The notes beneath the pieces are model-generated. The model was not told the DNA's origin. It did no database searches and worked only from the letters and a program-made list of their open reading frames with translations. Shown one piece after another: positions 1-64,000 of a stretch of DNA of 64,000 bases. Position 1 is the stretch's first letter, and each line of letters opens with the position of its first letter. The position numbers were made by a program, and so were the translations under genes. This stretch comes from Marchantia polymorpha subsp. ruderalis (Eukaryota; Streptophyta; Marchantiopsida; Marchantiales; Marchantiaceae), in contig AP031357.1 of the NCBI GenBank assembly GCA_037833965.1, positions 330,001 through 394,000 on the forward strand, in the 5' to 3' direction.

Positions 1-899
1 AAACAACAAATAATTGAAACAAAAAATCAAAAAATGAGTCAACTTGACAATTCTTAAGACTTGTTGTACTAGTTTGACAATGTTAGATACGATATAAATT
101 TTGGAAATACAATTCCAAAAATTTAATTGAAAAATATTCAAATGTTTAGTATTGAAAAGTTTTTCAAATAAAAAATTAAATTGCTAAAAAAACGTAATGA
201 TATGAAAAAAATTGTTGGAATCACAATTGTGTCATATCAATAGCCTTAGGTTATCAAGCATGTAAATGAATGTAAAGATTTTTTTACTCTGTATCTTAGA
301 GTAAAAAAATTGACACAAGTTGAATTGGAAATAAATGCAAATTATTCCATGTATTTTTTAAAAATCGAGCTTCAAAATGAAAAATAAGTGAGAAAAAAAT
401 AAAATGTTCTTCGATAAACTTTTATTGATATATTGTGGATTTCAAACATATTATATATATATATATATATGGTTTCATTTCTTTGATTTTCATTCTATCT
501 TATATCACTTTCATGAGTCATAACATATATATATATAATTGTGACATATCTCAAAATAAAATAAAATATGACAAAGAAAATGTAAGATCAATTTTTTTTC
601 AACAAAATATCATAAGATTTAAAATTTGTGCTTTTTTAAAAGTATGACAAAGTTACTGTAACTCCTTGATAGTGAGAGTAGACAAACATAACATTTTGTA
701 TGTCTCCAAGTGATTTCCAATTTTAAGTTTGTCTATTTGTTCTCTTTAACTTATTGGATACTATAGAAGTTAATTGCTTCATAGCTTCAAATGCCAAAAG
801 AACAATTGTCTTGTTTACTATTTTGCATGTCTCCAAATAAATTTGATCCTTCATTTCAATGGATTTTATATATTGAATAAAAATATTAAAATACAGAGT
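1..899. other. AT-rich spacer, no gene seen
   Basis: Very AT-rich sequence with poly-A/T runs and a short (AT)n tract near 450-470. The only open frames are short, made of low-complexity Ile/Tyr/Lys/Asn, and look like chance. I see no RNA gene or repeat boundary before the transposon that starts at 902. Confidence 0.6.
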
Positions 900-2035
900 T
901 AAACCTCCCAATAGTGTCACCTCGTGTGAGTGACATCCTTCCATTAGTGACATGAAAATGAAGAACCATTTGTTTCTAATGGAAAATTTTATGCAATAAT
1001 AGCAGTACGTCACTATTGTTAATAGTGTCATTAGAATTTTCAATAGTGACTGTGTTGAGCTTTAATTGCTATCATAATTGTCACAGAAACACTTCACTGT
1101 TCACTTTGCAAAGTGTTGCAACGTGACGTGAACATGCAACGTGTCCAACGTTGGAACATAGGATGGGAACTCATGTATGAACCGTGGGCAACATCTGATT
1201 CCGAATCGAGTCTTTGCAGTCCTTTGGATCCAGAGTCTTGGTCAAGCACCACCCACAATTGTGACATGTTCGTTTCTGCTCTTTTAAACATAAGACTGCC
1301 AACTGTGATTGCAATGGCAAGCCTACAGCCCCTACCGATGATGAGATAACAGATGTTCTTGGATTTGCTGGCTCGGGGGTAGTCTCGTCGGTATCGGGGG
1401 TAGTCTCGTTGGTATCAGTGACGTGCAGCAGACATGAAATTTGTGGTGAAAGCATACGTCAAGCAGTCACTGTAGGAACAGGTATGTGAAAGAGAATGTG
1501 GTCAGTTCGAGTCATTTCGAGTTTATGAAATTGCCAGCTCTGTCTCGGTGCATGCAGGACACACCGCTTTCACGTGGAATGAAGTAGGTATATTAATGAT
1601 GAAGCTAGTAAAAGGCTAACGTATTATTTTGCCAATCTCTAACATCAGAATCTGTACAAAAGACATATTCTCCATGCAATGTGCATCGCTCCTGCTTTTT
1701 AAATTTCCCAATCAGTCTAGGCTCTTCAGGTATTAACGTAACTAAGCTAGTAAAGCTCGTGAAGCCCAAGCTTTATCAAGTAATATACACTTTTAGACAC
1801 AGCACTTGCAACGTGTCCAAAGTGAACATGCATCCACAAAATCTCACGTACAGAACTGTACTAATCTTTGTACTAAACATCCATACTCACCATCACTGTG
1901 GTGTTAACATCTCGATATTCACGAATATGCAATACAGAAATTTTCATGGAGTTTCAAAAGACTAATTAGTTAGCAAGCAAGGTACACACATGGACACTGC
2001 TGAAAATTAAGTATATTGAATCATAGAATTACAAT

Positions 2036-3766
2036 TTACAGTGTGATTGTCGACTGTCTCAACCTTCTAAATTTTTCAATGTTCTGTTGATGTATCAAAG
2101 GACGACGAGCTCTTTGGAGATTGGAAAGCAGCGTACTTTGTAATTCTGTAGATAAAAACGATTCGATGGAAAAAAATTTAATCAAGTCAGTGATTGCTTG
2201 ATTCGCTTGTTCTACTGTCACCAAAGGCGAAATCTCACCAAAATCATCCTCATTCGAAGCACTATCACTGTGCAAGAGATTATGTTGCTCTAAAACCGAT
2301 TTGACGATGCTAATATCGTCAATATAATCATCACCAGTATTATCAACAGCATCAAGGTCAATAAGCTCTTCAGCAACTACTTCTATACTTGAGTCATCAA
2401 GACCCAAGGACGCTCAAAAAGAATCGTTGAGTCAAATTTCTTGAAGAGTTTTCATCAAATCATCTAGAGTCTGATTTGAGCTGCTACTGTATCTATCTAT
2501 CACCTGATTCAAAATTACGTTAGATACAAGAGGTAGACAGTTGGCTTTAACAAAACACCTTCGAATAGTATTTTCCTCAATACTATCCGATGCAGATTTT
2601 ACCCAACCAAGTACATTCCGTAGATGGGTATGATCGTTGATCGGAAACTGAGAATAAGAAGCATGTTCACTCGCCTGCCAAATCTCATACTCAGACATTG
2701 AATGATTAAGCTGAGCACGACAAAAATGAGCTTTAAAAGATCGTATGACACCTTGATCTAGAGGTTGACATTCGCTAGTAGCATTTGGAGGAAAAAAAAT
2801 GATACACAGATTTTCAAAGCTGAAAAAAGATTTTGTTGATCCCGATGGGTCTAAAATCTTAGACGCACAAACGTGAGACGAACAGTTGTCTTGAAGTACG
2901 TAGAAGATGCAGTGTCTGTCCTTGGCAATTTTGTTGTACTTGTGAAGCAAACGCATGTAGGAAGATGTATCCTGCCAAGCTTTAGCTTGATGATCATAAA
3001 TAATTCCGAACGCCTTACTTATGTCAGGAATACCTTTCAAAGCACGTGGACGAGCACTCTTCGTGATCACCTGCATCATGAACTTTTCACCTGAAGCACT
3101 AACTCCAAGCGTCACTGTAATTCGTTCTTTACTTCGCTTCACTCCACGACCATCTGAATTGATTGTGCAGTACGATCTTGATGACGTCGTGCGATGCTGT
3201 AAAGCTGACTCGTCAATGTTAATGATGCATTCGAGTGGTACGTCGCATAACATTTCACGAATTTGTTGCAGACATTTCTCCACTTCCATGACACTAACGC
3301 TGTTCTGTTCTCCGCACCTCCTCTTACTTGATGTTGAAATGCGCTTCAAATACTTCTCCAGCCATCCATTAGACGCAACAAATGATTGTAGAGAAATTGT
3401 ATCTGAAGATGTCAAACATTCTGCAAAGTCGAGCAAAATTTTGTCTCGGAAAAACAGAGCCTTCTTCTTCAGCATCTCACCCGTCACATTCAGCGTGGGC
3501 GCATCGATCTCAACTCGAACATGCCATTGTTGCACCATTTCTGTAAGAAGTTGAACTCATGTCGATGTAGATACCTTTTTAAACCGATCTCGATTTGATT
3601 CTAACGACACCTGTTTGATAATTTCTCTCTCTTTCCAGATTTTCGAAACAGTTGTACGTGCCACCAAAAATGCCGATGCCGCTTTCTCATGGGTGGCTCC
3701 AGGCTGATTCAGAAAATCCAAAACTTTGAGCTTTGTCTTCACGTCCAAACGCTTGCGTTTAGACAT
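2036..3766 (-). pseudogene. pogo/Tigger-like transposase with in-frame stops
   Basis: One reading frame of about 575 codons starts at MSKRKRLDVKTKLK. An earlier Met at 3853 only adds a hydrophobic stretch not expected in this family. Residues 1-60 form the psq-type helix-turn-helix (GATHEKAASAF...TTVSKIWKER); a CENP-B-like second DNA-binding domain follows. The DDE domain shows the first Asp in INIDESALQ, the second in LQDNCSSH and the third in QPLDQGVI, with about 43 residues between the last two, longer than the roughly 30 usual for Tigger proteins. The C-terminal 120 residues are acidic. The frame is not shifted but carries stops at 3557-3559, at 2432-2434 and shortly after that. The enzyme would cut and paste DNA at TA sites; this copy cannot make a full protein without readthrough. 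Family assignment is firm, activity unlikely. Confidence 0.88.
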
Positions 3767-3869
3767 GAGTGAATAATAAAGGATGCAGATTAAAAGAAAA
3801 AAAACTCCCACCAAACAGGAACAGATTGCGTCGCGAGAGAAAAAATTGGCCACCTAATGCATAACAACA

Positions 3870-3946
3870 GTGACAGATCGCAGCGAGAGAGAAAGAGGCC
3901 CTCACCGAACGCACTGTGTGACAGATCGCAGCGAGAGAGAAAGAGG
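3870..3946. repeat. 48-bp period direct repeat upstream of the transposase
   Basis: The 29-nt unit starting GTGACAGATCGCAGCGAGAG occurs at 3870-3898 and again at 3918-3946, 48 bp apart, with a weaker GCGAGAGA echo near 3831. It lies between the transposon right end and the transposase start, so it is part of the element promoter region. It could be a transposase or host factor binding array; that is inference. Confidence 0.7.
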
Positions 3947-4059
3947 ATCCCAGCAAACGCAAATAACGCGGGAAAAAATATGACATCCTCTTGTGAGTGA
4001 CACCTCCGAATAGTGACATAAAACCCTAGAACGGTTATGCGTCACTATCGGGAGGTATA

Positions 4060-7000
4060 CTGAAACATGAAAAGAAATAAGACATTTCCATTAAATTATA
4101 CTTTGATGTTGTGTATTCTAGCAAATTCTAACATAGATTCTGACATTTTGTTGAGTTCATAATGATAGCAAAAAATTATTCACTTTATTTAAAAAAATTA
4201 GTGGAGTTCGTGTGCTCGTTCAATCATAATTACTGCATGCTCCATGCAAGTGTGAAGTCACATCACATTCAGCTTCCATTCAAACTATAAATGTTATAAA
4301 ATGTTGGCAAAACGCAACACCAGAGAGAATGGAAATTGCAACTTCAAGAGAATGAAAATCATTCACTTTTATCAAAATAAACATTTCTGGCATTTAATAC
4401 TATAACACTTTAGTGAAACACAGATTTTGTCATTATTGTATTTATATAACATTTTTATTGAAAAAATTGTAAGCATTGTGTGTTAAATAATCATGAAATA
4501 AGTCATAAACAAAATTGAAAAAATCTACAAGATCAAGTTAATTATTGAACTAATCTTACTCGAAAAACATTATGGATTACAATGAGGTTTTTTACGATTA
4601 CTAAATTTGCAAATTTATGTTTACTATGTAAAGTTGTTATTTCATTTGATCTTGTCCAAGATAAACAAGTGCTTTTAGTATTAATTTCAATAATAATTTG
4701 AAGCAAATCATAATCGTGAGGTAACTTGTAAGCTTTACGAAGAAAGGAAAAATGATTGATGGGATATTAAAATACCTATGTGGATTGAAAAATTAACATT
4801 TTGATTTTTGGAGATCATCAGATTTTATTTTGAATATATTTAATATTTGTGTATGCACTAAAAATATGACTAATGTAAAATCTGGCTTCATTGTTTTCCT
4901 TGTATTATACCTTAATGACGTGTGTTTGCAACCAAAATATACTTCATGGTGAATTTGCAAAGCTTTTTTTTCATGTATGAGTTTAAGATGAAAGATTTTA
5001 ATGCATAAAAAAGAATTTTGGTATGAAACATCAAACAAATTTCTTAAAAATAATGCTGAGGTCTACAGAAAAAAGTTAACTATGGAGATACTATTAATGT
5101 TCAACTTGAGAGCTGGAAAATGTAGACAAATACTTTAGCTTTTAATTGAAGAACTTATTATATCTATGTGTCATTAACAATGTAGAGAACATGTCTTTGA
5201 AAACATGAGACTTTTTTTGTGACCTAAACAACGTTTGAAATTGCTTTGGCTATGTATAAAACTTGCTTATAATGTAGGATGTAATTAAGATATATTGAAA
5301 ATTTGTAAAGTTTATTTTAACATATCTCACGTGTATGTTGACATTTGATCTTGTTTCATGGAAAGTAATCAAGTGCCAAGCTATTGATGGAATATATAGA
5401 TGTTAACTTTAAACAAGATATAAGAGAATACATATCATATGACTTGTTGTATGCTTTCATTTGAAAATGATAAATGCATAAGTTGGAGGTTTGTATTGGT
5501 AATTTGTATAAATGTTTCACTACAAAATATAGGTTCTATAATATTTATTTATTCAACGAAAAAATAAAATTGTTAAAATTATTTTTTCATTAAGATAAAG
5601 TTAATTCCTTATATTATTTATTGTCATTGTTATATTCAAGGTGGTTTACATCTAGCCGTAATTCAGATGATAAAAATTTGAATAAAAGATGTTGTGATTT
5701 TGATATTTTTGTATACATAATTTGTATAATTAAATGATTAAGCTATTGAAGATGGGAAGTTTTTCCAATAATACTAAGTTTTTTAGGAGAATAATTCCTC
5801 AAAGATTTTTTTAACACATCATGTTATTTTTCAGTTTTGATATTTAATTACAAGTAAAATAGACTAACATTTAGATGATGCATGTATATGATTACATGCT
5901 TATTGTTTTCGCTACCTTTCAGTTTTAGATATGTATCAAAAAATTGCATGTGAGGTTTCTTTAGATGCGTTCACAGAAAAATCATTCAGTTTGGAAATTA
6001 ATAACGTTCAAGACATGAATTACAAATGAGATTGTGATTTATTCTACTTTATATAATAATTATTGGTTTGATCAATGACCATGATATATATGATGATGTT
6101 TTATATATGATATCATATATATAAACAAAATTACAGATATCCTTTCTATCATTAATAAGGATTTTTGAAAATATTACTCAATGCATATTTGGACTTGGCT
6201 TCAAACAAGATGAATAACACTTTTACTTTATTAATGTTATGTATTGTCGTTTGTTTGTTGGCTTTGTGAACATGTGAATATAGTTGAAGTACTTCACAAA
6301 GTCTTTTGTGATATCATAATAAATGCTTGAGTGAAATATTTTTGCGTCAAACTGAAAATTGTGATACTATAATAAGAAAGAGAGTAGCAAAAAATGTAAT
6401 AATCAGTTCACAAAAGATGACAGCAATAAATGCAACAAAAAAAACAAACAATTAAATATAAAGAAAAGTGAAACAGATTTGAATGATTGATGAAGTATCA
6501 AAGACAATATGTACAAAGAGTATTGTGTCATACATCTTTTATGATCAGTTTATTTTCATACATGAATATTAACTAATTGATGCAAAAAACATATTTATAT
6601 GAAAAAAAGATATAACAAAAATAACTTCAAAGATTCATAATTTGATGTCATTTTGAGATTAATAATTATAATTGCATAGCATGTGATGAATGATATTAGG
6701 AACTTTACGAAGCTTTTAAACCATGAAAAATTCTACATTTTATGTATTTTTTCAAGAAATGATTTTTTAAATATATTTTAATGCAAAATTTTAACTACAT
6801 TTTGATACAAAACTCATATTGTAAAAATTTTCAATAACTATATAAGGATTTTTCATACAGAATTCTTTGTATGTAATACATTGACAATTCAGTTTGAATG
6901 TTTATGTATATTTTTCTATTTTTCTGAAGTTCAAATTATATTAAACATAGTATCAAATATATTTCAATGTTCAAATTAAAACTTGCATGTTGTAACGTGA

Positions 7001-8990
7001 TATAGTAAATTATTTGAAAGTATTGCAAGATATTTGGGAATGAAAATTATACATCTTAAGAAATAAAATGACAAGAACACATTTTAGAAAATTTGATTTG
7101 AGAATGGACTCTTCAACTTAATGCTCCCAAACACTTTGTATGTGAGAGTTCAAAAATCTAGAGTATCAACCTACAATGAAAAGAAAAATTTAAAGAAGAT
7201 GAATTTTGCTAAATAATGGAGAGTCATGAATTCAGATTTTTATTTCTTCACAATTTTATTATTTTATAAGCACAGATTTGTCACGTAAAAAATTCAAGAA
7301 ATTATTTTAAAATTGATATTTTTTAGAAAAAATAAAAAATACGATTAGCTTGTATTAATATATGAAAATGATAAAAATCATTCCAGAATCATTGGTATAA
7401 AAATTTCTAAAAAGCATAATTTGAAATTGAAAGAAATAAGTTGAAATTGAATAAAAAATGAACACATTATTGAGATGTTTGATTTTTATTGGGTTTTGAA
7501 ATTTTTTTTTTGTAAAATTAAAAAATTATTTTGAAATTATAAAATATAATGGTGTTATTTTATATAATTTTCTGTGCTAAAATTTTTTGTATTATAAATA
7601 TTTGAAGATCAAATTTTACCTGAAAAATTTGATAAATTCACATGATATTTCCAGCTTACGATTTAAAATCTCATTGATTGCAATGAATGTAAGCTTTAAT
7701 ATAGAACTGTGTTGGATTATTTGTTATGATGATATTCGAGTCTCTATGTTCTATAATTTTCTCTAGGTATGGAGTTTATTTTATTTATTGATTACTATTT
7801 CAAAAAAATTACAGTTTTGTTTTAAAACCATTCAAATAACTTCATTTTTTGAATGATTTCATACTATTTAAAAAAATAGTTAAAGTTTTATTTTCTCAGT
7901 ATTGAAAAATATACATAAGAATGTACAAATTTTATGAAAAAAATAGATACTCATTAATGTAGATATTTTTCAAGTGATGAAAAAAGTGTTAATTTCACAT
8001 TTATGTGTGATAAAGAAAAAATTTAAATTTGAAATTAGCATATAAAAAAGTCATGAATTTATTCATTACAATTTATTTATATGATTTATTAAATGCTTTT
8101 TGTATTTACTGACGATAGATGCATGATTTGAACGTGATTTTGTGTAATTAGAATAATTTTAAACATCTAAACTTATGATATAATCTATGTTTTTATCCAC
8201 AATACAAGCTTCACATAATTGTGAAGTGCATTTTTGATATTTGAAATGTATTAATCTAATTTTGTAATATCTGCAACACAAGTATGTGTAAATTTGCAAA
8301 AAATTAGTTTTAGCACCGATTTTGATTTTTTAGCAATATGAAATTACGGATTTAGACATTTGTGCTTACAAAATGAAACTAATATAATTAATCAAATTTT
8401 TAATGTGTATAAATAGATGCAAAAAATTTGTGGCATTATCATGTCTTATGGAATTTTCACAACTTATTTACATCTTAAAACTTGTTTTGTCATTGAAATT
8501 TTCCTTAAACTGTGGTCTGTGTAGCCTAAAGATAACTTCAAACTTCTTGAAACATGCCACAATAGGCCAATTTGTATTGTGTATGTGTGATTTTTAAAGT
8601 TGTGTGTTCAATAGTTTATCGGATCTTTAGAATAAAAATTATTTATTTTTTAGTCATTCCAATTTATATAGAGACTATTGCATTTTTAGGAATTCAATAC
8701 TAGCTCTTTATTCAAAATATTTCAATGGAAAATAAATAAATTTATCAATTTATAATGATTGTATTAGAATATGCATCAAAATTTGGTAGTTCTTGAATTG
8801 ATAATCAATGAAACAATAGCAGAGTTAGGTACAAATTTAATAGAAATCCAGAATGTTTTTGTCTGTTCTGTATTTGCTTTTGTGTACCGCGTTAAAAACC
8901 GAAGGCATTTATAATGTCACAGGAAAGAAAATGCTACCTAATCTATGCGTAAGCGTAAACAAAAAAAAACTCGGATTTTAAGTTCATAAA
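4060..8990. other. AT-rich spacer, nothing recognised
   Basis: About 4.9 kb of extremely AT-rich DNA. Open frames at 4793-5038 (minus) and 8403-8597 (plus) are short, Phe/Ile/Lys/Leu-rich and resemble no family known to me. I see no terminal repeats, tRNA-like folds or long tandem arrays. This may be old transposon remnants or ordinary spacer. Confidence 0.5.
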
Positions 8991-9042
8991 GTGATTACAA
9001 AACTCAACAGCAAGTGCTGTCCAGGATCTCCACCTACAGTAT

Positions 9043-9333
9043 TTGAGTTTGGGAGGTGGCTCAGTCCACATTAGTGAGTTTCGTACTCTATTTGCTATGC
9101 TTGATATACAAACAATTAATCATAAGAAGCATCGTGAAAGTTTGTGCAAAATCTCTCCCTTCGGAATACTAGGTGGACCCGTGCATTTAAATGAAATTTT
9201 GAAGTTCAAGTTCACACATAAGTTTTCTCAGCTTCCAACGACTTGCCAATCTTTCAGATTTTGTACCGGTGTTCTGATGGACATTTTGGGAGATGGTGCG
9301 CGCATTTTTTTCCGTTCGTTATTTCCACCTTAG
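9043..9333 (+). CDS. Possible 96-codon ORF or exon, unknown
   Basis: The segment 8990-9350 is clearly less AT-rich than its surroundings and holds a 96-codon frame starting MSLGGGSVHISEFRTLF. It contains a Gly/Pro/His-rich patch, PFGILGGPVHLNE. I recognise no domain, and no second exon or terminal repeat can be tied to it. It could be a captured exon, a transposon scrap or chance; the base-composition shift is the only real argument for it. Confidence 0.15.
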   Translation: MSLGGGSVHISEFRTLFAMLDIQTINHKKHRESLCKISPFGILGGPVHLNEILKFKFTHKFSQLPTTCQSFRFCTGVLMDILGDGARIFFRSLFPP

Positions 9334-10259
9334 ATTATCCGCCTGTGGCGTCGTAGATATTAAACCCATAGTTGTTCCACAACTTTTCTTATTTTGGTTT
9401 TTAGCTAGTTAAATACTGGAATGCATATTTTTAGAAGAATAGAAAACATTCTCTATTCTTAAGTTACCATCATGTTCTCAAAGCTTCCGAGAATACTTGA
9501 CCATTTCTTTGTGAGTATCCACTTCATACAACTAGAATCCGTTTAGAGCCATGCACGATTCTAAAGAACAAGTCATGCTCCTAGAATCTCCACAAGCAAG
9601 ACTCCTTCAGAGTTCCTTCGTCCTGCATACAGTGAAACGTTTTTGGAGCTGTATGCTGGATGGCGGTTTATGTTTCATGAACTGTTGAGGTTTTTTTTTA
9701 GTCTTTGTACCTTGGACCTCAACACCATGCTTTAATGTGGTCGAGCAGCCACAAGCATATAGGCATTAACACCAAAGTAATTTGATATTACGAAACAAAA
9801 GATTTGCTATTATTTGATGCCGCGAGAATCTAACCACTGCAAACCACCAGAATTTTCTTTCATAATAGTACCAGACAAGCCTTGCATATAATAAAGAATG
9901 CAGAAGATTTGTTAACTTCTCTGGTCAAAGAAAATGAGTGTTGATTCCTTTATTTCTCAATATTTTATATATTTTTTAAATTCAAATGTATAATTTGCAT
10001 TCTTTATGTTGGATACCATTTTGAAATTGTTTCTAATTGAATGGTGGAGGATTCTAATACAAATCTACAATCGACTACTTTTTAATCCCCCATCTTATTT
10101 GAATTTTTTCACTTGCTCATATGACTCAAGGAGTATATAAACAATTATTGCATTTTTATCATTTAATGAGAAAAGAATAACCAATTATTTGAAATCTTGC
10201 ATGGAACTAGGCAATTCTTAAATGAAATTTAATTTATGAGTAGATTATTTATATAATGA

Positions 10260-10293
10260 GTTCACGTTGTGTACAAAGATACACAACGTGAAC
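10260..10293. repeat. Perfect 14-bp inverted repeat (hairpin)
   Basis: Arms GTTCACGTTGTGTA and TACACAACGTGAAC are exact reverse complements separated by the 6-nt loop CAAAGA. The surrounding DNA is AT-rich and gene-free. It could be a MITE core, a cruciform or a protein-binding palindrome. Confidence 0.85.
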
Positions 10294-13093
10294 TTGGGAA
10301 TGTTTGATATTTCATAGGATGAATATGTGGATGTTTTGGATATCACTGTGCTCTTGTTGTGCTTAGAATTCTCCGATAGTCTGGCTACTCTCTTGTCAAG
10401 ACATGCGATGGGAGATACGCAACGCATGATGATGCATATATATCAATTAGATAGCTACTCTGGTTCGTCCGTTCTCTCCTGCAGGCTACTTTGGTTATAT
10501 ATGTAAATGAAATTCGCAACTTATCATCTCAAATGACACAATCATTGTTAATCATTACTAGTACCACTCATAAAAGATGCCTTCTGATTCAGTAAAGTTA
10601 TGAGCTTATCTTACATGCAGATCAGCAAAAGATATACATAATGCTAATGGTCAAAAACTTAATAATAACGTTCAGTTGATAAAGTATAGACTCAAACCTT
10701 GAGTAATGATGAACTTGAGGAGAAGGTCATCACATACAATTATTTTGGACATGCATATGGAATTAGTAACACTGCTACTTTAGGTGTTGTTTTCCTCGAT
10801 AAGCATGAATACATGTACAAACTCTTCGCGCATAAAATCTCAAGACTGGAGGGGGATCGACAGTACAGGATTGTAGGGGTTTCATTTGTACTTTAGAACA
10901 CACTGCTCGCATCCACGCAAGAGAATAAGACGCATGAATAATACTAGATGGAAAAGCCCATCGTGGCAACCGAAGAATAAATTGGCATTTGAAGAAGAGT
11001 GCTCATTGACAGATGAGAGCCTGGGGTGGCCTTGAGACGTTTCGGTCTCGCATGAATTGGATTTCCATTTAAAGCCCGCAGGAATGAAGTAAGCTCACAG
11101 TCCCAACAGCTGCACTTCCTTTTGATATGTGATCAATTTTTTTATCGTAGGATGTGAGTGGTAAACGGAATTCATTCTGACCTTGCGGACATAACTTTCT
11201 TATTGCATAATGTGAAGTAACTACCCACGTCGTGAGGAAATTGTGTACATATGAGTCTCGGCATAATTAAACCCCAGATTCGCTGATTGCTTGATTTCAC
11301 TGAGGTACGATCGAGGCTTCAGAGAACGTTGATTCTGAGCTCCCGCAAGAAGAACCAGACGTGGACATTCAGAAAAGGCTGATCAGAGCATCTACGAACT
11401 TGCTGATGGAATTGTTAAGGTATACAGTTACAACGTAACGAAAAGGTTTCATTTTTGTATGAAAGTACACTCGAAGGTTTCCTTGCCAAATGATTATCCA
11501 CTGCAATCACAAACTGATCTTCCCTTTTCCCCATGGTATGATGTTGAATTTCTTATCATCCTAGTCTTCAGGAGACACATCGCGGTTTGTGAAGTCTCAT
11601 ACATTCAATAACACGTTTTGCAATGGGAATAACATATTACGCTGTCATACATTGTTAAGTTGAACGCGCTTTCACATAATAGAAGTATGATATTCTTGCG
11701 ATCCACTGAGGTGACCAGGCGGTCTAAGCTGCACCAGGATACCAACGAGGAATTTTACCACATGATCTCCAGTTGAAGGATAAATTGATCATCGGCGATC
11801 TTTCAGCCGTCTAGATCCGATGGCGGACAGAAGAAGACGTCAGCTACCCAAACTACACCACCGGCCATTCACGAGCAGATATCCAAAACTCGACAAAGTG
11901 GCATCATCTCGAGCTCGATATGGTACTGGCCCTACTACTGGGCAATGATTTCCGCCAGACATGGAAGAGGTCACGGCGGGTCAACCCAGGAACCGGGGAA
12001 CTCGCCCCTGCGTGATCCCTGCACTTGACGGCTCTGTAGATGCAATCCGTAATTGTTGGAGAGGGTTCGCCCGGACCGGCGACCGCACAGAGTCTTCACG
12101 TCCATCAGGTGGGCCCGCACTTACAATCGTCGCGGTTCCGCGTGAAAAACGTCACAATGTCCATGAGTCAGGTACTAAAGAAGGTGTGCCGTCACTTTAC
12201 CGCGTACCTGGATTTAACTAGCTTCATCATTTAGAAATTGTTGTCTCCCTGTGTCTTCTAAGACAAGTCGTGGTGAAGAACTCGACGATCGAGCGACGTC
12301 TGTGACACGCAACGGGATTCCATATTGCACCCAGTCTTAGAACTACAGGCACGCCTCCTCCTCCCGACGACTACAGTATGTACCAGTTGGGGCGTGACCA
12401 ATGTCACTGCAGTTACTTCCAAAGGTTGCCGTGGTCACATGCCTGTTCTGTCCAGTACAAATGATGACCTGTAAGTTTATGTATGGATGCGGGTGTATGT
12501 GCCCTTTCATATACATGAATCCATCGGCGATCGGATGGCTTTGACGTAACTTCATGAGGACATGATTAATCCTCCAGTGTATCGATGAAGTTTTACCAAG
12601 TCAAGTACTTCTTAATGATCTCACGTTGTACAGCGGTGATAGCTTATCCGAGCTGTTTTAAGTGAGGACTCTGCAGTGAGAATGTGACCGGTCTAAGATG
12701 CGACATTTTACCACCGGTTGAGATGTAACTAGAGTTTTATCATTACGGAGCTCTGCCTAAGACCTTGTTTACAGCGCTTCGTTGAAAGTTTCCTGGTCAG
12801 CATGGGTCTCCAGCTGGTTGAGCCAATATATTGGAAACAGCGGACTGACCGCTATTGAACAGGTGATTCTGTTTTTCTTGTAATTCCTGTAGCTTTTATA
12901 ATATACAACGTTTCGCTTGTGTTTTTCCAACGAAGCCACGTGGCTCCCAAGAGCTCCCGCTAACATCTGAAACTGAAATTGGACTTATTTCGCTCTACCT
13001 CTACCATGATCTAACTTGCGTTAGTTTTCTGTATGATCCAAACAATTTTTCAGATGTCTGTTTTCAGATATTTTCCTCATAATTCTAAATTAT

Positions 13094-13143
13094 AGTGTTA
13101 GTATTGATACGTGTACGAAGATACATGTATCAATATTAACACT
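13094..13143. repeat. Near-perfect inverted repeat, arms about 22 bp
   Basis: The left arm begins AGTGTTAGTATTGATACGTG and the right arm is its reverse complement apart from two or three mismatches, with a loop of a few bases around GAAGA. It lies in gene-free AT-rich DNA and may be a tiny MITE-like palindrome. Confidence 0.8.
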
Positions 13144-14802
13144 CTAATATACTTTTTGTAATACTATGAGAATCAACATAAGTTATATATATGTTCACGG
13201 AGTGAGCATAGTATTTTTATAGTATTGCAAAAAATTCTATGAGTTGTATTTCAAAAACTAACTTTTGTTTCAAGAAGCTTCTACTAACTCTTTCCTACGG
13301 TACTTATCACACTAACTAAAGCCAATCAAAACCTGAATAAAAGCTTTCATTTATTCATGTCTTAAGATATAAAATATATATTACATGTAAGTGAGAAATC
13401 AAGAGAACCAAAATGCACAAGAGTTGATTCACGAAGTACGTGGTTAGACCTCGGCTACTCCAAGAGGTACCTCCACTTGATGAGACCCGATCTGAACCTA
13501 AATTGCTTACTGACACCCTTTAAGTTTTGTTTTATCAAGTGGGACCCAACCAACGTTACACATCATGCAGACGGTGCAAGTGCACAGAATAATCAAATGT
13601 AAAGTGAAGAGAGCGCCCCTTCATGTGCCAACACATGATGCTATAATATTTACAACCTCCACTCTTCTTGCTACAACCGGGAGTTTTAGGCCCAAGCAAT
13701 ACAGCAATTCTGCACCTTTCAATTGTTCCTTTATTTCCATGCGCCTCGCGACCCTCCCCAAGTTCTTAGAAATAATGTCTAGGCGTTACTTAGCCCGTAG
13801 CCGCTCCAGCAAAGCTCGGGGCATGAGCAAAGAGTAGACTGCACATCCAGAAGAAACACGCTGCTTGTATTACCTTGGACTAGTCAAAAGGAATTGAACC
13901 GGAGATCTCTGATCGGATCACACGAGACGTGTAGCCGGGCTGCCATGAAGAGCCCCATTGGGATCAGGAAGGTATTGCATACCTCGTCGAGGCTTATAGG
14001 AGCACCAAGGTCTTCATCAAAAAATCCTGAAGCTCAAATGAGCCAGGATTAAGTAAGTAAGTACAACTCTTGGGAATCACAGTCATTTGATACTCTAGAA
14101 CTCAAAGTTTGTCCTAGGAAATTGCTCGGCTCATACGAGATATTGGAGATAAAGAATGAAGCATAGGAGAATTTTGATGCCCATATTTTATGCATTGGTG
14201 CCCTACCTTTCAAGCCTTGTTTGTGGTTAAACGCGCATTGTGCATGTGTTTTTGCTTTTCGCCATGTTCAAATCTTGACACAAAATCACACCTACCGTTG
14301 CAACTCACTGCCATAAAACAAAAGTGCTGCTCTAGAATCCAACTTAGAATGATGAACTCTATGGATGTGAAATTTGAAGGCTAGCAGTCTAATTTAGATG
14401 CTTGCATATCTAGCACATAATTACCTTATGTGTTGTACGGTTGAGCATGATCAGCCTCACTAGCGCCATGTGGAATGAACTAGAATCATTGGTCCATCAA
14501 AGCTTGCATCATATGTGTACAAAATCATGTTTTAGAACTTTGAGACGGTGTTTTGTCGATGATGTCGCATCCGGACAAACAAATCTTGATGGATCCAATC
14601 AAGCAATTTAGGTTTTCATGTAATTCCATCAAGTAAGTACCTCACATTCCAAGGAAACACAAGAATTTTATTGCGAGAAACTCTTAGATAATGTTTGGGA
14701 CGAGTTAGATCTCGTAGCCCTTAGTAATCAAAATTGAATCCTAAAGCAAGTTATTCAAAAACGTAATCGATAATCAACACGATTTAAACCCAAATAATTC
14801 TT

Positions 14803-14995
14803 TGTGGTAGTGTAGTTATTTTTTCATTTTTTAGAAATAGAGTAGTTAGGACGGGAAATCCATCTAATTTTTAACTTTTAAGGTAATAGTAATTAGATTA
14901 GAAGAAAATAAGCCTTTTTGCTGTAGATGTTAAGTAGGAATAGAAAGCCCAAAGGATCTTCAGTAAAAGCGATTGGTCTTCGGAGGTTGGTGAGG
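14803..14995 (+). mobile_element. D2 element, 5' terminal fragment
   Basis: The sequence TGTGGTAGTGTAGTTATTTT resembles the 5' ends of the other family D copies (TGTGGTACCCCACTTTTGG in D1 and TGTGGTAACACACTTTTTG in D4), followed by the same kind of T-rich then A-rich tract. The fragment stops where A1 inserted, with target duplication GAGG at 14992-14995. D2 resumes at 37378. Similarity is limited to the terminus, so the start is probable rather than certain. Confidence 0.5.
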
Positions 14996-15293
14996 TGTCA
15001 TGTGTATACACGTTAGTGCAGTTGCAGATCGACGTTGGGGTCGATTTGAGTTCAGACACGTTGGATTCGAGTGTGAGTCGGGTGACATTGGGAGTCGGCT
15101 AACGTTGAGTAGCGGAGCGTAGGCTAGGTCGACTTTCCAGGTTTATAGTCATGGCAAGCTCAAAGAACTGTTAGTTCTTCGAGTTGAGCCTTTCGTACAG
15201 GGGTCAGTCCCATTAGCTTCGACTCTTATTCTACCTGCGAGTAGTGAGTTTGGCTCAACTCTTTGTACAATTTGTGTTTCGACACTGATTTTA
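14996..15293 (+). repeat. Y1, 5' terminal repeat of A1
   Basis: This 298-bp block recurs with few changes at 36967-37264. It starts TGTCATGTGTATACACG and ends GACACTGATTTTA. Unlike a normal 5' LTR it lacks the X segment that accompanies the 3' copy. It contains a palindrome whose second half, AGTTCTTCGAG (15173-15183), is complementary to the sequence just after Y1. Confidence 0.88.
15142..15183 (+). promoter_or_regulatory. Putative TATA box and transcript start of A1
   Basis: TTTATAG at 15142-15148 lies about 25-31 nt before AGTTCTTCGAG at 15173. In A2 a TATACAG motif stands about 30 nt before the same block. A start at the first A would give an RNA whose first 11 nt can pair with the primer-binding site. 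Start site is inferred, not seen. Confidence 0.45.
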
Positions 15294-15304
15294 CTCGAAG
15301 AACT
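15294..15304 (+). other. Self-complementary primer-binding site of A1
   Basis: CTCGAAGAACT follows Y1 directly and is the exact reverse complement of AGTTCTTCGAG within Y1. No match to a tRNA 3' end is apparent to me. In Tf1/sushi-type elements the first 11 nt of the transcript fold back on such a site and prime reverse transcription. The A2 copy has the same 11 nt at the same place. Confidence 0.6.
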
Positions 15305-18300
15305 CCGCGTAATCTATCGTTGAGGTGAATTTTGCAGTCAGAACTTGTTTATTGAGAGCTTTGTTTGTCGGAAGAGCGTCTTGGAATGGTCGGTGGAGGG
15401 AGAGATGAATTGGCTCAAGTTGCATTTGCAAGAACTTCGGAACAGTTGCCTGGAAGAAGAAATTGGTGTAGAGGTTTGACAAAAAATTGATGTAGCTTTG
15501 ATAGTTGTAGATTGCGGATTTCCTGTAGGCTCATTTTCCTCGGCGGGTGTGAATTCTGTTCCCACGGGTGTGAAGGCTGTTCCAGATCTTGTTGCGTCAC
15601 ATTTGCTGTGTGGAGTTTTGAATTTTTGAGCTCCCAAGTTTGAGGTCGTAGGTTTGTGGTGTCGTGTGGTGCTTGGGATTCCAGGGAAATCCTCGGGTTC
15701 CGTCGGCCGGGAATTGCAAGAAAGGATTCTTTCTAGAGCGGGATTGGATTTGGTAGGAGAATTGAATCAGCATTGTGTTTGAGCTGGCTGCGGAAATTGA
15801 GAAGGTTAGCAGGAGTGGACGCTGAAATTGGAGTGAGTTTGTCGACTACAAGAGTGCATCCTTGTCATCAAGGTTTATTAGAGCGCAACATTGGGTGGCT
15901 CCATTATAAGGCGTACTGAAGGGTCGATGACTGGCAGATTCCTTTCTCTGTAGTCTCGGTTTTCAGAAGACGGGCGCAGTAAGGTGAACAAGGAGCAGTC
16001 GGGGACTCAGGCGCAGTTCGAGAAGTCCTTGCTATTCTGGTGTAGTACCAAGGAAATCAAAGCACTGTGTCGAGACTTTCGCGTCAGAGATCTATCACTT
16101 CATTTGGGGCAGGCAGTGTGAACTAGCTCGTGCTTTGATGATACTACGTCTAGAGGTTTGTGGATCTCTTTCAGCTTCTCGACAAGGTCTTGGTTTCCAG
16201 AGCACAGTGCACCGGGGTATTGAAGGAGGTCTGGTGTAGTGGACAATGTAATTCTGGAGACAAGAATAAGTGAGTGTAATATGATTAGGAAGCTCAAGTC
16301 ACAATGAGTGAGGGAGTGATATTTATCAATAGTGAAAATGTGATACCGAGGGTGGCTCTTCAGACTGAAGAGAAGTTTCTCGCTTGATTCTTGTGACTGT
16401 GCTTAACAGTTAAGAAAATTGAAAGCGTACTTAGCAGGCACACTGAGAAGTCAAGACACGATCAGATAAGCAAATCAAGATCTGAGTGGAGCTAAAACTG
16501 CTAAACAGAATGGGTTGCTCTATCATGGCAGTCAGATCTAATTACTGAAGACACTCGGAAGTCTGCACAAGGTCCGCGTAGAACATCAATGAACAAGAAA
16601 AGAGAGCACTCGAACCATGAAATTAGCTATTTTAGACAAAAGTCAAAGTGATATGCGGAAGATGCAAGTGAAGATGATGTAAAGGTTGCAGGTGTGCATG
16701 ATGCGGGGAAAGTTTCACGCGGTCAAGGTTGGAGGATCCAAACAAAAGATGTTTTGAAATTTTGTTACCACGTTCTTGGAATGTCATTTGGAGAACTCTC
16801 TCTATCGTCCATGCTAGAGCAATTTTGCCTCCGTTTTAGTGCGTGGTTGAGATCGAGATATCAATTGGAGTACAACATTTGAAGTCTGGATCTTCCTCGC
16901 TTTTGGGGGTTGGAATTTGTAGGGTGAAAAGAGGGAGCTAGTAAGAGGATGAAGAGCATCAAAGCTCCGTGTGCATGAGCTACTCCCGCACGGTGTAGAG
17001 TCTAGACTTCAGATTTCATCGAGTGATTTTTGACAGAGATAGTAATTATTCTCCTATCGTATGAGACCGAGTCCCATCATCCTCAGCGGACGATGTCATT
17101 CCGTGATTTGCTTGGTGGAGTGAAGACCCACATTTGCGGTTCGAGTTGATTCAACTAGAAATCAGCTATTTGACGCACTATTTGCATGCAACGGTGCTTC
17201 AACTGGGAGGAAAGGGAGTCAAGAATATTTAAAAAGGATTTTACTCCGCTGTACGTGGACTCCAGAATTGGTGTATTGTCCAGTCCGGCAACAGTTAAGA
17301 GGTTCAAATTGACACGTGTACATACCGTAAACTCAAGCGGACGAAATTGCATGGTGGACTTCACTAGGTCCGTAGGCACAGCGACGGAAAGTTTAGGAAA
17401 ACAGTGCGCGCTTGTTCGGGATGTTGTGGAAGAGTGATTGGAGTTGCAGAAAAGGATATGTGGACTATACGACGGCAAGATGCAATGCTGCGAATGATGG
17501 AATGAGAGGGCCAAGAAAGAAAAAAAAACATCAATGTACAGGAGCACAAATTTTTGAGACTGAAGAGGTTGTCATGGAGGAACCATGGTTTGTTCTTGAC
17601 CAAGAGTAAAACATGTTGGAAGTCGACTAAGTAGGAATTTTGAAAAGTAAAATCAACCATTTTGCAAAGTTTTGGACAGCATAGAATGTAAGTTTTTTTT
17701 TGTATAAGAATTAATTTGCCTTTCTTATTTTTTGTTGAAAAAAAAAATTTAAAAAAAAATTGAGAAGAAAAGTTTTTGAAGAGATTGAGAATTTGCACTC
17801 GTCTCACTTACTATGGTTTTTTGATTGCGAAAACATTGTACTCCTATATATATGACGTGGTCAACATTATACTAGAGTTTTTAGTGTTTCCTGTATGTGT
17901 TAGTTGAAGTGGTGGACGTATACATTTCATCCGTATACCATTTCTTCTGGGGAACGAGTAGAGTAGGCGGACGTTTTAGATTCCTTGCCTAGGTAGAAGG
18001 GGAGAAGTGAGTTGTCGGACGAGACAGTTTGGCGGAGATATCTTCTTGGCGACGCGATGTAGGAGATAGCAGTGGTGACGGAAGGTGACAGGGGACGATG
18101 GAGCTCGACTCGGGATCGCGATGCGAGGCGACTGCCTGTGTGTTGTGTTGTTCTGTGATGTGTTTCATTTTGGCTAGAGAGTCGTTGCTAGCTATTTGCT
18201 TGTGTTTGGATCCTCTCTAGTCTTGCTTCTTGATGCGCGCCCGTGTAGGGGTTGAAGCTGATTCTCGAAGTAGTTTTACTCCAGTGTGTTGTCGATAGTG

Positions 18301-18659
18301 CGGCAGGATTTGATCACCGGCGCCTATCTTTGTTTCTCTCAGGGCGAGACTGGAGTGATGACCAGTGGACCATGAGAGTCTTCTTGCGGTGATGACAGGT
18401 TAGGTTGCCCATACCCAAAGTCAGTAGGGCTAGAGTAGGTTAATGCAGGGATGAGGGCAGGTGGAGTTGTGGCAGTGGTGCCGGTTGATGAGTTAGTCAT
18501 CACGGAGGAGTTTGATGGTTCCGTTGAGGACTGTGGAGGATTTACGCGGAGTGGGTTGAGGTATCTGCTACCTCATCCTAGCGCAACATTGGTTGCAGAG
18601 GCGCGGGATGTGGCAGATAGCGGATCTTTGGTGGTGATATTATCTAGGGTCTCACACTT
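15305..18659 (+). other. Long leader of A1, no gene recognised
   Basis: About 3.36 kb separates the primer site from gag, almost the same length as in A2 (about 3.37 kb). The sequence is of balanced composition with only short frames (for example 16694-16882 and 17412-17609), none recognisable. The part from about 18060, with TGCTTGTGTTTGGAT and similar blocks, aligns by eye with A2 around 51600-51800; further upstream I cannot align the two. Confidence 0.6.
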
Positions 18660-19130
18660 GTGGACTGGGACATGGACGAGATGTACGGGACCATGAAGGG
18701 CCCACAACGGTACTCAGGTGCAGTGGGCACCATTGAGTTGGATGATTTAATCCAGGAGTTTGACACGTGGTGCAATATGCAGTTCTTGCGTAACCCCACA
18801 TTGTTTACACCCTTCTTTGCATGGAAGGACTTGTTTCAGCATCTAGAGGAGCTTCCCATGGATGACTATCATGAGTTTGGGAGAGAGTATGCTGTGGAGA
18901 TTGACGCATGGAGGCGTCATTGGTCTCCAAACTATATGTCAATCATCCAGGGTGGTGTTGGTACCCGTGGAGGTGTGAGTGGTAGCATCTTCGATGGTGC
19001 TAGTGGAGCAGGTACCAGTAGCGGTGCTGTTAGCTTTGCCAGTAGCAGGACGAGTGGAGAGGCTATTGGTGTACCTTCGTTCAGCCCCATTCCTGAGTTC
19101 TTCAAGAGGTTGAGGAAGAACTATTAGGGG
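18660..19130 (+). pseudogene. A1 gag, N-terminal part
   Basis: The frame starts MDWDMDEMYGTMKGPQRYSG and contains LDDLIQEFDTWCNMQF, FFAWKDLFQHLE and DYHEFGREYAVEIDAWRRHW, then a Gly/Ser/Thr-rich stretch and EFFKRLRKNY. A2 gag has the same blocks at 50700-51142. This is the capsid-like portion of a Ty3-type Gag; it would package element RNA in cytoplasmic particles. The coding sequence is interrupted by D1 and continues at 25328 with a segment matching A2 residue for residue in the right place. A stop replaces the Gln codon next to the insertion. Confidence 0.8.
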
Positions 19131-19550
19131 GTGAGTGTGGTACCCCACTTTTGGTATTTTTGAGTAAATTAAAACATTTTTGGAAAATGATACCGTGGCA
19201 GCAGTGTAAATAGCCTTCGGTGCATCAAAACAGAGTGAAATTGGAAGATCGTAGAGATTCTCGAGAGAACTCGTAGAATCCAGGAGTTGGGTGCAACGTC
19301 GGGGACGGACACCACCCTACATGCGGGCTCTGAAGGAATAACCCCTTCGGCGCAAGGCGCAAAATCCGCCTTCGGCGCTGCGCCTTTGACGCTAGAGGAA
19401 TCCTTCAAAACTTGAGGAATTCCCGAACGCCTCGACTTGGTTAGGGTCTCGTTGGAAAGAGCTCGACGCGCTGATTCTAACGAGCCCAAGAACGCCATGA
19501 ACGGATGAGGACGCCGGGAGTTATGAAGGTCGCAAGATACTCAGCTTCTC

Positions 19551-20049
19551 GCCTACGAGTAGGCGAGGAAAGTTTGTCCTATGCGCGGACGAAGGCAGTT
19601 CGCCTACGCGTAGGCGAAATAGGGTTTGACGTCGGCGCGATGTCCGCCGCGAATGTTGCCTACGCGTAGGCGAGGAAACCTCTGCCCAAGCGGACGAGCA
19701 AAGTTCGCCTACGCACAGGCGCTCCGGCGTCGGCGGGAAATCCGCCTTCGGCCCTAGAAATGCGCCTTCGGGGTTAGAAATTGTACGGCGCCTTCGGCGC
19801 CAGCGCAGCAGCGCGGACGGGCGAGGACCCACCGGAGTGGTAAAAATCCGTACGGACCGTACGGACTGTACGGACGAAACGGATGAGTGCGCCTCCGGTC
19901 GGACGGAGTAACGGCGACAAGAGCGCCGACGGAGGGGCGAGAAATGGACAGCCTGGACGGAGCCTGTTGACCGCGGTCAACGCCTTCGGCGCCAGCGCAG
20001 CAGCGCGGACGGAATTCGCCTACGCGTAGGCGAGCGCCTACGCACAGGC
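19551..20049. repeat. Cluster of GCCTACGCGTAGGC palindromes
   Basis: Perfect 14-bp palindromes GCCTACGCGTAGGC occur at 19602, 19658 and 20018; one-step variants (GCCTACGAGTAGGC, GCCTACGCACAGGC) at 19551, 19707 and 20036. Five more copies lie in the D1 coding linker (22565, 22621, 22646, 22663, 22984). The leader also holds many CGCCTTCGGCG units and a TACGGAC tandem at about 19848-19876. These are not seen at this density in D3 or D4. Confidence 0.8.
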
Positions 20050-20628
20050 AGATGAAGTTCCGCGCCGGCGGAGATTCCGCCTACGCAGAAGAAAGTTCAA
20101 CTTTTGTCCGATGCGCGGACGATCGCCTTCGGCGGAGGGGGATTGGCCGAAGAGTGGTACGAACGAGTGTAGCGCGCAAGGCGAGAAATCCGCCTTCGGT
20201 GCTGCGCACCCATGTCCGCTGCGTAGTACGCTAGCGGAGTTCAAATTTGCCAATTCGAGCGTGTGAATTAAATCGGCGTCGGCGGAGCGTGAAGCCGCGC
20301 GTGAGAGAGGAGACCGTTTTAGCGCGGAGCCGGCGCGGCCATCAAGTGATTCGACCCTCACGACCGAGAGCCAACCATGACCTTCGACCAGGAGACGGAG
20401 GGCGCCCCATTCTTGAATTCGCGATTTCATTTTCTAGTGCGAGCTGCGCGCGTCCACCTGCTAGCTGTTAAACAGTCCAGACATCGCCGCGCGGAGGATT
20501 ACTTGTTGATTGAGAGAGAATTGAGTGCGCGCGATTTGGAATTGAGTGAGATTAGAGTTTGCAGAGGGAGCAAGGAGCTCGAGCGGAGCAGAGAGAGAGT
20601 TAGCGAGCAAGCTAATTTCAAGAACGCA

Positions 20629-23600
20629 ATGTCGAAGCTGAACAGATTGCGGATGCTGCCGCTCCGGCTTCCACAGAACGGGTTGCGTGCCTACAAGGAG
20701 CGGCTGATTGCAAGAAAGCTCAATTTCTTGCTGTGGGGATGGAATTACATTTGTGTGGACATGGTGCGCGAATGGCTGGAACCACAGCGACCACCTACGC
20801 GCGGATTGCGTCCGCATGTAGATCGGTGGACTGTCCATGATTGGGCGCAGGCATTGGGGAGGTGTGCCGACATCGAAGGGTACCTCCTCTTTGATAGTGA
20901 GAGCGTCAAGGTGTCGAAGCAAGACGATGCGCAATTTGTGAAATTGTTCAAACGGGAGAGGTCTACCAAGAATGGGTACAAGACCCGCGACTACAAAGAT
21001 CGCTTCTGCCGAACTTTAGCGGCAGCGCTGCTGCAATTGCTGCAGCCACACCGCACCTCCTACATCACCTTGTGGCAGGTTTCTTTTGTGGAGCTCATCT
21101 TGGAGGGAGCTCCAGTTCACTAGGCGAGCATCCTGCACAGAGTGATGCGACAGCACGCATTCGAGTAGAAGGGGGGAACTCTCAATCACCTCTCCCCTTT
21201 CTTGATAAACTTCTATCGGCAGAGGAATTGTCTGACCGCGGCGGAGCTCGCTCGCTTTCCGCCATTGTCCGTCGACCATCCCGGGAAGTATGTGCGGGAT
21301 AAAGAGGTCGACACCGATGCAGAGGACTCACCAGCTTCTACTCCGCCGACACGGCGGGACGAGGGAAAAAGCACACCCGCAGCAAGAGTGCCACAGAAGC
21401 GTCGATGGAGAGAGGAGTCAGAGGAGGAGCAGCATCGAGAACCCACTGCTCCCATACGACAGCGGCCACTGCACTGTAAGACCAGGTGTTGCACATATGT
21501 ACTAAGTCTTAGAAGTGGTCAAGGGAATAAGGATGATTAGCCAAGGCATAGCTAAGACTAGCTAGTTATGACTAAACTAGTTAGTTATAACTAAGTTTAT
21601 CTAGTCATGACTAAGTTTAGCTACAATGTCTATAGTTGGCGGAGTAATTAGCGGAGTTCTAGAAGAATGGAGTGAGCACTTCTATTTTGTCTTTTACAAG
21701 GAGTGAGCACTTCTATTTTGTCTTATACAAAAGTTCTAGATTCCAAGGGATTAGATATTTGACTAGAAGCTTGGATTTGATTGGTTTGACTAAATGTATG
21801 AAAGATGATTGGCTAGACTAAGTCTAATGTTGACTTAGTGGCTAGGAAGCTTGTAGAAGTTTAAAAGCTTCAAATGGCATGTCGCCACCTCAACCTTGGA
21901 TTCCGGAAGCTTCTAAAAGGTTTAGGTAGGCCAATGGCATGTTGCCACGTAGAGAAGGTTAGTCAAACTTACCTAGGTAAAAGTAAGTTAGGAGAAATTA
22001 CCACATGTTACTATGGTAACTTCTCAAGTAGTATAAATAGAGAGGTAGAGTAGCACCTCTCAAGCAAGTTTGGAGAGTCATGTGTGAGGACTTGTTTCAG
22101 TAATGAAGGAGTGAAGTTTTTGAGTATCTTGGAGTATCGACGTGTGTTTGCATTTATGTGAAGAGGGTGATGTGAGGAGAGTTTGTGTGTGAGTTGAAGT
22201 GATACATGAGAGTTTGTAAGAGAAGGTGTTTGGGACATGAGTGAGAGTATGAATCTTAGTCTTCTAGAACCATGATGCGCTACCACAAAGCCATCAGAGG
22301 TAAACCTGAGTGAGAGTCAGCCCGGAGGTTGCAACACGAAGTGTGCAGCCGGCCGAAGCAGAAGGCGTGCAGGCTTGTGTTACCAACTAGCAGCGCGGAC
22401 ACGGCGACGATCGCCACGGAGAAGGGAAGTGCGTCGCCGGAGAGGATCGAGAGAGCGCGGACGTCTGCAGGGGCGGCGGACCACGCTACACCTCCGACGG
22501 ACGAGAGGCGGCCTTCGGGCCAAGGGCCTCCGGAGTTACCACGTGCGATGCGGACGAGTGTGCCACCTACGCACAGGCGAGTTTCAGGGGATAGGCGACC
22601 TCAAGCGGACGTGGACCTCCGCCTACGCGTAGGCAGAGAAAGTTCGCCTACGCACAGGCGGCCGTCTACGAGTAGGCAGGAGTCACCCCCGATACAACGT
22701 AGGAAGGGGAAGAAGCCGGCGGAGGATCCGCCTTCGGGTCAAGGGCCTTCGGAACCAGAGCCTTCGGGACCAGACCCTCCGGCGTATAACGCGCCGCGAT
22801 TTGCGCCTTCGGCGCCATGGCCTTCGGACCAACGAGTTTTGAGAAGGGAGCGTGCGGAGACCGCACCTTCGGCGGGTAATCCGCCGGCAGATGCGCCTTC
22901 GGCGGTAGGGCCTTCGGGGCCAGGGACATCGGGCGAGCGGCCTCCGGCTCTGCGCTTGCGGCGGACCAGGCGCCGGTACTTGCGCCTACGCGCAGGCCAG
23001 ACGCAGCCCTCACGCAGGACCTAACGGAGGAGCGGATTGTCTGTCCGCGGGACGAAATTCGGGTGCGTTTATTTTGTGCGGGGTGCGCGATGCGCAATTA
23101 CATCCCGCACAGACACATTCCGCTCGATCGCCTTCGGCGGCGGACGTCGGCGGCGAAGAGGACACGATCGACGAGCGACAGGCGGATGATGGAGATGTAG
23201 CACGGCCACATTCATCCACCGCCTTGGACATTTTAGCGGGGAGCAGCGAAGCTGCAGGAGTGCCTTCGGCGGCAGCACTCGTAGACAACTCGCAGCCCCA
23301 CTCGGGTCAGTCGCCAACGCAATCAATGGCGACCGAAATCCTCCCCTCGGATGATGACGAAGGAGTCTCCACAGAAGCAATGTCGGGATCGGGAGACACC
23401 GAGGAGGAGGAGGAGGAAATTGTTGGAGCGCCGGCGGCGGCGCTCTCTGAGCAGGTAATACCTCTGCTAAGGTACTTGGATCGCAAATTTGATAAATACG
23501 CCGATCCACTCCAGCCGGGGTCCTACATCGAGTTAGTGCGCAGGCGGACTCGCACTAAAGTCCACACCAGCAAGCTACTAGCTAGGGTGGATCGGGAACT

Positions 23601-24306
23601 CAAGGATTTACGGGAGAAGCATGCGTGTTTGTGGAAAGAGTATAATCTCGTGCGGAAGTCGCACACCCACTACGACGCATTGAAGCAGGCGAGACTGGAA
23701 GAGCTCACAAGGGATGTGGTGAAGACCACGGAAGAACTGATTTCTGAGAAGACGCAGAATCAGGTTCTGTCAGAGGAGCTCGTGCGACAGACGCGGTTGT
23801 TGGCGGAGTGTCAACTCGCACGACAGGCGGATGAGGATTTAATCCGCAGGCTGCAGTCGGAGTGCGGGGAATTGAGAGCTCAGCGTGCGGAGGCCGAATC
23901 GCAGTTGGTGGTAATTGAAGATGATCGTAGGCGAGAGGCAGATCGCACGAAGGAGGAGATGGCCAGGCGAGTTGCCCACTGTCTCAAGGGCTACGCCCAC
24001 TGGGAAGTGGCGGCGCAGGAGAAACTCACACTGCGTGAGTTGGAGCTTCGTGCAGCCGGGTTGTTGTCAGGTGACAGTAGGAGTCGGCGGAAGGTGGCGA
24101 AGAAGTTAGATTCCTTTCTGTCGAAGGCGCGGGATACCATGTCCACCCTTGAGGCGGAGGTGTCCGCGGCGTTGCAGCGTTTGGGACTGCGCAGTCGAGC
24201 GGAAGACTGGCAGGGTAGGGAGTTAGTGCGCGGCAGTCCGTCGCGCAGGAGGCGAAGCATAGGTTCCGCGGAGTGTAGTGTAGCGTGGTTCCGTGCCGGC
24301 GTGTAG
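20629..24306 (+). pseudogene. D1 coiled-coil protein gene, broken
   Basis: The start MSKLNRLRMLPLRLPQ is chosen because D4 has MSKVPQLRVSPLRVPQ at the same place. Domains: a Trp-rich N-terminal region (LLWGWNYICVDMVREWL, WAQALGRCAD, NGYKTRDYKDRFCRTLA) to about 21290; a basic/acidic linker; after the insertion, a Pro/Ser/Arg-rich linker made largely of CCTTCGG units (22350-23030); then from 23190 the acidic segment, SEQVIPLLRYLDRK, a long coiled coil (about 23560-23960) and CLKGYAHWEVAAQEK with a basic tail. Defects: TAG at 21121-21123, another near 21164, the insertion at 21475, and a frame change near 23030. Function unknown. The coiled coil suggests self-assembly or a structural role. Confidence 0.75.
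21475..22346 (+). mobile_element. 872-bp insertion in D1 ORF, probable solo LTR or small nonautonomous element
   Basis: Comparison with D4 shows that codons for RPLH and SRPKQ, adjacent in D4-like proteins, are separated here. The insert begins TGTAAGACCAGGTGTTGCAC and ends near TTGCAACACGAAGTG; GTGTTGCA and TGCAACAC form inverted repeats near the two ends. It has no ORF, a strong TATA box (GTATAAATAG, 22031-22040) and a repeated 25-bp unit (GGAGTGAGCACTTCTATTTT...) near 21665-21720. The target duplication is unclear (TGCAC against TGTGC), so exact ends are uncertain. Confidence 0.6.
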
Positions 24307-24354
24307 CATAGTGCAGTGTAGTGCTAGTTAGGACTTAGAAGGTATAAAGTAGTT

Positions 24355-24371
24355 CAAGGCGTCTTGCCTTG
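24355..24371 (+). other. Conserved hairpin downstream of the D1 ORF
   Basis: CAAGGC-GTCTT-GCCTTG forms a 6-bp stem just after TATAAAGTAG. D4 has the same stem with a changed loop (57756-57772), and D3 has a different stem, CCCAAGG/CCTTGGG (63965-63984), at the equivalent position. This pattern suggests a structure kept in family D RNAs, perhaps for 3'-end formation or recognition. Confidence 0.55.
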
Positions 24372-25101
24372 GGATCTTTCCCAACATCAGAAGTGCAGAT
24401 CAGGAACTCATTTTCTCTGCGTGTTTGTGTCCTTAGTTCTGTCACCACGCACGAGGAGCTACAACTTGGCGTTCCGCATTTTGTAGCTGAAGGCCTTCGG
24501 CCGAATGTTCAGAGCTAGTACATTGGTTAGAGACTTGAGTAGTTCGGATCTACACCTGCGGGTGATTGCCGATGCTTAGAGCCAGTGACAAGTTAGATAC
24601 TTGAATAGTTTCGCCCCTACACCTTCGAGTGTTTGTTCCTGATTGTACTCCTTCGGGATTTTTCCCCTGAATGCCAAAGTGAAGTTTTGCTACTTCGTGT
24701 AAGCCTTGGTTGTAAATTCAGGTTACGCTGCAGCAGGTGCCTTTGGGATAACCCCTGTAGTATTTCTGGGAATGACAAGTGCCTAAGAATTCAAACTCTT
24801 CAATAGACTGTTATGGTATGTTACTGGAATGTTTCTCAGTGAGTCCTTCAGTGCGGACCTGTGTTCTCTGCGCGTTTTGTGAGTTGAGAGTGTTGTTCAC
24901 CGCGTATGAGTGACTTCGATTCGAAGTAGGCAGTCCAAACCGGGTTTCCTACGCTAGCAGCAAGCTAGTGGAAGTGTTGTAAAAGCCGGAGTTGGGAGTC
25001 ACTACCCGCAGCTTTGCTGAGCGTACTCTTGAGAGACCTTCCCCCTGAAATCTTGAGTAGAGGTCCTAACGGATCTCTGGGTTGTGTTTCTGTAGTTTCA
25101 G

Positions 25102-25123
25102 GTGTGTGTGTGTGTGTGTGTGT
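25102..25123 (+). repeat. (GT)n microsatellite in D1 3' region
   Basis: Eleven GT units. The D4 copy carries a (CA)n tract of the same length at the equivalent place (57091-57113 on the plus strand), so the tract was inherited with the element and is not a later local expansion. Confidence 0.85.
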
Positions 25124-25322
25124 TTTACGCTGCACTATGCGACCTCCGAGTGCGCTCCGAGTGGACACTTGCAGTATTTCTGGGAGTGACAGTCGCCTGA
25201 GAATTCAAACTCCTCAATAGTCTGTTAAACGTGACACTTTGTACCCTGTGTGTTCCTCTGTCCCTGTGGGTTCGACCTTTCTACCACTATATTGCAGTTT
25301 TAGCCTTTAGTGGGTTATTACA

Positions 25323-25923
25323 GTGAGGACGGAGAAGTTGAGGAGTGTCCAGGAGTTTGAGCGGAAGACTGGTGAGAGTCTTCGGGAGGCATACACTCGT
25401 ATGCGGCGATTGATCTCAGTCACTCACAATGTAACTGAGGCACAGGCGATCCAGTACTGATACGGTCCAGTCACCGACATTGGCATATGTGTTTGCTCTT
25501 TCTAAGAAGATTGAGCTTAACATAGTGAAGAAGAGAGTGATGACATCTTTATTTGCTAGAGACACGACCACTACCCCTCATGTCCCGCAGAGCACGGCAC
25601 AATCTCGACCCTTTAGTGGTGGTAGTGATGGGGGTCGCGGAGCGCAGACACGACATCAGACGGCCGCTAGTGATACAGGAGCACATGCACCAATGCCGTC
25701 ATTTGCTAGTCAGCAGTAGGGACCGGCATGTTGAACATGTGGAGGCGATCATCCGCGCAGAGATTGTCCCAGATGGCCGGATGTCGGAGTTCACATGCCA
25801 AATCCCAGTCATAACAGGTGGTGTGTGACCACTGTGGTCGAGCAGGTCATACTCAAGATCAGTGTTTTGAACTTCACATAGAGTTGACATCTAGTGGTAG
25901 AGGTTGTGATGGTGATGCTCCCC
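25323..25923 (+). pseudogene. A1 gag, C-terminal part with zinc knuckles
   Basis: After the D1 target duplication the gag frame resumes as RTEKLRSVQEFERKTGES, LREAYTRMRRLISVTH, then AYVFALSKKIELNIV. Two zinc knuckles follow: one with a stop inside it (C-x2-C-x3-H-x4-C near 25730-25770) and one standard CDHCGRAGHTQDQC near 25816-25857. The knuckles would bind element RNA. Stops and a frame change break the protein. B1 inserted just downstream with TCCCC duplicated, and A1 continues at 31960. Confidence 0.78.
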
Positions 25924-26343
25924 TGTAACCATCTTTAGTTAGTTAGAACTAAAGTAGAGGTTACTCTAAATATGGATGTAGATACTTTAGTGTGCACTAG
26001 TCATAGCTGCCACATCAGCGATCCGCGCACTTGGTAGCTACAGAGTGGATGTGTTAGTTGACAGTGCCACGTCAGCAATCCGTGTGCTTGTAGGTAAGGA
26101 TTGAGTGTGTTAGTTAGTGTGTTAGTTGGGTGCGCCACGTCAGCGATCCGTGTGCTTGTTAGGGTTATCCGCCATGTCATCCATCCACTAGGAGTGGGAT
26201 GGATGGTGGGGATTAGATCTTATCACCTTGTACTTGTTGGTGAGAGCTATATAAGGGAGAGGAGAACCATTGTTGGTATTTCTCATCTTCAGAGTTTACG
26301 TTTCTATCTTCGAGTGAACTTCTCTCTAAACCCTAGTGTTACA
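25924..26343 (+). repeat. B1 5' LTR
   Basis: 420 bp, TG...CA, with TATATAAG at 26248-26255 as core promoter. It differs from the 3' LTR mainly by a 12-bp tandem unit (GTTAGTTAGTGT region) and a few substitutions, so insertion is fairly recent compared with the decay of the coding region, or the element was copied while already defective. Confidence 0.93.
26010..26180 (+). promoter_or_regulatory. Array of CCACRTCAGC motifs in the LTR
   Basis: CCACATCAGC (26010), CCACGTCAGC (26067 and 26135) and a weaker GCCATGTCAT (26171) are spaced roughly 60 bp apart, each followed by GATCCG or AATCCG. CCACGTCA is a hybrid ACGT element of the kind bound by plant bZIP factors. The array lies 70-240 bp upstream of the TATA box in every B LTR here, so it is a likely enhancer. 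Confidence 0.5.
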
Positions 26344-26344
26344 A

Positions 26345-26356
26345 TGGTATCAGAGC
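26345..26356 (+). other. Primer-binding site of B1 (initiator Met-tRNA)
   Basis: TGGTATCAGAGC begins two bases after the 5' LTR and is the standard plant complement of the initiator methionine tRNA 3' end. B2 has the same site (45226-45237 on the minus strand). Confidence 0.93.
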
Positions 26357-26956
26357 GACCTTGCTCTTTCCTTGAGTGTGGATTACCCTCATGGAATAGC
26401 AAGTGAGTGATGATGGAGTGTAGTCTTGAGAGTGTATAGAGGCTGGCAGAGGTCATTCATCTGCATGTAGAGAGAGGTGGAAGGGGGAAATTGTGTTTTT
26501 GCAGATATAGACGGGATTGACAGGAATCCAGTACCGCACTGGCCAATTCTTAACCTATTCGATATTCACCTTCGTTGCATGGAGAAACATCATTTTCGGA
26601 TGTACCTTGTGGCTTGTTGGGGTGCAGATTTTATGACTAGAGTGATGGAGTCAAGAGTGCCACTGATTCTTCCAATAGTTACTTATGGAGAGACTTGGGA
26701 TTCTACTATATACATTCTATACTGATTGTTTCATGGATTTGAATCGCGAACCACCTAACCCGGTTCGATTCAGCACTTATGTAGAGATTAGAACAGTATA
26801 TAGACAAAAGAGGATATGGAGAGATTTTCTTGTGAGGAATTATGGAGAGTAGTACTAAAGAGCTTTGATAGAATCACCTGCACCTTTTGTGACTTCTTTG
26901 TTGAGAGGTTACATAGTGATTATACTCACTTTGTATTAGAGGGATTGTGAGAAATC

Positions 26957-28120
26957 ATGGGAACATCAATTGATATGGGTGAGGTTCTCAATGCAATCAT
27001 GGTGGAGATGAAGGAGTTGAGAAAAGCAATAGTAGATGGGCATACCAAGCAGCAAGCCATGGAAGATAAAATCTTCGCATTAGAGAGTGAGAAAGTAGAG
27101 AGAGAGAGAGTTGGAGAGATGGAAGTTGAACCTCAAGTTCAAGCTTTCCAAGTTCAGCCAGAACCAACTCCTATTGATGCAGCAGAGGAAAATAGGAGAC
27201 GTCTTCAAGAGATTGAAGATCAAGCAAATCTTTTGCTTCGAATGGGAAAATCCTGTAAGGTGGAAGCTTACAAAGAGAGTAGAGCAATGAGAGTGTTAGA
27301 GGGATGGATTATGAGGATGAATATTCATTTATCCCATTTTCATGTTTCTGATTATATTGCAAGAATGTTCATGAGATCTTATCTTACGGATAAGGCTCTC
27401 ACATGGTACACAACATGGGAGAGAATGCTTTCATAACGAAGTGCTACCATTTCGTGGAGTGGAATGCAGGAAGGACTTTTGCAAAATTTTCAAGCGGTGG
27501 ATTCTCTTCAAACTGCAAGAATGAAGTTGTGGGATCTGAAGCAGAAAGGAGGTATTCATGAGTACATTGAAGAATTTCGTGATCTTCAAGTATCTATCAT
27601 AGATATGAGTGGAGCTGAAGCCTTGGACGTGTTCAAACGAGGCTTGAAAAATCGAATTCGAAAGGAGGTGATGGTAAGCAATCCATCTACTGTGAATGAA
27701 GCAATCGCAATTGCTCAACGAATTTCAGGTGCTTTTGGTGTCACACACGGTGAACCAGTGAGCAATTTTAGAGATCCATCTGGTCCAACACCGATGGAGT
27801 TGGGAAACCTTCGACGTAGAGAAGGTTTTGCACCAACAAGAGTACCACCACCAAGATTTGGAGGTGAGATTAGGCGACCAGGAGTTCCAAATTTGCAAGA
27901 AGGTTATGCAAATAATGGAATGGTTCGAGGAGGAGCTGGAGTTCGTGGCAATCGCCAATGCTATGCATGTGGACGAATGGGCCACATAGCCAAGTTTTGT
28001 CGAGTTCGGCCGACACAACAAGGAGGACGGCCAATGCAGCGACGACCGTTCAACAATATGGAGGGGATAGAGTATGAAGAGGTGGAGAAAGCAGTTTCGG
28101 GAAACGAAGATCACCAGTAA
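26957..28120 (+). pseudogene. B1 gag
   Basis: The frame starts MGTSIDMGEVLNAIM and has a coiled-coil N-terminus, the Ty3-type capsid core (EGWIMRMNIHLSHFHV, MRSYLTDKALTWY, IHEYIEEFRDLQ) and one zinc knuckle CYACGRMGHIAKFC near 27958-27999. It ends NEDHQ. A stop at 27434-27436 interrupts it. The product would form particles and bind RNA. The protease frame overlaps its end in another frame. Confidence 0.88.
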
Positions 28121-31100
28121 TCTTGCCTCGCGGCCTTACTGGTTCACAAAGCGAAGAAAAGGCGAGGTTGGAAGAAGGCAATGGTTGGGAGCTCATGGAA
28201 GGAGTAAGAAGCATGCTCAACTCATTGTCACTGATGGTTTCATGGAAGGACACAAGGTGAGAGTTTTAATTGATCCTGGAGCAACGGAGAATTTTGTATC
28301 AAGGAGTGTTGCTATGAAGTTAGGTTTGATGTTGATGAAGGACGTGAGTGAAGAAGTTGAATTGCCAAACGGGCAAACTTAAGTGATAGAAACACTACCA
28401 CGGAGTGTAGAATTATCCATAGGTAGATACAAGGAGAGCATTGAATGGAGAGTAATTCGTTTAGCTCGATATGATGTCATCCTTGGAATGCCATGGATGG
28501 AACAATATAATCCGAAGGTAGATTATAGAAGAAAAGTGATTACAAGTAGTGGATGGAAGATCTATGGAGAGAGAATTAGATCTCAGAATAGGAATTTATC
28601 CCTCTTTGTGATGGGTACAACATCCAATTCTAGAGATGATGTATGTTTCCTTGGACTTATAAGAAATATTGGGTCCACGGACAAACCTTACATCCCGGAG
28701 TCCTTGAACAACATTTTTATGGAGTATAAAGATGTTTTACCAAATGATCTACCTGCAAGATTACCACCAAAGAGGCGAGTAGATCACAAGATTGAGGTGA
28801 TACTTGGAAGTACACCAACTTGCAAAGCTCCATATCGTTTGGCTCCAAACGAATTGGAAGAATGCAAAGCTCAAGTGGAGGAGATGTTGAGCAAGGGATT
28901 CATTTAACCAAGTGTTTCACCTTATGGAGCTCCAGTACTCTTTGTGAAGAAGAAGGATGGATCCATGAGACTATGTATCGATTATCGTGGGTTGAATCAG
29001 CAAACGGTGAAAAACAAATATCCATTACCTCGTATGGATGATTTGTTTGATCAACTTCAAGGAGCGAAGTACTTCACCAAGCTAGATTTGAGAAGCGGCT
29101 ACAATCAAATTCGAATTGCAGATGAAGATGTTCACAAGACAGCTTTTCGTACTAGGTATGGACACTTTGAGTATCTGGTGATGCCTTTTGGTCTCACTAA
29201 TGCACCAGTTACATTCATGGGATTGATGAACGATATCTTTTGCCCTTATTTAGATAAATCTGTCATTGTTTTTCTAGATGATATATTGGTGTATAGCAAA
29301 ACTTTGAGTGATCATAGAAGTCATTTACGAGAGGTACTTCAAGTTTTAAGAGACAATCAATTGTATGCCAAAGCTTCTAATTGTGAATTTGGCAAGTCAG
29401 AGGTAGATTACTTGGGTCATAGAGTTACAGCTACAGGAATCCAAGTGATGAGTGAGAAGATAGATGCCATTCAGAAATGGATAGCACCTGAGGATCAAAC
29501 TCAATTGAAAAGTTTTCTAGGGCTCACTGGATTCTATCGTAGATTTGTGAAAGGTTTTGCTCGACTAGCTCAGGCCTTGACTTCCATGTTAGGGAAAGGT
29601 CAAAAGTGGAGATGGGGAACAACTCAAGAGTTAGCTTTTCAAGCATTGAAAGATGCTTTGTTACACGCACCTATTCTCAAGTGGTATGATTCTAACCGTT
29701 CTATCAAGTTGGCCACTGACGCATCAGGTACAACAGTAGGTGGCATACTTCAACAAGAATGGGAGGATGGATGGCATCCAATTGTTTTCTATTCTCAAAA
29801 GTTGATGGCGCCAGAACAAAATTATCACACGACAGAACGAGAGGAGTTAGCTATCGTGTTGGCAACCAAACATTGGAAGCATTATTTGGGTGATAAGGAG
29901 TTTGTGGTGTAGACTGATCATAAACCCTTGGTTTATTTAGAAACTAAGAAGGATCTGTCCAAACGACAAATTCGATGGGCAGAGTGGCGTCAACGCTTCA
30001 ACATGAAGATTGTGTACGTGGAGGGAAAGAAGCAACTTGCAGATGCTCTCACACACATGCCTTGTTTGAATCATGTTGCAGAATTGAAAATTCAGGCGGA
30101 TTGGTGGAGCAAGATGTCACAAGCCACAAAGGAGGATGAAGAGATCACTCGGGCACTACAAACTAGAAAGGCAGAGAAATCTCGAGGTTTGGCGTTTTAC
30201 AATCAGCGTATATGGATTCCACAAGATCACGATTTGCGCATAATGATTTTGGCAGAAAGTCATGATACAGCCATTGCAGGTCATGTGGGAGTGGAGAAAA
30301 CCGTGGAGAGTATACAACGAGTGTACTATTGGCCCAAAATACGTGAGGATGTGAAGTCTTATGTTTGAAGTTGTGTTGCTTGTCATCAAAACAAGGCAAG
30401 TAATCAAAAACCAGCGGGTTTATTACAGCCTCTTCCTATTCCCGAACAGCGGTGGGAACATGTCACCATGGATCTTGTATGTGAGTTACCAAGGACTTCG
30501 TTAGGACATGATTCAGTGGTGGTTTTTGTGGACAAATTGAGCAAGATGATTCACATCAGACCAACCACAAAAACAGTAACAGCTCCACAACTAGCTCAAT
30601 TGTATCTAGATGCAGTTTTTGAGAATCATGGCTTAAGCAAAGTGTTAATCACGGATAGAGGTACTCACTTCACTAGTTTATTTTGGAAAACTTTGTTTAG
30701 TTTTTTCAAAACAAAACTAGCAATGTCAACGGCCTATCACCCTCAAACGTAGGACAAACCTGAGAGGGCAAATAGAACCATAGAGGATATGCTACGAGCA
30801 TTCACATTAGAAGAGCAAGAAGAGTGGGACAACCTTTTGCCACTTGTGGAATTTGCATATAACAATTCTGTTAATGCATCCACAAAAGTGTCTCCATTTT
30901 TTCTTATGTATGGAGCTCCTACGATAACTTCTTCAAGTTTGATGAGAGAGGAGTTTTCGACCAAAGTTGCAGCAGTCAACGAATTCGTGGAGCATATTCA
31001 CCGAGGACTACATTAGGCCAAGGAGAAGTTGGTGATAGCTCAAAATTGGCAAAAGCAGCATGGCGATGCTCATCGTAGAGAAGTGATTTTTGAGGTTGGA

Positions 31101-31538
31101 GATCATGTTTGGTTATCTACAACGAATTTGTCTCTTGTTGGAACACCAAAGTTAAACCCTAGGTTCATTGGTCCATTTTTGGTTTTGAAGCGTGTTGGTG
31201 AAGTGTCATACAAGTTGGAACTTCCGTCACATATGAAAATACATCCAGTATTTCATGTGTCACGATTGCGAAAACATGTACCATGACCAAAACAATTCAC
31301 CAACCAACCAGCACCACCTCCTCTTTCAACCTTGATAGCAGATCATGAGGAGTTTGAGGTAGAAAAGATACTCAAGAAACGAATTCGAGGTCATAAATAT
31401 CCCAAAGTAGAGTATCTGATTCAATGGAAAGGCTATCCATCGTATGAATCAACTTGGAAACCAGCTAAAAATTTAGCAAATGCACCTTTGATAGTTCAGG
31501 AGTTTGAACGTATGTGCAACGAGGACGTTGCATCTTAA
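28074..31538 (+). pseudogene. B1 pol: protease, RT, RNase H, integrase, chromodomain
   Basis: One continuous frame apart from seven stops (28380, 28905, 29910, 30366, 30750, 31014, 31284). In order: protease (VLIDPGATENFVS, near 28262), reverse transcriptase with [17 protein letters not shown] (28944) and the catalytic FLDDIL (about 29272), RNase H ([12 protein letters not shown], about 29712), integrase zinc region (HDTAIAGHVG...SCVACHQ), catalytic core (MDLVCELP, LITDRGTHF, KPERANR), and a chromodomain from 31332 (EEFEVEKILKKRI...YLIQWKGYPSYESTWKP). The chromodomain would steer integration to methylated histone marks. Nearly all stops are explained by CAG, CAA or CGA becoming TAG, TAA or TGA. 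Two of them, 28380 and 28905, are shared with B2. Confidence 0.92.
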
Positions 31539-31551
31539 AAGGAGGGAGGTT

Positions 31552-31959
31552 TGTAACCATCTTTAGTTAGTTAGAACTAAAGTAGAGGTTACTCTGAATA
31601 TGGATGTAGATACTTTAGTGTGCACTAGTCATAGCTGCCACATCAGCGATCCGCGCACTTGGTAGGTACAGAGTGGATGTGTTAGTTGACGTTGCCACGT
31701 CAGCAATCCGTGTGCTTGTAGGTAAGGATTGAGTGTGTTAGTTGGGTGCGCCACGTCAGCGATCCGTGTGTTTGTTAGGGTTATCCGCCACGTCATCCAT
31801 CCACTAGGAGTGGGATGGATGGTGGGGATTAGATCTTATCACCTTGTACTTGTTGGTGAGAGCTATATAAGGGAGAGGAGAACCATTGTTGGTATCTCTC
31901 ATCTTCAGAGTTTACGTTTCTATCTTCGAGTGAACTTCTCTCTAAACCCTAGTGTTACA
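31552..31959 (+). repeat. B1 3' LTR
   Basis: 408 bp, same as the 5' LTR apart from the 12-bp indel and scattered changes. TATATAA lies at 31864-31870. It ends AGTGTTACA, and is followed by the TCCCC duplication and the resumption of A1. Confidence 0.93.
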
Positions 31960-32026
31960 TCCCCGATGCCGACGTGGCTGAGGTGGTAGAGGTGCCGGTG
32001 CAGTTGGACGCCCTGTAGCGAGTGCT

Positions 32027-32401
32027 ATGTCATCCAAAGAGAGCGCTATGGCGGCCCGAATTGAGCACTTGGAGAAGATGCTTGCTGCTATGGCGGATAC
32101 TGGAGCGAGCACGTCCACATTTCACGAGGGAGAGTATTTCTCCTATTTGGCGATTGCCGCGCAGGTGGAGAGACTGGTATTGCGCGCGCTTCAGAGCCAC
32201 GCGGGGCGACCGTGGAGTTGGATCCTTAGAGAGGTGAGGGTGGACGACAAGCCAAACTTCCTCAGTTATTTTTGTTGTTGGAGGTGGGCAAGACTTCATC
32301 CATGAGACTTGCACCACCTAGTGATTTCTATTGGGAGGACTGAGACATCTACGTCACGTGTTGTGGACATTGACACACCATCTAATGCAGTGATGCGTAT
32401 T
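32027..32401 (+). pseudogene. A1 ORF2 N-terminus, truncated
   Basis: The frame begins MSSKESAMAARIEHLEKMLA, matching MAARIEQLEQRLAAMAGM at the start of A2 ORF2, with a short coiled coil followed by a Ser/Thr-rich region. In A2 about 1.15 kb including the protease follows. In A1 that stretch is deleted, and the text jumps from PSNAVMR straight to the end of methyltransferase motif I. No protease remains in A1. Confidence 0.7.
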
Positions 32402-33540
32402 CTTGTACGTAGATACTTGTACGTGGAGAAGGACAAGAATGCACGTCGAGTTTCTTCACGACATGTCACACATTTGATGTAGCGTTTTCCTTTGTTGTTG
32501 CTGCGATCAGCTGTTCGAGGATACTAGAAGGCGTTTTCTTCAGACATTTCATTGTTGGGGGCGCCAGACCTTGATCGAGTTGAACATATCGATTTGGTGA
32601 GTGCGGGATGGTCATGTGAGGGGCACACACGCGCTGGGCATGGAGCAGGGTTGCATGATCATAGATCTAGGATGTTTTGGGAGACGCTACGAGTGTTACG
32701 TCATCTCTAGGAGCAGCAGACACGTTCTCCAGCATACATTCTAGAGAACGTACAATTGTTGGGTGACACTCGGGCTCAGTTGATGGCGAGTGTCTATGAG
32801 ATAAGGGCATGGATTGGATCAGCAGTGTTGTTGGATGTTGCGAGGGTTGGTTCACGTGCTCATCGTGCACGTTTATGGTGGACCAACCTTGTGCCACGAG
32901 AGATATTGCATCATGCGTATAATGATGTGCATCGCATTCCTACACTCACCATTGACAGGATCTTGGATGTCTCTCGATACTCTTAAGTGGTTAGAGTTGC
33001 TGACAGGTCACCTATGGCGTTGGTGAACCGCGTAGGTTAACCTCGGATGACTTTACCTACGTTAGATAGTTATCCGGCATCACATGCATATTGTGATGGT
33101 GGACCGTGACTACTGTGGGACAGTACCCTACATCAGTTGGTGGAGCTCAATGCAGATGAGAGAGAGCGTGCGATGGAATTTATGACTGGTGTGACCGTGG
33201 CTTCTTCAGTTTCAGAGGCATCGCGTCGTTAGGTTTTGGGTCAGGCTATGGACTTGAACTGCTTGACATGGATTGTGAGCTTGAACTTGGCCGAGCAACG
33301 CCGTTTGCGCGTTGAATTGGTGGTTGTTGCATCATTTGTTAGCTCATTGCCTACCGGGATGGTAGTGGCAATGGATGGGGGCGACAGGCGAGAAATTTGT
33401 CATCCTCGGAGTTCATGGGACGTGACAAGAGCACTTGCTAGAGTGGCCGCCCATGCAGTTGGAGATGTTGGTCACGTCTAGGTTGCTACAAAGGAGGGTA
33501 CGGATAGCACTTCTTTGTTAGATGTGGCATAACAATCAGT
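32402..33540 (+). pseudogene. C5 cytosine-DNA methyltransferase domain within A1 pol (DNMT3/DRM-like)
   Basis: In one frame broken by about eight stops I read: end of motif I/II (RRYLYVEKDKNARRVS, 32405); motif IV with the catalytic Cys (LVSAGWSCEGHTRAGHG, Cys at 32615-32617, where the usual Pro before it is Ser); motif VI ENV (ILENVQLLGD, 32744-32752); motif VIII (SRAHRARLWWTN, 32852-32887); motifs IX-X (LNADERERAMEFMTGVT, about 33145, and VLGQAMDLNCLTWIV, 33233-33277). Order and spacing match a compact DNMT. The enzyme would methylate carbon 5 of cytosine. It sits between the protease position and reverse transcriptase, so it was part of the polyprotein. Motif I itself (the AdoMet-binding DLFGG) is deleted here but present in A2. 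Captured DNMTs are known from charophyte and dinoflagellate retrotransposons; assignment is firm, activity of this copy excluded. Confidence 0.87.
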
Positions 33541-33558
33541 GATAGTATCGCCTCCCTC

Positions 33559-35060
33559 TTGTGTGTCCATGGAGGAGGAGTGGGAGCCATCGGAGGAGAG
33601 AGGCGACGGTTGATACAATTCCTACGTGACTATAGGAGTTGTTTTGCCTTCAGTATGAAGAAGTTGGGTACTTTGATTGGACCCGACATACGGATAGAGT
33701 TGGCTAGTGATACACCAATCTTTCGTCGTCCCTATCGATATAGTGATATGGAAAGGGATTTGATTCGGAGTCGGACGTTGGAGTTATTGGAGGCTGGGTT
33801 AGTGGAGTTGTCGCATGGTGAGCATGCTTCAGCCACTGTTATGTCGGCGAAGAAGGATGTACAAGGATTGGCGCATGTGTGTAGACTACCGTTCTATCAA
33901 TTGGCAGACGAAGGCTGATAAGTATGCCATGCCTACACCTGAGGAAATCTTTGATGTGGTGGGACATGCGAGGATGTTTAGTACTTTGAATCTTTGAGCA
34001 AGATACCATCAGTTGCCGATTCGGGAGGAGGACAAGGCCAAGACAACGTTTTGGGGTGTCAACTCCCACGGCAAGGATTGTTTGTATAAGTGACGATTCT
34101 TACCCTTTGGGTTGAAGAATGCACTTGCTAAGTTTCAGAGAGTGATGTACAGGATTCTAGCGGGGTTGGATTTTGTCACATGTTACATTGATGATATCTT
34201 GGTGTTTAGCGACACGGTGGAGCAACACTAGACACATTTGCAGATTGTGCTTGAGCAGTTGAGGGCTCATGGTTTGTGGTTACATCTTGGGAAGTGTAGG
34301 TTCTTCCAGGAGAAGGTGGAGTACTTGGGTCATGTGATCTACCCAGGTGGTTTGGGAGTTCAGCAAGCAAAGGTGGATGCTATTGCGCGCATTCCTCGTC
34401 CAACGGATGTGAGTAGAGTTTGTGCATTCACGGGTTTGGCGAACTATTACCGGAGGTATGTGAAGGGATTCAGTGCTATAGCAAAGCCTTTGAACCATTT
34501 GCTAAAGTCGGATCTGGAGTAGCAATGGGGAGATGAGCATGATAGAGCGTTTGTTGAGCTCAAGGCCAGGTTGGTGGCCGCTCCCATCTTGAGGAGACCT
34601 ATCAGAGGTCGTCCATACCAGTTGCACACTGATTGAAGTATGTTGGGACTTGGAGCGGTGTTGACGTAGTGTGATGATGAGGGCAAGGAGTTTGTGATTG
34701 CGTATGCTAGTCGTTCGAACAATGCAGCAGAGTCGCTGTATAGTTCGTACGAGGGAGAGTGTTTGGCAGCGGTGTGGGTTGTGGCACACTTTAGGTTTTA
34801 CTTGTTTGGTACGTAGTTTACCCTTGTTACCGATCATCAGCCGCTCAAGTGGTTGATGGAGTTCGACAAGCTCACAGGGAAGCTTGCACGGTGGGCTCCC
34901 ATCTTGCAGGAGTACGACTTTCAGGTGGTGCATAGGCCTGGAGTTGCGAACCTGGATGCTGACGGTTTGAGGCGGAACACATGCACTAGCTAGGAGGATG
35001 ACACTAGAGCTAGATGGCATGGTGAGGTTGATGAGGAGATGGTGCCAGATTGGCATGCAT
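33559..35060 (+). pseudogene. A1 reverse transcriptase and RNase H
   Basis: Ty3-type RT: RRRLIQFLRDYRSCFAFS, then PYRYSDMERDLIRSRTLELL, a frame change near 33860, CVDYRSINWQTKADKYAMP, and the catalytic YIDD at 34184-34195 followed by ILVFSDT. The thumb and connection read LGHVIYPGGLGVQQAKV and LANYYRRYVKGFSAIAKPL. RNase H follows with YQLHTD (catalytic Asp near 34630), SYEGECLAAVWVVAHF and LVTDHQPLKWLM. At least six stops, mostly TAG in place of CAG, interrupt it. In A2 the same region is better preserved. Confidence 0.85.
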
Positions 35061-35379
35061 CTGCCTTCATGTATTGGTTAAGTGGAGCCTCTAGTAGGGA
35101 GTACCACTTGACATCTTACTCTAGTCAGAAAGTGGATTGTTAGTCTTCGGATCCTGAGGTTGAGGATGGTGGTGTGGACTAGCGTGATGTTCACGATGAT
35201 GCGTTGATGTTGGAGTTCCTACGAACATGTATGGTGCCAGACACAGTGGGTGACTAGCAGCGAGATCGTGTTCTCCAACGGGCGAAGAGATACCAATTGG
35301 AGGGATCACATGTTCTCCGACTGTGGGAGGACGGTAGGGTACGAGTAGTACCGCATCCAGCTTAGAGAACGCGTATTGT

Positions 35380-36057
35380 GAGGCATGCTCATGAGGAGTT
35401 GGGACATTTTGGAATGAAGCGTACGTACAGCTTACTCCTTGGTCAGTATTGGTGGCGTGGTATGCATACACAGGTATAGCAATTGGTATCACGTTGTAGG
35501 GTTTATTGGTGGCGTGGTATGCATACACAGGTATAGCAGTTGGTATCACGTTGTAGGGTTTGTGATCATGTGAGCGCATCGTTCAATGCCTCGACACCAA
35601 AGTTACATCCTTACCTATCATGGGATTGGGTTACCGTTGGAGTTTAGATTTTGCTAGACCACTACCTTTGACTGTACGACATCATCGGTATGTGTTGATG
35701 ATGGTGGAGCATTTCTCCAAGTGGATTGAGTTGGTAGCACTACAAGACAAGGCGAGTGAGGGAGTAGCGTATGCTTTCCTTGACAGGGTGCTTAGTCACT
35801 TTGGTGCACCAGCTGAGGTGTTGACCGACCAGGGGACAGAGTTTCAGGGGGAGTTTCATGTCTTGTGTGACAAGACGCTGATTGATCACCGGACCACGTC
35901 TTGAGATCATCGAGAGGCAGTAGGTTTGGCTGAGCGGATAGTACAGACACTGAAGAGAGCGTTGCGCAAGTATGGCCTACAGAAGGGGCATCTTGGCAAT
36001 TGGGATATTCAGTTACCATGGTTGGCCATGTGATATCGATTCAGTCGTCAAGCATCC
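35380..36057 (+). pseudogene. A1 integrase core
   Basis: The HHCC zinc region is recognisable (HAHEELGHFGMKRTY... and SRCRVCDHV) but contains an in-frame 57-bp tandem duplication. The catalytic core shows the first Asp in YRWSLDFARPLPL, the second in VLTDQGTEF (about 35820) and the Glu in LAERIVQTLK (about 35925), that is a retroviral-type DDE. It would insert element cDNA. Stops and one frame change are present. The presence of a DDE enzyme matters because the terminal repeats are arranged in a way otherwise typical of tyrosine-recombinase elements. Confidence 0.82.
35448..35561 (+). repeat. 57-bp tandem duplication in A1 integrase
   Basis: Units 35448-35504 and 35505-35561 are nearly identical, starting ATTGGTGGCGTGGTATGC. 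The unit length of 19 codons keeps the frame. A2 has a single copy, so the duplication is private to A1. Confidence 0.9.
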
Positions 36058-36696
36058 TTGGCTTTGATTTCACCATATTTTCTATTGTACGGCCGAGATC
36101 CAAACTTGCGAGCAGCGATTCGTCGTGAGTCTAGCGAGGTGGTGAACCTTGATGATCCAGATATGTGGGTGAGAGTGTGTTCTCAATGTGCATTGCTCTT
36201 TCGGAGAGTTATGCCTGTAGCCTTCGAGAACCTTGCGATTGCTCAGCATAGGGATACGTTGCGGTATGCAACGATCCGCGGAGGAGGTTATCGACCATCG
36301 ATTTGTAGGTTCCGTGTGGAAGACTACGTCTATTTACAGCAAGCTGCATCAACTACGTTGTATGTGACGGCAACACGCACTATCTTGCGAGTGCGAGAGG
36401 TGTTACCTTCTGGAGTTCTCATGTTGGAGGGTCGTGACGGCGTTGTTTGGAAGGATCATGTGTGCAACTGTGCGCCATGCCACCTCCCAAACATTGATGG
36501 TACTATGGATCCAAGCTTGACGATTGTACATGCCGGCTTCAGGTGCATGTTATGTGGGTCAGCTGATCAGGCGCCCCATATGTTGGTGTGTGATAGGTGT
36601 TCTAGAGGATGGCACATGTCGTGCTTGACTCCATCTATCGATGTTGTTCCTACTGGACGGTGGGTTTGTCCTCGATGTAATTCAGAGGGTAGATGA
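36058..36696 (+). pseudogene. A1 integrase C-terminal region ending in a PHD finger
   Basis: An intact 212-codon frame. Residues 1-30 (SPYFLLYGRDPNL) are the usual end of a Ty3 integrase core, 60-135 the SH3-like C-terminal domain (FRVEDYVYLQQ, ILRVREVLPSGVLMLEGRDG). From residue 161 (36538) a C4HC3 PHD finger follows: CMLC, VCDRC, WHMSC, WVCPRC with correct spacing and the conserved Trp before the last pair. PHD fingers bind histone H3 tails, so this may replace the chromodomain as a targeting module. A2 keeps the same finger (39623-39780), with one stop in it. Upstream frames are broken, so no full polyprotein is possible. Confidence 0.85.
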
Positions 36697-36841
36697 CTGG
36701 ATCTTCACATGTTATGAATTGCTGATAGGCAACTAACGATGGGGCGACATAGCACCTGGCCTACTGGTTCGTGCACCCATGAAGTTGCATAACATGTAGT
36801 TGTAGATAGGGCTACCTGGGAGTAAGAGGGACCTGACCGCC

Positions 36842-36855
36842 AGCTAGGGGGGCGA
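36842..36855 (+). other. Polypurine tract of A1
   Basis: The purine-rich AGCTAGGGGGGCGA directly precedes X1, marking the expected start of plus-strand synthesis and hence the left border of the reverse-transcribed LTR at X1. A2 has GCTAGGGGGACG at the same position (39461-39474, minus strand). Confidence 0.65.
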
Positions 36856-37373
36856 GTTGTGATATCTTTGTGTGTGGACACTCCCGTTCCTTGTGTATAT
36901 GTGTGAGTTGTGAGTAGAGCATGTCAGCGATGTATGATGTTTGGCGATAGCAAGTCACACGACAACTGTCATGTGTATACACGTTAGTGCAGTTGCAGAT
37001 CGACGTTGGTGTCGATTTGAGTTCAGACACGCTGGATTCGAGTGTGAGTCGGATGACGTTGAGAGTCGGCTAACGTTGAGACGCGGACCGTAGGCTAGTT
37101 CAACTTTCCAGGTTCATATTCGTGGCGAGCTCGAAGAACTAACAGTTCTTGGAGTTGAGCCTTTCGCGCAAGGGTCAATCCCATTAGCTTCGACTCTTAT
37201 TCTACATGCGAGTAGTGAGTTTGGCTCGACTCTTTGTACAGTTTGTGTTTTGAAACTGATTTTAGTTGTGATACCTTTGTGTGTGAACACTCTCGTTCCT
37301 TGTGTATATGTGTGAGTTGTGAGTAGAGCATGTTAGTGATGTATGATGTTTGGCGATACTGAGTAGCACGACA
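36856..37373 (+). repeat. X1-Y2-X2 compound 3' terminus of A1
   Basis: X1 (36856-36966) and X2 (37265-37373) are about 110-bp near-identical copies starting GTTGTGATAYCTTTGTGTG and ending CACGACA. Between them lies Y2 (36967-37264), the second copy of the 5' terminal Y1. The X1-Y2 junction reads CACGACA-AC-TGTCATG, that is element end, two bases, element start. X2 ends at the GAGG target duplication. Confidence 0.88.
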
Positions 37374-37377
37374 GAGG

Positions 37378-38966
37378 TCATAATTCGAAGGAACGAATCG
37401 GGAAGACTCAAGTAGCGGTAGGAGGTACAAAGACCCATCTTCTCCGAATACCTAGTAAGGTATTCGGGCAGGGGTATTCGGTTTTTGGAGATGGTGACGA
37501 AGTATCCCTAGGGAAGTAAAAGATAGCGCCCCACGGGAAAGAAGTTTGAATGACGGCACCTTCATTTCACATGAGTTGGATAAACCGTAGCGATAGCGGG
37601 ATATACCTGAGGGAACAAGAGTTTGGTGCTCACATTCCACGAACATATTATCGCATTGACGAGAGATTGGGGTGCGGAAGCTCAAACAAGAGGAAGTAGC
37701 TATGGCTGTCCGATACGATTATCCGCTCTGAAAGTTTTCGAGGCAGGATTGTGAGCTCATCGTTGCGAATTAATCCTCGTGAAGATGGACTTTTTGCTTT
37801 GAGGTTGAAATTGGGTGAGCGCAGCGATAGTGCAAGAGTGGGACAACCGTGGTTTACCGAAGAGACGTGGCAAATTTAAGATTGGAAGAAAGTCTTGGGA
37901 CGTTGCGCATGTGACGATGGCGACCTTACCTTTGACAATGAGAGTGTCAAGGTAACAAGAGAGGAGGAAAATGCCTACACGACTTTGTTCAAGCATCCGC
38001 GCACCGGCAAGAATGGCGATCGTACCATCTGGTACCACGATCGGCTCAGAAGTAATGTGGCGATGGCGTTAATGCAGATTTTTCGACCAGCTCGAAACAC
38101 TTACATGATGACTTGGCAGGTTGGGTTCGTGGAACGAGCATTGTGAGGATATTGTTTTCATTGGATGCTCATCTTTTGGACTGCTACATGGCAACACATC
38201 GGGCTAGTTCCAGGAGAATCAGCCAGTTACTTGTCCCCATTTTTGATTAACTTCTATAGGGGTATGGGATTGTTAACTTCTGAAGAGAGGAGAAAATTCT
38301 TGTTGCAAATTCAGGCTCAGGAAGAAGAAGAGGTTGTGAGTGCCAATGAGGTCGACACGAATCCAAAGGACGAGCCGATTAGTTTGCCTCCGCAGAGAAG
38401 AGAACGGCCCAGGGGCTGATAGGAATCACAACCACGGAAGAGAAGTAGGACACATGAGGTCACTGTGTCAGACGAACGTATACACCGGGCAAGTTGAGAT
38501 CAACCAATTCTCAGGCCAGGTCAAAGATGAAAGCCAGGCGGTTGATACTGGAAGTGGACAGCAGCACGGAGAGTAAAGCTGCTGCGTCGCGGGGACGTCC
38601 CATTCCAAAAGCGGGAGCAAAGGTGAATATGATGAGAGAGAAGGAAGCACCCGTGGATAAGGAACTTTAGACTTTTGGAGTGAGTACTACGCAAGTAGTG
38701 CCAAGCCGGGCTACGAAGAAAGAAAAAGGTAAAGCTATCATGACGGAGGAAGTATCTCCGGGACGAGATATGGTTCCTTCAGCGGGTATTAGGATGAAGA
38801 CTGCTCTGAAGAGACCCGTTGAAGTGTTGGCATTGTCATCAGACACTTAGAAAGACCATGTGGCCATGGAGAAAGTTATTGAGGGCCATCAAAGAAGTAG
38901 GTGGAGAAGCGTTTGCACCACAAAAGATGGTGTGACCTCGGACGTCCACCGGGTTAGTCATATTGG
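37378..38966 (+). pseudogene. D2 coiled-coil protein gene, N-terminal part
   Basis: Family D N-terminal domain in a decayed frame: KVLGRCACDDGDLTFDNESV (about 37890), NGDRTIWYHDRLRSNVAMAL (about 38005), WQVGFVERAL, LSPFLINFYRGMGLLTSEE (about 38225), then an acidic, Arg-rich linker with VDTNPKDE. The corresponding D4 blocks are VLGRCAGEGGDLLFEADSV, NGFRTRDYKDRLRRNVATAL and LSPYLIVFYRAMGCLTNAE. Several stops occur. The gene is cut at 38967-38970 by A2 and resumes at 54781. Function as for D4, unknown. Confidence 0.72.
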
Positions 38967-38970
38967 AGTC

Positions 38971-39460
38971 TATCGTGCGAATACGTATCTCCGTACACTC
39001 TACATCGCTGACATGCTACTCACATACATATACGCACACATACACACATATAAAGCGCGAGAGAGAACACACTCGAATGTCACAACTGAAATAAACGGGA
39101 GATTCCCCATTGAAATTTCCGTCGGTGGTTTAACCTACTGGCAAAACTGTCACCGTCACAAACATAGTCAAGCCAAACCCACTCCACACTTGGAGATTGC
39201 AGGTCGATGCTCCTGGACACTACTCCCAACGCGCTAGGCTTGACTCGAAGAACTGACGTTCTTCGAGCCGTCCCCGACTGTATACCCATCACGACTCAAG
39301 CTCGACACTATTTTTAGCAAGACACCAAAAACTGCATGACAGCTGTTGTGCAAAAACGTATTGCCGTACACTCTACATCGCTGACATGCTACTCACATAC
39401 ATATACGCACACATACACACATATAAGGCGCGAGAGAGAACACACTCGAAAGTCACAACT
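38971..39460 (-). repeat. X1-Y2-X2 compound 3' terminus of A2
   Basis: In element orientation X1 is 39460-39342, Y2 39341-39087, X2 39086-38971. X units start AGTTGTGAC and contain TATATGTGTGTATG and AGCATGTCAGCGATGTA, the latter also in A1 X. Y2 starts TGTCATGCAGTTTTTGG and ends CGTTTATTTCA; a related Y1 lies at 54516-54776. The X1-Y2 junction reads ACAACA-GC-TGTCATG. Y2 contains the palindrome CTCGAAGAAC-GTCA-GTTCTTCGAG. Confidence 0.87.
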
Positions 39461-39622
39461 CGTCCCCCTAGCTGGCGGTCAGGTTCCTCTGATTCCCAGG
39501 TAGCACTATCTACAACTACATGCTATACACCTTTGTGGGTGCGCGAACCAGTAGGCCGGGTGCTATGTCGCCCCATCGTTAGTCGCCTATCTTCAATTCA
39601 TAACATGTGAAGATCAAGTCAT

Positions 39623-40296
39623 CTACGCCTCTAAAGTACATCGAGGACAAACCCATCGTTCAGCCGGAATAACATCGATAGGCGGAGTTAGGCACGACAT
39701 GTGCCATCCCCTAGAGCACCTATCACACACCAACATACGGGCTGCCTTACCAGCTGATCAACACAGCATGCACCTCAAGCCAGCACGTACTATCGCTAAG
39801 CTTGGCTCCATAGTGCCATCTACGTTTGGGAGGTGGCATGGCGCACAATTGCGCACATGATCCTTCCAAACAACGCCGTCACGACCCTCCAACAGGAAAA
39901 CTCTAGAAGGTAACACCTCCCGCACTTGCAAGATTGTGCGTTCTACCGTCACATCCAATGTCGTCGATGTAGTCTGCTGTAGATAGACGTAGTCTCCCAC
40001 ATGGAATCTACGAATCGATGGTCAAAAACCTTCTCCCCGAATGATTGCATATCGCAACGTATCTCTATGTTGAGCAATCACAAGGTTCTCAAACGCTGTT
40101 GGCATAACTCTCCAAAAGAGCTCTGTCCGCTAAATAACATACTCTCACCCACATATTTGGGTCATCAAGGTTCACCACCTTGCTAGACTCACGACGAATC
40201 GATGTTGGCAAGTTTGGATCTCGGCCGTACAATAGAAAATATGGTGAGAACCAAGCCAAGGATGCATGCCGACTAAATTGATATCCCATGGCCAAC
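39623..40296 (-). pseudogene. A2 integrase C-terminal domain and PHD finger
   Basis: Continues the integrase interrupted by B2: FSPYFLLYGRDPNL (about 40250), MGDYVYLQQTTSTTLDVT (from 40000), LEGRDGVVWKDHVRNCAPCH, then the PHD finger CMLC, VCDRCSRGWHMSC, RWVCPRC ending at 39623. One stop lies inside the finger, after the first Cys pair. All zinc-binding residues match A1, showing that the finger belongs to the family and was not picked up by one copy. Confidence 0.8.
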
Positions 40297-40716
40297 TGTA
40301 ACATTAGGGTTTAGAGAGAAGCTCACTCGAAGATAGAAACGTAAACTCTGAAGATGAGAGATACCATTAATGGTTCTTCTCTCCCTTATATAGCTCTCAC
40401 CAACAAGTACAAGGAGATAAGATCTAATCCCCACCATCTATCCCACTCATAGTGGATGGATGACATGGCGTATAACACTAACAAGCACACGGATCGCTGA
40501 CGTGACGATTCCAACTAACACACTAACTAACACACTCAATCCTTACCTACAAGCACACGGATTGCTAACGTGGCACTGTCAACTAACACATCCACTGTGT
40601 ACCTACCAAGTGCGCGGATCGCTGACGTGACAGCTATGACTAGTGCACACTAAAGTATCTACATCAATATTTAGAGTAACCTCTACTTTAGTTCTAATTA
40701 ACTAAAGATGGTTACA
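40297..40716 (-). repeat. B2 3' LTR
   Basis: 420 bp, ends TGTAAC and GTTACA, with the same ACGT-motif array and TATATAA box (40386-40392) as the B1 LTRs. Confidence 0.92.
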
Positions 40717-40729
40717 AACCTCCTTCCTT

Positions 40730-43470
40730 TTAAGATGCAACGTCCTCGTTGCACATACGTTCAAACTCCTGAACTATCAAAGGTGCATTTGCCAAATTTT
40801 TAGCTAGTTTCCAAGTTGATTCATACGATGGATAGCCTTTCTATTGAATCAAATACTCTACTTTGGAATATTTATGACCTCGAATACGTTTCTTGAGTAT
40901 CTTTTCTACTTTAAACTCCTCATGATCTGCTATCAAGGTTGGAAAAGGAGGTGGTGCTGGTTGGTTGGTGAATTGTTTTGGTCGTGGTACATGTTTTCGC
41001 AATCGTGACACATGAACTACTGGGTGTATTTTCATATGTGACGGAAGTTTCAACTTGTATGACACTTCACCAACGCGCTTCAAAATCAAAAATGGACCAA
41101 TGAACCTAGGGTTCAACTTTGGTGTTCCTACAATAGACAAATTTGTTGTAGATAACCAAACGTGATCTCCAACCTCAAAAACCACTTCTCTACAATGAGC
41201 ATCGGCATGCTGCTTTTGCCGATTTTGAGCTATCACCAACTTCTCCTTGGCCTGATGTAGTCCTCGGTGAATATGCTCCACAAACTCGTTGACTACTTGA
41301 CCCTCACATGACCTGCAATGGCTGTATCATGACTTTTTGCCAAAATCATTGTGCGCAAATCGTGATCTTGTGGAATCCATATACGCTGATTGTAAAACGC
41401 CAAACCTCGAGATTTCTCTGCCTTTCTAGTTTGTAGTGCCCGAGTGATCTCTTCATCCTCCTTTGTGGCTTGTGACATCTTGCTCCACCAATCCGCCTGA
41501 ATTTTCAATTCTGCAACATGATTCAAACAAGGCATGCGTGTGAGAGCATCTGCAAGTTGCTTCTTTCCCTCCACGTACACAATCTTCATGTTGAAGCGTT
41601 GATGCCATTCCGCCCATCGAATTTGTCGTTTGGACAAATCCTTCTAAGATTCCAAATAAACCAAGGGTTTATGATCAGTCTCCATCACAAACTCTTTATC
41701 ACCCAAGTAATGCTTCCAATGTTTGGTTGCCAACACGATGGCTAACTCCTCCCGTTCTGTCGTGTGATAATTTTGTTCCGCCGCCACCTACTTTCAAGAA
41801 TAGAAAGCAACTCGATGCCATCCATCCTTCCATTCTTGTTGAAGTATGCCACCTACTGTTGTACCTGATGCGTCAGTGGCCAACTTGATAGAACGGTTAG
41901 GATCATACCACTTGAGAATAGGTGCGTGTAACAAAGCATCTGTCAATGCTTGAAAAGCTAACTCTTGAGCTGTTCTCCATCTCCGTTTTTGACCTTTCAC
42001 TAAAATGGAAGTCAAGGCCTGAGCTAGGCGAGCAAAATCTTTCACAAATCTACGATAGAATCCAGTGAGCCATAGAAAACTCTTCAATTGAGTTTGATAC
42101 TCAGGTGCTATCCATTTCTGAATGGCATCTATCTTCTCACTCATCACTTGGATTCTTGTAGCTGTAACTCTATGACCCAAGTAATCTACCTCTGACTTGC
42201 CAAATTCACAATTAGAAGCTTTGGCATACAATTGATTGTCTCTTAAAACTTGAAGTACCTCTCGTAAATGACTTCTATGATCACTCAAAGTTTTGCTATA
42301 CACCAATATATCATCTAGAAAAACAATGACAGATTTATCTAGATAAGGGCAAAAGATATCGTTCATCAATCCCATGAATGTAGCTGGTGCATTAGTGAGA
42401 TCAAAAGGCATCACCAGATACTCAAAGTGTCCATACCTAGTACGAAAAGCTGTCTTGTGAACATCTTCATCTGCAATTCGAATTTGATTGTAGCCGCTTC
42501 TCAAATCTAGCTTGGTGAAGTACTTCGCTCCTTGAAGTTGATCAAACAAATCATCCATACGAGGTAATGGATATTTGTTTTTCACCGTTTGCTGATTCAA
42601 CCCGCGATAATCGATACATAGTCTCATGGATCCATCCTTCTTCTTCACAAAGAGTACTGGAGCTCCATAAGGTGAAACACTTGGTTAAATGAATCCCTTG
42701 CTCAACATCTCCTCCACTTGAGCTTTGCATTCTTCCAATTCGTTTGGAGCCAAACGATATGGAGCTTTGCAAGTTGGTGTACTTCCAGGTATCACCTCAA
42801 TCTTGTGATCTACTCGCCTCCTTGGTGGTAATCCTGCAGGTAGATCATTTGGTAAAACATCTTTATACTCCATAAAAATGTCGTTCAAGGACTCCGGGAT
42901 GTAAGGTTTGTCCGTGGACCCAATATTTCTTATAAGTCCAAGGAAACATACATCATCTCTAGAAATGGATGTTGTACCCATCACAAAGAGGGGAAAATTC
43001 CTATTCTGAGATCTAATTCTATCTCCATAGATCTTCCATCCACTACTTGTAATCACTTTTCTTCTCCAATCTACCTTCGGATTATATTGTTCCATCCATG
43101 GCATTCCAAGGATGACATCATATCGAGCTAAACGAATTACTCTCCATTCAATGCTCTCCTTGTATCTACCTATGGATAATTCTACACTCCGTGGTAGTGT
43201 TTCTATCACTTAAGTTTGCCCGTTTGGCAATTCAACTTCTTCACTCACATCCTTCATTAACATCAAACCTAACTTCATAGCAACACTCCTTGATACAAAA
43301 TTCTCCGTTGCTCCAGGATCAATTAAAACTCTCACCTTGTGTCCTTCCATGAAACCATCAGTGACAATGAGTTGAGCATGCTTCTTACTCCTTCCATGAG
43401 CTCCCAACCATTGCCTTCTTCCAACCTCGCCTTTTCTTCGCTTTGTAGAACCAGTACAGCCGCGAGGCAA
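40730..43470 (-). pseudogene. B2 pol, integrase core deleted
   Basis: Protease (VLIDPGATENFVS, about 43290), RT with [17 protein letters not shown] (42648) and FLDDIL (about 42320), RNase H ([12 protein letters not shown], about 41880) and the start of the integrase zinc region (AKSHDTAIAGHV) are followed at about 41285-41300 by a direct jump to VNEFVEHIHRGLHQAKEK, so the catalytic core is lost. The C-terminal domain (VGDHVWLSTTNLS) and chromodomain (VEKILKKRIRGHKY, to 40730) remain. Stops include TAA after NGQT and TAA after KGFI, both also in B1. Confidence 0.9.
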
Positions 43471-43472
43471 GA

Positions 43473-44625
43473 TTACTGGTGATCTTTGTTTCCCGAAACT
43501 TCTTCCTCCACCTCTTCATACTCTATCCACTTCATATTATTGAACGTTCGTTGCTGCATGGGCCGTCCTCCTTGTTGTGTCGGCCAAACTTGACTAAACT
43601 TGGCTATGTGACCCATTCGTCCACATGCATAGCATTGACGATTGTAACGAACTCCAGCTCCTCCTCGAACCATTCCGTTATTTGCATAACCTTCTTGCAA
43701 ATTCGGAACTTCTGGTCGCCGAATCTCACCTCCAAATCTTGGTGGTGGTACTCTTGTTGATGCAAAACCTTCTCTGCGTCGAAGGTTTCCAAACTCAGTG
43801 TTGGACCAGATGGATCTCGAAAATTGATCACTGGTTCACCGTGTGTGACACCAAAAGCATCTGAATTTCATTGAGCAATTGCGATTGCTTCATTCACAAC
43901 AGATGGATTGCTTACGATCACCTCCTTTCGAATTCGATCTTTCAAGCCTCGTTTGAACACGTCCAAGGCTTCAGCTCCACTCATATCCATGATAGATACT
44001 TGAAGATCACAAAATTCTTCAATGTACTCATGAATACTTCCTTTCTGCTTCAGATCCCACAACTTCATTCTTGCCGTTTGAAGAGAATCCACCGCTTGAA
44101 AATTTTGCAGAAGTACTTCCTACATTTTACTCCACGAAATGGTAGCACCTCGTTCTGAAAGCATTCTCTCCCATGTTGTGTACCATGTGATAGCGTTATC
44201 CGTAAGATAAGATCTCATGAACATTCTTGCAATATAATCAGAAACATGAAAATGAGATAAATGAATATTCATCCTCATAATCCATCCCTCTAACACTCTC
44301 ATTGCTCTACTCTCTTTGTAAGTTTCCACCTTACAGGATTTCCCATTCGAAGCAAAAGATTTGTTTGATCTTCAATCTCTTGAAGACGTCTCCTATTTGC
44401 CTCTGCTGCATTGGTTGGTTCTGGCTGAACTTGGCAAGCTTGAACTTGAGGTTCAACTTCCATGTCTCCAACTCTCTCTCTCTCTACTTTCTCACTCCTC
44501 AATGCAAAGATTTTATCTTCCATGGCTTGCTGCTTGGTGTGCCCATCTACTATCCCTTTTTTCAACTCCTTCATCTCCGCCATGATTGCATTGAGAACCT
44601 CACCCATATCAATTGATGTCCCCAT
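43473..44625 (-). pseudogene. B2 gag
   Basis: Starts MGTSIDMGEVLNAIM and follows B1 gag through the capsid core to the zinc knuckle CYACGRMGHIAKFS, where the last Cys is changed to Ser, and ends NKDHQ. Stops and small indels break it. The change of the final zinc ligand would by itself weaken RNA binding. Confidence 0.85.
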
Positions 44626-45238
44626 GCTTTCTCACACTCCCTCTAATACAAACTGAATATAATCACTATGTAACCTCTTAACAAAGGAGTCACAAAAGGT
44701 GTAGGTGATTCTATCAAAGCTCTTTGTACTACTCTCCATAATTCCTCACAAGAAAATCTCTCCATATCCTCTTCTGTTTATATAATGTTCTAATCTCTAC
44801 ATAAGTGCTGAATCAAACCGGGATAGGTGGTTCGCGATTCAAATCCATGAAACATTTAGTATAGAATGTATATAGTACAATCCCAAGTCTCTCCATAAGT
44901 AACTATTGGAAGAATCAGTGGCACTCTCGACTCCATCACTATAGTCATAAAATCTACACCCGAACAAGCCACAAGATACATCCAAAAATGATGTTTCTCC
45001 ATGCAACGAAGGTGAATATCGAATAGGTTAGGAATTGGCAAGTGCGGTACTGGATTCCTCTCAATCCCGTCCATATCTGCAAAACTACAATTTTCAGCTT
45101 CCACCTCTCTCTACATGCAGATGAATGACCTCTGCCAGCCTCTATACAGTCTCAAGACTACACTCCATCATCACTCACTTGCTATTCCATGAGGGATAAT
45201 CCACACTCAAGGAAAAAGCAAGGTTGCTCTGATACCAT

Positions 45239-45657
45239 TGTAACACTAGGGTTTAGAGAGAAGCTCACTCGAAGATAGAAACGTAAACTCTGAAGATGAG
45301 AGATACCAACAATGGTTCTCCTCTTCCTTATATAGCTCTCACCAACAAGTACAAGGAGATAAGATCTAATCCCCACCATCCATTCCACTCCTAGTGGATG
45401 GATGATGTGGCACATTACCTAACAAGCACACGGATCGCTGATGTGGCACACCCAAATAACACACTAACTAACACACTCAATCCTTACCTACAAGCATACG
45501 GATTGCTGACGTGGCACTGTCAACTAACACATCCACTGTGTACCTACCAAGTGCGCGGATCGCTGACGTGGCAGCTATGACTAGTGCACACTAAAGTATC
45601 TACATCAATATTTAGAGTAACCTCTACTTTAGTTCTAACTAACTAAAGATGGTTACA
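45239..45657 (-). repeat. B2 5' LTR
   Basis: 419 bp, ends TGTAACACTAGGG and GATGGTTACA. It is adjacent to the initiator Met-tRNA primer site on its inner side. Confidence 0.92.
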
Positions 45658-46443
45658 CCAATCATGGTAACCAAATATCCAAGTCCCCAAGATGACCTTT
45701 TTGGAGGCCATACTTGCGCAACACACTCTTCACCGTATGTACAACACGTTCAGCTAAACCATCTGACTCTGGATGATCTCGCGACGTGGTCCGGTGATCA
45801 ATCAGCACCTTGTCACACAAGACCTGAAACTCACCCTAAAACTCAGTCCCCTGATTGGTCAACACCTTAGCTGGTGCACCATAGTGACTAAGCACCCTGT
45901 CAAGGAAAGCATATGCTACTCCCTCACTTGCCTTGTCAGGTAATGCCACCAACTCAATCCACTTGGAGAAATGCTCTACCATAACCAACACATAACGATG
46001 ATGTCGTACAGTCAAAGGTAGTGGTCCAACAAAGTTCAAACTCCAACGGTAACCCAACCCCATGATGGATAATGGATGTAACTCTTGTGTCGGGGCATTG
46101 AACGATGCCCTCAACCAATCACAAACTACGCAACGTGATACCGACTGTTGTACTTGAGTATGCATACCACACCACCAATACTGACAAATGAGTAAGCTGT
46201 ATGTACGCTTCACTCCAACTCCTCATGAGCATGCCTCACAATGCGTGCTCTTTGAGCTGGATGTGGTACTACTCGTACCCTACCGTTCTCCCACACCCGG
46301 AGAACATGTGATCCCTCCAATCGATATCTCTTTGCCTGTTGGAGAACACGATCTCGCTCTTTAGCACCCACTGTGTCTGGCACCATGCTATTCCGTAGGA
46401 ACTCCAACACCAATGCATCATCGTGAACATCACGGTGATCCAC
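45658..46443 (-). pseudogene. A2 integrase, zinc region and catalytic core
   Basis: Reads ARIVRHAHEELE (His pair), MKRTYSLLICQYWWCGMHTQ, SRCVVCDWL (Cys pair), then YRWSLNFVGPLPL (first acidic position changed to Asn), VLTNQGTEF (second Asp changed to Asn), and DHPESDGLAERVVHTVK with the Glu. Only one copy of the 57-bp unit duplicated in A1 is present. B2 interrupts it at 45657, and it continues at 40296. Loss of two catalytic Asp residues here indicates decay, since A1 retains both. Confidence 0.82.
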
Positions 46444-46539
46444 AACACCATCCTCAACTTCAGGATCTGAAGGTCGATCATCTACTCTTTGATTAGAGTA
46501 AGATGTCAGATGATCCTCTCTACTAAAGTCTCCACGTAA

Positions 46540-48100
46540 TCAACACATGAAAGCAGATGCATGCCAACAATGCACCATCTCCTCGTCAACCTCACCATGC
46601 CATCTAGCTCCGGTGTCATCCTCTTGGCTAGTGCATGAGTTCCGACTCAAACCATCGGCATTCAGGTTCGCAACTCCAGGTCTATGCACTACCTGAAAGT
46701 CGTACTCCTGTAAGATGAGAGCCCATCGTGCAAGCTTCCATGTGAGCTTGTCGGACTTCATCAACCACTTGAGCGGCTGATGATCAGTAACAAGGATGAA
46801 CTGCGTATCAAACAAGTAACACCTGAAGTGTGCCACAGCCCACACTGCTGCCAAGCACTCTTCCTCGTACGAACTATACCGCGACTCCGCTGCATTGTTC
46901 GAACGACTAGTGTACGCAATCACAAACTCCTTGCCCTCATCATCACGCTGCGTCAACACCGCTCAAAGTCCCAACATACTCCAATTAGTGTGCAACTGGT
47001 ATGGACGACCTCTGATAGGTCTCCTCAAGATGGGAGCGGCCACCAACCTGGCCTTGAGCTCAACAAAAGCTCTCTCCTGCTCATCTCCCCATTGCCACTC
47101 CTGATCTGATTGCAGCAACTGGTTCAAAGGCTTGGCTATAGCACTGAATCCCTTAACATACCTCCTGTAGTAGTTCGCCAAACCCATGAATGCACGAACT
47201 CTACTCACATCCGTGGGACGAGGGATCCGTGCAATAGCCTCCACCTTTGCTTGCTGAACTCCTTAACCACCTGGGTATATCACATGACCCAAGTACTCAA
47301 CCTTCTCCTGGAAGAACTTACACTTCCCAGGATGTAACCTCAAACCATGAGCGCTCAAACTCAATCTACAAATGTATCTAGTGTTGCTCCAGAGTGTCAC
47401 TAAACACCAAGATATCATCAATTTAACATCTGACAAAATCCAACCCCGCTAGTATTCTGTCCATAACCCTTTGAAACTCGGCAGGTGCATTCTTCAACCC
47501 AAAGGGTAAGAATCGCCACTAATACAAACAATCCTTGCCATGGGAGTTGACGCCCCAAAACACTGTCTTGGTCTTGTACTCCTTCTGAATTGGCAACTGA
47601 TGGTATCCTGCTCGAAGATCCAAAGTACTAAAAATCCTCGCATGTCCCACCACATCGAAGATCTCCTCATGTGTAGGCATGGCATACTTATCGGACTTTG
47701 TCTGCCGATTGATTGGACGGTAGTCTCCACACATGCGCCTATCCGTGTAGTTGCCATGTACATCCTTCTTCACCGGCATGACAATGGCTGACGCATACTC
47801 ACCATGTGATAACTCCACTAGTCCAGCCTCAAGTAGGTCCAACGTCCTACTTCGAATCAAATCCCTCTCCATCTCACTGTATCGATAAGGACGATGGAAG
47901 ATTGGCGTATCACTAGCCAATTCTATCCGTATACCGGGTCCAATCAATGCACCCAACTCCTTCATACTAAAGGCAAAACAACTCCTATAGTCTCGTAGGA
48001 ATTGTGTCAATCGTCGCCTCTCTTCTCTTGTGATTTGAGAACCAATCAATGGCTCCCATTCCTCCTCCATAGACACACTAGAGGGAGGCGACATTGTCAA
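46540..48100 (-). pseudogene. A2 reverse transcriptase and RNase H
   Basis: Frame from 48100: REERRRLTQFLRDYRSC, PYRYSEMERDLIRSRTLDLL, VMPVKKDVHGNYTDRRMCG, FSTLDLRAGYHQLPI. Then the YIDD block (about 47415) with the Tyr codon turned into a stop, GLANYYRRYVKGFSAIAKPL (about 47170), and RNase H with YTSRSNNAAESRYSSYEEEC, LVTDHQPLKWLMKSDKL and VHRPGVANLNADGLSR to 46540. Two frame changes and a few stops. Better preserved than A1 and the best source for the family sequence. Confidence 0.87.
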
Positions 48101-48106
48101 TAGTTG

Positions 48107-48747
48107 CTACGCTACATCCTGCAAAGAAGTGTTCTCCATACCTTCCTTCGTAGCCACCTCCACATGAGAATCCTCTTCAACAGCATGGGCTGCAACTCTA
48201 GCAAGTCCTCTCGTCACGTCCCATGAACTCCAAGGATGACGAATATCTCGCTTGTCGCCCCCAACCATTGCCACTACCGTCCCGGTAGGCAATGAGCTAA
48301 CAAGTGGTGTACTAACCACTAAATCAACGCGCAAACGGCGTTGCTCCGCCAAACCCACGAAGAGACTCAACGCGTAGTCTCGTTCTTCTCCACATACAAG
48401 TATCTCCGTATGAGAACACCTGACTGCAACACCACAGCCAAACCTGTGCTGATCCCACCAAAAAGATCCAGCAAACAAACGCCCTCTGAGGAATACTCCC
48501 ATGCAATAGGTGAAGTAACCAATGGAGACAATGCGCTAGAACCACCAACTAGCCGATCAGCTGAAGCCCTCTCTGGCTCTGCTGCTAAAGAGTCTTCACT
48601 CCCAGCCTTCTTCACCAACCTATCATTCTCCAACTGGGGTGCCTGACAAGAACTCCATAGTAGAACATCTAAGGGTGAAGTCACCGCCGCTGTGAAACTC
48701 ACAAACTCCTTCATATCCTCGTAGACTGAGGTATCGTCGGCGGACAT
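48107..48747 (-). pseudogene. A2 methyltransferase remnant: motif I kept, IV-X deleted
   Basis: A Ser/Asp-rich stretch precedes VCLLDLFGGISTGLAVVL (about 48430-48480), the AdoMet-binding motif I of C5 methyltransferases, with the following RRYLYVEKNETTRRV that overlaps the start of the A1 domain. The next bases jump to LAEQRRLRVDLVV, which in A1 lies after motif X, so about 830 bp holding the catalytic motifs are gone. The rest (PTGTVVAMVGGDKRDI, RGLARVAAHAV) is the spacer between methyltransferase and RT, shared with A1. Confidence 0.82.
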
Positions 48748-48759
48748 GTTTCCCTCTAA

Positions 48760-49928
48760 CTAGTCATCAGGCCAGGTAAGCACTCCGCTGTAACCCGCAA
48801 CAGATGCTAAGACCGCAGATGAAGATCCAAGAGGTCGATCTCGAGCAATAAATCTCACTGGCAGCTCGCTGAGATGTCCATCGCCAGATTGCCAACCAGG
48901 ACGATAGGCATCAGTCTCCGTCCAATAGCCCATCCAAAAATCCATCGGATATAACATAGCTCCACCAACAAGCACATCATATGACTCTGCCGATGTAACC
49001 ACCGCACGAACTCCAAACTGCGAGCTATCATGAGGGTGATTATGCCTCAATTGCACCGCTATGTTCTCCCGAGTCATAAAGTAAGACCTATCGCTGGCAC
49101 CACCAAGGAATGTCTGGATCTGGAATGAGCAAGGTTCCAATCTCACCTCCGAATACCCAAACTAATGCATGCAGCCTTGCTCAACATCAAGGGCTGTGCA
49201 CCAGAATCCAACAAAACTCTAGCTGGGACATACACCTGTCAAGTAGAACTCATTAACCAAAATAGACCACTTCGGTTGTCCACCATACATACACCAGGGA
49301 CAATACTCTCGCGATCAATGGCTGGGCAAGCTAGTAAGAACTCCATTCTCGCCGCTGCCGCCTGCCAAGTCGTCTCCTCGAACAATGTAGACGTTGAGGA
49401 TGGGTCCTCAACTGTATCCTCACGTATCTCGGCACTCGTAGCAGCGACTCTCCCACGCTCACACGACGTGGCTGCTACCCAAAATACTCGAGCCAAATCA
49501 ATACCAGAGTTCATCAACTCTGTGGCTGAAAACAATGGAGATCGCAAGACTGAAGTGGCCATCCGCATCACTGCATTAGATGGCAAGTCTGCGTCCACAA
49601 CAGATGATGTAAGAACCTCAGTTCTCACTCTAGTGTCACTAGGCGGTGCAGGTCTCATAGATGAACTGCTACCCACCTTTGACAACAAAAAGGACTGGGG
49701 AAGTATAGACTGACGTCCACCGTCACCCCTTTGAGGGTCCAACTCCACAGTCGCACTACGTGGCTCTGAAGTGTGAGCACCACCTCTGGTCACTGCAACT
49801 GATGCCTCAACCTGTGCTGCACCGGCCAAATAGGAGAAATCCTCTTCCTCATAAGATGTGGAAGTGCTCGCCCCCATACCAGCCATAGCAGCAAGCCTCT
49901 GCTCCAACTGCTCAATCCGTGCAGCCAT
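48760..49928 (-). pseudogene. A2 ORF2 N-terminus and aspartic protease
   Basis: ORF2 begins MAARIEQLEQRLAAMAGM (coiled coil) in a frame different from gag, followed by a Ser/Thr-rich region. Around 49190-49220, VLLDSGAQPLMLSKAA carries the retropepsin Asp-Ser-Gly signature, and ESYDVLVGGAMLYPMDF (about 48980) is the C-terminal protease motif. A frame change lies near 49150. The enzyme would cut Gag-Pol; this whole section is missing in A1. Confidence 0.78.
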
Positions 49929-51142
49929 AGCGCTCTCTGTGGTGGAAGTAGCACTCGTTGCGGTACGCTCAATGGCACCGGTACCTCTACCGCCTCTGCC
50001 ACTCGACCACCTTGGCCTCGTGGAGCATCACCACCACGATCTCTACCTCTAGATCTCAGCTCAGGATGAAGGTCAAAACAACGCTCTCGAGGATGACCCG
50101 GTCGATGACAATGATCACAGGTCACTTTTGCCGGATGTGGGCTAGCTTGTGGAGTTTGTCTTTCTCTTTCATGGGGACAATCCTTCCCTATATGACTACC
50201 TACGCAATTCCAACATGACGGTCCCTGTGGCTGGCCCAAAAATGAAAGCAGTGGTGGCCGCGCACTAGGCTTTCTATGACCTGAAGGATGTCGTGTATGA
50301 CCTCCACGACTCCCACTACCACCACCCATGGGGCAAGACTATGCTGTGCTATGTGGGATACGCGAAGTAGTGGTTGTGTCCCTCGCAAATGTAGACGTCA
50401 CCACCCTCTCCTCCACCATGTTAAGCTCAATCTTCTCAGAAAGAGCAAACACATGGGCTAATGTGGGTGATGAGTCGCTCATGAGAGTAGCATCACGCAC
50501 TCTCCTCCGCAACTCTTTGTCCATAATCCGATACCACTACTGGACAGCTTGTGCCTAAGTCACACCGTGAGTAACCGAGATTAGCCGTCGCATACGAGTG
50601 TATGCCTCACGAAGACTCTCACCAGTCATCCGCTCAAACTCTTGGAGGCTCCTCAACTTCTCTGTCTTCACCTCCTGATAATTCTTCCTCAATCTCTGGA
50701 AGAACTCAAGAATGGGGCTAAACAAAGGTACGCCACTAGCATCTCCCCTCGTGCTGCCACCAGCAATGCTAACAGTACCGTTGCTAATACTGGTTGCGCC
50801 AACTGCTCCACTGGTACCCTCGCTGATGCTACTACTCGCACCCCCACTGATGTTGATACTCGCACCACCACTGGTACCCACCCCACCCTGGGTAGTGGAT
50901 AAGTAGTTCGGAGACCAATGGCGCCTCCATGCATCAATCTCCGCAGCATAATCTCTCCCAAACTCATGATAATCATCCATGGGAGGCCCCTCCAAAGGCT
51001 GAAATAACCCTTTCCATGCAAAGAAGGGTGTAAACAACGTGGGGTTACGCAGAAACTGCATATCACACCACGTGTCGAACTCCTGAATAAAATCATGGAG
51101 CTCGATGGTGCTCACAGCACCACAGTAACGTCCATGTCCCAA
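49790..51142 (-). pseudogene. A2 gag
   Basis: From MGHGRYCGAVSTIELHDFIQ through FFAWKGLFQPLEGP, DYHEFGRDYAAEIDAWRRHW, a Gly/Ser/Thr/Ala repeat region, FFQRLRKNYQEVKTEKLRSL, AYTRMRRLISVTHGV, AHVFALSEKIELNMV, to two zinc knuckles: CWNCVGSHIGKDC (C-x2-C-x3-H-x4-C) and CDHCHRPGHPRERC (standard). Two or three in-frame stops. ORF2 starts inside its 3' end in another frame. This uninterrupted copy proves that A1 gag was split by D1. Confidence 0.85.
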
Positions 51143-52190
51143 ATTAATGGGGTTGGAATAGTGGACGATATCACCACCAAAGACTTTGTGTCTGCAGCAT
51201 TCTGGTCCTCCTTCGCAACAACTGGCGAAATAGGTGAAGGTAGCCGATACCTCAGCCCACTCCGCGTAAATCCACCGCGGTCCTCAACAGGACCATTAGA
51301 CTGATCCGTGATGACGAAACCTCAACTGGCACCACCGCCAGATCTCCACCCAATAACCCTATGTGCACCTAACGTCGTGCCGCACTGAGCTACTCTAGCC
51401 CTACTAACTAAGAGGTATGTGCAACCTAATCTGTCATCACAGCAAGAAAACTTTCACGTTCTACTGGTCATCACTCCAGTCTCACCGTGAGAGAAACATA
51501 GATAGGCCGGCCGGTGATCAAGTCCTGCCCCCTATCGACAGCACACAGGAGTAAAACTACTCCGGAAATCAGCATCACTCCTACACAGGCGCGCACCAAG
51601 AAGCAAGACTGGAGAGTATCCAAACACAAGCAAACAGCTAGCAACGACTCTTAAGTCTAAAGGAAACGTAGCACAGAACAAGACAACACACACGGGACAT
51701 TGCATCGCTTCGCGATCCCGATTTGATCTCCATCGCCCTCCTATCACCAAAAACTTATCACGTACAAATGGTAGCTCGCCTGCTAGCTTTCTCCTTGCTC
51801 TCACGTTCCCATTCGTAGGTTGGTCACGAATCCGTCACCAATTGGACGTTGGAAAAACATCTGCAATTCCCGTAGGGAAACAACTTTACTATTCAACTAG
51901 TAGGTTATCTGACTATGATTTCATAAGGAAATCACTAACAAATCACTAAGTACGCTAATTGCCTAATCATCAAAAATCACAACATTTTGTGATCAAGTTG
52001 TACAAAAATGATAAATGCAACACCGTACCTTCAAACTAAAAGAAGTGAGACTAGATGCAAACTCCAGTCTCTTCAGTCTTTTTTTTTTCTTTTTTTTTTC
52101 CAAGCTGAAATTTCAGTTTTTTTTTTTTTTAAACCTGAAATGTTGTGCTCGGACAGTCACACCAACTCGACACCTTAACAATTGGTACCA

Positions 52191-52283
52191 GTATACTGTA
52201 TTTCTGAGTATACAGTATACAATCAGTATCCAATATTTCTCTGTATACAGTAAGAATGTATAGATATCTATCTATACATTCTT
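52191..52283. repeat. Two palindromes in the A2 leader
   Basis: GTATACTGTA (52191-52200) pairs with TACAGTATAC (52211-52220). AAGAATGTATAGATA (52252-52266) pairs perfectly with TATCTATACATTCTT (52269-52283) across a 2-nt gap. They could be a small MITE inserted in the leader or RNA packaging hairpins. Confidence 0.8.
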
Positions 52284-52631
52284 TGTTTTGAAAACTAGAA
52301 GGTGTAGGTAGAGCTGGCTGATCAGTATACTAACAGTTCTTTACACAGATGCAAGTGGCAGGAAGACCGAAGTGAGAATAACTAACTGACATAAATCAAA
52401 ATGAACATTTTTTGTTATTTTTTGTCCCAAAGAGAACCTGTTTCTGAACCCACTTTATAAATTTTCTACAAAGAAAAGAAGGCATACAATTCTGTAGAGG
52501 ATTTTACTAGGTCTTCATTTACGTCACTATGAAAGAGAAAACATCAGATCATTTACATTAATCTGATCATCTACATATCCCATCATAACAGTTCTAACCT
52601 CAGTATTTGTCTTTACGAACATATCCTTCAC

Positions 52632-53120
52632 TCATCTCAGAACGGAAACAATTCCAACTTTGTGCGCTAAAGGTCTCAACAAGGTCCACAACATTTCTCC
52701 TCTCACGCCGAAACTCTCAAACTCACACTCCCTATCTGCTGTATTTTTGAACTCCAAACATTTTTGCTCCTTCAAATCAGTCAATGATGAGTCCATCGAC
52801 GAAAAAGTAAGATGGAGATTCTGACAAAGATCTTCATCCGAAACTGAGTTCTCCGCTTCAATAGGTAAAACACGTACTCGACTAGGGGACACCATACATA
52901 CATCAGTATTTTTGATTCTCCGTTTTGGAGAAGAGGACGTGATTAGAGCAGCAGCAACCTTCTTTCCTCCGCTGCCAAAACCCTGTATCATTTCTTCGCT
53001 TTTTGTTGGAACACTTAGATCTATACTCCACTTTGTACCTGAAAATGTATACAATTTGCAACACTTCGTGGCAAGAGATGAGGCCCGCTCATGCATCCAA
53101 ACTATGATCAGGAGGTACAA
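52632..53120 (-). CDS. Possible 162-codon leader ORF of A2, unknown
   Basis: Sense-strand frame starting MYLLIIVWMHERASSLATK with a central basic patch (SSPKRRIKN) and a region rich in Ser, Asp and Glu (ENSVSDEDLCQNLHL, SSMDSSLTDLKEQ). No family recognised. A1 at the matching distance (about 16690) has no similar protein, so conservation is not shown. It may be a chance frame or a remnant of an extra gene. Confidence 0.2.
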   Translation of the reverse strand: MYLLIIVWMHERASSLATKCCKLYTFSGTKWSIDLSVPTKSEEMIQGFGSGGKKVAAALITSSSPKRRIKNTDVCMVSPSRVRVLPIEAENSVSDEDLCQNLHLTFSSMDSSLTDLKEQKCLEFKNTADRECEFESFGVRGEMLWTLLRPLAHKVGIVSVLR

Positions 53121-54504
53121 CTCAATTTAGTTTTCCAAGCTGCCCCTAATGTCGAGTTCTGGTTCAGATGATTTTGCTTCCACGGGTATAGAAGCATACA
53201 GGTTGATGAGCTTCTCCTCCTCATGCGACAACTTCAGATAGCGAGCTTCACGGTCAATTAGCATACTCACCAAATCAGGTGCAGTGATCTCTCAAATTGG
53301 ACAGGCCAGCTTTGCATGACCTCCTTTCTCCAACGCATTACAGTACTCTACTCCACTAGACCAACTACGGCATGCGCAACAATCTGTCGCATGCTGTAGA
53401 CAGATTTCTTTGCCTTCGGCAAATCAGATCAACTTTAATATGTTTCTATTAATTAATCTGCTGTACTTCCCGAATTGCTGATAATACTACGTCAGGCCCC
53501 GCTGCTCTCTCCGCTGATGACTTGTCTACTTCTCTCTGAAATCTGCTGCTGACGGCCGCTACCAAATCTGCGCTCAGCTTTACGCTGAGCAATATTCAAG
53601 GTCAGTTGTACTCCTGTCCCCAAGCAAAATTCCTATATTCGACCCCTTCTTCTTTCACTTTGAGATTAGATATCACCTTTGAGTCTACACAAGCAGGAAG
53701 TAGAATCGTCTCATATGTGTTTGAATCGTGAATCAAATTTGACAGTTCAAATGATCCGAAAGTACTACGGGTGAAATTACTACACTGATTTCTCCTACCA
53801 AGTCACATAAACCTCGTTTCGTTGGAACCAGAACTATTACTCCATTTGAAATTTGTTTCAATTTCACAGGCACCATATTCGGAATCAGAGTAAAATAATC
53901 CATAGTTGTAACATCCCGACTTGCATAGGTGCAATTAACGCATAGAGATAATTCTCAGGCGATTAACGCTCAGAAACCTGTAAAGTCTCGTCGCATTGCC
54001 CTCACATTCTCAAGGTCACGCTCTCAAGCCCTTCCTTCTCTCTCTCTTGCCGGAACACAATCTGCAGCCCGCAGATTCACTGGCTTCGTTTTTCCGTCGT
54101 CGGCTACTAATTTTCCCTCAAACTTTTGCAAATCTTTCCAACACTAAGAAGATGGAAGCTTCGAGAGGAGAAGCTTCTAAATTACTTGCGAAATCAACAC
54201 AGAATAAGAATATCATTGCTTTCCTGAATCTCCATGATATGACATCTCCGACATGATGAACAATACTGCTGCAGTCTGTCGCACCTCACCTCCACGCAGA
54301 CTCCACTCGTAACAGCGATGTTACCAACCCCACCCGCGCAAGCTCCGACATCAGAAATTGAGTTGATTCTTCGAGCTCTCTTACAGTGATTCCTCTATTC
54401 GATCAAATTTAAAATATTGAAACTCAACCACAAAAAATGAAACACACGAAAACCACTCCAGCCAAAAGCTAATCACAACCCACCGACAATTTCGTGCACA
54501 CTGA

Positions 54505-54515
54505 GTTCTTCGAGT
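54505..54515 (-). other. Self-complementary primer-binding site of A2
   Basis: In element sense CTCGAAGAACT, directly after Y1. It pairs 10 of 11 with the block in Y1 (54672-54682) and 11 of 11 with the block in Y2 (39244-39254). Same 11 nt and same position as in A1. Confidence 0.6.
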
Positions 54516-54776
54516 GAAATAAACGGGAGATTCTCCACTTGAATTCCCGTCGGTGGTTTATCCTACTGGCAAAACTGTCCCCGTCACAAACATAGTCAAG
54601 CCAAACCCACTTCACACTCGGAGATTGCAGGTCGATGCTCCCGGGCACTACTTTCAACGTGCTAGGCTTGATTCGAAGAACTTACGTTCTTCGAGCCGTC
54701 CCCGACTGTATACCCTTCGCAATTCAAACCCTAAGCTAGACACTATTTTAAGCAAAACACCAAAAACTACATGACA
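54516..54776 (-). repeat. Y1, 5' terminal repeat of A2
   Basis: 261 bp, from TGTCATGTAGTTTTTGG to CCGTTTATTTCA in element sense, related to Y2 at 39087-39341. No X segment accompanies it. It is flanked outside by the AGTC duplication. Confidence 0.87.
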
Positions 54777-54780
54777 AGTC

Positions 54781-55399
54781 GGATGAAGAGCCTTCGGCGG
54801 AAGAGGCTTAGTCGCAAGTACTAAGTGCCGCCAAAGTTCTGTGTGAACAAGTGCTTCTGTTACTCCAGTACCTCCACCGCAAGCGGGGAAAGTATGCAGG
54901 AGCTACCACCAACGGATCTTACGTGGAGCTAGTGGGTGAAAGGATGCATGCAAAGGTGGTAGCGACTTCCGCATCTGCAGCGAAGGAACGGCAGAACTAG
55001 GCGACGAAGGCAAAGTACGAGGTACTTCGGAAGAGACTGGCCGAGGAAGTCGAGAAATGGAGGTATTTAGAGAAGACCTTTGAGGATCTCTGCGAGGATA
55101 TTGAGAAGGCCAAGTGTGCGACAGTGGATCTCCGGAGTAGGCTGGAGGCATCTTGGACCGCCTATAACGGTCAATTGCTGAGGATGGACGAACTGACGGT
55201 AGCATCGGAGAAGAAGTAACATGAGCATGCAACCGAGCTCGCAGCGAAGATGAAGGATCTAGAAGAGTGTGAAGCTGCTAGGATCTCGGACTTGGAATTG
55301 ATAGAGAAGCTAGAGACTCAATGCACTAAGTTGAGGTCACAACGGATGCAAGTCAAGGAGCAGTTATGCAAGATGGAGACAAAATTGTTGGAGGCAGAA
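54781..55399 (+). pseudogene. D2 gene, coiled-coil part
   Basis: VLCEQVLLLLQYLHRKRGKY (about 54838) and GSYVELVGERMHAKV match VLCEQIVPLLRYLDRKTSKY and QSYVETIRRRTRSKV of D4, followed by heptad-rich sequence (LRKRLAEEVEKWRYLEKTFE, MKDLEECEAARISDLELIEKL). Two stops. It continues D2 from 38966 across A2 and is cut at 55400 by a solo LTR. Confidence 0.75.
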
Positions 55400-55819
55400 T
55401 GTAACACTAGGGTATAGAGAGAAGCTCACTTGAAGATAGAAACGTAAACCTCGAAGATGAGAGATACCAACAATGGTTCTTCTCTCCCTTATATAGCTCT
55501 CACCAACAAGTACAAGGAGATAAGATCTTATCCCCACCATCCATCCCACTCCTAGTGGATGGATGACGTGGCGGATAACCCTAACAAGCACACGGATCGC
55601 TGACGTGGCGATTCCAATTAACACACTAACTAACACACTCAATCCTTACCTACAAGCACACGGATTGCTCATGTGGCACTGTCAACTAACACATCCACTC
55701 TGTACCTACCAAGTGCGCAGATCGCTGACTTGGCAGCTATGACTAGTGCACACTAAAGTATCTATATCAATATTTACAGTAACCTCTACTTTAGTTTTAA
55801 CTAATTAAAGATTGTTACA
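55400..55819 (-). mobile_element. Solo LTR of family B
   Basis: 420 bp, TGTAACACTAGGG to GATTGTTACA, aligned along its whole length with the B1 and B2 LTRs including the ACGT motifs and TATATAG box. No internal region follows. Flanks CAGAA and CATAA are a near target duplication. It arose by recombination between the two LTRs of a former full element inside the D2 gene. Confidence 0.92.
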
Positions 55820-56084
55820 CATAAGAGAAGAACCGGCAGTTATGAAAGTAAACGAATGACGCCTTGACCGTGAGAATGAACCGATGCCTACGAAGGTTTG
55901 TATTATGGCAGGTCGAGACGCATAAATGGTTGCAGTTTTGAGATCTTGAATGACGTGTGACGGCAATGATAGCGAGTAGTGTTAGTGAGCAGCGCCGGTT
56001 AGCCAAGAAGTTGGACGCGTTTCTTACAAGTTCGTGCGACGCGGTGTTGAACTTGGAGTTGGAACTAGCGGCCGTTTTGCAAAG
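55820..56084 (+). pseudogene. D2 gene, C-terminal fragment
   Basis: RLAKKLDAFLTSSCDAVLNLELELAAVLQ (split here only by decay; about 55993-56083) corresponds to RRVARKLETFLSGARDTMAHL in D4. The frame is lost where D3 inserted; CAAAG at 56080-56084 would be its target duplication. The rest of D2 should lie beyond the window. Confidence 0.65.
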
Positions 56085-56508
56085 TGTGGGGCCTACTTTT
56101 TTGTTTTTCTTTAAAAATTAACAAAAAAACATAAACATATGTGTAGAAGATAGTTATATGAGTTGGAAAGAGTAGATTTATAGGAGTTATGATAGGATTA
56201 GCTAGAATACGTCTACATCCGAAGATCTTCGGATCTTCGTGTCTTCGGCGTAGTCTTTTTACGACGCACGAAGAGCTGCGTCTTCGGCGAGGACATCGGA
56301 ATCAATTTCAAATCATGCAACGGGCCGGACGAGGTTTGCACGCGTCGAGAGTTCTACGAGGCGTAGGAGAAGGCAATGTTAGGGCTTCAAGGGTAAAGGC
56401 AGTAGGAGGAGACTGCGCGCCGACATTGCGATATCAAGCAAGAACGATCGAGAGCGAGAGGAATTGCAATCGAGCCAACCCGCGATTAGCGAAACGCCAA
56501 TTGAATAC

Positions 56509-56867
56509 ATGGCGCCCAAGAAGAGTGAGAAGGTGAGGAAATTGGTCCCCTTGAAGATGCCTTATGAGGAATTGAGACCCTTCAGACACGAGTTGAGGGA
56601 GCTGCGGCTTGAATTACTTCTGTGGAATTGGAATTGCATCTCAACGAGTATCTGCAAGGAAGTTCTGGACAATAGCGCGACCAAAGGCGAGGAGCTCCGC
56701 GGTAATCCCATGCTGTGGAACATCAAGCATTGGACGAAAGTAATGGAACCGTGTGCGAGTAGCGACGAAGACCTTCTGTTTGACAAGAATAGCGTAGGAC
56801 TTACGCGCGGCGAGGAATTCTCTTACGGGCCTCTCTTTGAGACTAGGAGACAGGGAACGAATGGATG
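56509..56867 (+). pseudogene. D3 coiled-coil protein gene, first part
   Basis: Starts MAPKKSEKVRKLVPLKMPYE; LLLWNWNCISTSICKEVL and WTKVMEPCASSDEDLLFDKN align with LLWGWNWTCPEMVREYL and WAQVLGRCAGEGGDLLFEAD of D4. The frame is intact to the D4 insertion. Removing D4 and one GGATG copy joins codons for GTNGWKTVDYKD, matching NGFRTRDYKD, which shows that the interruption was caused by D4. Confidence 0.75.
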
Positions 56868-57755
56868 TGTAATAACCCACCAAAGGCTAAAACTGCAGTA
56901 TGGTGGTAAAAAGATCGAATCCACAGGGACAGAGGCAACACACAGAGTAAAAGTGTCACGTTTAACAGACTTTTGTAGAGTTTGAATTCTAGGCGACTGT
57001 CACTCCCAGAAATACTGCAGTGCTCGACTCGGAGGAGGATCTCGACTCGGAGGATGCTCGGAGGATGCACGGTACAGCGTGGTCACTCAACACACACACA
57101 CACACACACACACCTGAAACTGGCAAAAAGCACAACTCGGAGGTCGGTCAGGACCTCCGCTTCGGATTTCAGGAGGAAAGTGTCTCGCAAGTTCACTCAG
57201 AGGTTCTGCAGGTAGTGCCTCCCACTCCGGCTTTTACTGCCCTTCCGCCAGGAACTAGCGGGGGTACCCGGACTGGACTTCCCACTTCGGAACGAAGCCT
57301 CTACATACGCCGTGGACGTCACCCTCGACTATCACACCAAACGCAGGGAGTGCAGACCCGACTGAGAACTTACTGAAAACACGATCCAGTAACACACACA
57401 CAACCTGAATTACAAACCAAGGTTTACACGAAGTAATGAAACTTCACATTGGCATTCAGGGGAAACTTCCCGTAGGAGTACAATCAGGATATGTCACTCG
57501 AAGGAGTAAGGGGGAACTGTTCAAGTATCTAACTCGCAGCCGGCTCTGAGCATCAGAAATCACCCGCAGGTGCAGATCCGCACTACTCAAGTCTCTAACC
57601 GGGTGCTAGCTCTGAACATTCGGCCGAAGGCCTTCAACTACAACATACGGTAACTTCGCTATGCTGCAGCTTCTCTACGTGGTGCCAGGACCAAAATGCA
57701 CAAACACGCTAAGAAAGTGAGTTCCTGATCTGCACTTCCGAAACTGGAAGAGTCC

Positions 57756-57772
57756 CAAGGCAAAACGCCTTG
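57756..57772 (-). other. Conserved hairpin downstream of the D4 ORF
   Basis: In coding sense TATAAAGTAG is followed by CAAGGC-GTTTT-GCCTTG. Stem identical to D1, loop different. Confidence 0.55.
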
Positions 57773-57817
57773 ATCTACTTTATACTCTCAAAAGATCCTA
57801 ACTAGCACTACGCTATC

Positions 57818-60373
57818 CTATCTACCACTCGCAGCATCTGCGCGAAACCAAACTACTCTACTGCACTCAGCAGATCCGGTGCTGCGCCTCCTGCGCGCCG
57901 GACTGCTCCGCTTACTGTCTCTACCTTGCCAGTCTTCCGACCGGCTGCGTAACCCCAGGCGTCGGAGCGCTGTGGTGACTTCCGACTGCAAGTGCGCCAT
58001 AGTGTCGCGCGCACCCGACAAGAAGGTTTCTAATTTTCTCGCCACTCGCCGCCTACTTCGACTGTCACCCTCCGTCAATGCCGCCGCCCGAAGCTCGAAC
58101 TCCCTTAGTGTAATCCTCTCTTGAGCTGCCACCTCCCAATGGGCGTATCCTTTTAGACAACGAGTCACCTGTGCCGCCAACTCTCCTCGCGCCCTGCAGC
58201 TGCTCTCCACCTCTGCCAGCTGCATTTCTAATCCCGCACGTTGTGCCCTCAAATCCGAGTACTCGGATTGCAAGTTGCACAACAACTCCTCATCCTCCTT
58301 GCGGGCTCTTTGACTTTCTTCTAAGGCGCGCGTCTGGCGCGCAAGCTCGGCTGCTAGGACTTGGTTCTGTCTCCGCTCCTCCTGCAATTCCGACTCGATC
58401 TTTGCCCGTATTAGTTCGGCATCCGCCTGACTTTTTGTCGCCGCATCCTCCCTGTGCTGCTGCAAGGCTTGGTATAGCTTCTGGGTGACCGCCAGGTGTT
58501 GTCGGAGGGCGGTGTTCCTATCCACATATACTTGGCAACTAGAGGCCCACTTTGCCACCTTGCTCCTCGTCCTTCGCCTGATAGTCTCCACATAAGACTG
58601 CGGTTTTAAAGCACTTGCGTATTTGGATGTCTTGCGATCCAGATATCGCAGGAGTGGAACTATCTGTTCGCACAGCACCCCTGTTGGCGTTTTCTGTACC
58701 GAATCCGCTTCCTGCTCTTCCGAGCTCGTATCATCCTCAGTCTCGAGGATTTCAGTCGCCACCGAATCCCTTGGCGACTCCCTGGAACTGTGGCGCGCAG
58801 CAGCTTCCGCTGCGACTGCTGCTCCACTGCCTGCTAAAATATCCAGGGCAGTGGGAGATCCCACTGCTTGAGCCCCTGTTCCGGCTCGATCTTCGGTTTG
58901 TGAAGGGGTCGACGCCGCAGTGACTTTTGTCACTCTTGCACTGCCCGCTTCTGCTGCCTGTCCTTCCGGCGCAATCTGCGCGGAAGGTGTCCTTGCTGAA
59001 GGTGCGTCCGCCGAAGGCGTCCGCACACTGGTCGTTGGCCCCATCCGTCTCGCAGTCGGCGAATCCGGCTGACTTTCTGTTGTCCGACTCGCAGTCGGCC
59101 GACCAGCAGTTGTCCGACTGGGAGTCAGATACACCCTGCGCGTCTTGACTCCACTTGGCATGCTTGCTGGTGGCGTTCTCCCAGAAGTGCCTTCCGCCGA
59201 AGACGACCCTCTGAGGATTGTTGGCTCGTCAGCCAAACTCTCTTCTGCTTCCGGCCTGCTGTCCGGTTCAACGCGCCGTTCAGTTGGCCTTCCTTCCGCT
59301 TGTCGGCCTTCAGTCATCCGACTCGCAGTCGGCCGGCTGTCAGTCCGTCCATCTCCTCCCGAAGGCCGTGGTGCCTTCTGTGCAGAGGTATCTGCGCTCT
59401 TCCCTAGAATCTGAGCGATTATCTCCTCCTGTGTGAGATTCCGCCGGGTCGGAGTTCGCCCGGTCTCCTCAGTACCAGTTGGCATCTTTCGTGCCCTCTG
59501 TTTTGGTCGACTGTGAGGCTCGGGGGTGGGCCGACCACGAGTCGGCGCAGCTGGCACTTCCGGCTGTCTGTCCTCAGGTCTCTCATCCCACTTCCGCTTT
59601 CGCGGAACGCGCTCACTTCGACGTTCTTCTGCTGCCCTTGCTGGAGCTGGAGCCGGAGGCGTACTGGCAGGTTCCTCGTCCGGATCCGTGTCTACTTCGG
59701 CCTCCCTCGAATATCTACCTGGATAGTTCCGGGTCAGCTGCGGAAACCGTGTTTTCTCAGCATTTGTCAAACATCCCATCGCCCGATAAAACACGATTAA
59801 GTAAGGCGATAGATGATTGAGGGTTCCTCCCTTCTCTTCTTGCGCATGTTGGCGCGTCACCTTCCACAGGAGCCGTGCCCAATGCACCGGAGCTCCTGAC
59901 AACACTAGCTCCACAAACTCTACCTGCCAACCATGCATGTAAGCGGTCTTGGTCGGCTGCAATATCTGCAGCAATGCCGTCGCGACATTTCTTCGTAATC
60001 GATCCTTGTAATCCCGTGTCCGGAAACCGTTCTTGGGATGTCTGGCAACTTTGAAGAGCTCATTGTAAGAGACTTCTTCCTCCTGGGACACCTTCACGCT
60101 ATCGGCCTCGAAGAGGAGATCCCCTCCCTCGCCGGCACACCTGCCCAACACCTGCGCCCAGTTGCAAATGTCCCATCTCTCTGGGTGTGGGCGGAATCCG
60201 CGAGAAGGCTTGTGTCTCTCCTGTAGATACTCGCGCACCATCTCCGGACATGTCCAGTTCCACCCCCATAGGAGAAAATCGAGCTTCAGCCTCAGCAGCA
60301 CATCTTGAAATGCGCGTAGACCGATCTGCGGCACCCTAAGTGGAGACACTCGCAGCTGGGGAACCTTCGACAT
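57818..60373 (-). CDS. Family D coiled-coil protein, intact, function unknown
   Basis: 851 codons from MSKVPQLRVSPLRVPQ. An upstream in-frame Met at 60544 would add 57 residues, but similarity to D1 begins at MSK, so I prefer the shorter form. Residues 1-215: Trp-rich globular domain with FLLWGWNWTCPEMVREYL, WAQVLGRCAGEGGDLLFEAD, NGFRTRDYKDRLRRNVATAL, WQVEFVELVLSGAPVHWARL and LNHLSPYLIVFYRAMGCLT. About 230-560: disordered linker rich in Pro, Thr, Arg and Ser with repeats like GRPTASRTTE. About 575-600: VLCEQIVPLLRYLDRK. About 620-760: coiled coil. Then CLKGYAHWEVAAQERITLRE and a basic tail. No membrane segment. No enzyme motif seen. It may assemble into filaments or particles, Gag-like by analogy, but that is speculation; a link to the generic plant-transposon N-terminal domains of databases is possible and untested. 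Confidence 0.75.
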   Translation of the reverse strand: MSKVPQLRVSPLRVPQIGLRAFQDVLLRLKLDFLLWGWNWTCPEMVREYLQERHKPSRGFRPHPERWDICNWAQVLGRCAGEGGDLLFEADSVKVSQEEEVSYNELFKVARHPKNGFRTRDYKDRLRRNVATALLQILQPTKTAYMHGWQVEFVELVLSGAPVHWARLLWKVTRQHAQEEKGGTLNHLSPYLIVFYRAMGCLTNAEKTRFPQLTRNYPGRYSREAEVDTDPDEEPASTPPAPAPARAAEERRSERVPRKRKWDERPEDRQPEVPAAPTRGRPTPEPHSRPKQRARKMPTGTEETGRTPTRRNLTQEEIIAQILGKSADTSAQKAPRPSGGDGRTDSRPTASRMTEGRQAEGRPTERRVEPDSRPEAEESLADEPTILRGSSSAEGTSGRTPPASMPSGVKTRRVYLTPSRTTAGRPTASRTTESQPDSPTARRMGPTTSVRTPSADAPSARTPSAQIAPEGQAAEAGSARVTKVTAASTPSQTEDRAGTGAQAVGSPTALDILAGSGAAVAAEAAARHSSRESPRDSVATEILETEDDTSSEEQEADSVQKTPTGVLCEQIVPLLRYLDRKTSKYASALKPQSYVETIRRRTRSKVAKWASSCQVYVDRNTALRQHLAVTQKLYQALQQHREDAATKSQADAELIRAKIESELQEERRQNQVLAAELARQTRALEESQRARKEDEELLCNLQSEYSDLRAQRAGLEMQLAEVESSCRARGELAAQVTRCLKGYAHWEVAAQERITLREFELRAAALTEGDSRSRRRVARKLETFLSGARDTMAHLQSEVTTALRRLGLRSRSEDWQGRDSKRSSPARRRRSTGSAECSRVVWFRADAASGR

Positions 60374-61736
60374 TGCGTTGCCTACACACACAAACGTTCT
60401 CCCTTTCGCTCGCTCTCTCACAATCGCTACTGCGCGTCGGCCGCTCAAGCTCTGACTACTCACTCTCTCTGCGCTCGAGCTCAAGATCGCTACTCGCAAT
60501 TCTTTCAAGGTCCGCCAAGATCCTTGCGCAACTCGTCTCCGCACTCTCTACTCTCACTGCAGGTCGCTCCGCCCTTGCGCGTAATCTTGGAAACTGGAAA
60601 TCGCAAAGTCAAGAATGAGAGAATGAGACTGGAGCGCAGCCTTTTCTTCTCCGATTTCAAGAACGTCCAACGTTCTTACTGGTTGCAACGTACGCAGCCG
60701 GCTATACGGCTTAACGGTTCGCCCTTTGCATGCGCGAATTCACGTCTCCGCACTGCGCGCATTCGCATGCTTAAACGTTGAATTCTCCCGCCGCCGCCAC
60801 CTTCCGGACTCGAGTCCGCTGCAGGGTATACGTCGGCCCTGTTGTCTTTTCCTAACCCGTCCTTCACCGGAGGCGTGTCGCCGCTGGTGCGTTCATTATC
60901 CGTCGGCGCCTTGCTGGAGGCGCACATCCAGTCGGAGCGAATTACGCCGGCGCGCAGTCGTACCGCCTATTTTGTCCTTTATGCCTCGTCCGTTGCTGCC
61001 GGCGCATATCCGCCAGCGCAACTCATGCCAGCGCATCCGGCCGTCAGCGCCACGTCGGAGGCGTACATCCGACCGGCGCTTTCCTTCCATGAACAGCCGC
61101 CAAAGGCGCTTCCGACTCTGAGTTGGTTTCCTCCTATGAGCGCGTGATTCCGCCGAAGGCGCATCGCCGAGGGCGTACGGGAATCCTTTCCGGCTGTGAA
61201 CCCTAGCGCGAACGGCGCATGTCCGGCTACGAGTTTTCCGACGCTCATAACTTCTCCATTCCTGATCCATCTCCGACGCTCTTGGGCTCGTTAGAACGAG
61301 CGTCCCGAGCTCTTTCTAATGCGACTTCAACCAACTGGATCTACCGTGTATCCCGATTGTTATGAAGGTTTTCCCTTTCCGCGCTAGCGGCGCTTCGCCG
61401 AAGGCGCACTCATGGTCGGATGCCTTTAGAGGTCCGGGCCCTTCTCTTGACGTCTTTAGCAAAACCTCCTCCTGAGGTGTCTGCGCCGGAAGCGTAGCTT
61501 CCTTATACGCTGGAGGCGCGTGAGTAGAGACACCTCAGAAAAGGAGCTTTTGCCGAAGGCGCCGAAGACATTGGCGTTGGTACATCCGACTACGTGATTC
61601 TTTGTGTCCTCGTGACGATCTCATCAATCCACTCTATTTAGCGTACCCTTCTCTAGCTACAAACACTGCTTTGGTACTAGTTTTCTAAAATTGTTTAAAT
61701 TCTGCAAAAAAACAAAAAGTGTGTTACCACAGGATG

Positions 61737-63812
61737 GAAGACTGTCGATTATAAGGATCCGAAGAGAAGGGCGATCGCGTTAGGGATCATGCACATCTTA
61801 CGGCCGGCGCACACGACTTTTTTGACGGCCTGGCAAGTGGGCTTCTTGGAACGCATTTTGAAGGTACAGCGCGTACATTGGGCACGGATCTTTTACGATC
61901 TTGTCTGGGTGAATGCGTCAGGTCGATGGACGGGATCTATGATCAATCATCTTACCCCCTTTCTGGTGAATTTTTATCGAGGAATGGGATTGCTTACAAG
62001 GGAGGAGGAGAAGCGATTTCCAAGGGAGCGGGAGAGCTTTACAGTGGAGTCCAGTGAAGGGACCGAAGACGAGAACCGATCTCCCGTAGTTCCAACACAC
62101 ACCACCGCTCGAGGACCAGTGCAGGTGGACGTGGTTCCAAGGCAGGAGCAGCCAGAGAGACGAGTGGCAAAGAGAAGGAAGGTCGTGAGTGATGACGAGG
62201 AGGAATTGGCCCACGTGGTAAGAAGGATGGATGTGGATGTAAGTGAAGCCAGACAACACAGAGCTCGCGCAAGACCAAAGAAGAGGACGAAACGAAGGAT
62301 GGTGACAGTTGAGGTGTCAGATAGCAGTGTGGAGAAGACGGTGGCACCAATTGTAAACACATCCGAAGTCGCAACTAGCGAGGTAATGCAACCTGTGGAG
62401 TTAGGGGTACCTTCGGAGGTGTCAATCGAAGTTCCGGCAGATATAACGACAGAACCTTTGAAGGAGGGAACGGAATTGGTAAGCCCGATTTCTAAGTCTT
62501 CGGAGCGGACACGGTCTGCGCAAGGCGAAGGGACATCCCAGATGAAGACGAACGAGGACCTGGAGAAGGAGTTTTCTTTGAGCGAGGAGATTCTGGAACA
62601 GGTTGTCGCAAGGGTAGGAGGGACGGTGGTGGAAGCTGAGAGCATTAAACTGCCGACCTCTCTTGTGGAAGAGGTGAGACCCGAAGAAGGAGAGTAGACT
62701 TCGGGCGAAGATGTGAAGACATTGGAAATTACATTTCCTGAATTCTTGCATGACAGTGCAGTACCATTGTTGAAGTACTTGGACGGGAAGGGAGGTAAGT
62801 ATGTTGTATCGAAGGAGCCAGGATTCTATGTTTAGATGATCAGGAACAAAACGAAACTCAAGAGAGCAGTTGCAGTAAAGAGGGAGTGGGATTCCGCGAC
62901 TGCATTGGCACGGGAGCAAGCGGCAACCTTGACAACCGAGTGCGCGGCAGTGAAGGCGACATTGCAGGAGCGAGAAGCCCAGCTTCAGGAAAAGGAAACT
63001 GAGTGTGAAGTGTTGCAGCTGAATCTAGAGAAGGAATTAGGGCGCTGTGCAGAGTTGGAAGAGACTTGTGGAGGACTTCGTATCTCTAATGAGAATGCCC
63101 AAAAAGTAATAGTGGATTTGATGGCGAATTGGAGAAATCCAGAGAAGCTTACGATGCAGCAGTCAAAAGGTCGGAGCGATTGATCACTACAGCGGAGAAG
63201 CGAGAGAAGATGCATGTCGAGGAACTTGCTAAGTTGGAAGCCCGAAGAGCCGAAGAAGCTCGTATCGCCGAAGAACTTCGGGGCAAGCTCGCAAGTACGA
63301 AGACGGCGGAGGAAGATCTTCATAGGGAAATCTTGAAGATTGACGCGAAGTACGTAATGGAATTCCGACGTGCGGAAGAGCTATAAGCAAGTCTGTCGAC
63401 GGGAAATTGGAAGCATGAAGAAGAATTGAAGGATTGGGCCAAGAAATTGGCAGATTGCGAGTCGGCCAAGTCTTCGAAGATCGAATGTAAATTTAAGGTT
63501 GAATCTGACTGTCGACGGTTACGGGAGCAATTAGGGAAATCGGAGATGAGATCGGAAGAGTCGCAAAGGAGAATGCAAAAGGTAGAGGATGCCTACCGTC
63601 AGCTGCGGGAGGATTCAACCGACATGTTGAGATTGAGGTTAGAGAAGTGCCTGAACGGGTTCGCGATGTGGGAATTGGATTCGGTGAAGTGGTTGAAGAT
63701 GGATCTACTCGAGCGACGGCTGATGAGCGCGAAGTCCAACGGATCCGCAGGGCACAAACAGATTGTAGAGTTAGTTAATTCATTTTCAAAGGAATTGAAT
63801 GAGGCGCGCTAG
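61737..63812 (+). pseudogene. D3 coiled-coil protein gene, second part
   Basis: Continues after D4: DYKDPKRRAIALGIMHILRP, WQVGFLERILKVQRVHWARI, INHLTPFLVNFYRGMGLLTR, a long linker with basic (RRVAKRRKVVSDDEEEL, RPKKRTKRRM) and acidic patches, SAVPLLKYLDGKGGKY (about 62760), a coiled coil from about 62840 to 63610, and KCLNGFAMWELDSVKW (about 63645). Stops at 62695-62697, 62833-62835 and 63384-63386 and a frame change near 63135 break it. The basic patches could act as nuclear localisation signals. Its linker is unrelated in sequence to that of D1 and D4, so only the two ends of the protein are conserved. Confidence 0.75.
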
Positions 63813-63964
63813 AATGTAGAAGTAGAGATTGTAAACGTGTTGCGTAGATTAGGAGTAGAGAGTAGTTTAGACGATTCCGTAACCGCTACATCGGACAGCA
63901 CCGCCCTTGAGACCAATTCGCCTCATGCGGTTGATATCCCAGAGTTGCCATTGTGAATAAAAAG

Positions 63965-63984
63965 GCCCAAGGCTCTTTCCTTGG
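63965..63984 (+). other. Hairpin downstream of the D3 ORF
   Basis: CCCAAGG-CTCTTT-CCTTGGG, a 7-bp stem after AATAAAAAG, in the same relative place as the D1 and D4 hairpins but with different stem sequence. Confidence 0.5.
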
Positions 63985-64000
63985 GGGGCTTTTCTGTCTA

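What the first reader, a model, noticed from the sequence alone, without database searches (positions are those of the whole stretch)
32402..33540. Cytosine-DNA methyltransferase built into a plant Ty3/gypsy polyprotein
A1 carries, in one frame between the protease position and RT, the ordered C5 methyltransferase motifs IV, VI, VIII and IX-X. A2 carries motif I at the same place. Two diverged copies in opposite orientation share it, so it belongs to the element family. DNMT capture by retrotransposons has been described in charophytes and dinoflagellates (work by de Mendoza and colleagues, from memory). A land-plant lineage that also carries a PHD finger would be a notable extension. A self-methylating element could hide in, or direct, host heterochromatin.
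Basis: partly seen in the sequence, partly recalled or inferred. Interest (0 to 1): 0.95.

Follow-up and report, generated by a model that had tools for sequence, protein, structure and literature searches.

The report
Plant retrotransposon carrying a DNA methyltransferase
A high-copy jumping gene of what looks like a land-plant genome carries its own DNA-methylating enzyme, kept intact by selection, next to its viral-style genes; the same kind was known from an alga, but here it has a different gene layout and a histone-reading finger.

Summary
The frame at 32399-33481 matches the C5-methyltransferase profile (PF00145 8.6e-5, just over the cut-off); its nearest solved structures are DNMT3A/B. 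A2 holds motif I. Both window copies are dead, each lacking a different part of the domain.

The window's own genome (241 Mb, 9 contigs) settles it: 132 scored places match nearly the whole A1 domain, 26 of them in stop-free frames of 1,348-1,365 codons. Catalytic motifs are intact in most copies, and dN/dS (median 0.15) is near that of protease (0.12) and RT (0.10). The enzyme is a selected, standard part of a Ty3/gypsy family.

New details: gag-PR-DNMT, then a UAG (46 of 46 loci) followed by CAA CCA (44 of 46), then RT to PHD in the same frame. The DNMT thus sits in the Gag-side product and Pol is probably made by readthrough. Terminal repeats are A-coding-B-A-B, as in DIRS, yet both window copies have 4-bp target duplications and a DDE integrase.

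Closest known: KnitGypsy-Dnmt3 of Klebsormidium (2018). This is a new variant, in a probable land-plant genome. Methylation of its own cDNA is the likeliest role but is not shown; CpG ratios give it no clear support.

The parts
14996..37373 (+). Element copy A1 (TGTCATG...CACGACA), with elements C (19135-25322) and B (25924-31959) nested in it; about 10.15 kb without them
   Evidence: Terminal repeats and 4-bp duplication GAGG on both sides; nested insertions by comparison with A2; length
14992..14995 (+). Target-site duplication GAGG, left (right copy 37374-37377)
14996..15293 (+). Left A repeat of A1 (no B match beside it)
   Evidence: 90.6% identical to 36967-37264
15294..15305 (+). Site CTCGAAGAACTC directly after left A, in the place of a primer-binding site; 11 nt of it complementary to AGTTCTTCGAG inside A
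   Evidence: same site after left A of A2; complementarity reached by 2 of 10000 shuffles for A1 (11 nt) and 28 of 10000 for A2 (10 nt)
32399..33280 (+). DNMT domain remnant of A1 (motif II tail to motif X); motif I and protease deleted upstream
32591..32623 (+). Motif IV with the catalytic Cys, here GWSC; WPC in other copies
32741..32752 (+). Motif VI (LENV)
   Evidence: ENV in 47 of 48 loci
32858..32890 (+). Motif VIII (AHRARLWWTNL)
   Evidence: AHRAR in 47 of 48 loci
33155..33274 (+). Motifs IX-X
33530..33532 (+). Stop between the gag-PR-DNMT frame and the RT frame, TAA here, TAG in the genomic copies read
33839..34321 (+). Reverse transcriptase of A1, broken
   Evidence: PF00078 2.1e-24, stops as X
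35566..35904 (+). DDE integrase core of A1
   Evidence: PF00665 1.4e-12
36544..36678 (+). PHD finger at the end of the Pol frame of A1
   Evidence: PF00628 2.9e-10; nearest solved PHDs CHD4, DPF, ATXR5, PHF21A, KDM5
36846..36855 (+). Purine-rich AGGGGGGCGA directly before B1 (plus-strand primer candidate)
   Evidence: same place in A2 and L160
36856..36964 (+). B repeat, inner copy (B1)
   Evidence: 89% to 37264-37381
36967..37264 (+). Right A repeat; 2-nt spacer AC lies between B1 and A
37265..37373 (+). B repeat, outer copy (B2), right end of A1
38971..54776 (-). Element copy A2, with chromovirus B (40297-45657) nested in it; target duplication GACT
   Evidence: length 10,445 without B
50078..50119 (-). 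Zinc-knuckle-like CDHCHRPGHPRERC in the gag part of A2
   Evidence: sequence; no significant Pfam match
49182..49214 (-). Protease active-site motif LLDSGAQPLML of A2
   Evidence: weak PF13650 0.048, below its cut-off
48418..48474 (-). DNMT motif I of A2 (LLDLFGGISTGLAVVLQSG)
   Evidence: LDLFGG in 48 of 48 loci, though these were chosen by it
48107..48109 (-). UAG between the gag-PR-DNMT frame and the RT frame in A2 (TAG CAA CTA)
46540..46962 (-). RNase H of A2
   Evidence: PF17917 1.2e-30
45836..46222 (-). Integrase of A2
   Evidence: PF00665 6.8e-8, 33.1 bits against 32.6
39630..39775 (-). PHD finger of A2 (one stop inside; ends approximate)
   Evidence: reading frame; no separate profile match was run over the whole finger

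Best explanation
A1 and A2 are two decayed copies of a large autonomous Ty3/gypsy family of a plant genome. The first frame encodes Gag, protease and, at its end, a DNMT3-type cytosine-5 methyltransferase. After a leaky UAG the same frame continues as RT, RNase H, integrase and a PHD finger. Shown: the domain, its position, its spread over the genome, catalytic motifs intact in most copies, selection on it, the conserved stop context, the split terminal repeats and (in A1 and A2) the target duplications. Inferred: because it precedes the stop, the DNMT is made and packed at Gag level, so every particle carries many copies. There it methylates the new cDNA, or the DNA at the insertion, so that the copy enters the nucleus already marked and is treated as self or as silent chromatin. 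The PHD finger on the integrase guides insertion to chromatin of a given histone state, in the place where chromoviruses carry a chromodomain. I put the anatomy and selection at about 0.95, readthrough at 0.85 and cDNA or insertion-site methylation at 0.45.
For: Spread: (123 of 290 candidates scored). Selection: among 34 unique stop-free copies median dN/dS is 0.149 (quartiles 0.129-0.243, 522 pairs), against PR 0.124 (27 copies, 279 pairs) and RT 0.099 (16 copies, 43 pairs). Stop: TAG in 46 of 46, CAA CCA after it in 44, CAA CTA in 1, CAA CAA in 1; 11 of the 57 loci did not hold the place. PHD. Termini. DNMT3 side of the tree: element, host DNMT3, host DRM and DNMT3A on one side of a branch, support 93/89.
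Against: No activity, expression or methylation data exist here. CpG observed/expected is not lower in A (0.79, 0.74) than in B (0.57, 0.60), which has no DNMT, though lower than in C (1.08). The only tested Gypsy relative known to me, the KnitGypsy-Dnmt3 domain, gave no methylation in yeast, which its authors call inconclusive (PMC5890265). The element DNMT scores higher against viral enzymes (best 57.8 bits) than against the host's DNMT3 (36.1) or a DNMT3A segment of about 100 residues (28.9); the DNMT3 grouping is not starred, has long branches and odd composition of the element rows. 37 of 150 RT places have no listed DNMT upstream (A2 is one of them); they were not examined one by one and the lists are capped.
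Confidence: 0.85

Rival explanations
1. The DNMT is a passenger: a chance capture or insertion between PR and RT in a few copies, without function for the element.
For: Both window copies are broken and each lacks a part of the domain; 37 of 150 scored RT places have no listed DNMT upstream.
Against: 132 scored places carry it, 26 of them in stop-free frames of 1348-1365 codons; 47 of the 50 best RT places have it upstream; dN/dS 0.149, near PR and RT.
Confidence: 0.03
2. The domain methylates RNA (its own genomic RNA or tRNA primer), not DNA, to protect or package it.
For: It acts where the RNA is packed if made at Gag level; a DNMT2 (tRNA enzyme) is a weak PDB match of A1, E 0.0054; CpG ratios do not clearly favour DNA methylation.
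Against: With a stop-free copy no DNMT2 appears among 30 PDB sequences at E up to 0.001, 29 being DNMT3.
Confidence: 0.12
3. The element uses the DNMT against the host or its rivals: it methylates host or competing-element chromatin at insertion sites, changing the host epigenome, rather than its own cDNA.
For: A PHD finger on the integrase can bring the complex to chromatin; many copies could supply enzyme.
Against: No methylome here; K. nitens with a similar element has a methylome like that of land plants (PMC5890265).
Confidence: 0.2
4. The DNMT was captured from a virus or bacterium, not from a DNMT3 gene of the host lineage.
For: Bit scores are higher with viral enzymes (57.8) than with host DNMT3 (36.1); A1 alone: phage 39.3 against a DNMT3A segment 19.8.
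Against: PDB ranking is DNMT3 first for the element but M.HhaI first for both viral proteins asked (L002; L011); the folded A1 domain has only DNMT3 entries in the 50 rows shown, while a viral relative folded on nearly the same alignment has HhaI at ranks 1-7, with DNMT3 following from rank 8; the tree puts the element with DNMT3A, host DNMT3 and DRM (93/89).
Confidence: 0.25

Closest known systems
KnitGypsy-Dnmt3 of Klebsormidium nitens (de Mendoza et al. 2018, PMC5890265; parts 1-4 of 7 of the text read, plus passages)
   Same: LTR Gypsy with a Dnmt3-type domain of unrearranged order; repeats arranged as in DIRS while the genes are Gypsy (figure legend); purifying selection on the DNMT (their Ka/Ks < 0.2).
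   Different: Host probably a land plant, with a large family (132 scored places); DNMT ends the gag-PR frame before a conserved UAG, whereas theirs is described as in the Pol polyprotein ORF; PHD finger (the word PHD does not occur in their main text as held; their figure was not seen). No sequence comparison was possible: I had no K. nitens sequence at hand.
SymbioDIRS-Dnmt3 and SymbioLINE-Dnmt of dinoflagellates (same paper)
   Same: Retrotransposon-encoded cytosine DNMT; SymbioDIRS has A-coding-B-A-B repeats and a Dnmt3-type domain.
   Different: Those are DIRS (tyrosine recombinase) and LINE elements; this one has a DDE integrase, and its window copies have target duplications.
Chromoviruses (element B in this window)
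   Same: Ty3/gypsy order of RT, RNase H, integrase, with a chromatin-reading domain at the integrase end.
   Different: A carries PHD instead of a chromodomain, a DNMT, and split repeats; B has ordinary LTRs and a chromodomain (PF00385 2e-16).
DNMT3 / DRM de novo methyltransferases
   Same: Catalytic motifs, nearest PDB matches, fold, tree side.
   Different: Stands in a retrotransposon polyprotein; not close to the host's DNMT3 gene (36.1 bits).

Membership tests
C5 cytosine methyltransferase (PF00145) | Profile match over the curated cut-off with motifs I, IV, VI, VIII, X in canonical order | tested here: met
   A1 22.5 bits against 22; 5 of 5 genomic copies given, 38-43 bits; motifs in 44-48 of 48 loci
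DNMT3 family | Groups with DNMT3 genes against other C5 enzymes | tested here: inconclusive
   PDB ranking and fold favour DNMT3; tree 93/89, not starred, long branches; bit scores favour viral enzymes
DRM | Rearranged motif order (VI-X before I-IV) | tested here: not met
   order I, IV, VI, VIII, IX, X in one frame; the host gene L090 has the rearranged order
Ty3/gypsy (Metaviridae) | PR-RT-RNaseH-DDE integrase order | tested here: met
   RT, RNase H and integrase, PR motif (profile match only weak)
Ty3/gypsy (Metaviridae) | Two equal LTRs flanking the coding part | tested here: not met
   A-coding-B-A-B in A1 and A2; right end B-A-B in 8 of 12 loci, A1 included
DIRS | Split repeats A-coding-B-A-B | tested here: met
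DIRS | Tyrosine recombinase, no target-site duplication | tested here: not met
   DDE integrase and 4-bp duplications in both window copies; other copies not tested for duplications; no search for a tyrosine recombinase was made
KnitGypsy-Dnmt3 | Gypsy genes, Dnmt3-type domain, DIRS-like repeats | tested here: met
   against text and legend of PMC5890265; the Dnmt3 assignment is itself inconclusive (row above)
KnitGypsy-Dnmt3 | Sequence descent from the same capture | not testable with these tools
   no K. nitens sequence at hand; the protein database was switched off
Readthrough elements | Conserved in-frame stop with UAG CAR YYA context (consensus recalled) | tested here: met
   45 of 46 fit; 46 of 46 are UAG; readthrough itself not tested

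The most novel reading that the evidence does not exclude
The element is a self-marking retrotransposon that integrates from a circle: by ordinary reverse transcription (site after left A, purine tract before B1) its cDNA would be B-A-coding-B-A; joining the ends gives B-A-B-A, and the integrase re-opens it at the near-palindromic B/A junction (CACGACA-NN-TGTCATG), with a 2-nt stagger, giving the observed A-coding-B-A-B with 4-bp duplications. The Gag-level DNMT methylates this circular or linear cDNA before integration, and the PHD finger, of a type near H3K4me0 readers, places it, so that DNMT and PHD together rebuild in an element what DNMT3A does with its ADD domain.
Probability: 0.25. Interest if true: 0.92.

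Novelty: new variant of a known kind. Interest (0 to 1): 0.8.

Why it matters
Retrotransposons with their own cytosine methyltransferase were reported from a charophyte alga and dinoflagellates. Here such a family is large, in part stop-free and under selection in what looks like a land-plant genome, so the question of why an element should methylate DNA becomes testable with the methylomes and genetics available for bryophytes, if the host is one. Placing the enzyme before a leaky stop predicts a structural dose of methyltransferase in the particle, a concrete and falsifiable idea. The split repeats with a DDE integrase and target duplications join two replication styles that are usually kept apart.

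Tried and rejected
Rejected: chance match (0 of 9 control translations match PF00145); passenger domain; DRM-type order. A viral origin is not excluded. A CpG-depletion footprint of self-methylation was looked for and not clearly found: A1 0.79, A2 0.74, B 0.57 and 0.60, C 1.08, left flank 0.82, right part 1.01. Rfam: no match in the window at the gathering score. P0001 alone found no relative in viral contigs. The A1 5' leader finds only 10 places in the genome, so left ends of other copies were not read directly; they were inferred from paired A matches: 14 same-strand pairs among 40 scored A matches, 7 of them 10.1-10.8 kb apart, 6 at 13.0-27.2 kb, one at 404 bp. Read by eye from the lists: none of 13 left A copies has a listed B within 1 kb, 9 of 13 right copies have at least one; both searches scored only 40 candidates (of 280 and 605). 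Right ends: 8 of 12 loci B-A-B, 4 with one B only. The A2 motif I query alone is not significant. Counts from the genome search are lower bounds. dN/dS: 57 loci examined, 48 with a full I-X frame, 13 of these with stops dropped, one duplicate dropped. One search was given all 150 RT places, all 132 and 59 further ones, picked by eye, of the 123. One search was given 6 of the 35 stop-free element copies, 24 of the 59 viral-contig frames and 8 phage enzymes; DNMT3A had an unknown middle part. The folds used 34 of those 59 frames; the A1 model is weak (mean pLDDT 61, under 50 at 27-46 and 169-234). A narrow pattern for the stop context missed 38 of 57 loci and one search found 29; one search is the count used. 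Papers: PMC5890265 parts 1-4 of 7 and passages; PMC12344493 section 5 and passages; passages only of PMC6338049, PMC6453930, PMC10952607, PMC5784723; the rest only as search listings. I found no land-plant case of a DNMT-carrying Gypsy in print (listings, and passages of the papers named; one search failed); PMC12344493 says 'streptophytes' in general, citing the 2018 paper. PHD in Gypsy integrases was searched; none of the listed titles dealt with it and none was opened for it. The host as a Marchantia-like liverwort is my recollection of its karyotype, set against hit coordinates (C1 up to 4.7 Mb, the others up to 23-33 Mb), not a result.

Full report
Observation. Read with stops as X, 32399-33481 matches PF00145 at 8.6e-5, 22.5 bits, just over the curated cut-off; the other five frames and four other stretches give none. 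Sequence comparison with the PDB gives DNMT3A first (0.002) and a DNMT2 at 0.0054. Seventeen columns are invariant between A1 and eight phage C5 enzymes, among them the catalytic Cys, ENV, and the two Arg of motif VIII. In A2 the stretch at 48418-48474 is motif I, and only DNMT3A sequences (13 of 13 at E up to 10, best E 1.2) answer to it. A1 and A2 overlap for about 60 nt behind motif I, which shows that each has lost a different part of one domain.

Genome. After many unanswered tries, the search of the window's own assembly succeeded: the window is C8:330001-394000 of 241,466,482 bases in 9 contigs. With the A1 domain as query, 132 places were scored out of 589 candidates; they cover nearly the whole query, at 78-87% identity apart from A1 itself, and 26 of the 132 lie in open frames of 1348-1365 codons without a stop. 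Of 57 loci looked at, 48 have motifs I-X in one frame and 35 of these no stop. WPCQ stands in 45 of 48 (one more WPC before a stop, two not found), ENV in 47, AHRAR in 47, LGQA in 44. Motif I was part of the selection. The Ser of A1's GWSC is thus private decay.

Selection. Median dN/dS among unique stop-free copies with at least five synonymous differences per pair is 0.149 for the DNMT (quartiles 0.129 and 0.243), 0.124 for the protease, 0.099 for the RT stretch. Between A1 and A2 the pol and PHD blocks range from 0.14 to 0.72. The DNMT is maintained nearly as well as the enzymes an element cannot do without.

Anatomy. The four genomic copies printed read gag end, protease (LLDSGAQ), DNMT, linker, stop, then RT in the same frame. 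The stop is UAG in 46 of 46 loci that hold the place, followed by CAA CCA in 44, CAA CTA in 1 and CAA CAA in 1, although the two subfamilies differ in the residues before it (CVA in L093; EVS or EMS in L131, L134, L140). UAG CAR YYA is, from memory, the tobamovirus-type leaky context. Frames of 1042-1045 codons hold the RT and frames of 1044-1045 the PHD; RNase H and integrase between them were identified in the window copies. So the enzyme belongs to the Gag-side product. This differs from KnitGypsy-Dnmt3, described as in the Pol polyprotein ORF (PMC5890265).

Termini. A1 runs from TGTCATG at 14996 to CACGACA at 37373 with GAGG on both sides; A2 from 54776 to 38971 with GACT on both sides. 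Each has repeat A at the left and B-A-B at the right; 8 of 12 right ends read in the genome, A1 included, show B-A-B, the other four show B once. The inner B1/A junction is CACGACA-AC-TGTCATG in A1, CACAACA-GC-TGTCATG in A2 and CACGACA-GC-TGTCATG in L160, i.e. the two ends of the element fused with a 2-nt spacer. A purine tract stands directly before B1 in all three. After left A stands CTCGAAGAACTC in both window copies, complementary to a hairpin arm within A, which lies in the only stretch that blastn still matches between the A repeats of A1 and A2. This suggests self-priming, and a circle as the integration substrate; both are inference.

Host. Sixty-nine dirigent matches of 74 candidates, and genes read as DNMT3-type (L089) and DRM-type (L090) by their motif order, indicate a land plant, given that dirigents are confined to land plants (recalled). 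One small and eight larger contigs, judged by hit coordinates, recall Marchantia, which is recollection.

Role. cDNA or insertion-site methylation is the best guess. The CpG ratio gives it no clear support, and the K. nitens domain was inactive in yeast, which its authors call inconclusive. The PHD finger resembles those of CHD4, DPF, ATXR5, PHF21A and KDM5, several of which bind unmodified H3 (recalled).

Verdict. A real, large, selected family; known kind (KnitGypsy-Dnmt3), new variant in host, frame layout, PHD finger and documented termini.

Noticed in passing
window 25924-31959 (+), 40297-45657 (-), 55400-55819: Chromovirus B with 420-bp LTRs and a chromodomain (PF00385 2e-16) is nested in both A1 and A2 at different places in the same relative orientation, plus a solo LTR; CpG observed/expected 0.57 and 0.60.
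   Followed up: partly
window 57818-60547 (-), also 19135-25322 and 61699-63812: A stop-free frame of 909 codons and similar stretches without a Pfam match at E up to 0.01, apparently parts of another repeat family C, one copy nested in A1.
   Followed up: no
window 2432-3556 (-): Tc5/pogo-like transposase frame of 374 codons (PF03184 5.7e-20, PF03221 1.4e-6) in the AT-rich left part.
   Followed up: no
own genome C5:31860339-31861032: A-B-A arrangement, two A repeats 404 bp apart with one B between, perhaps a recombination product or a relic of a circle junction.
   Followed up: no
own genome C8:14540084-14550974: A copy whose left A repeat is listed at 100% identity to the query, which was taken from its own right A repeat, so a very recent insertion.
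   Followed up: no
window 15174, 37130, 39244, 54686: A hairpin in the A repeat with CTCGAAGAAC and its complement lies in the only part that blastn matches between the otherwise diverged A repeats of A1 and A2.
   Followed up: partly
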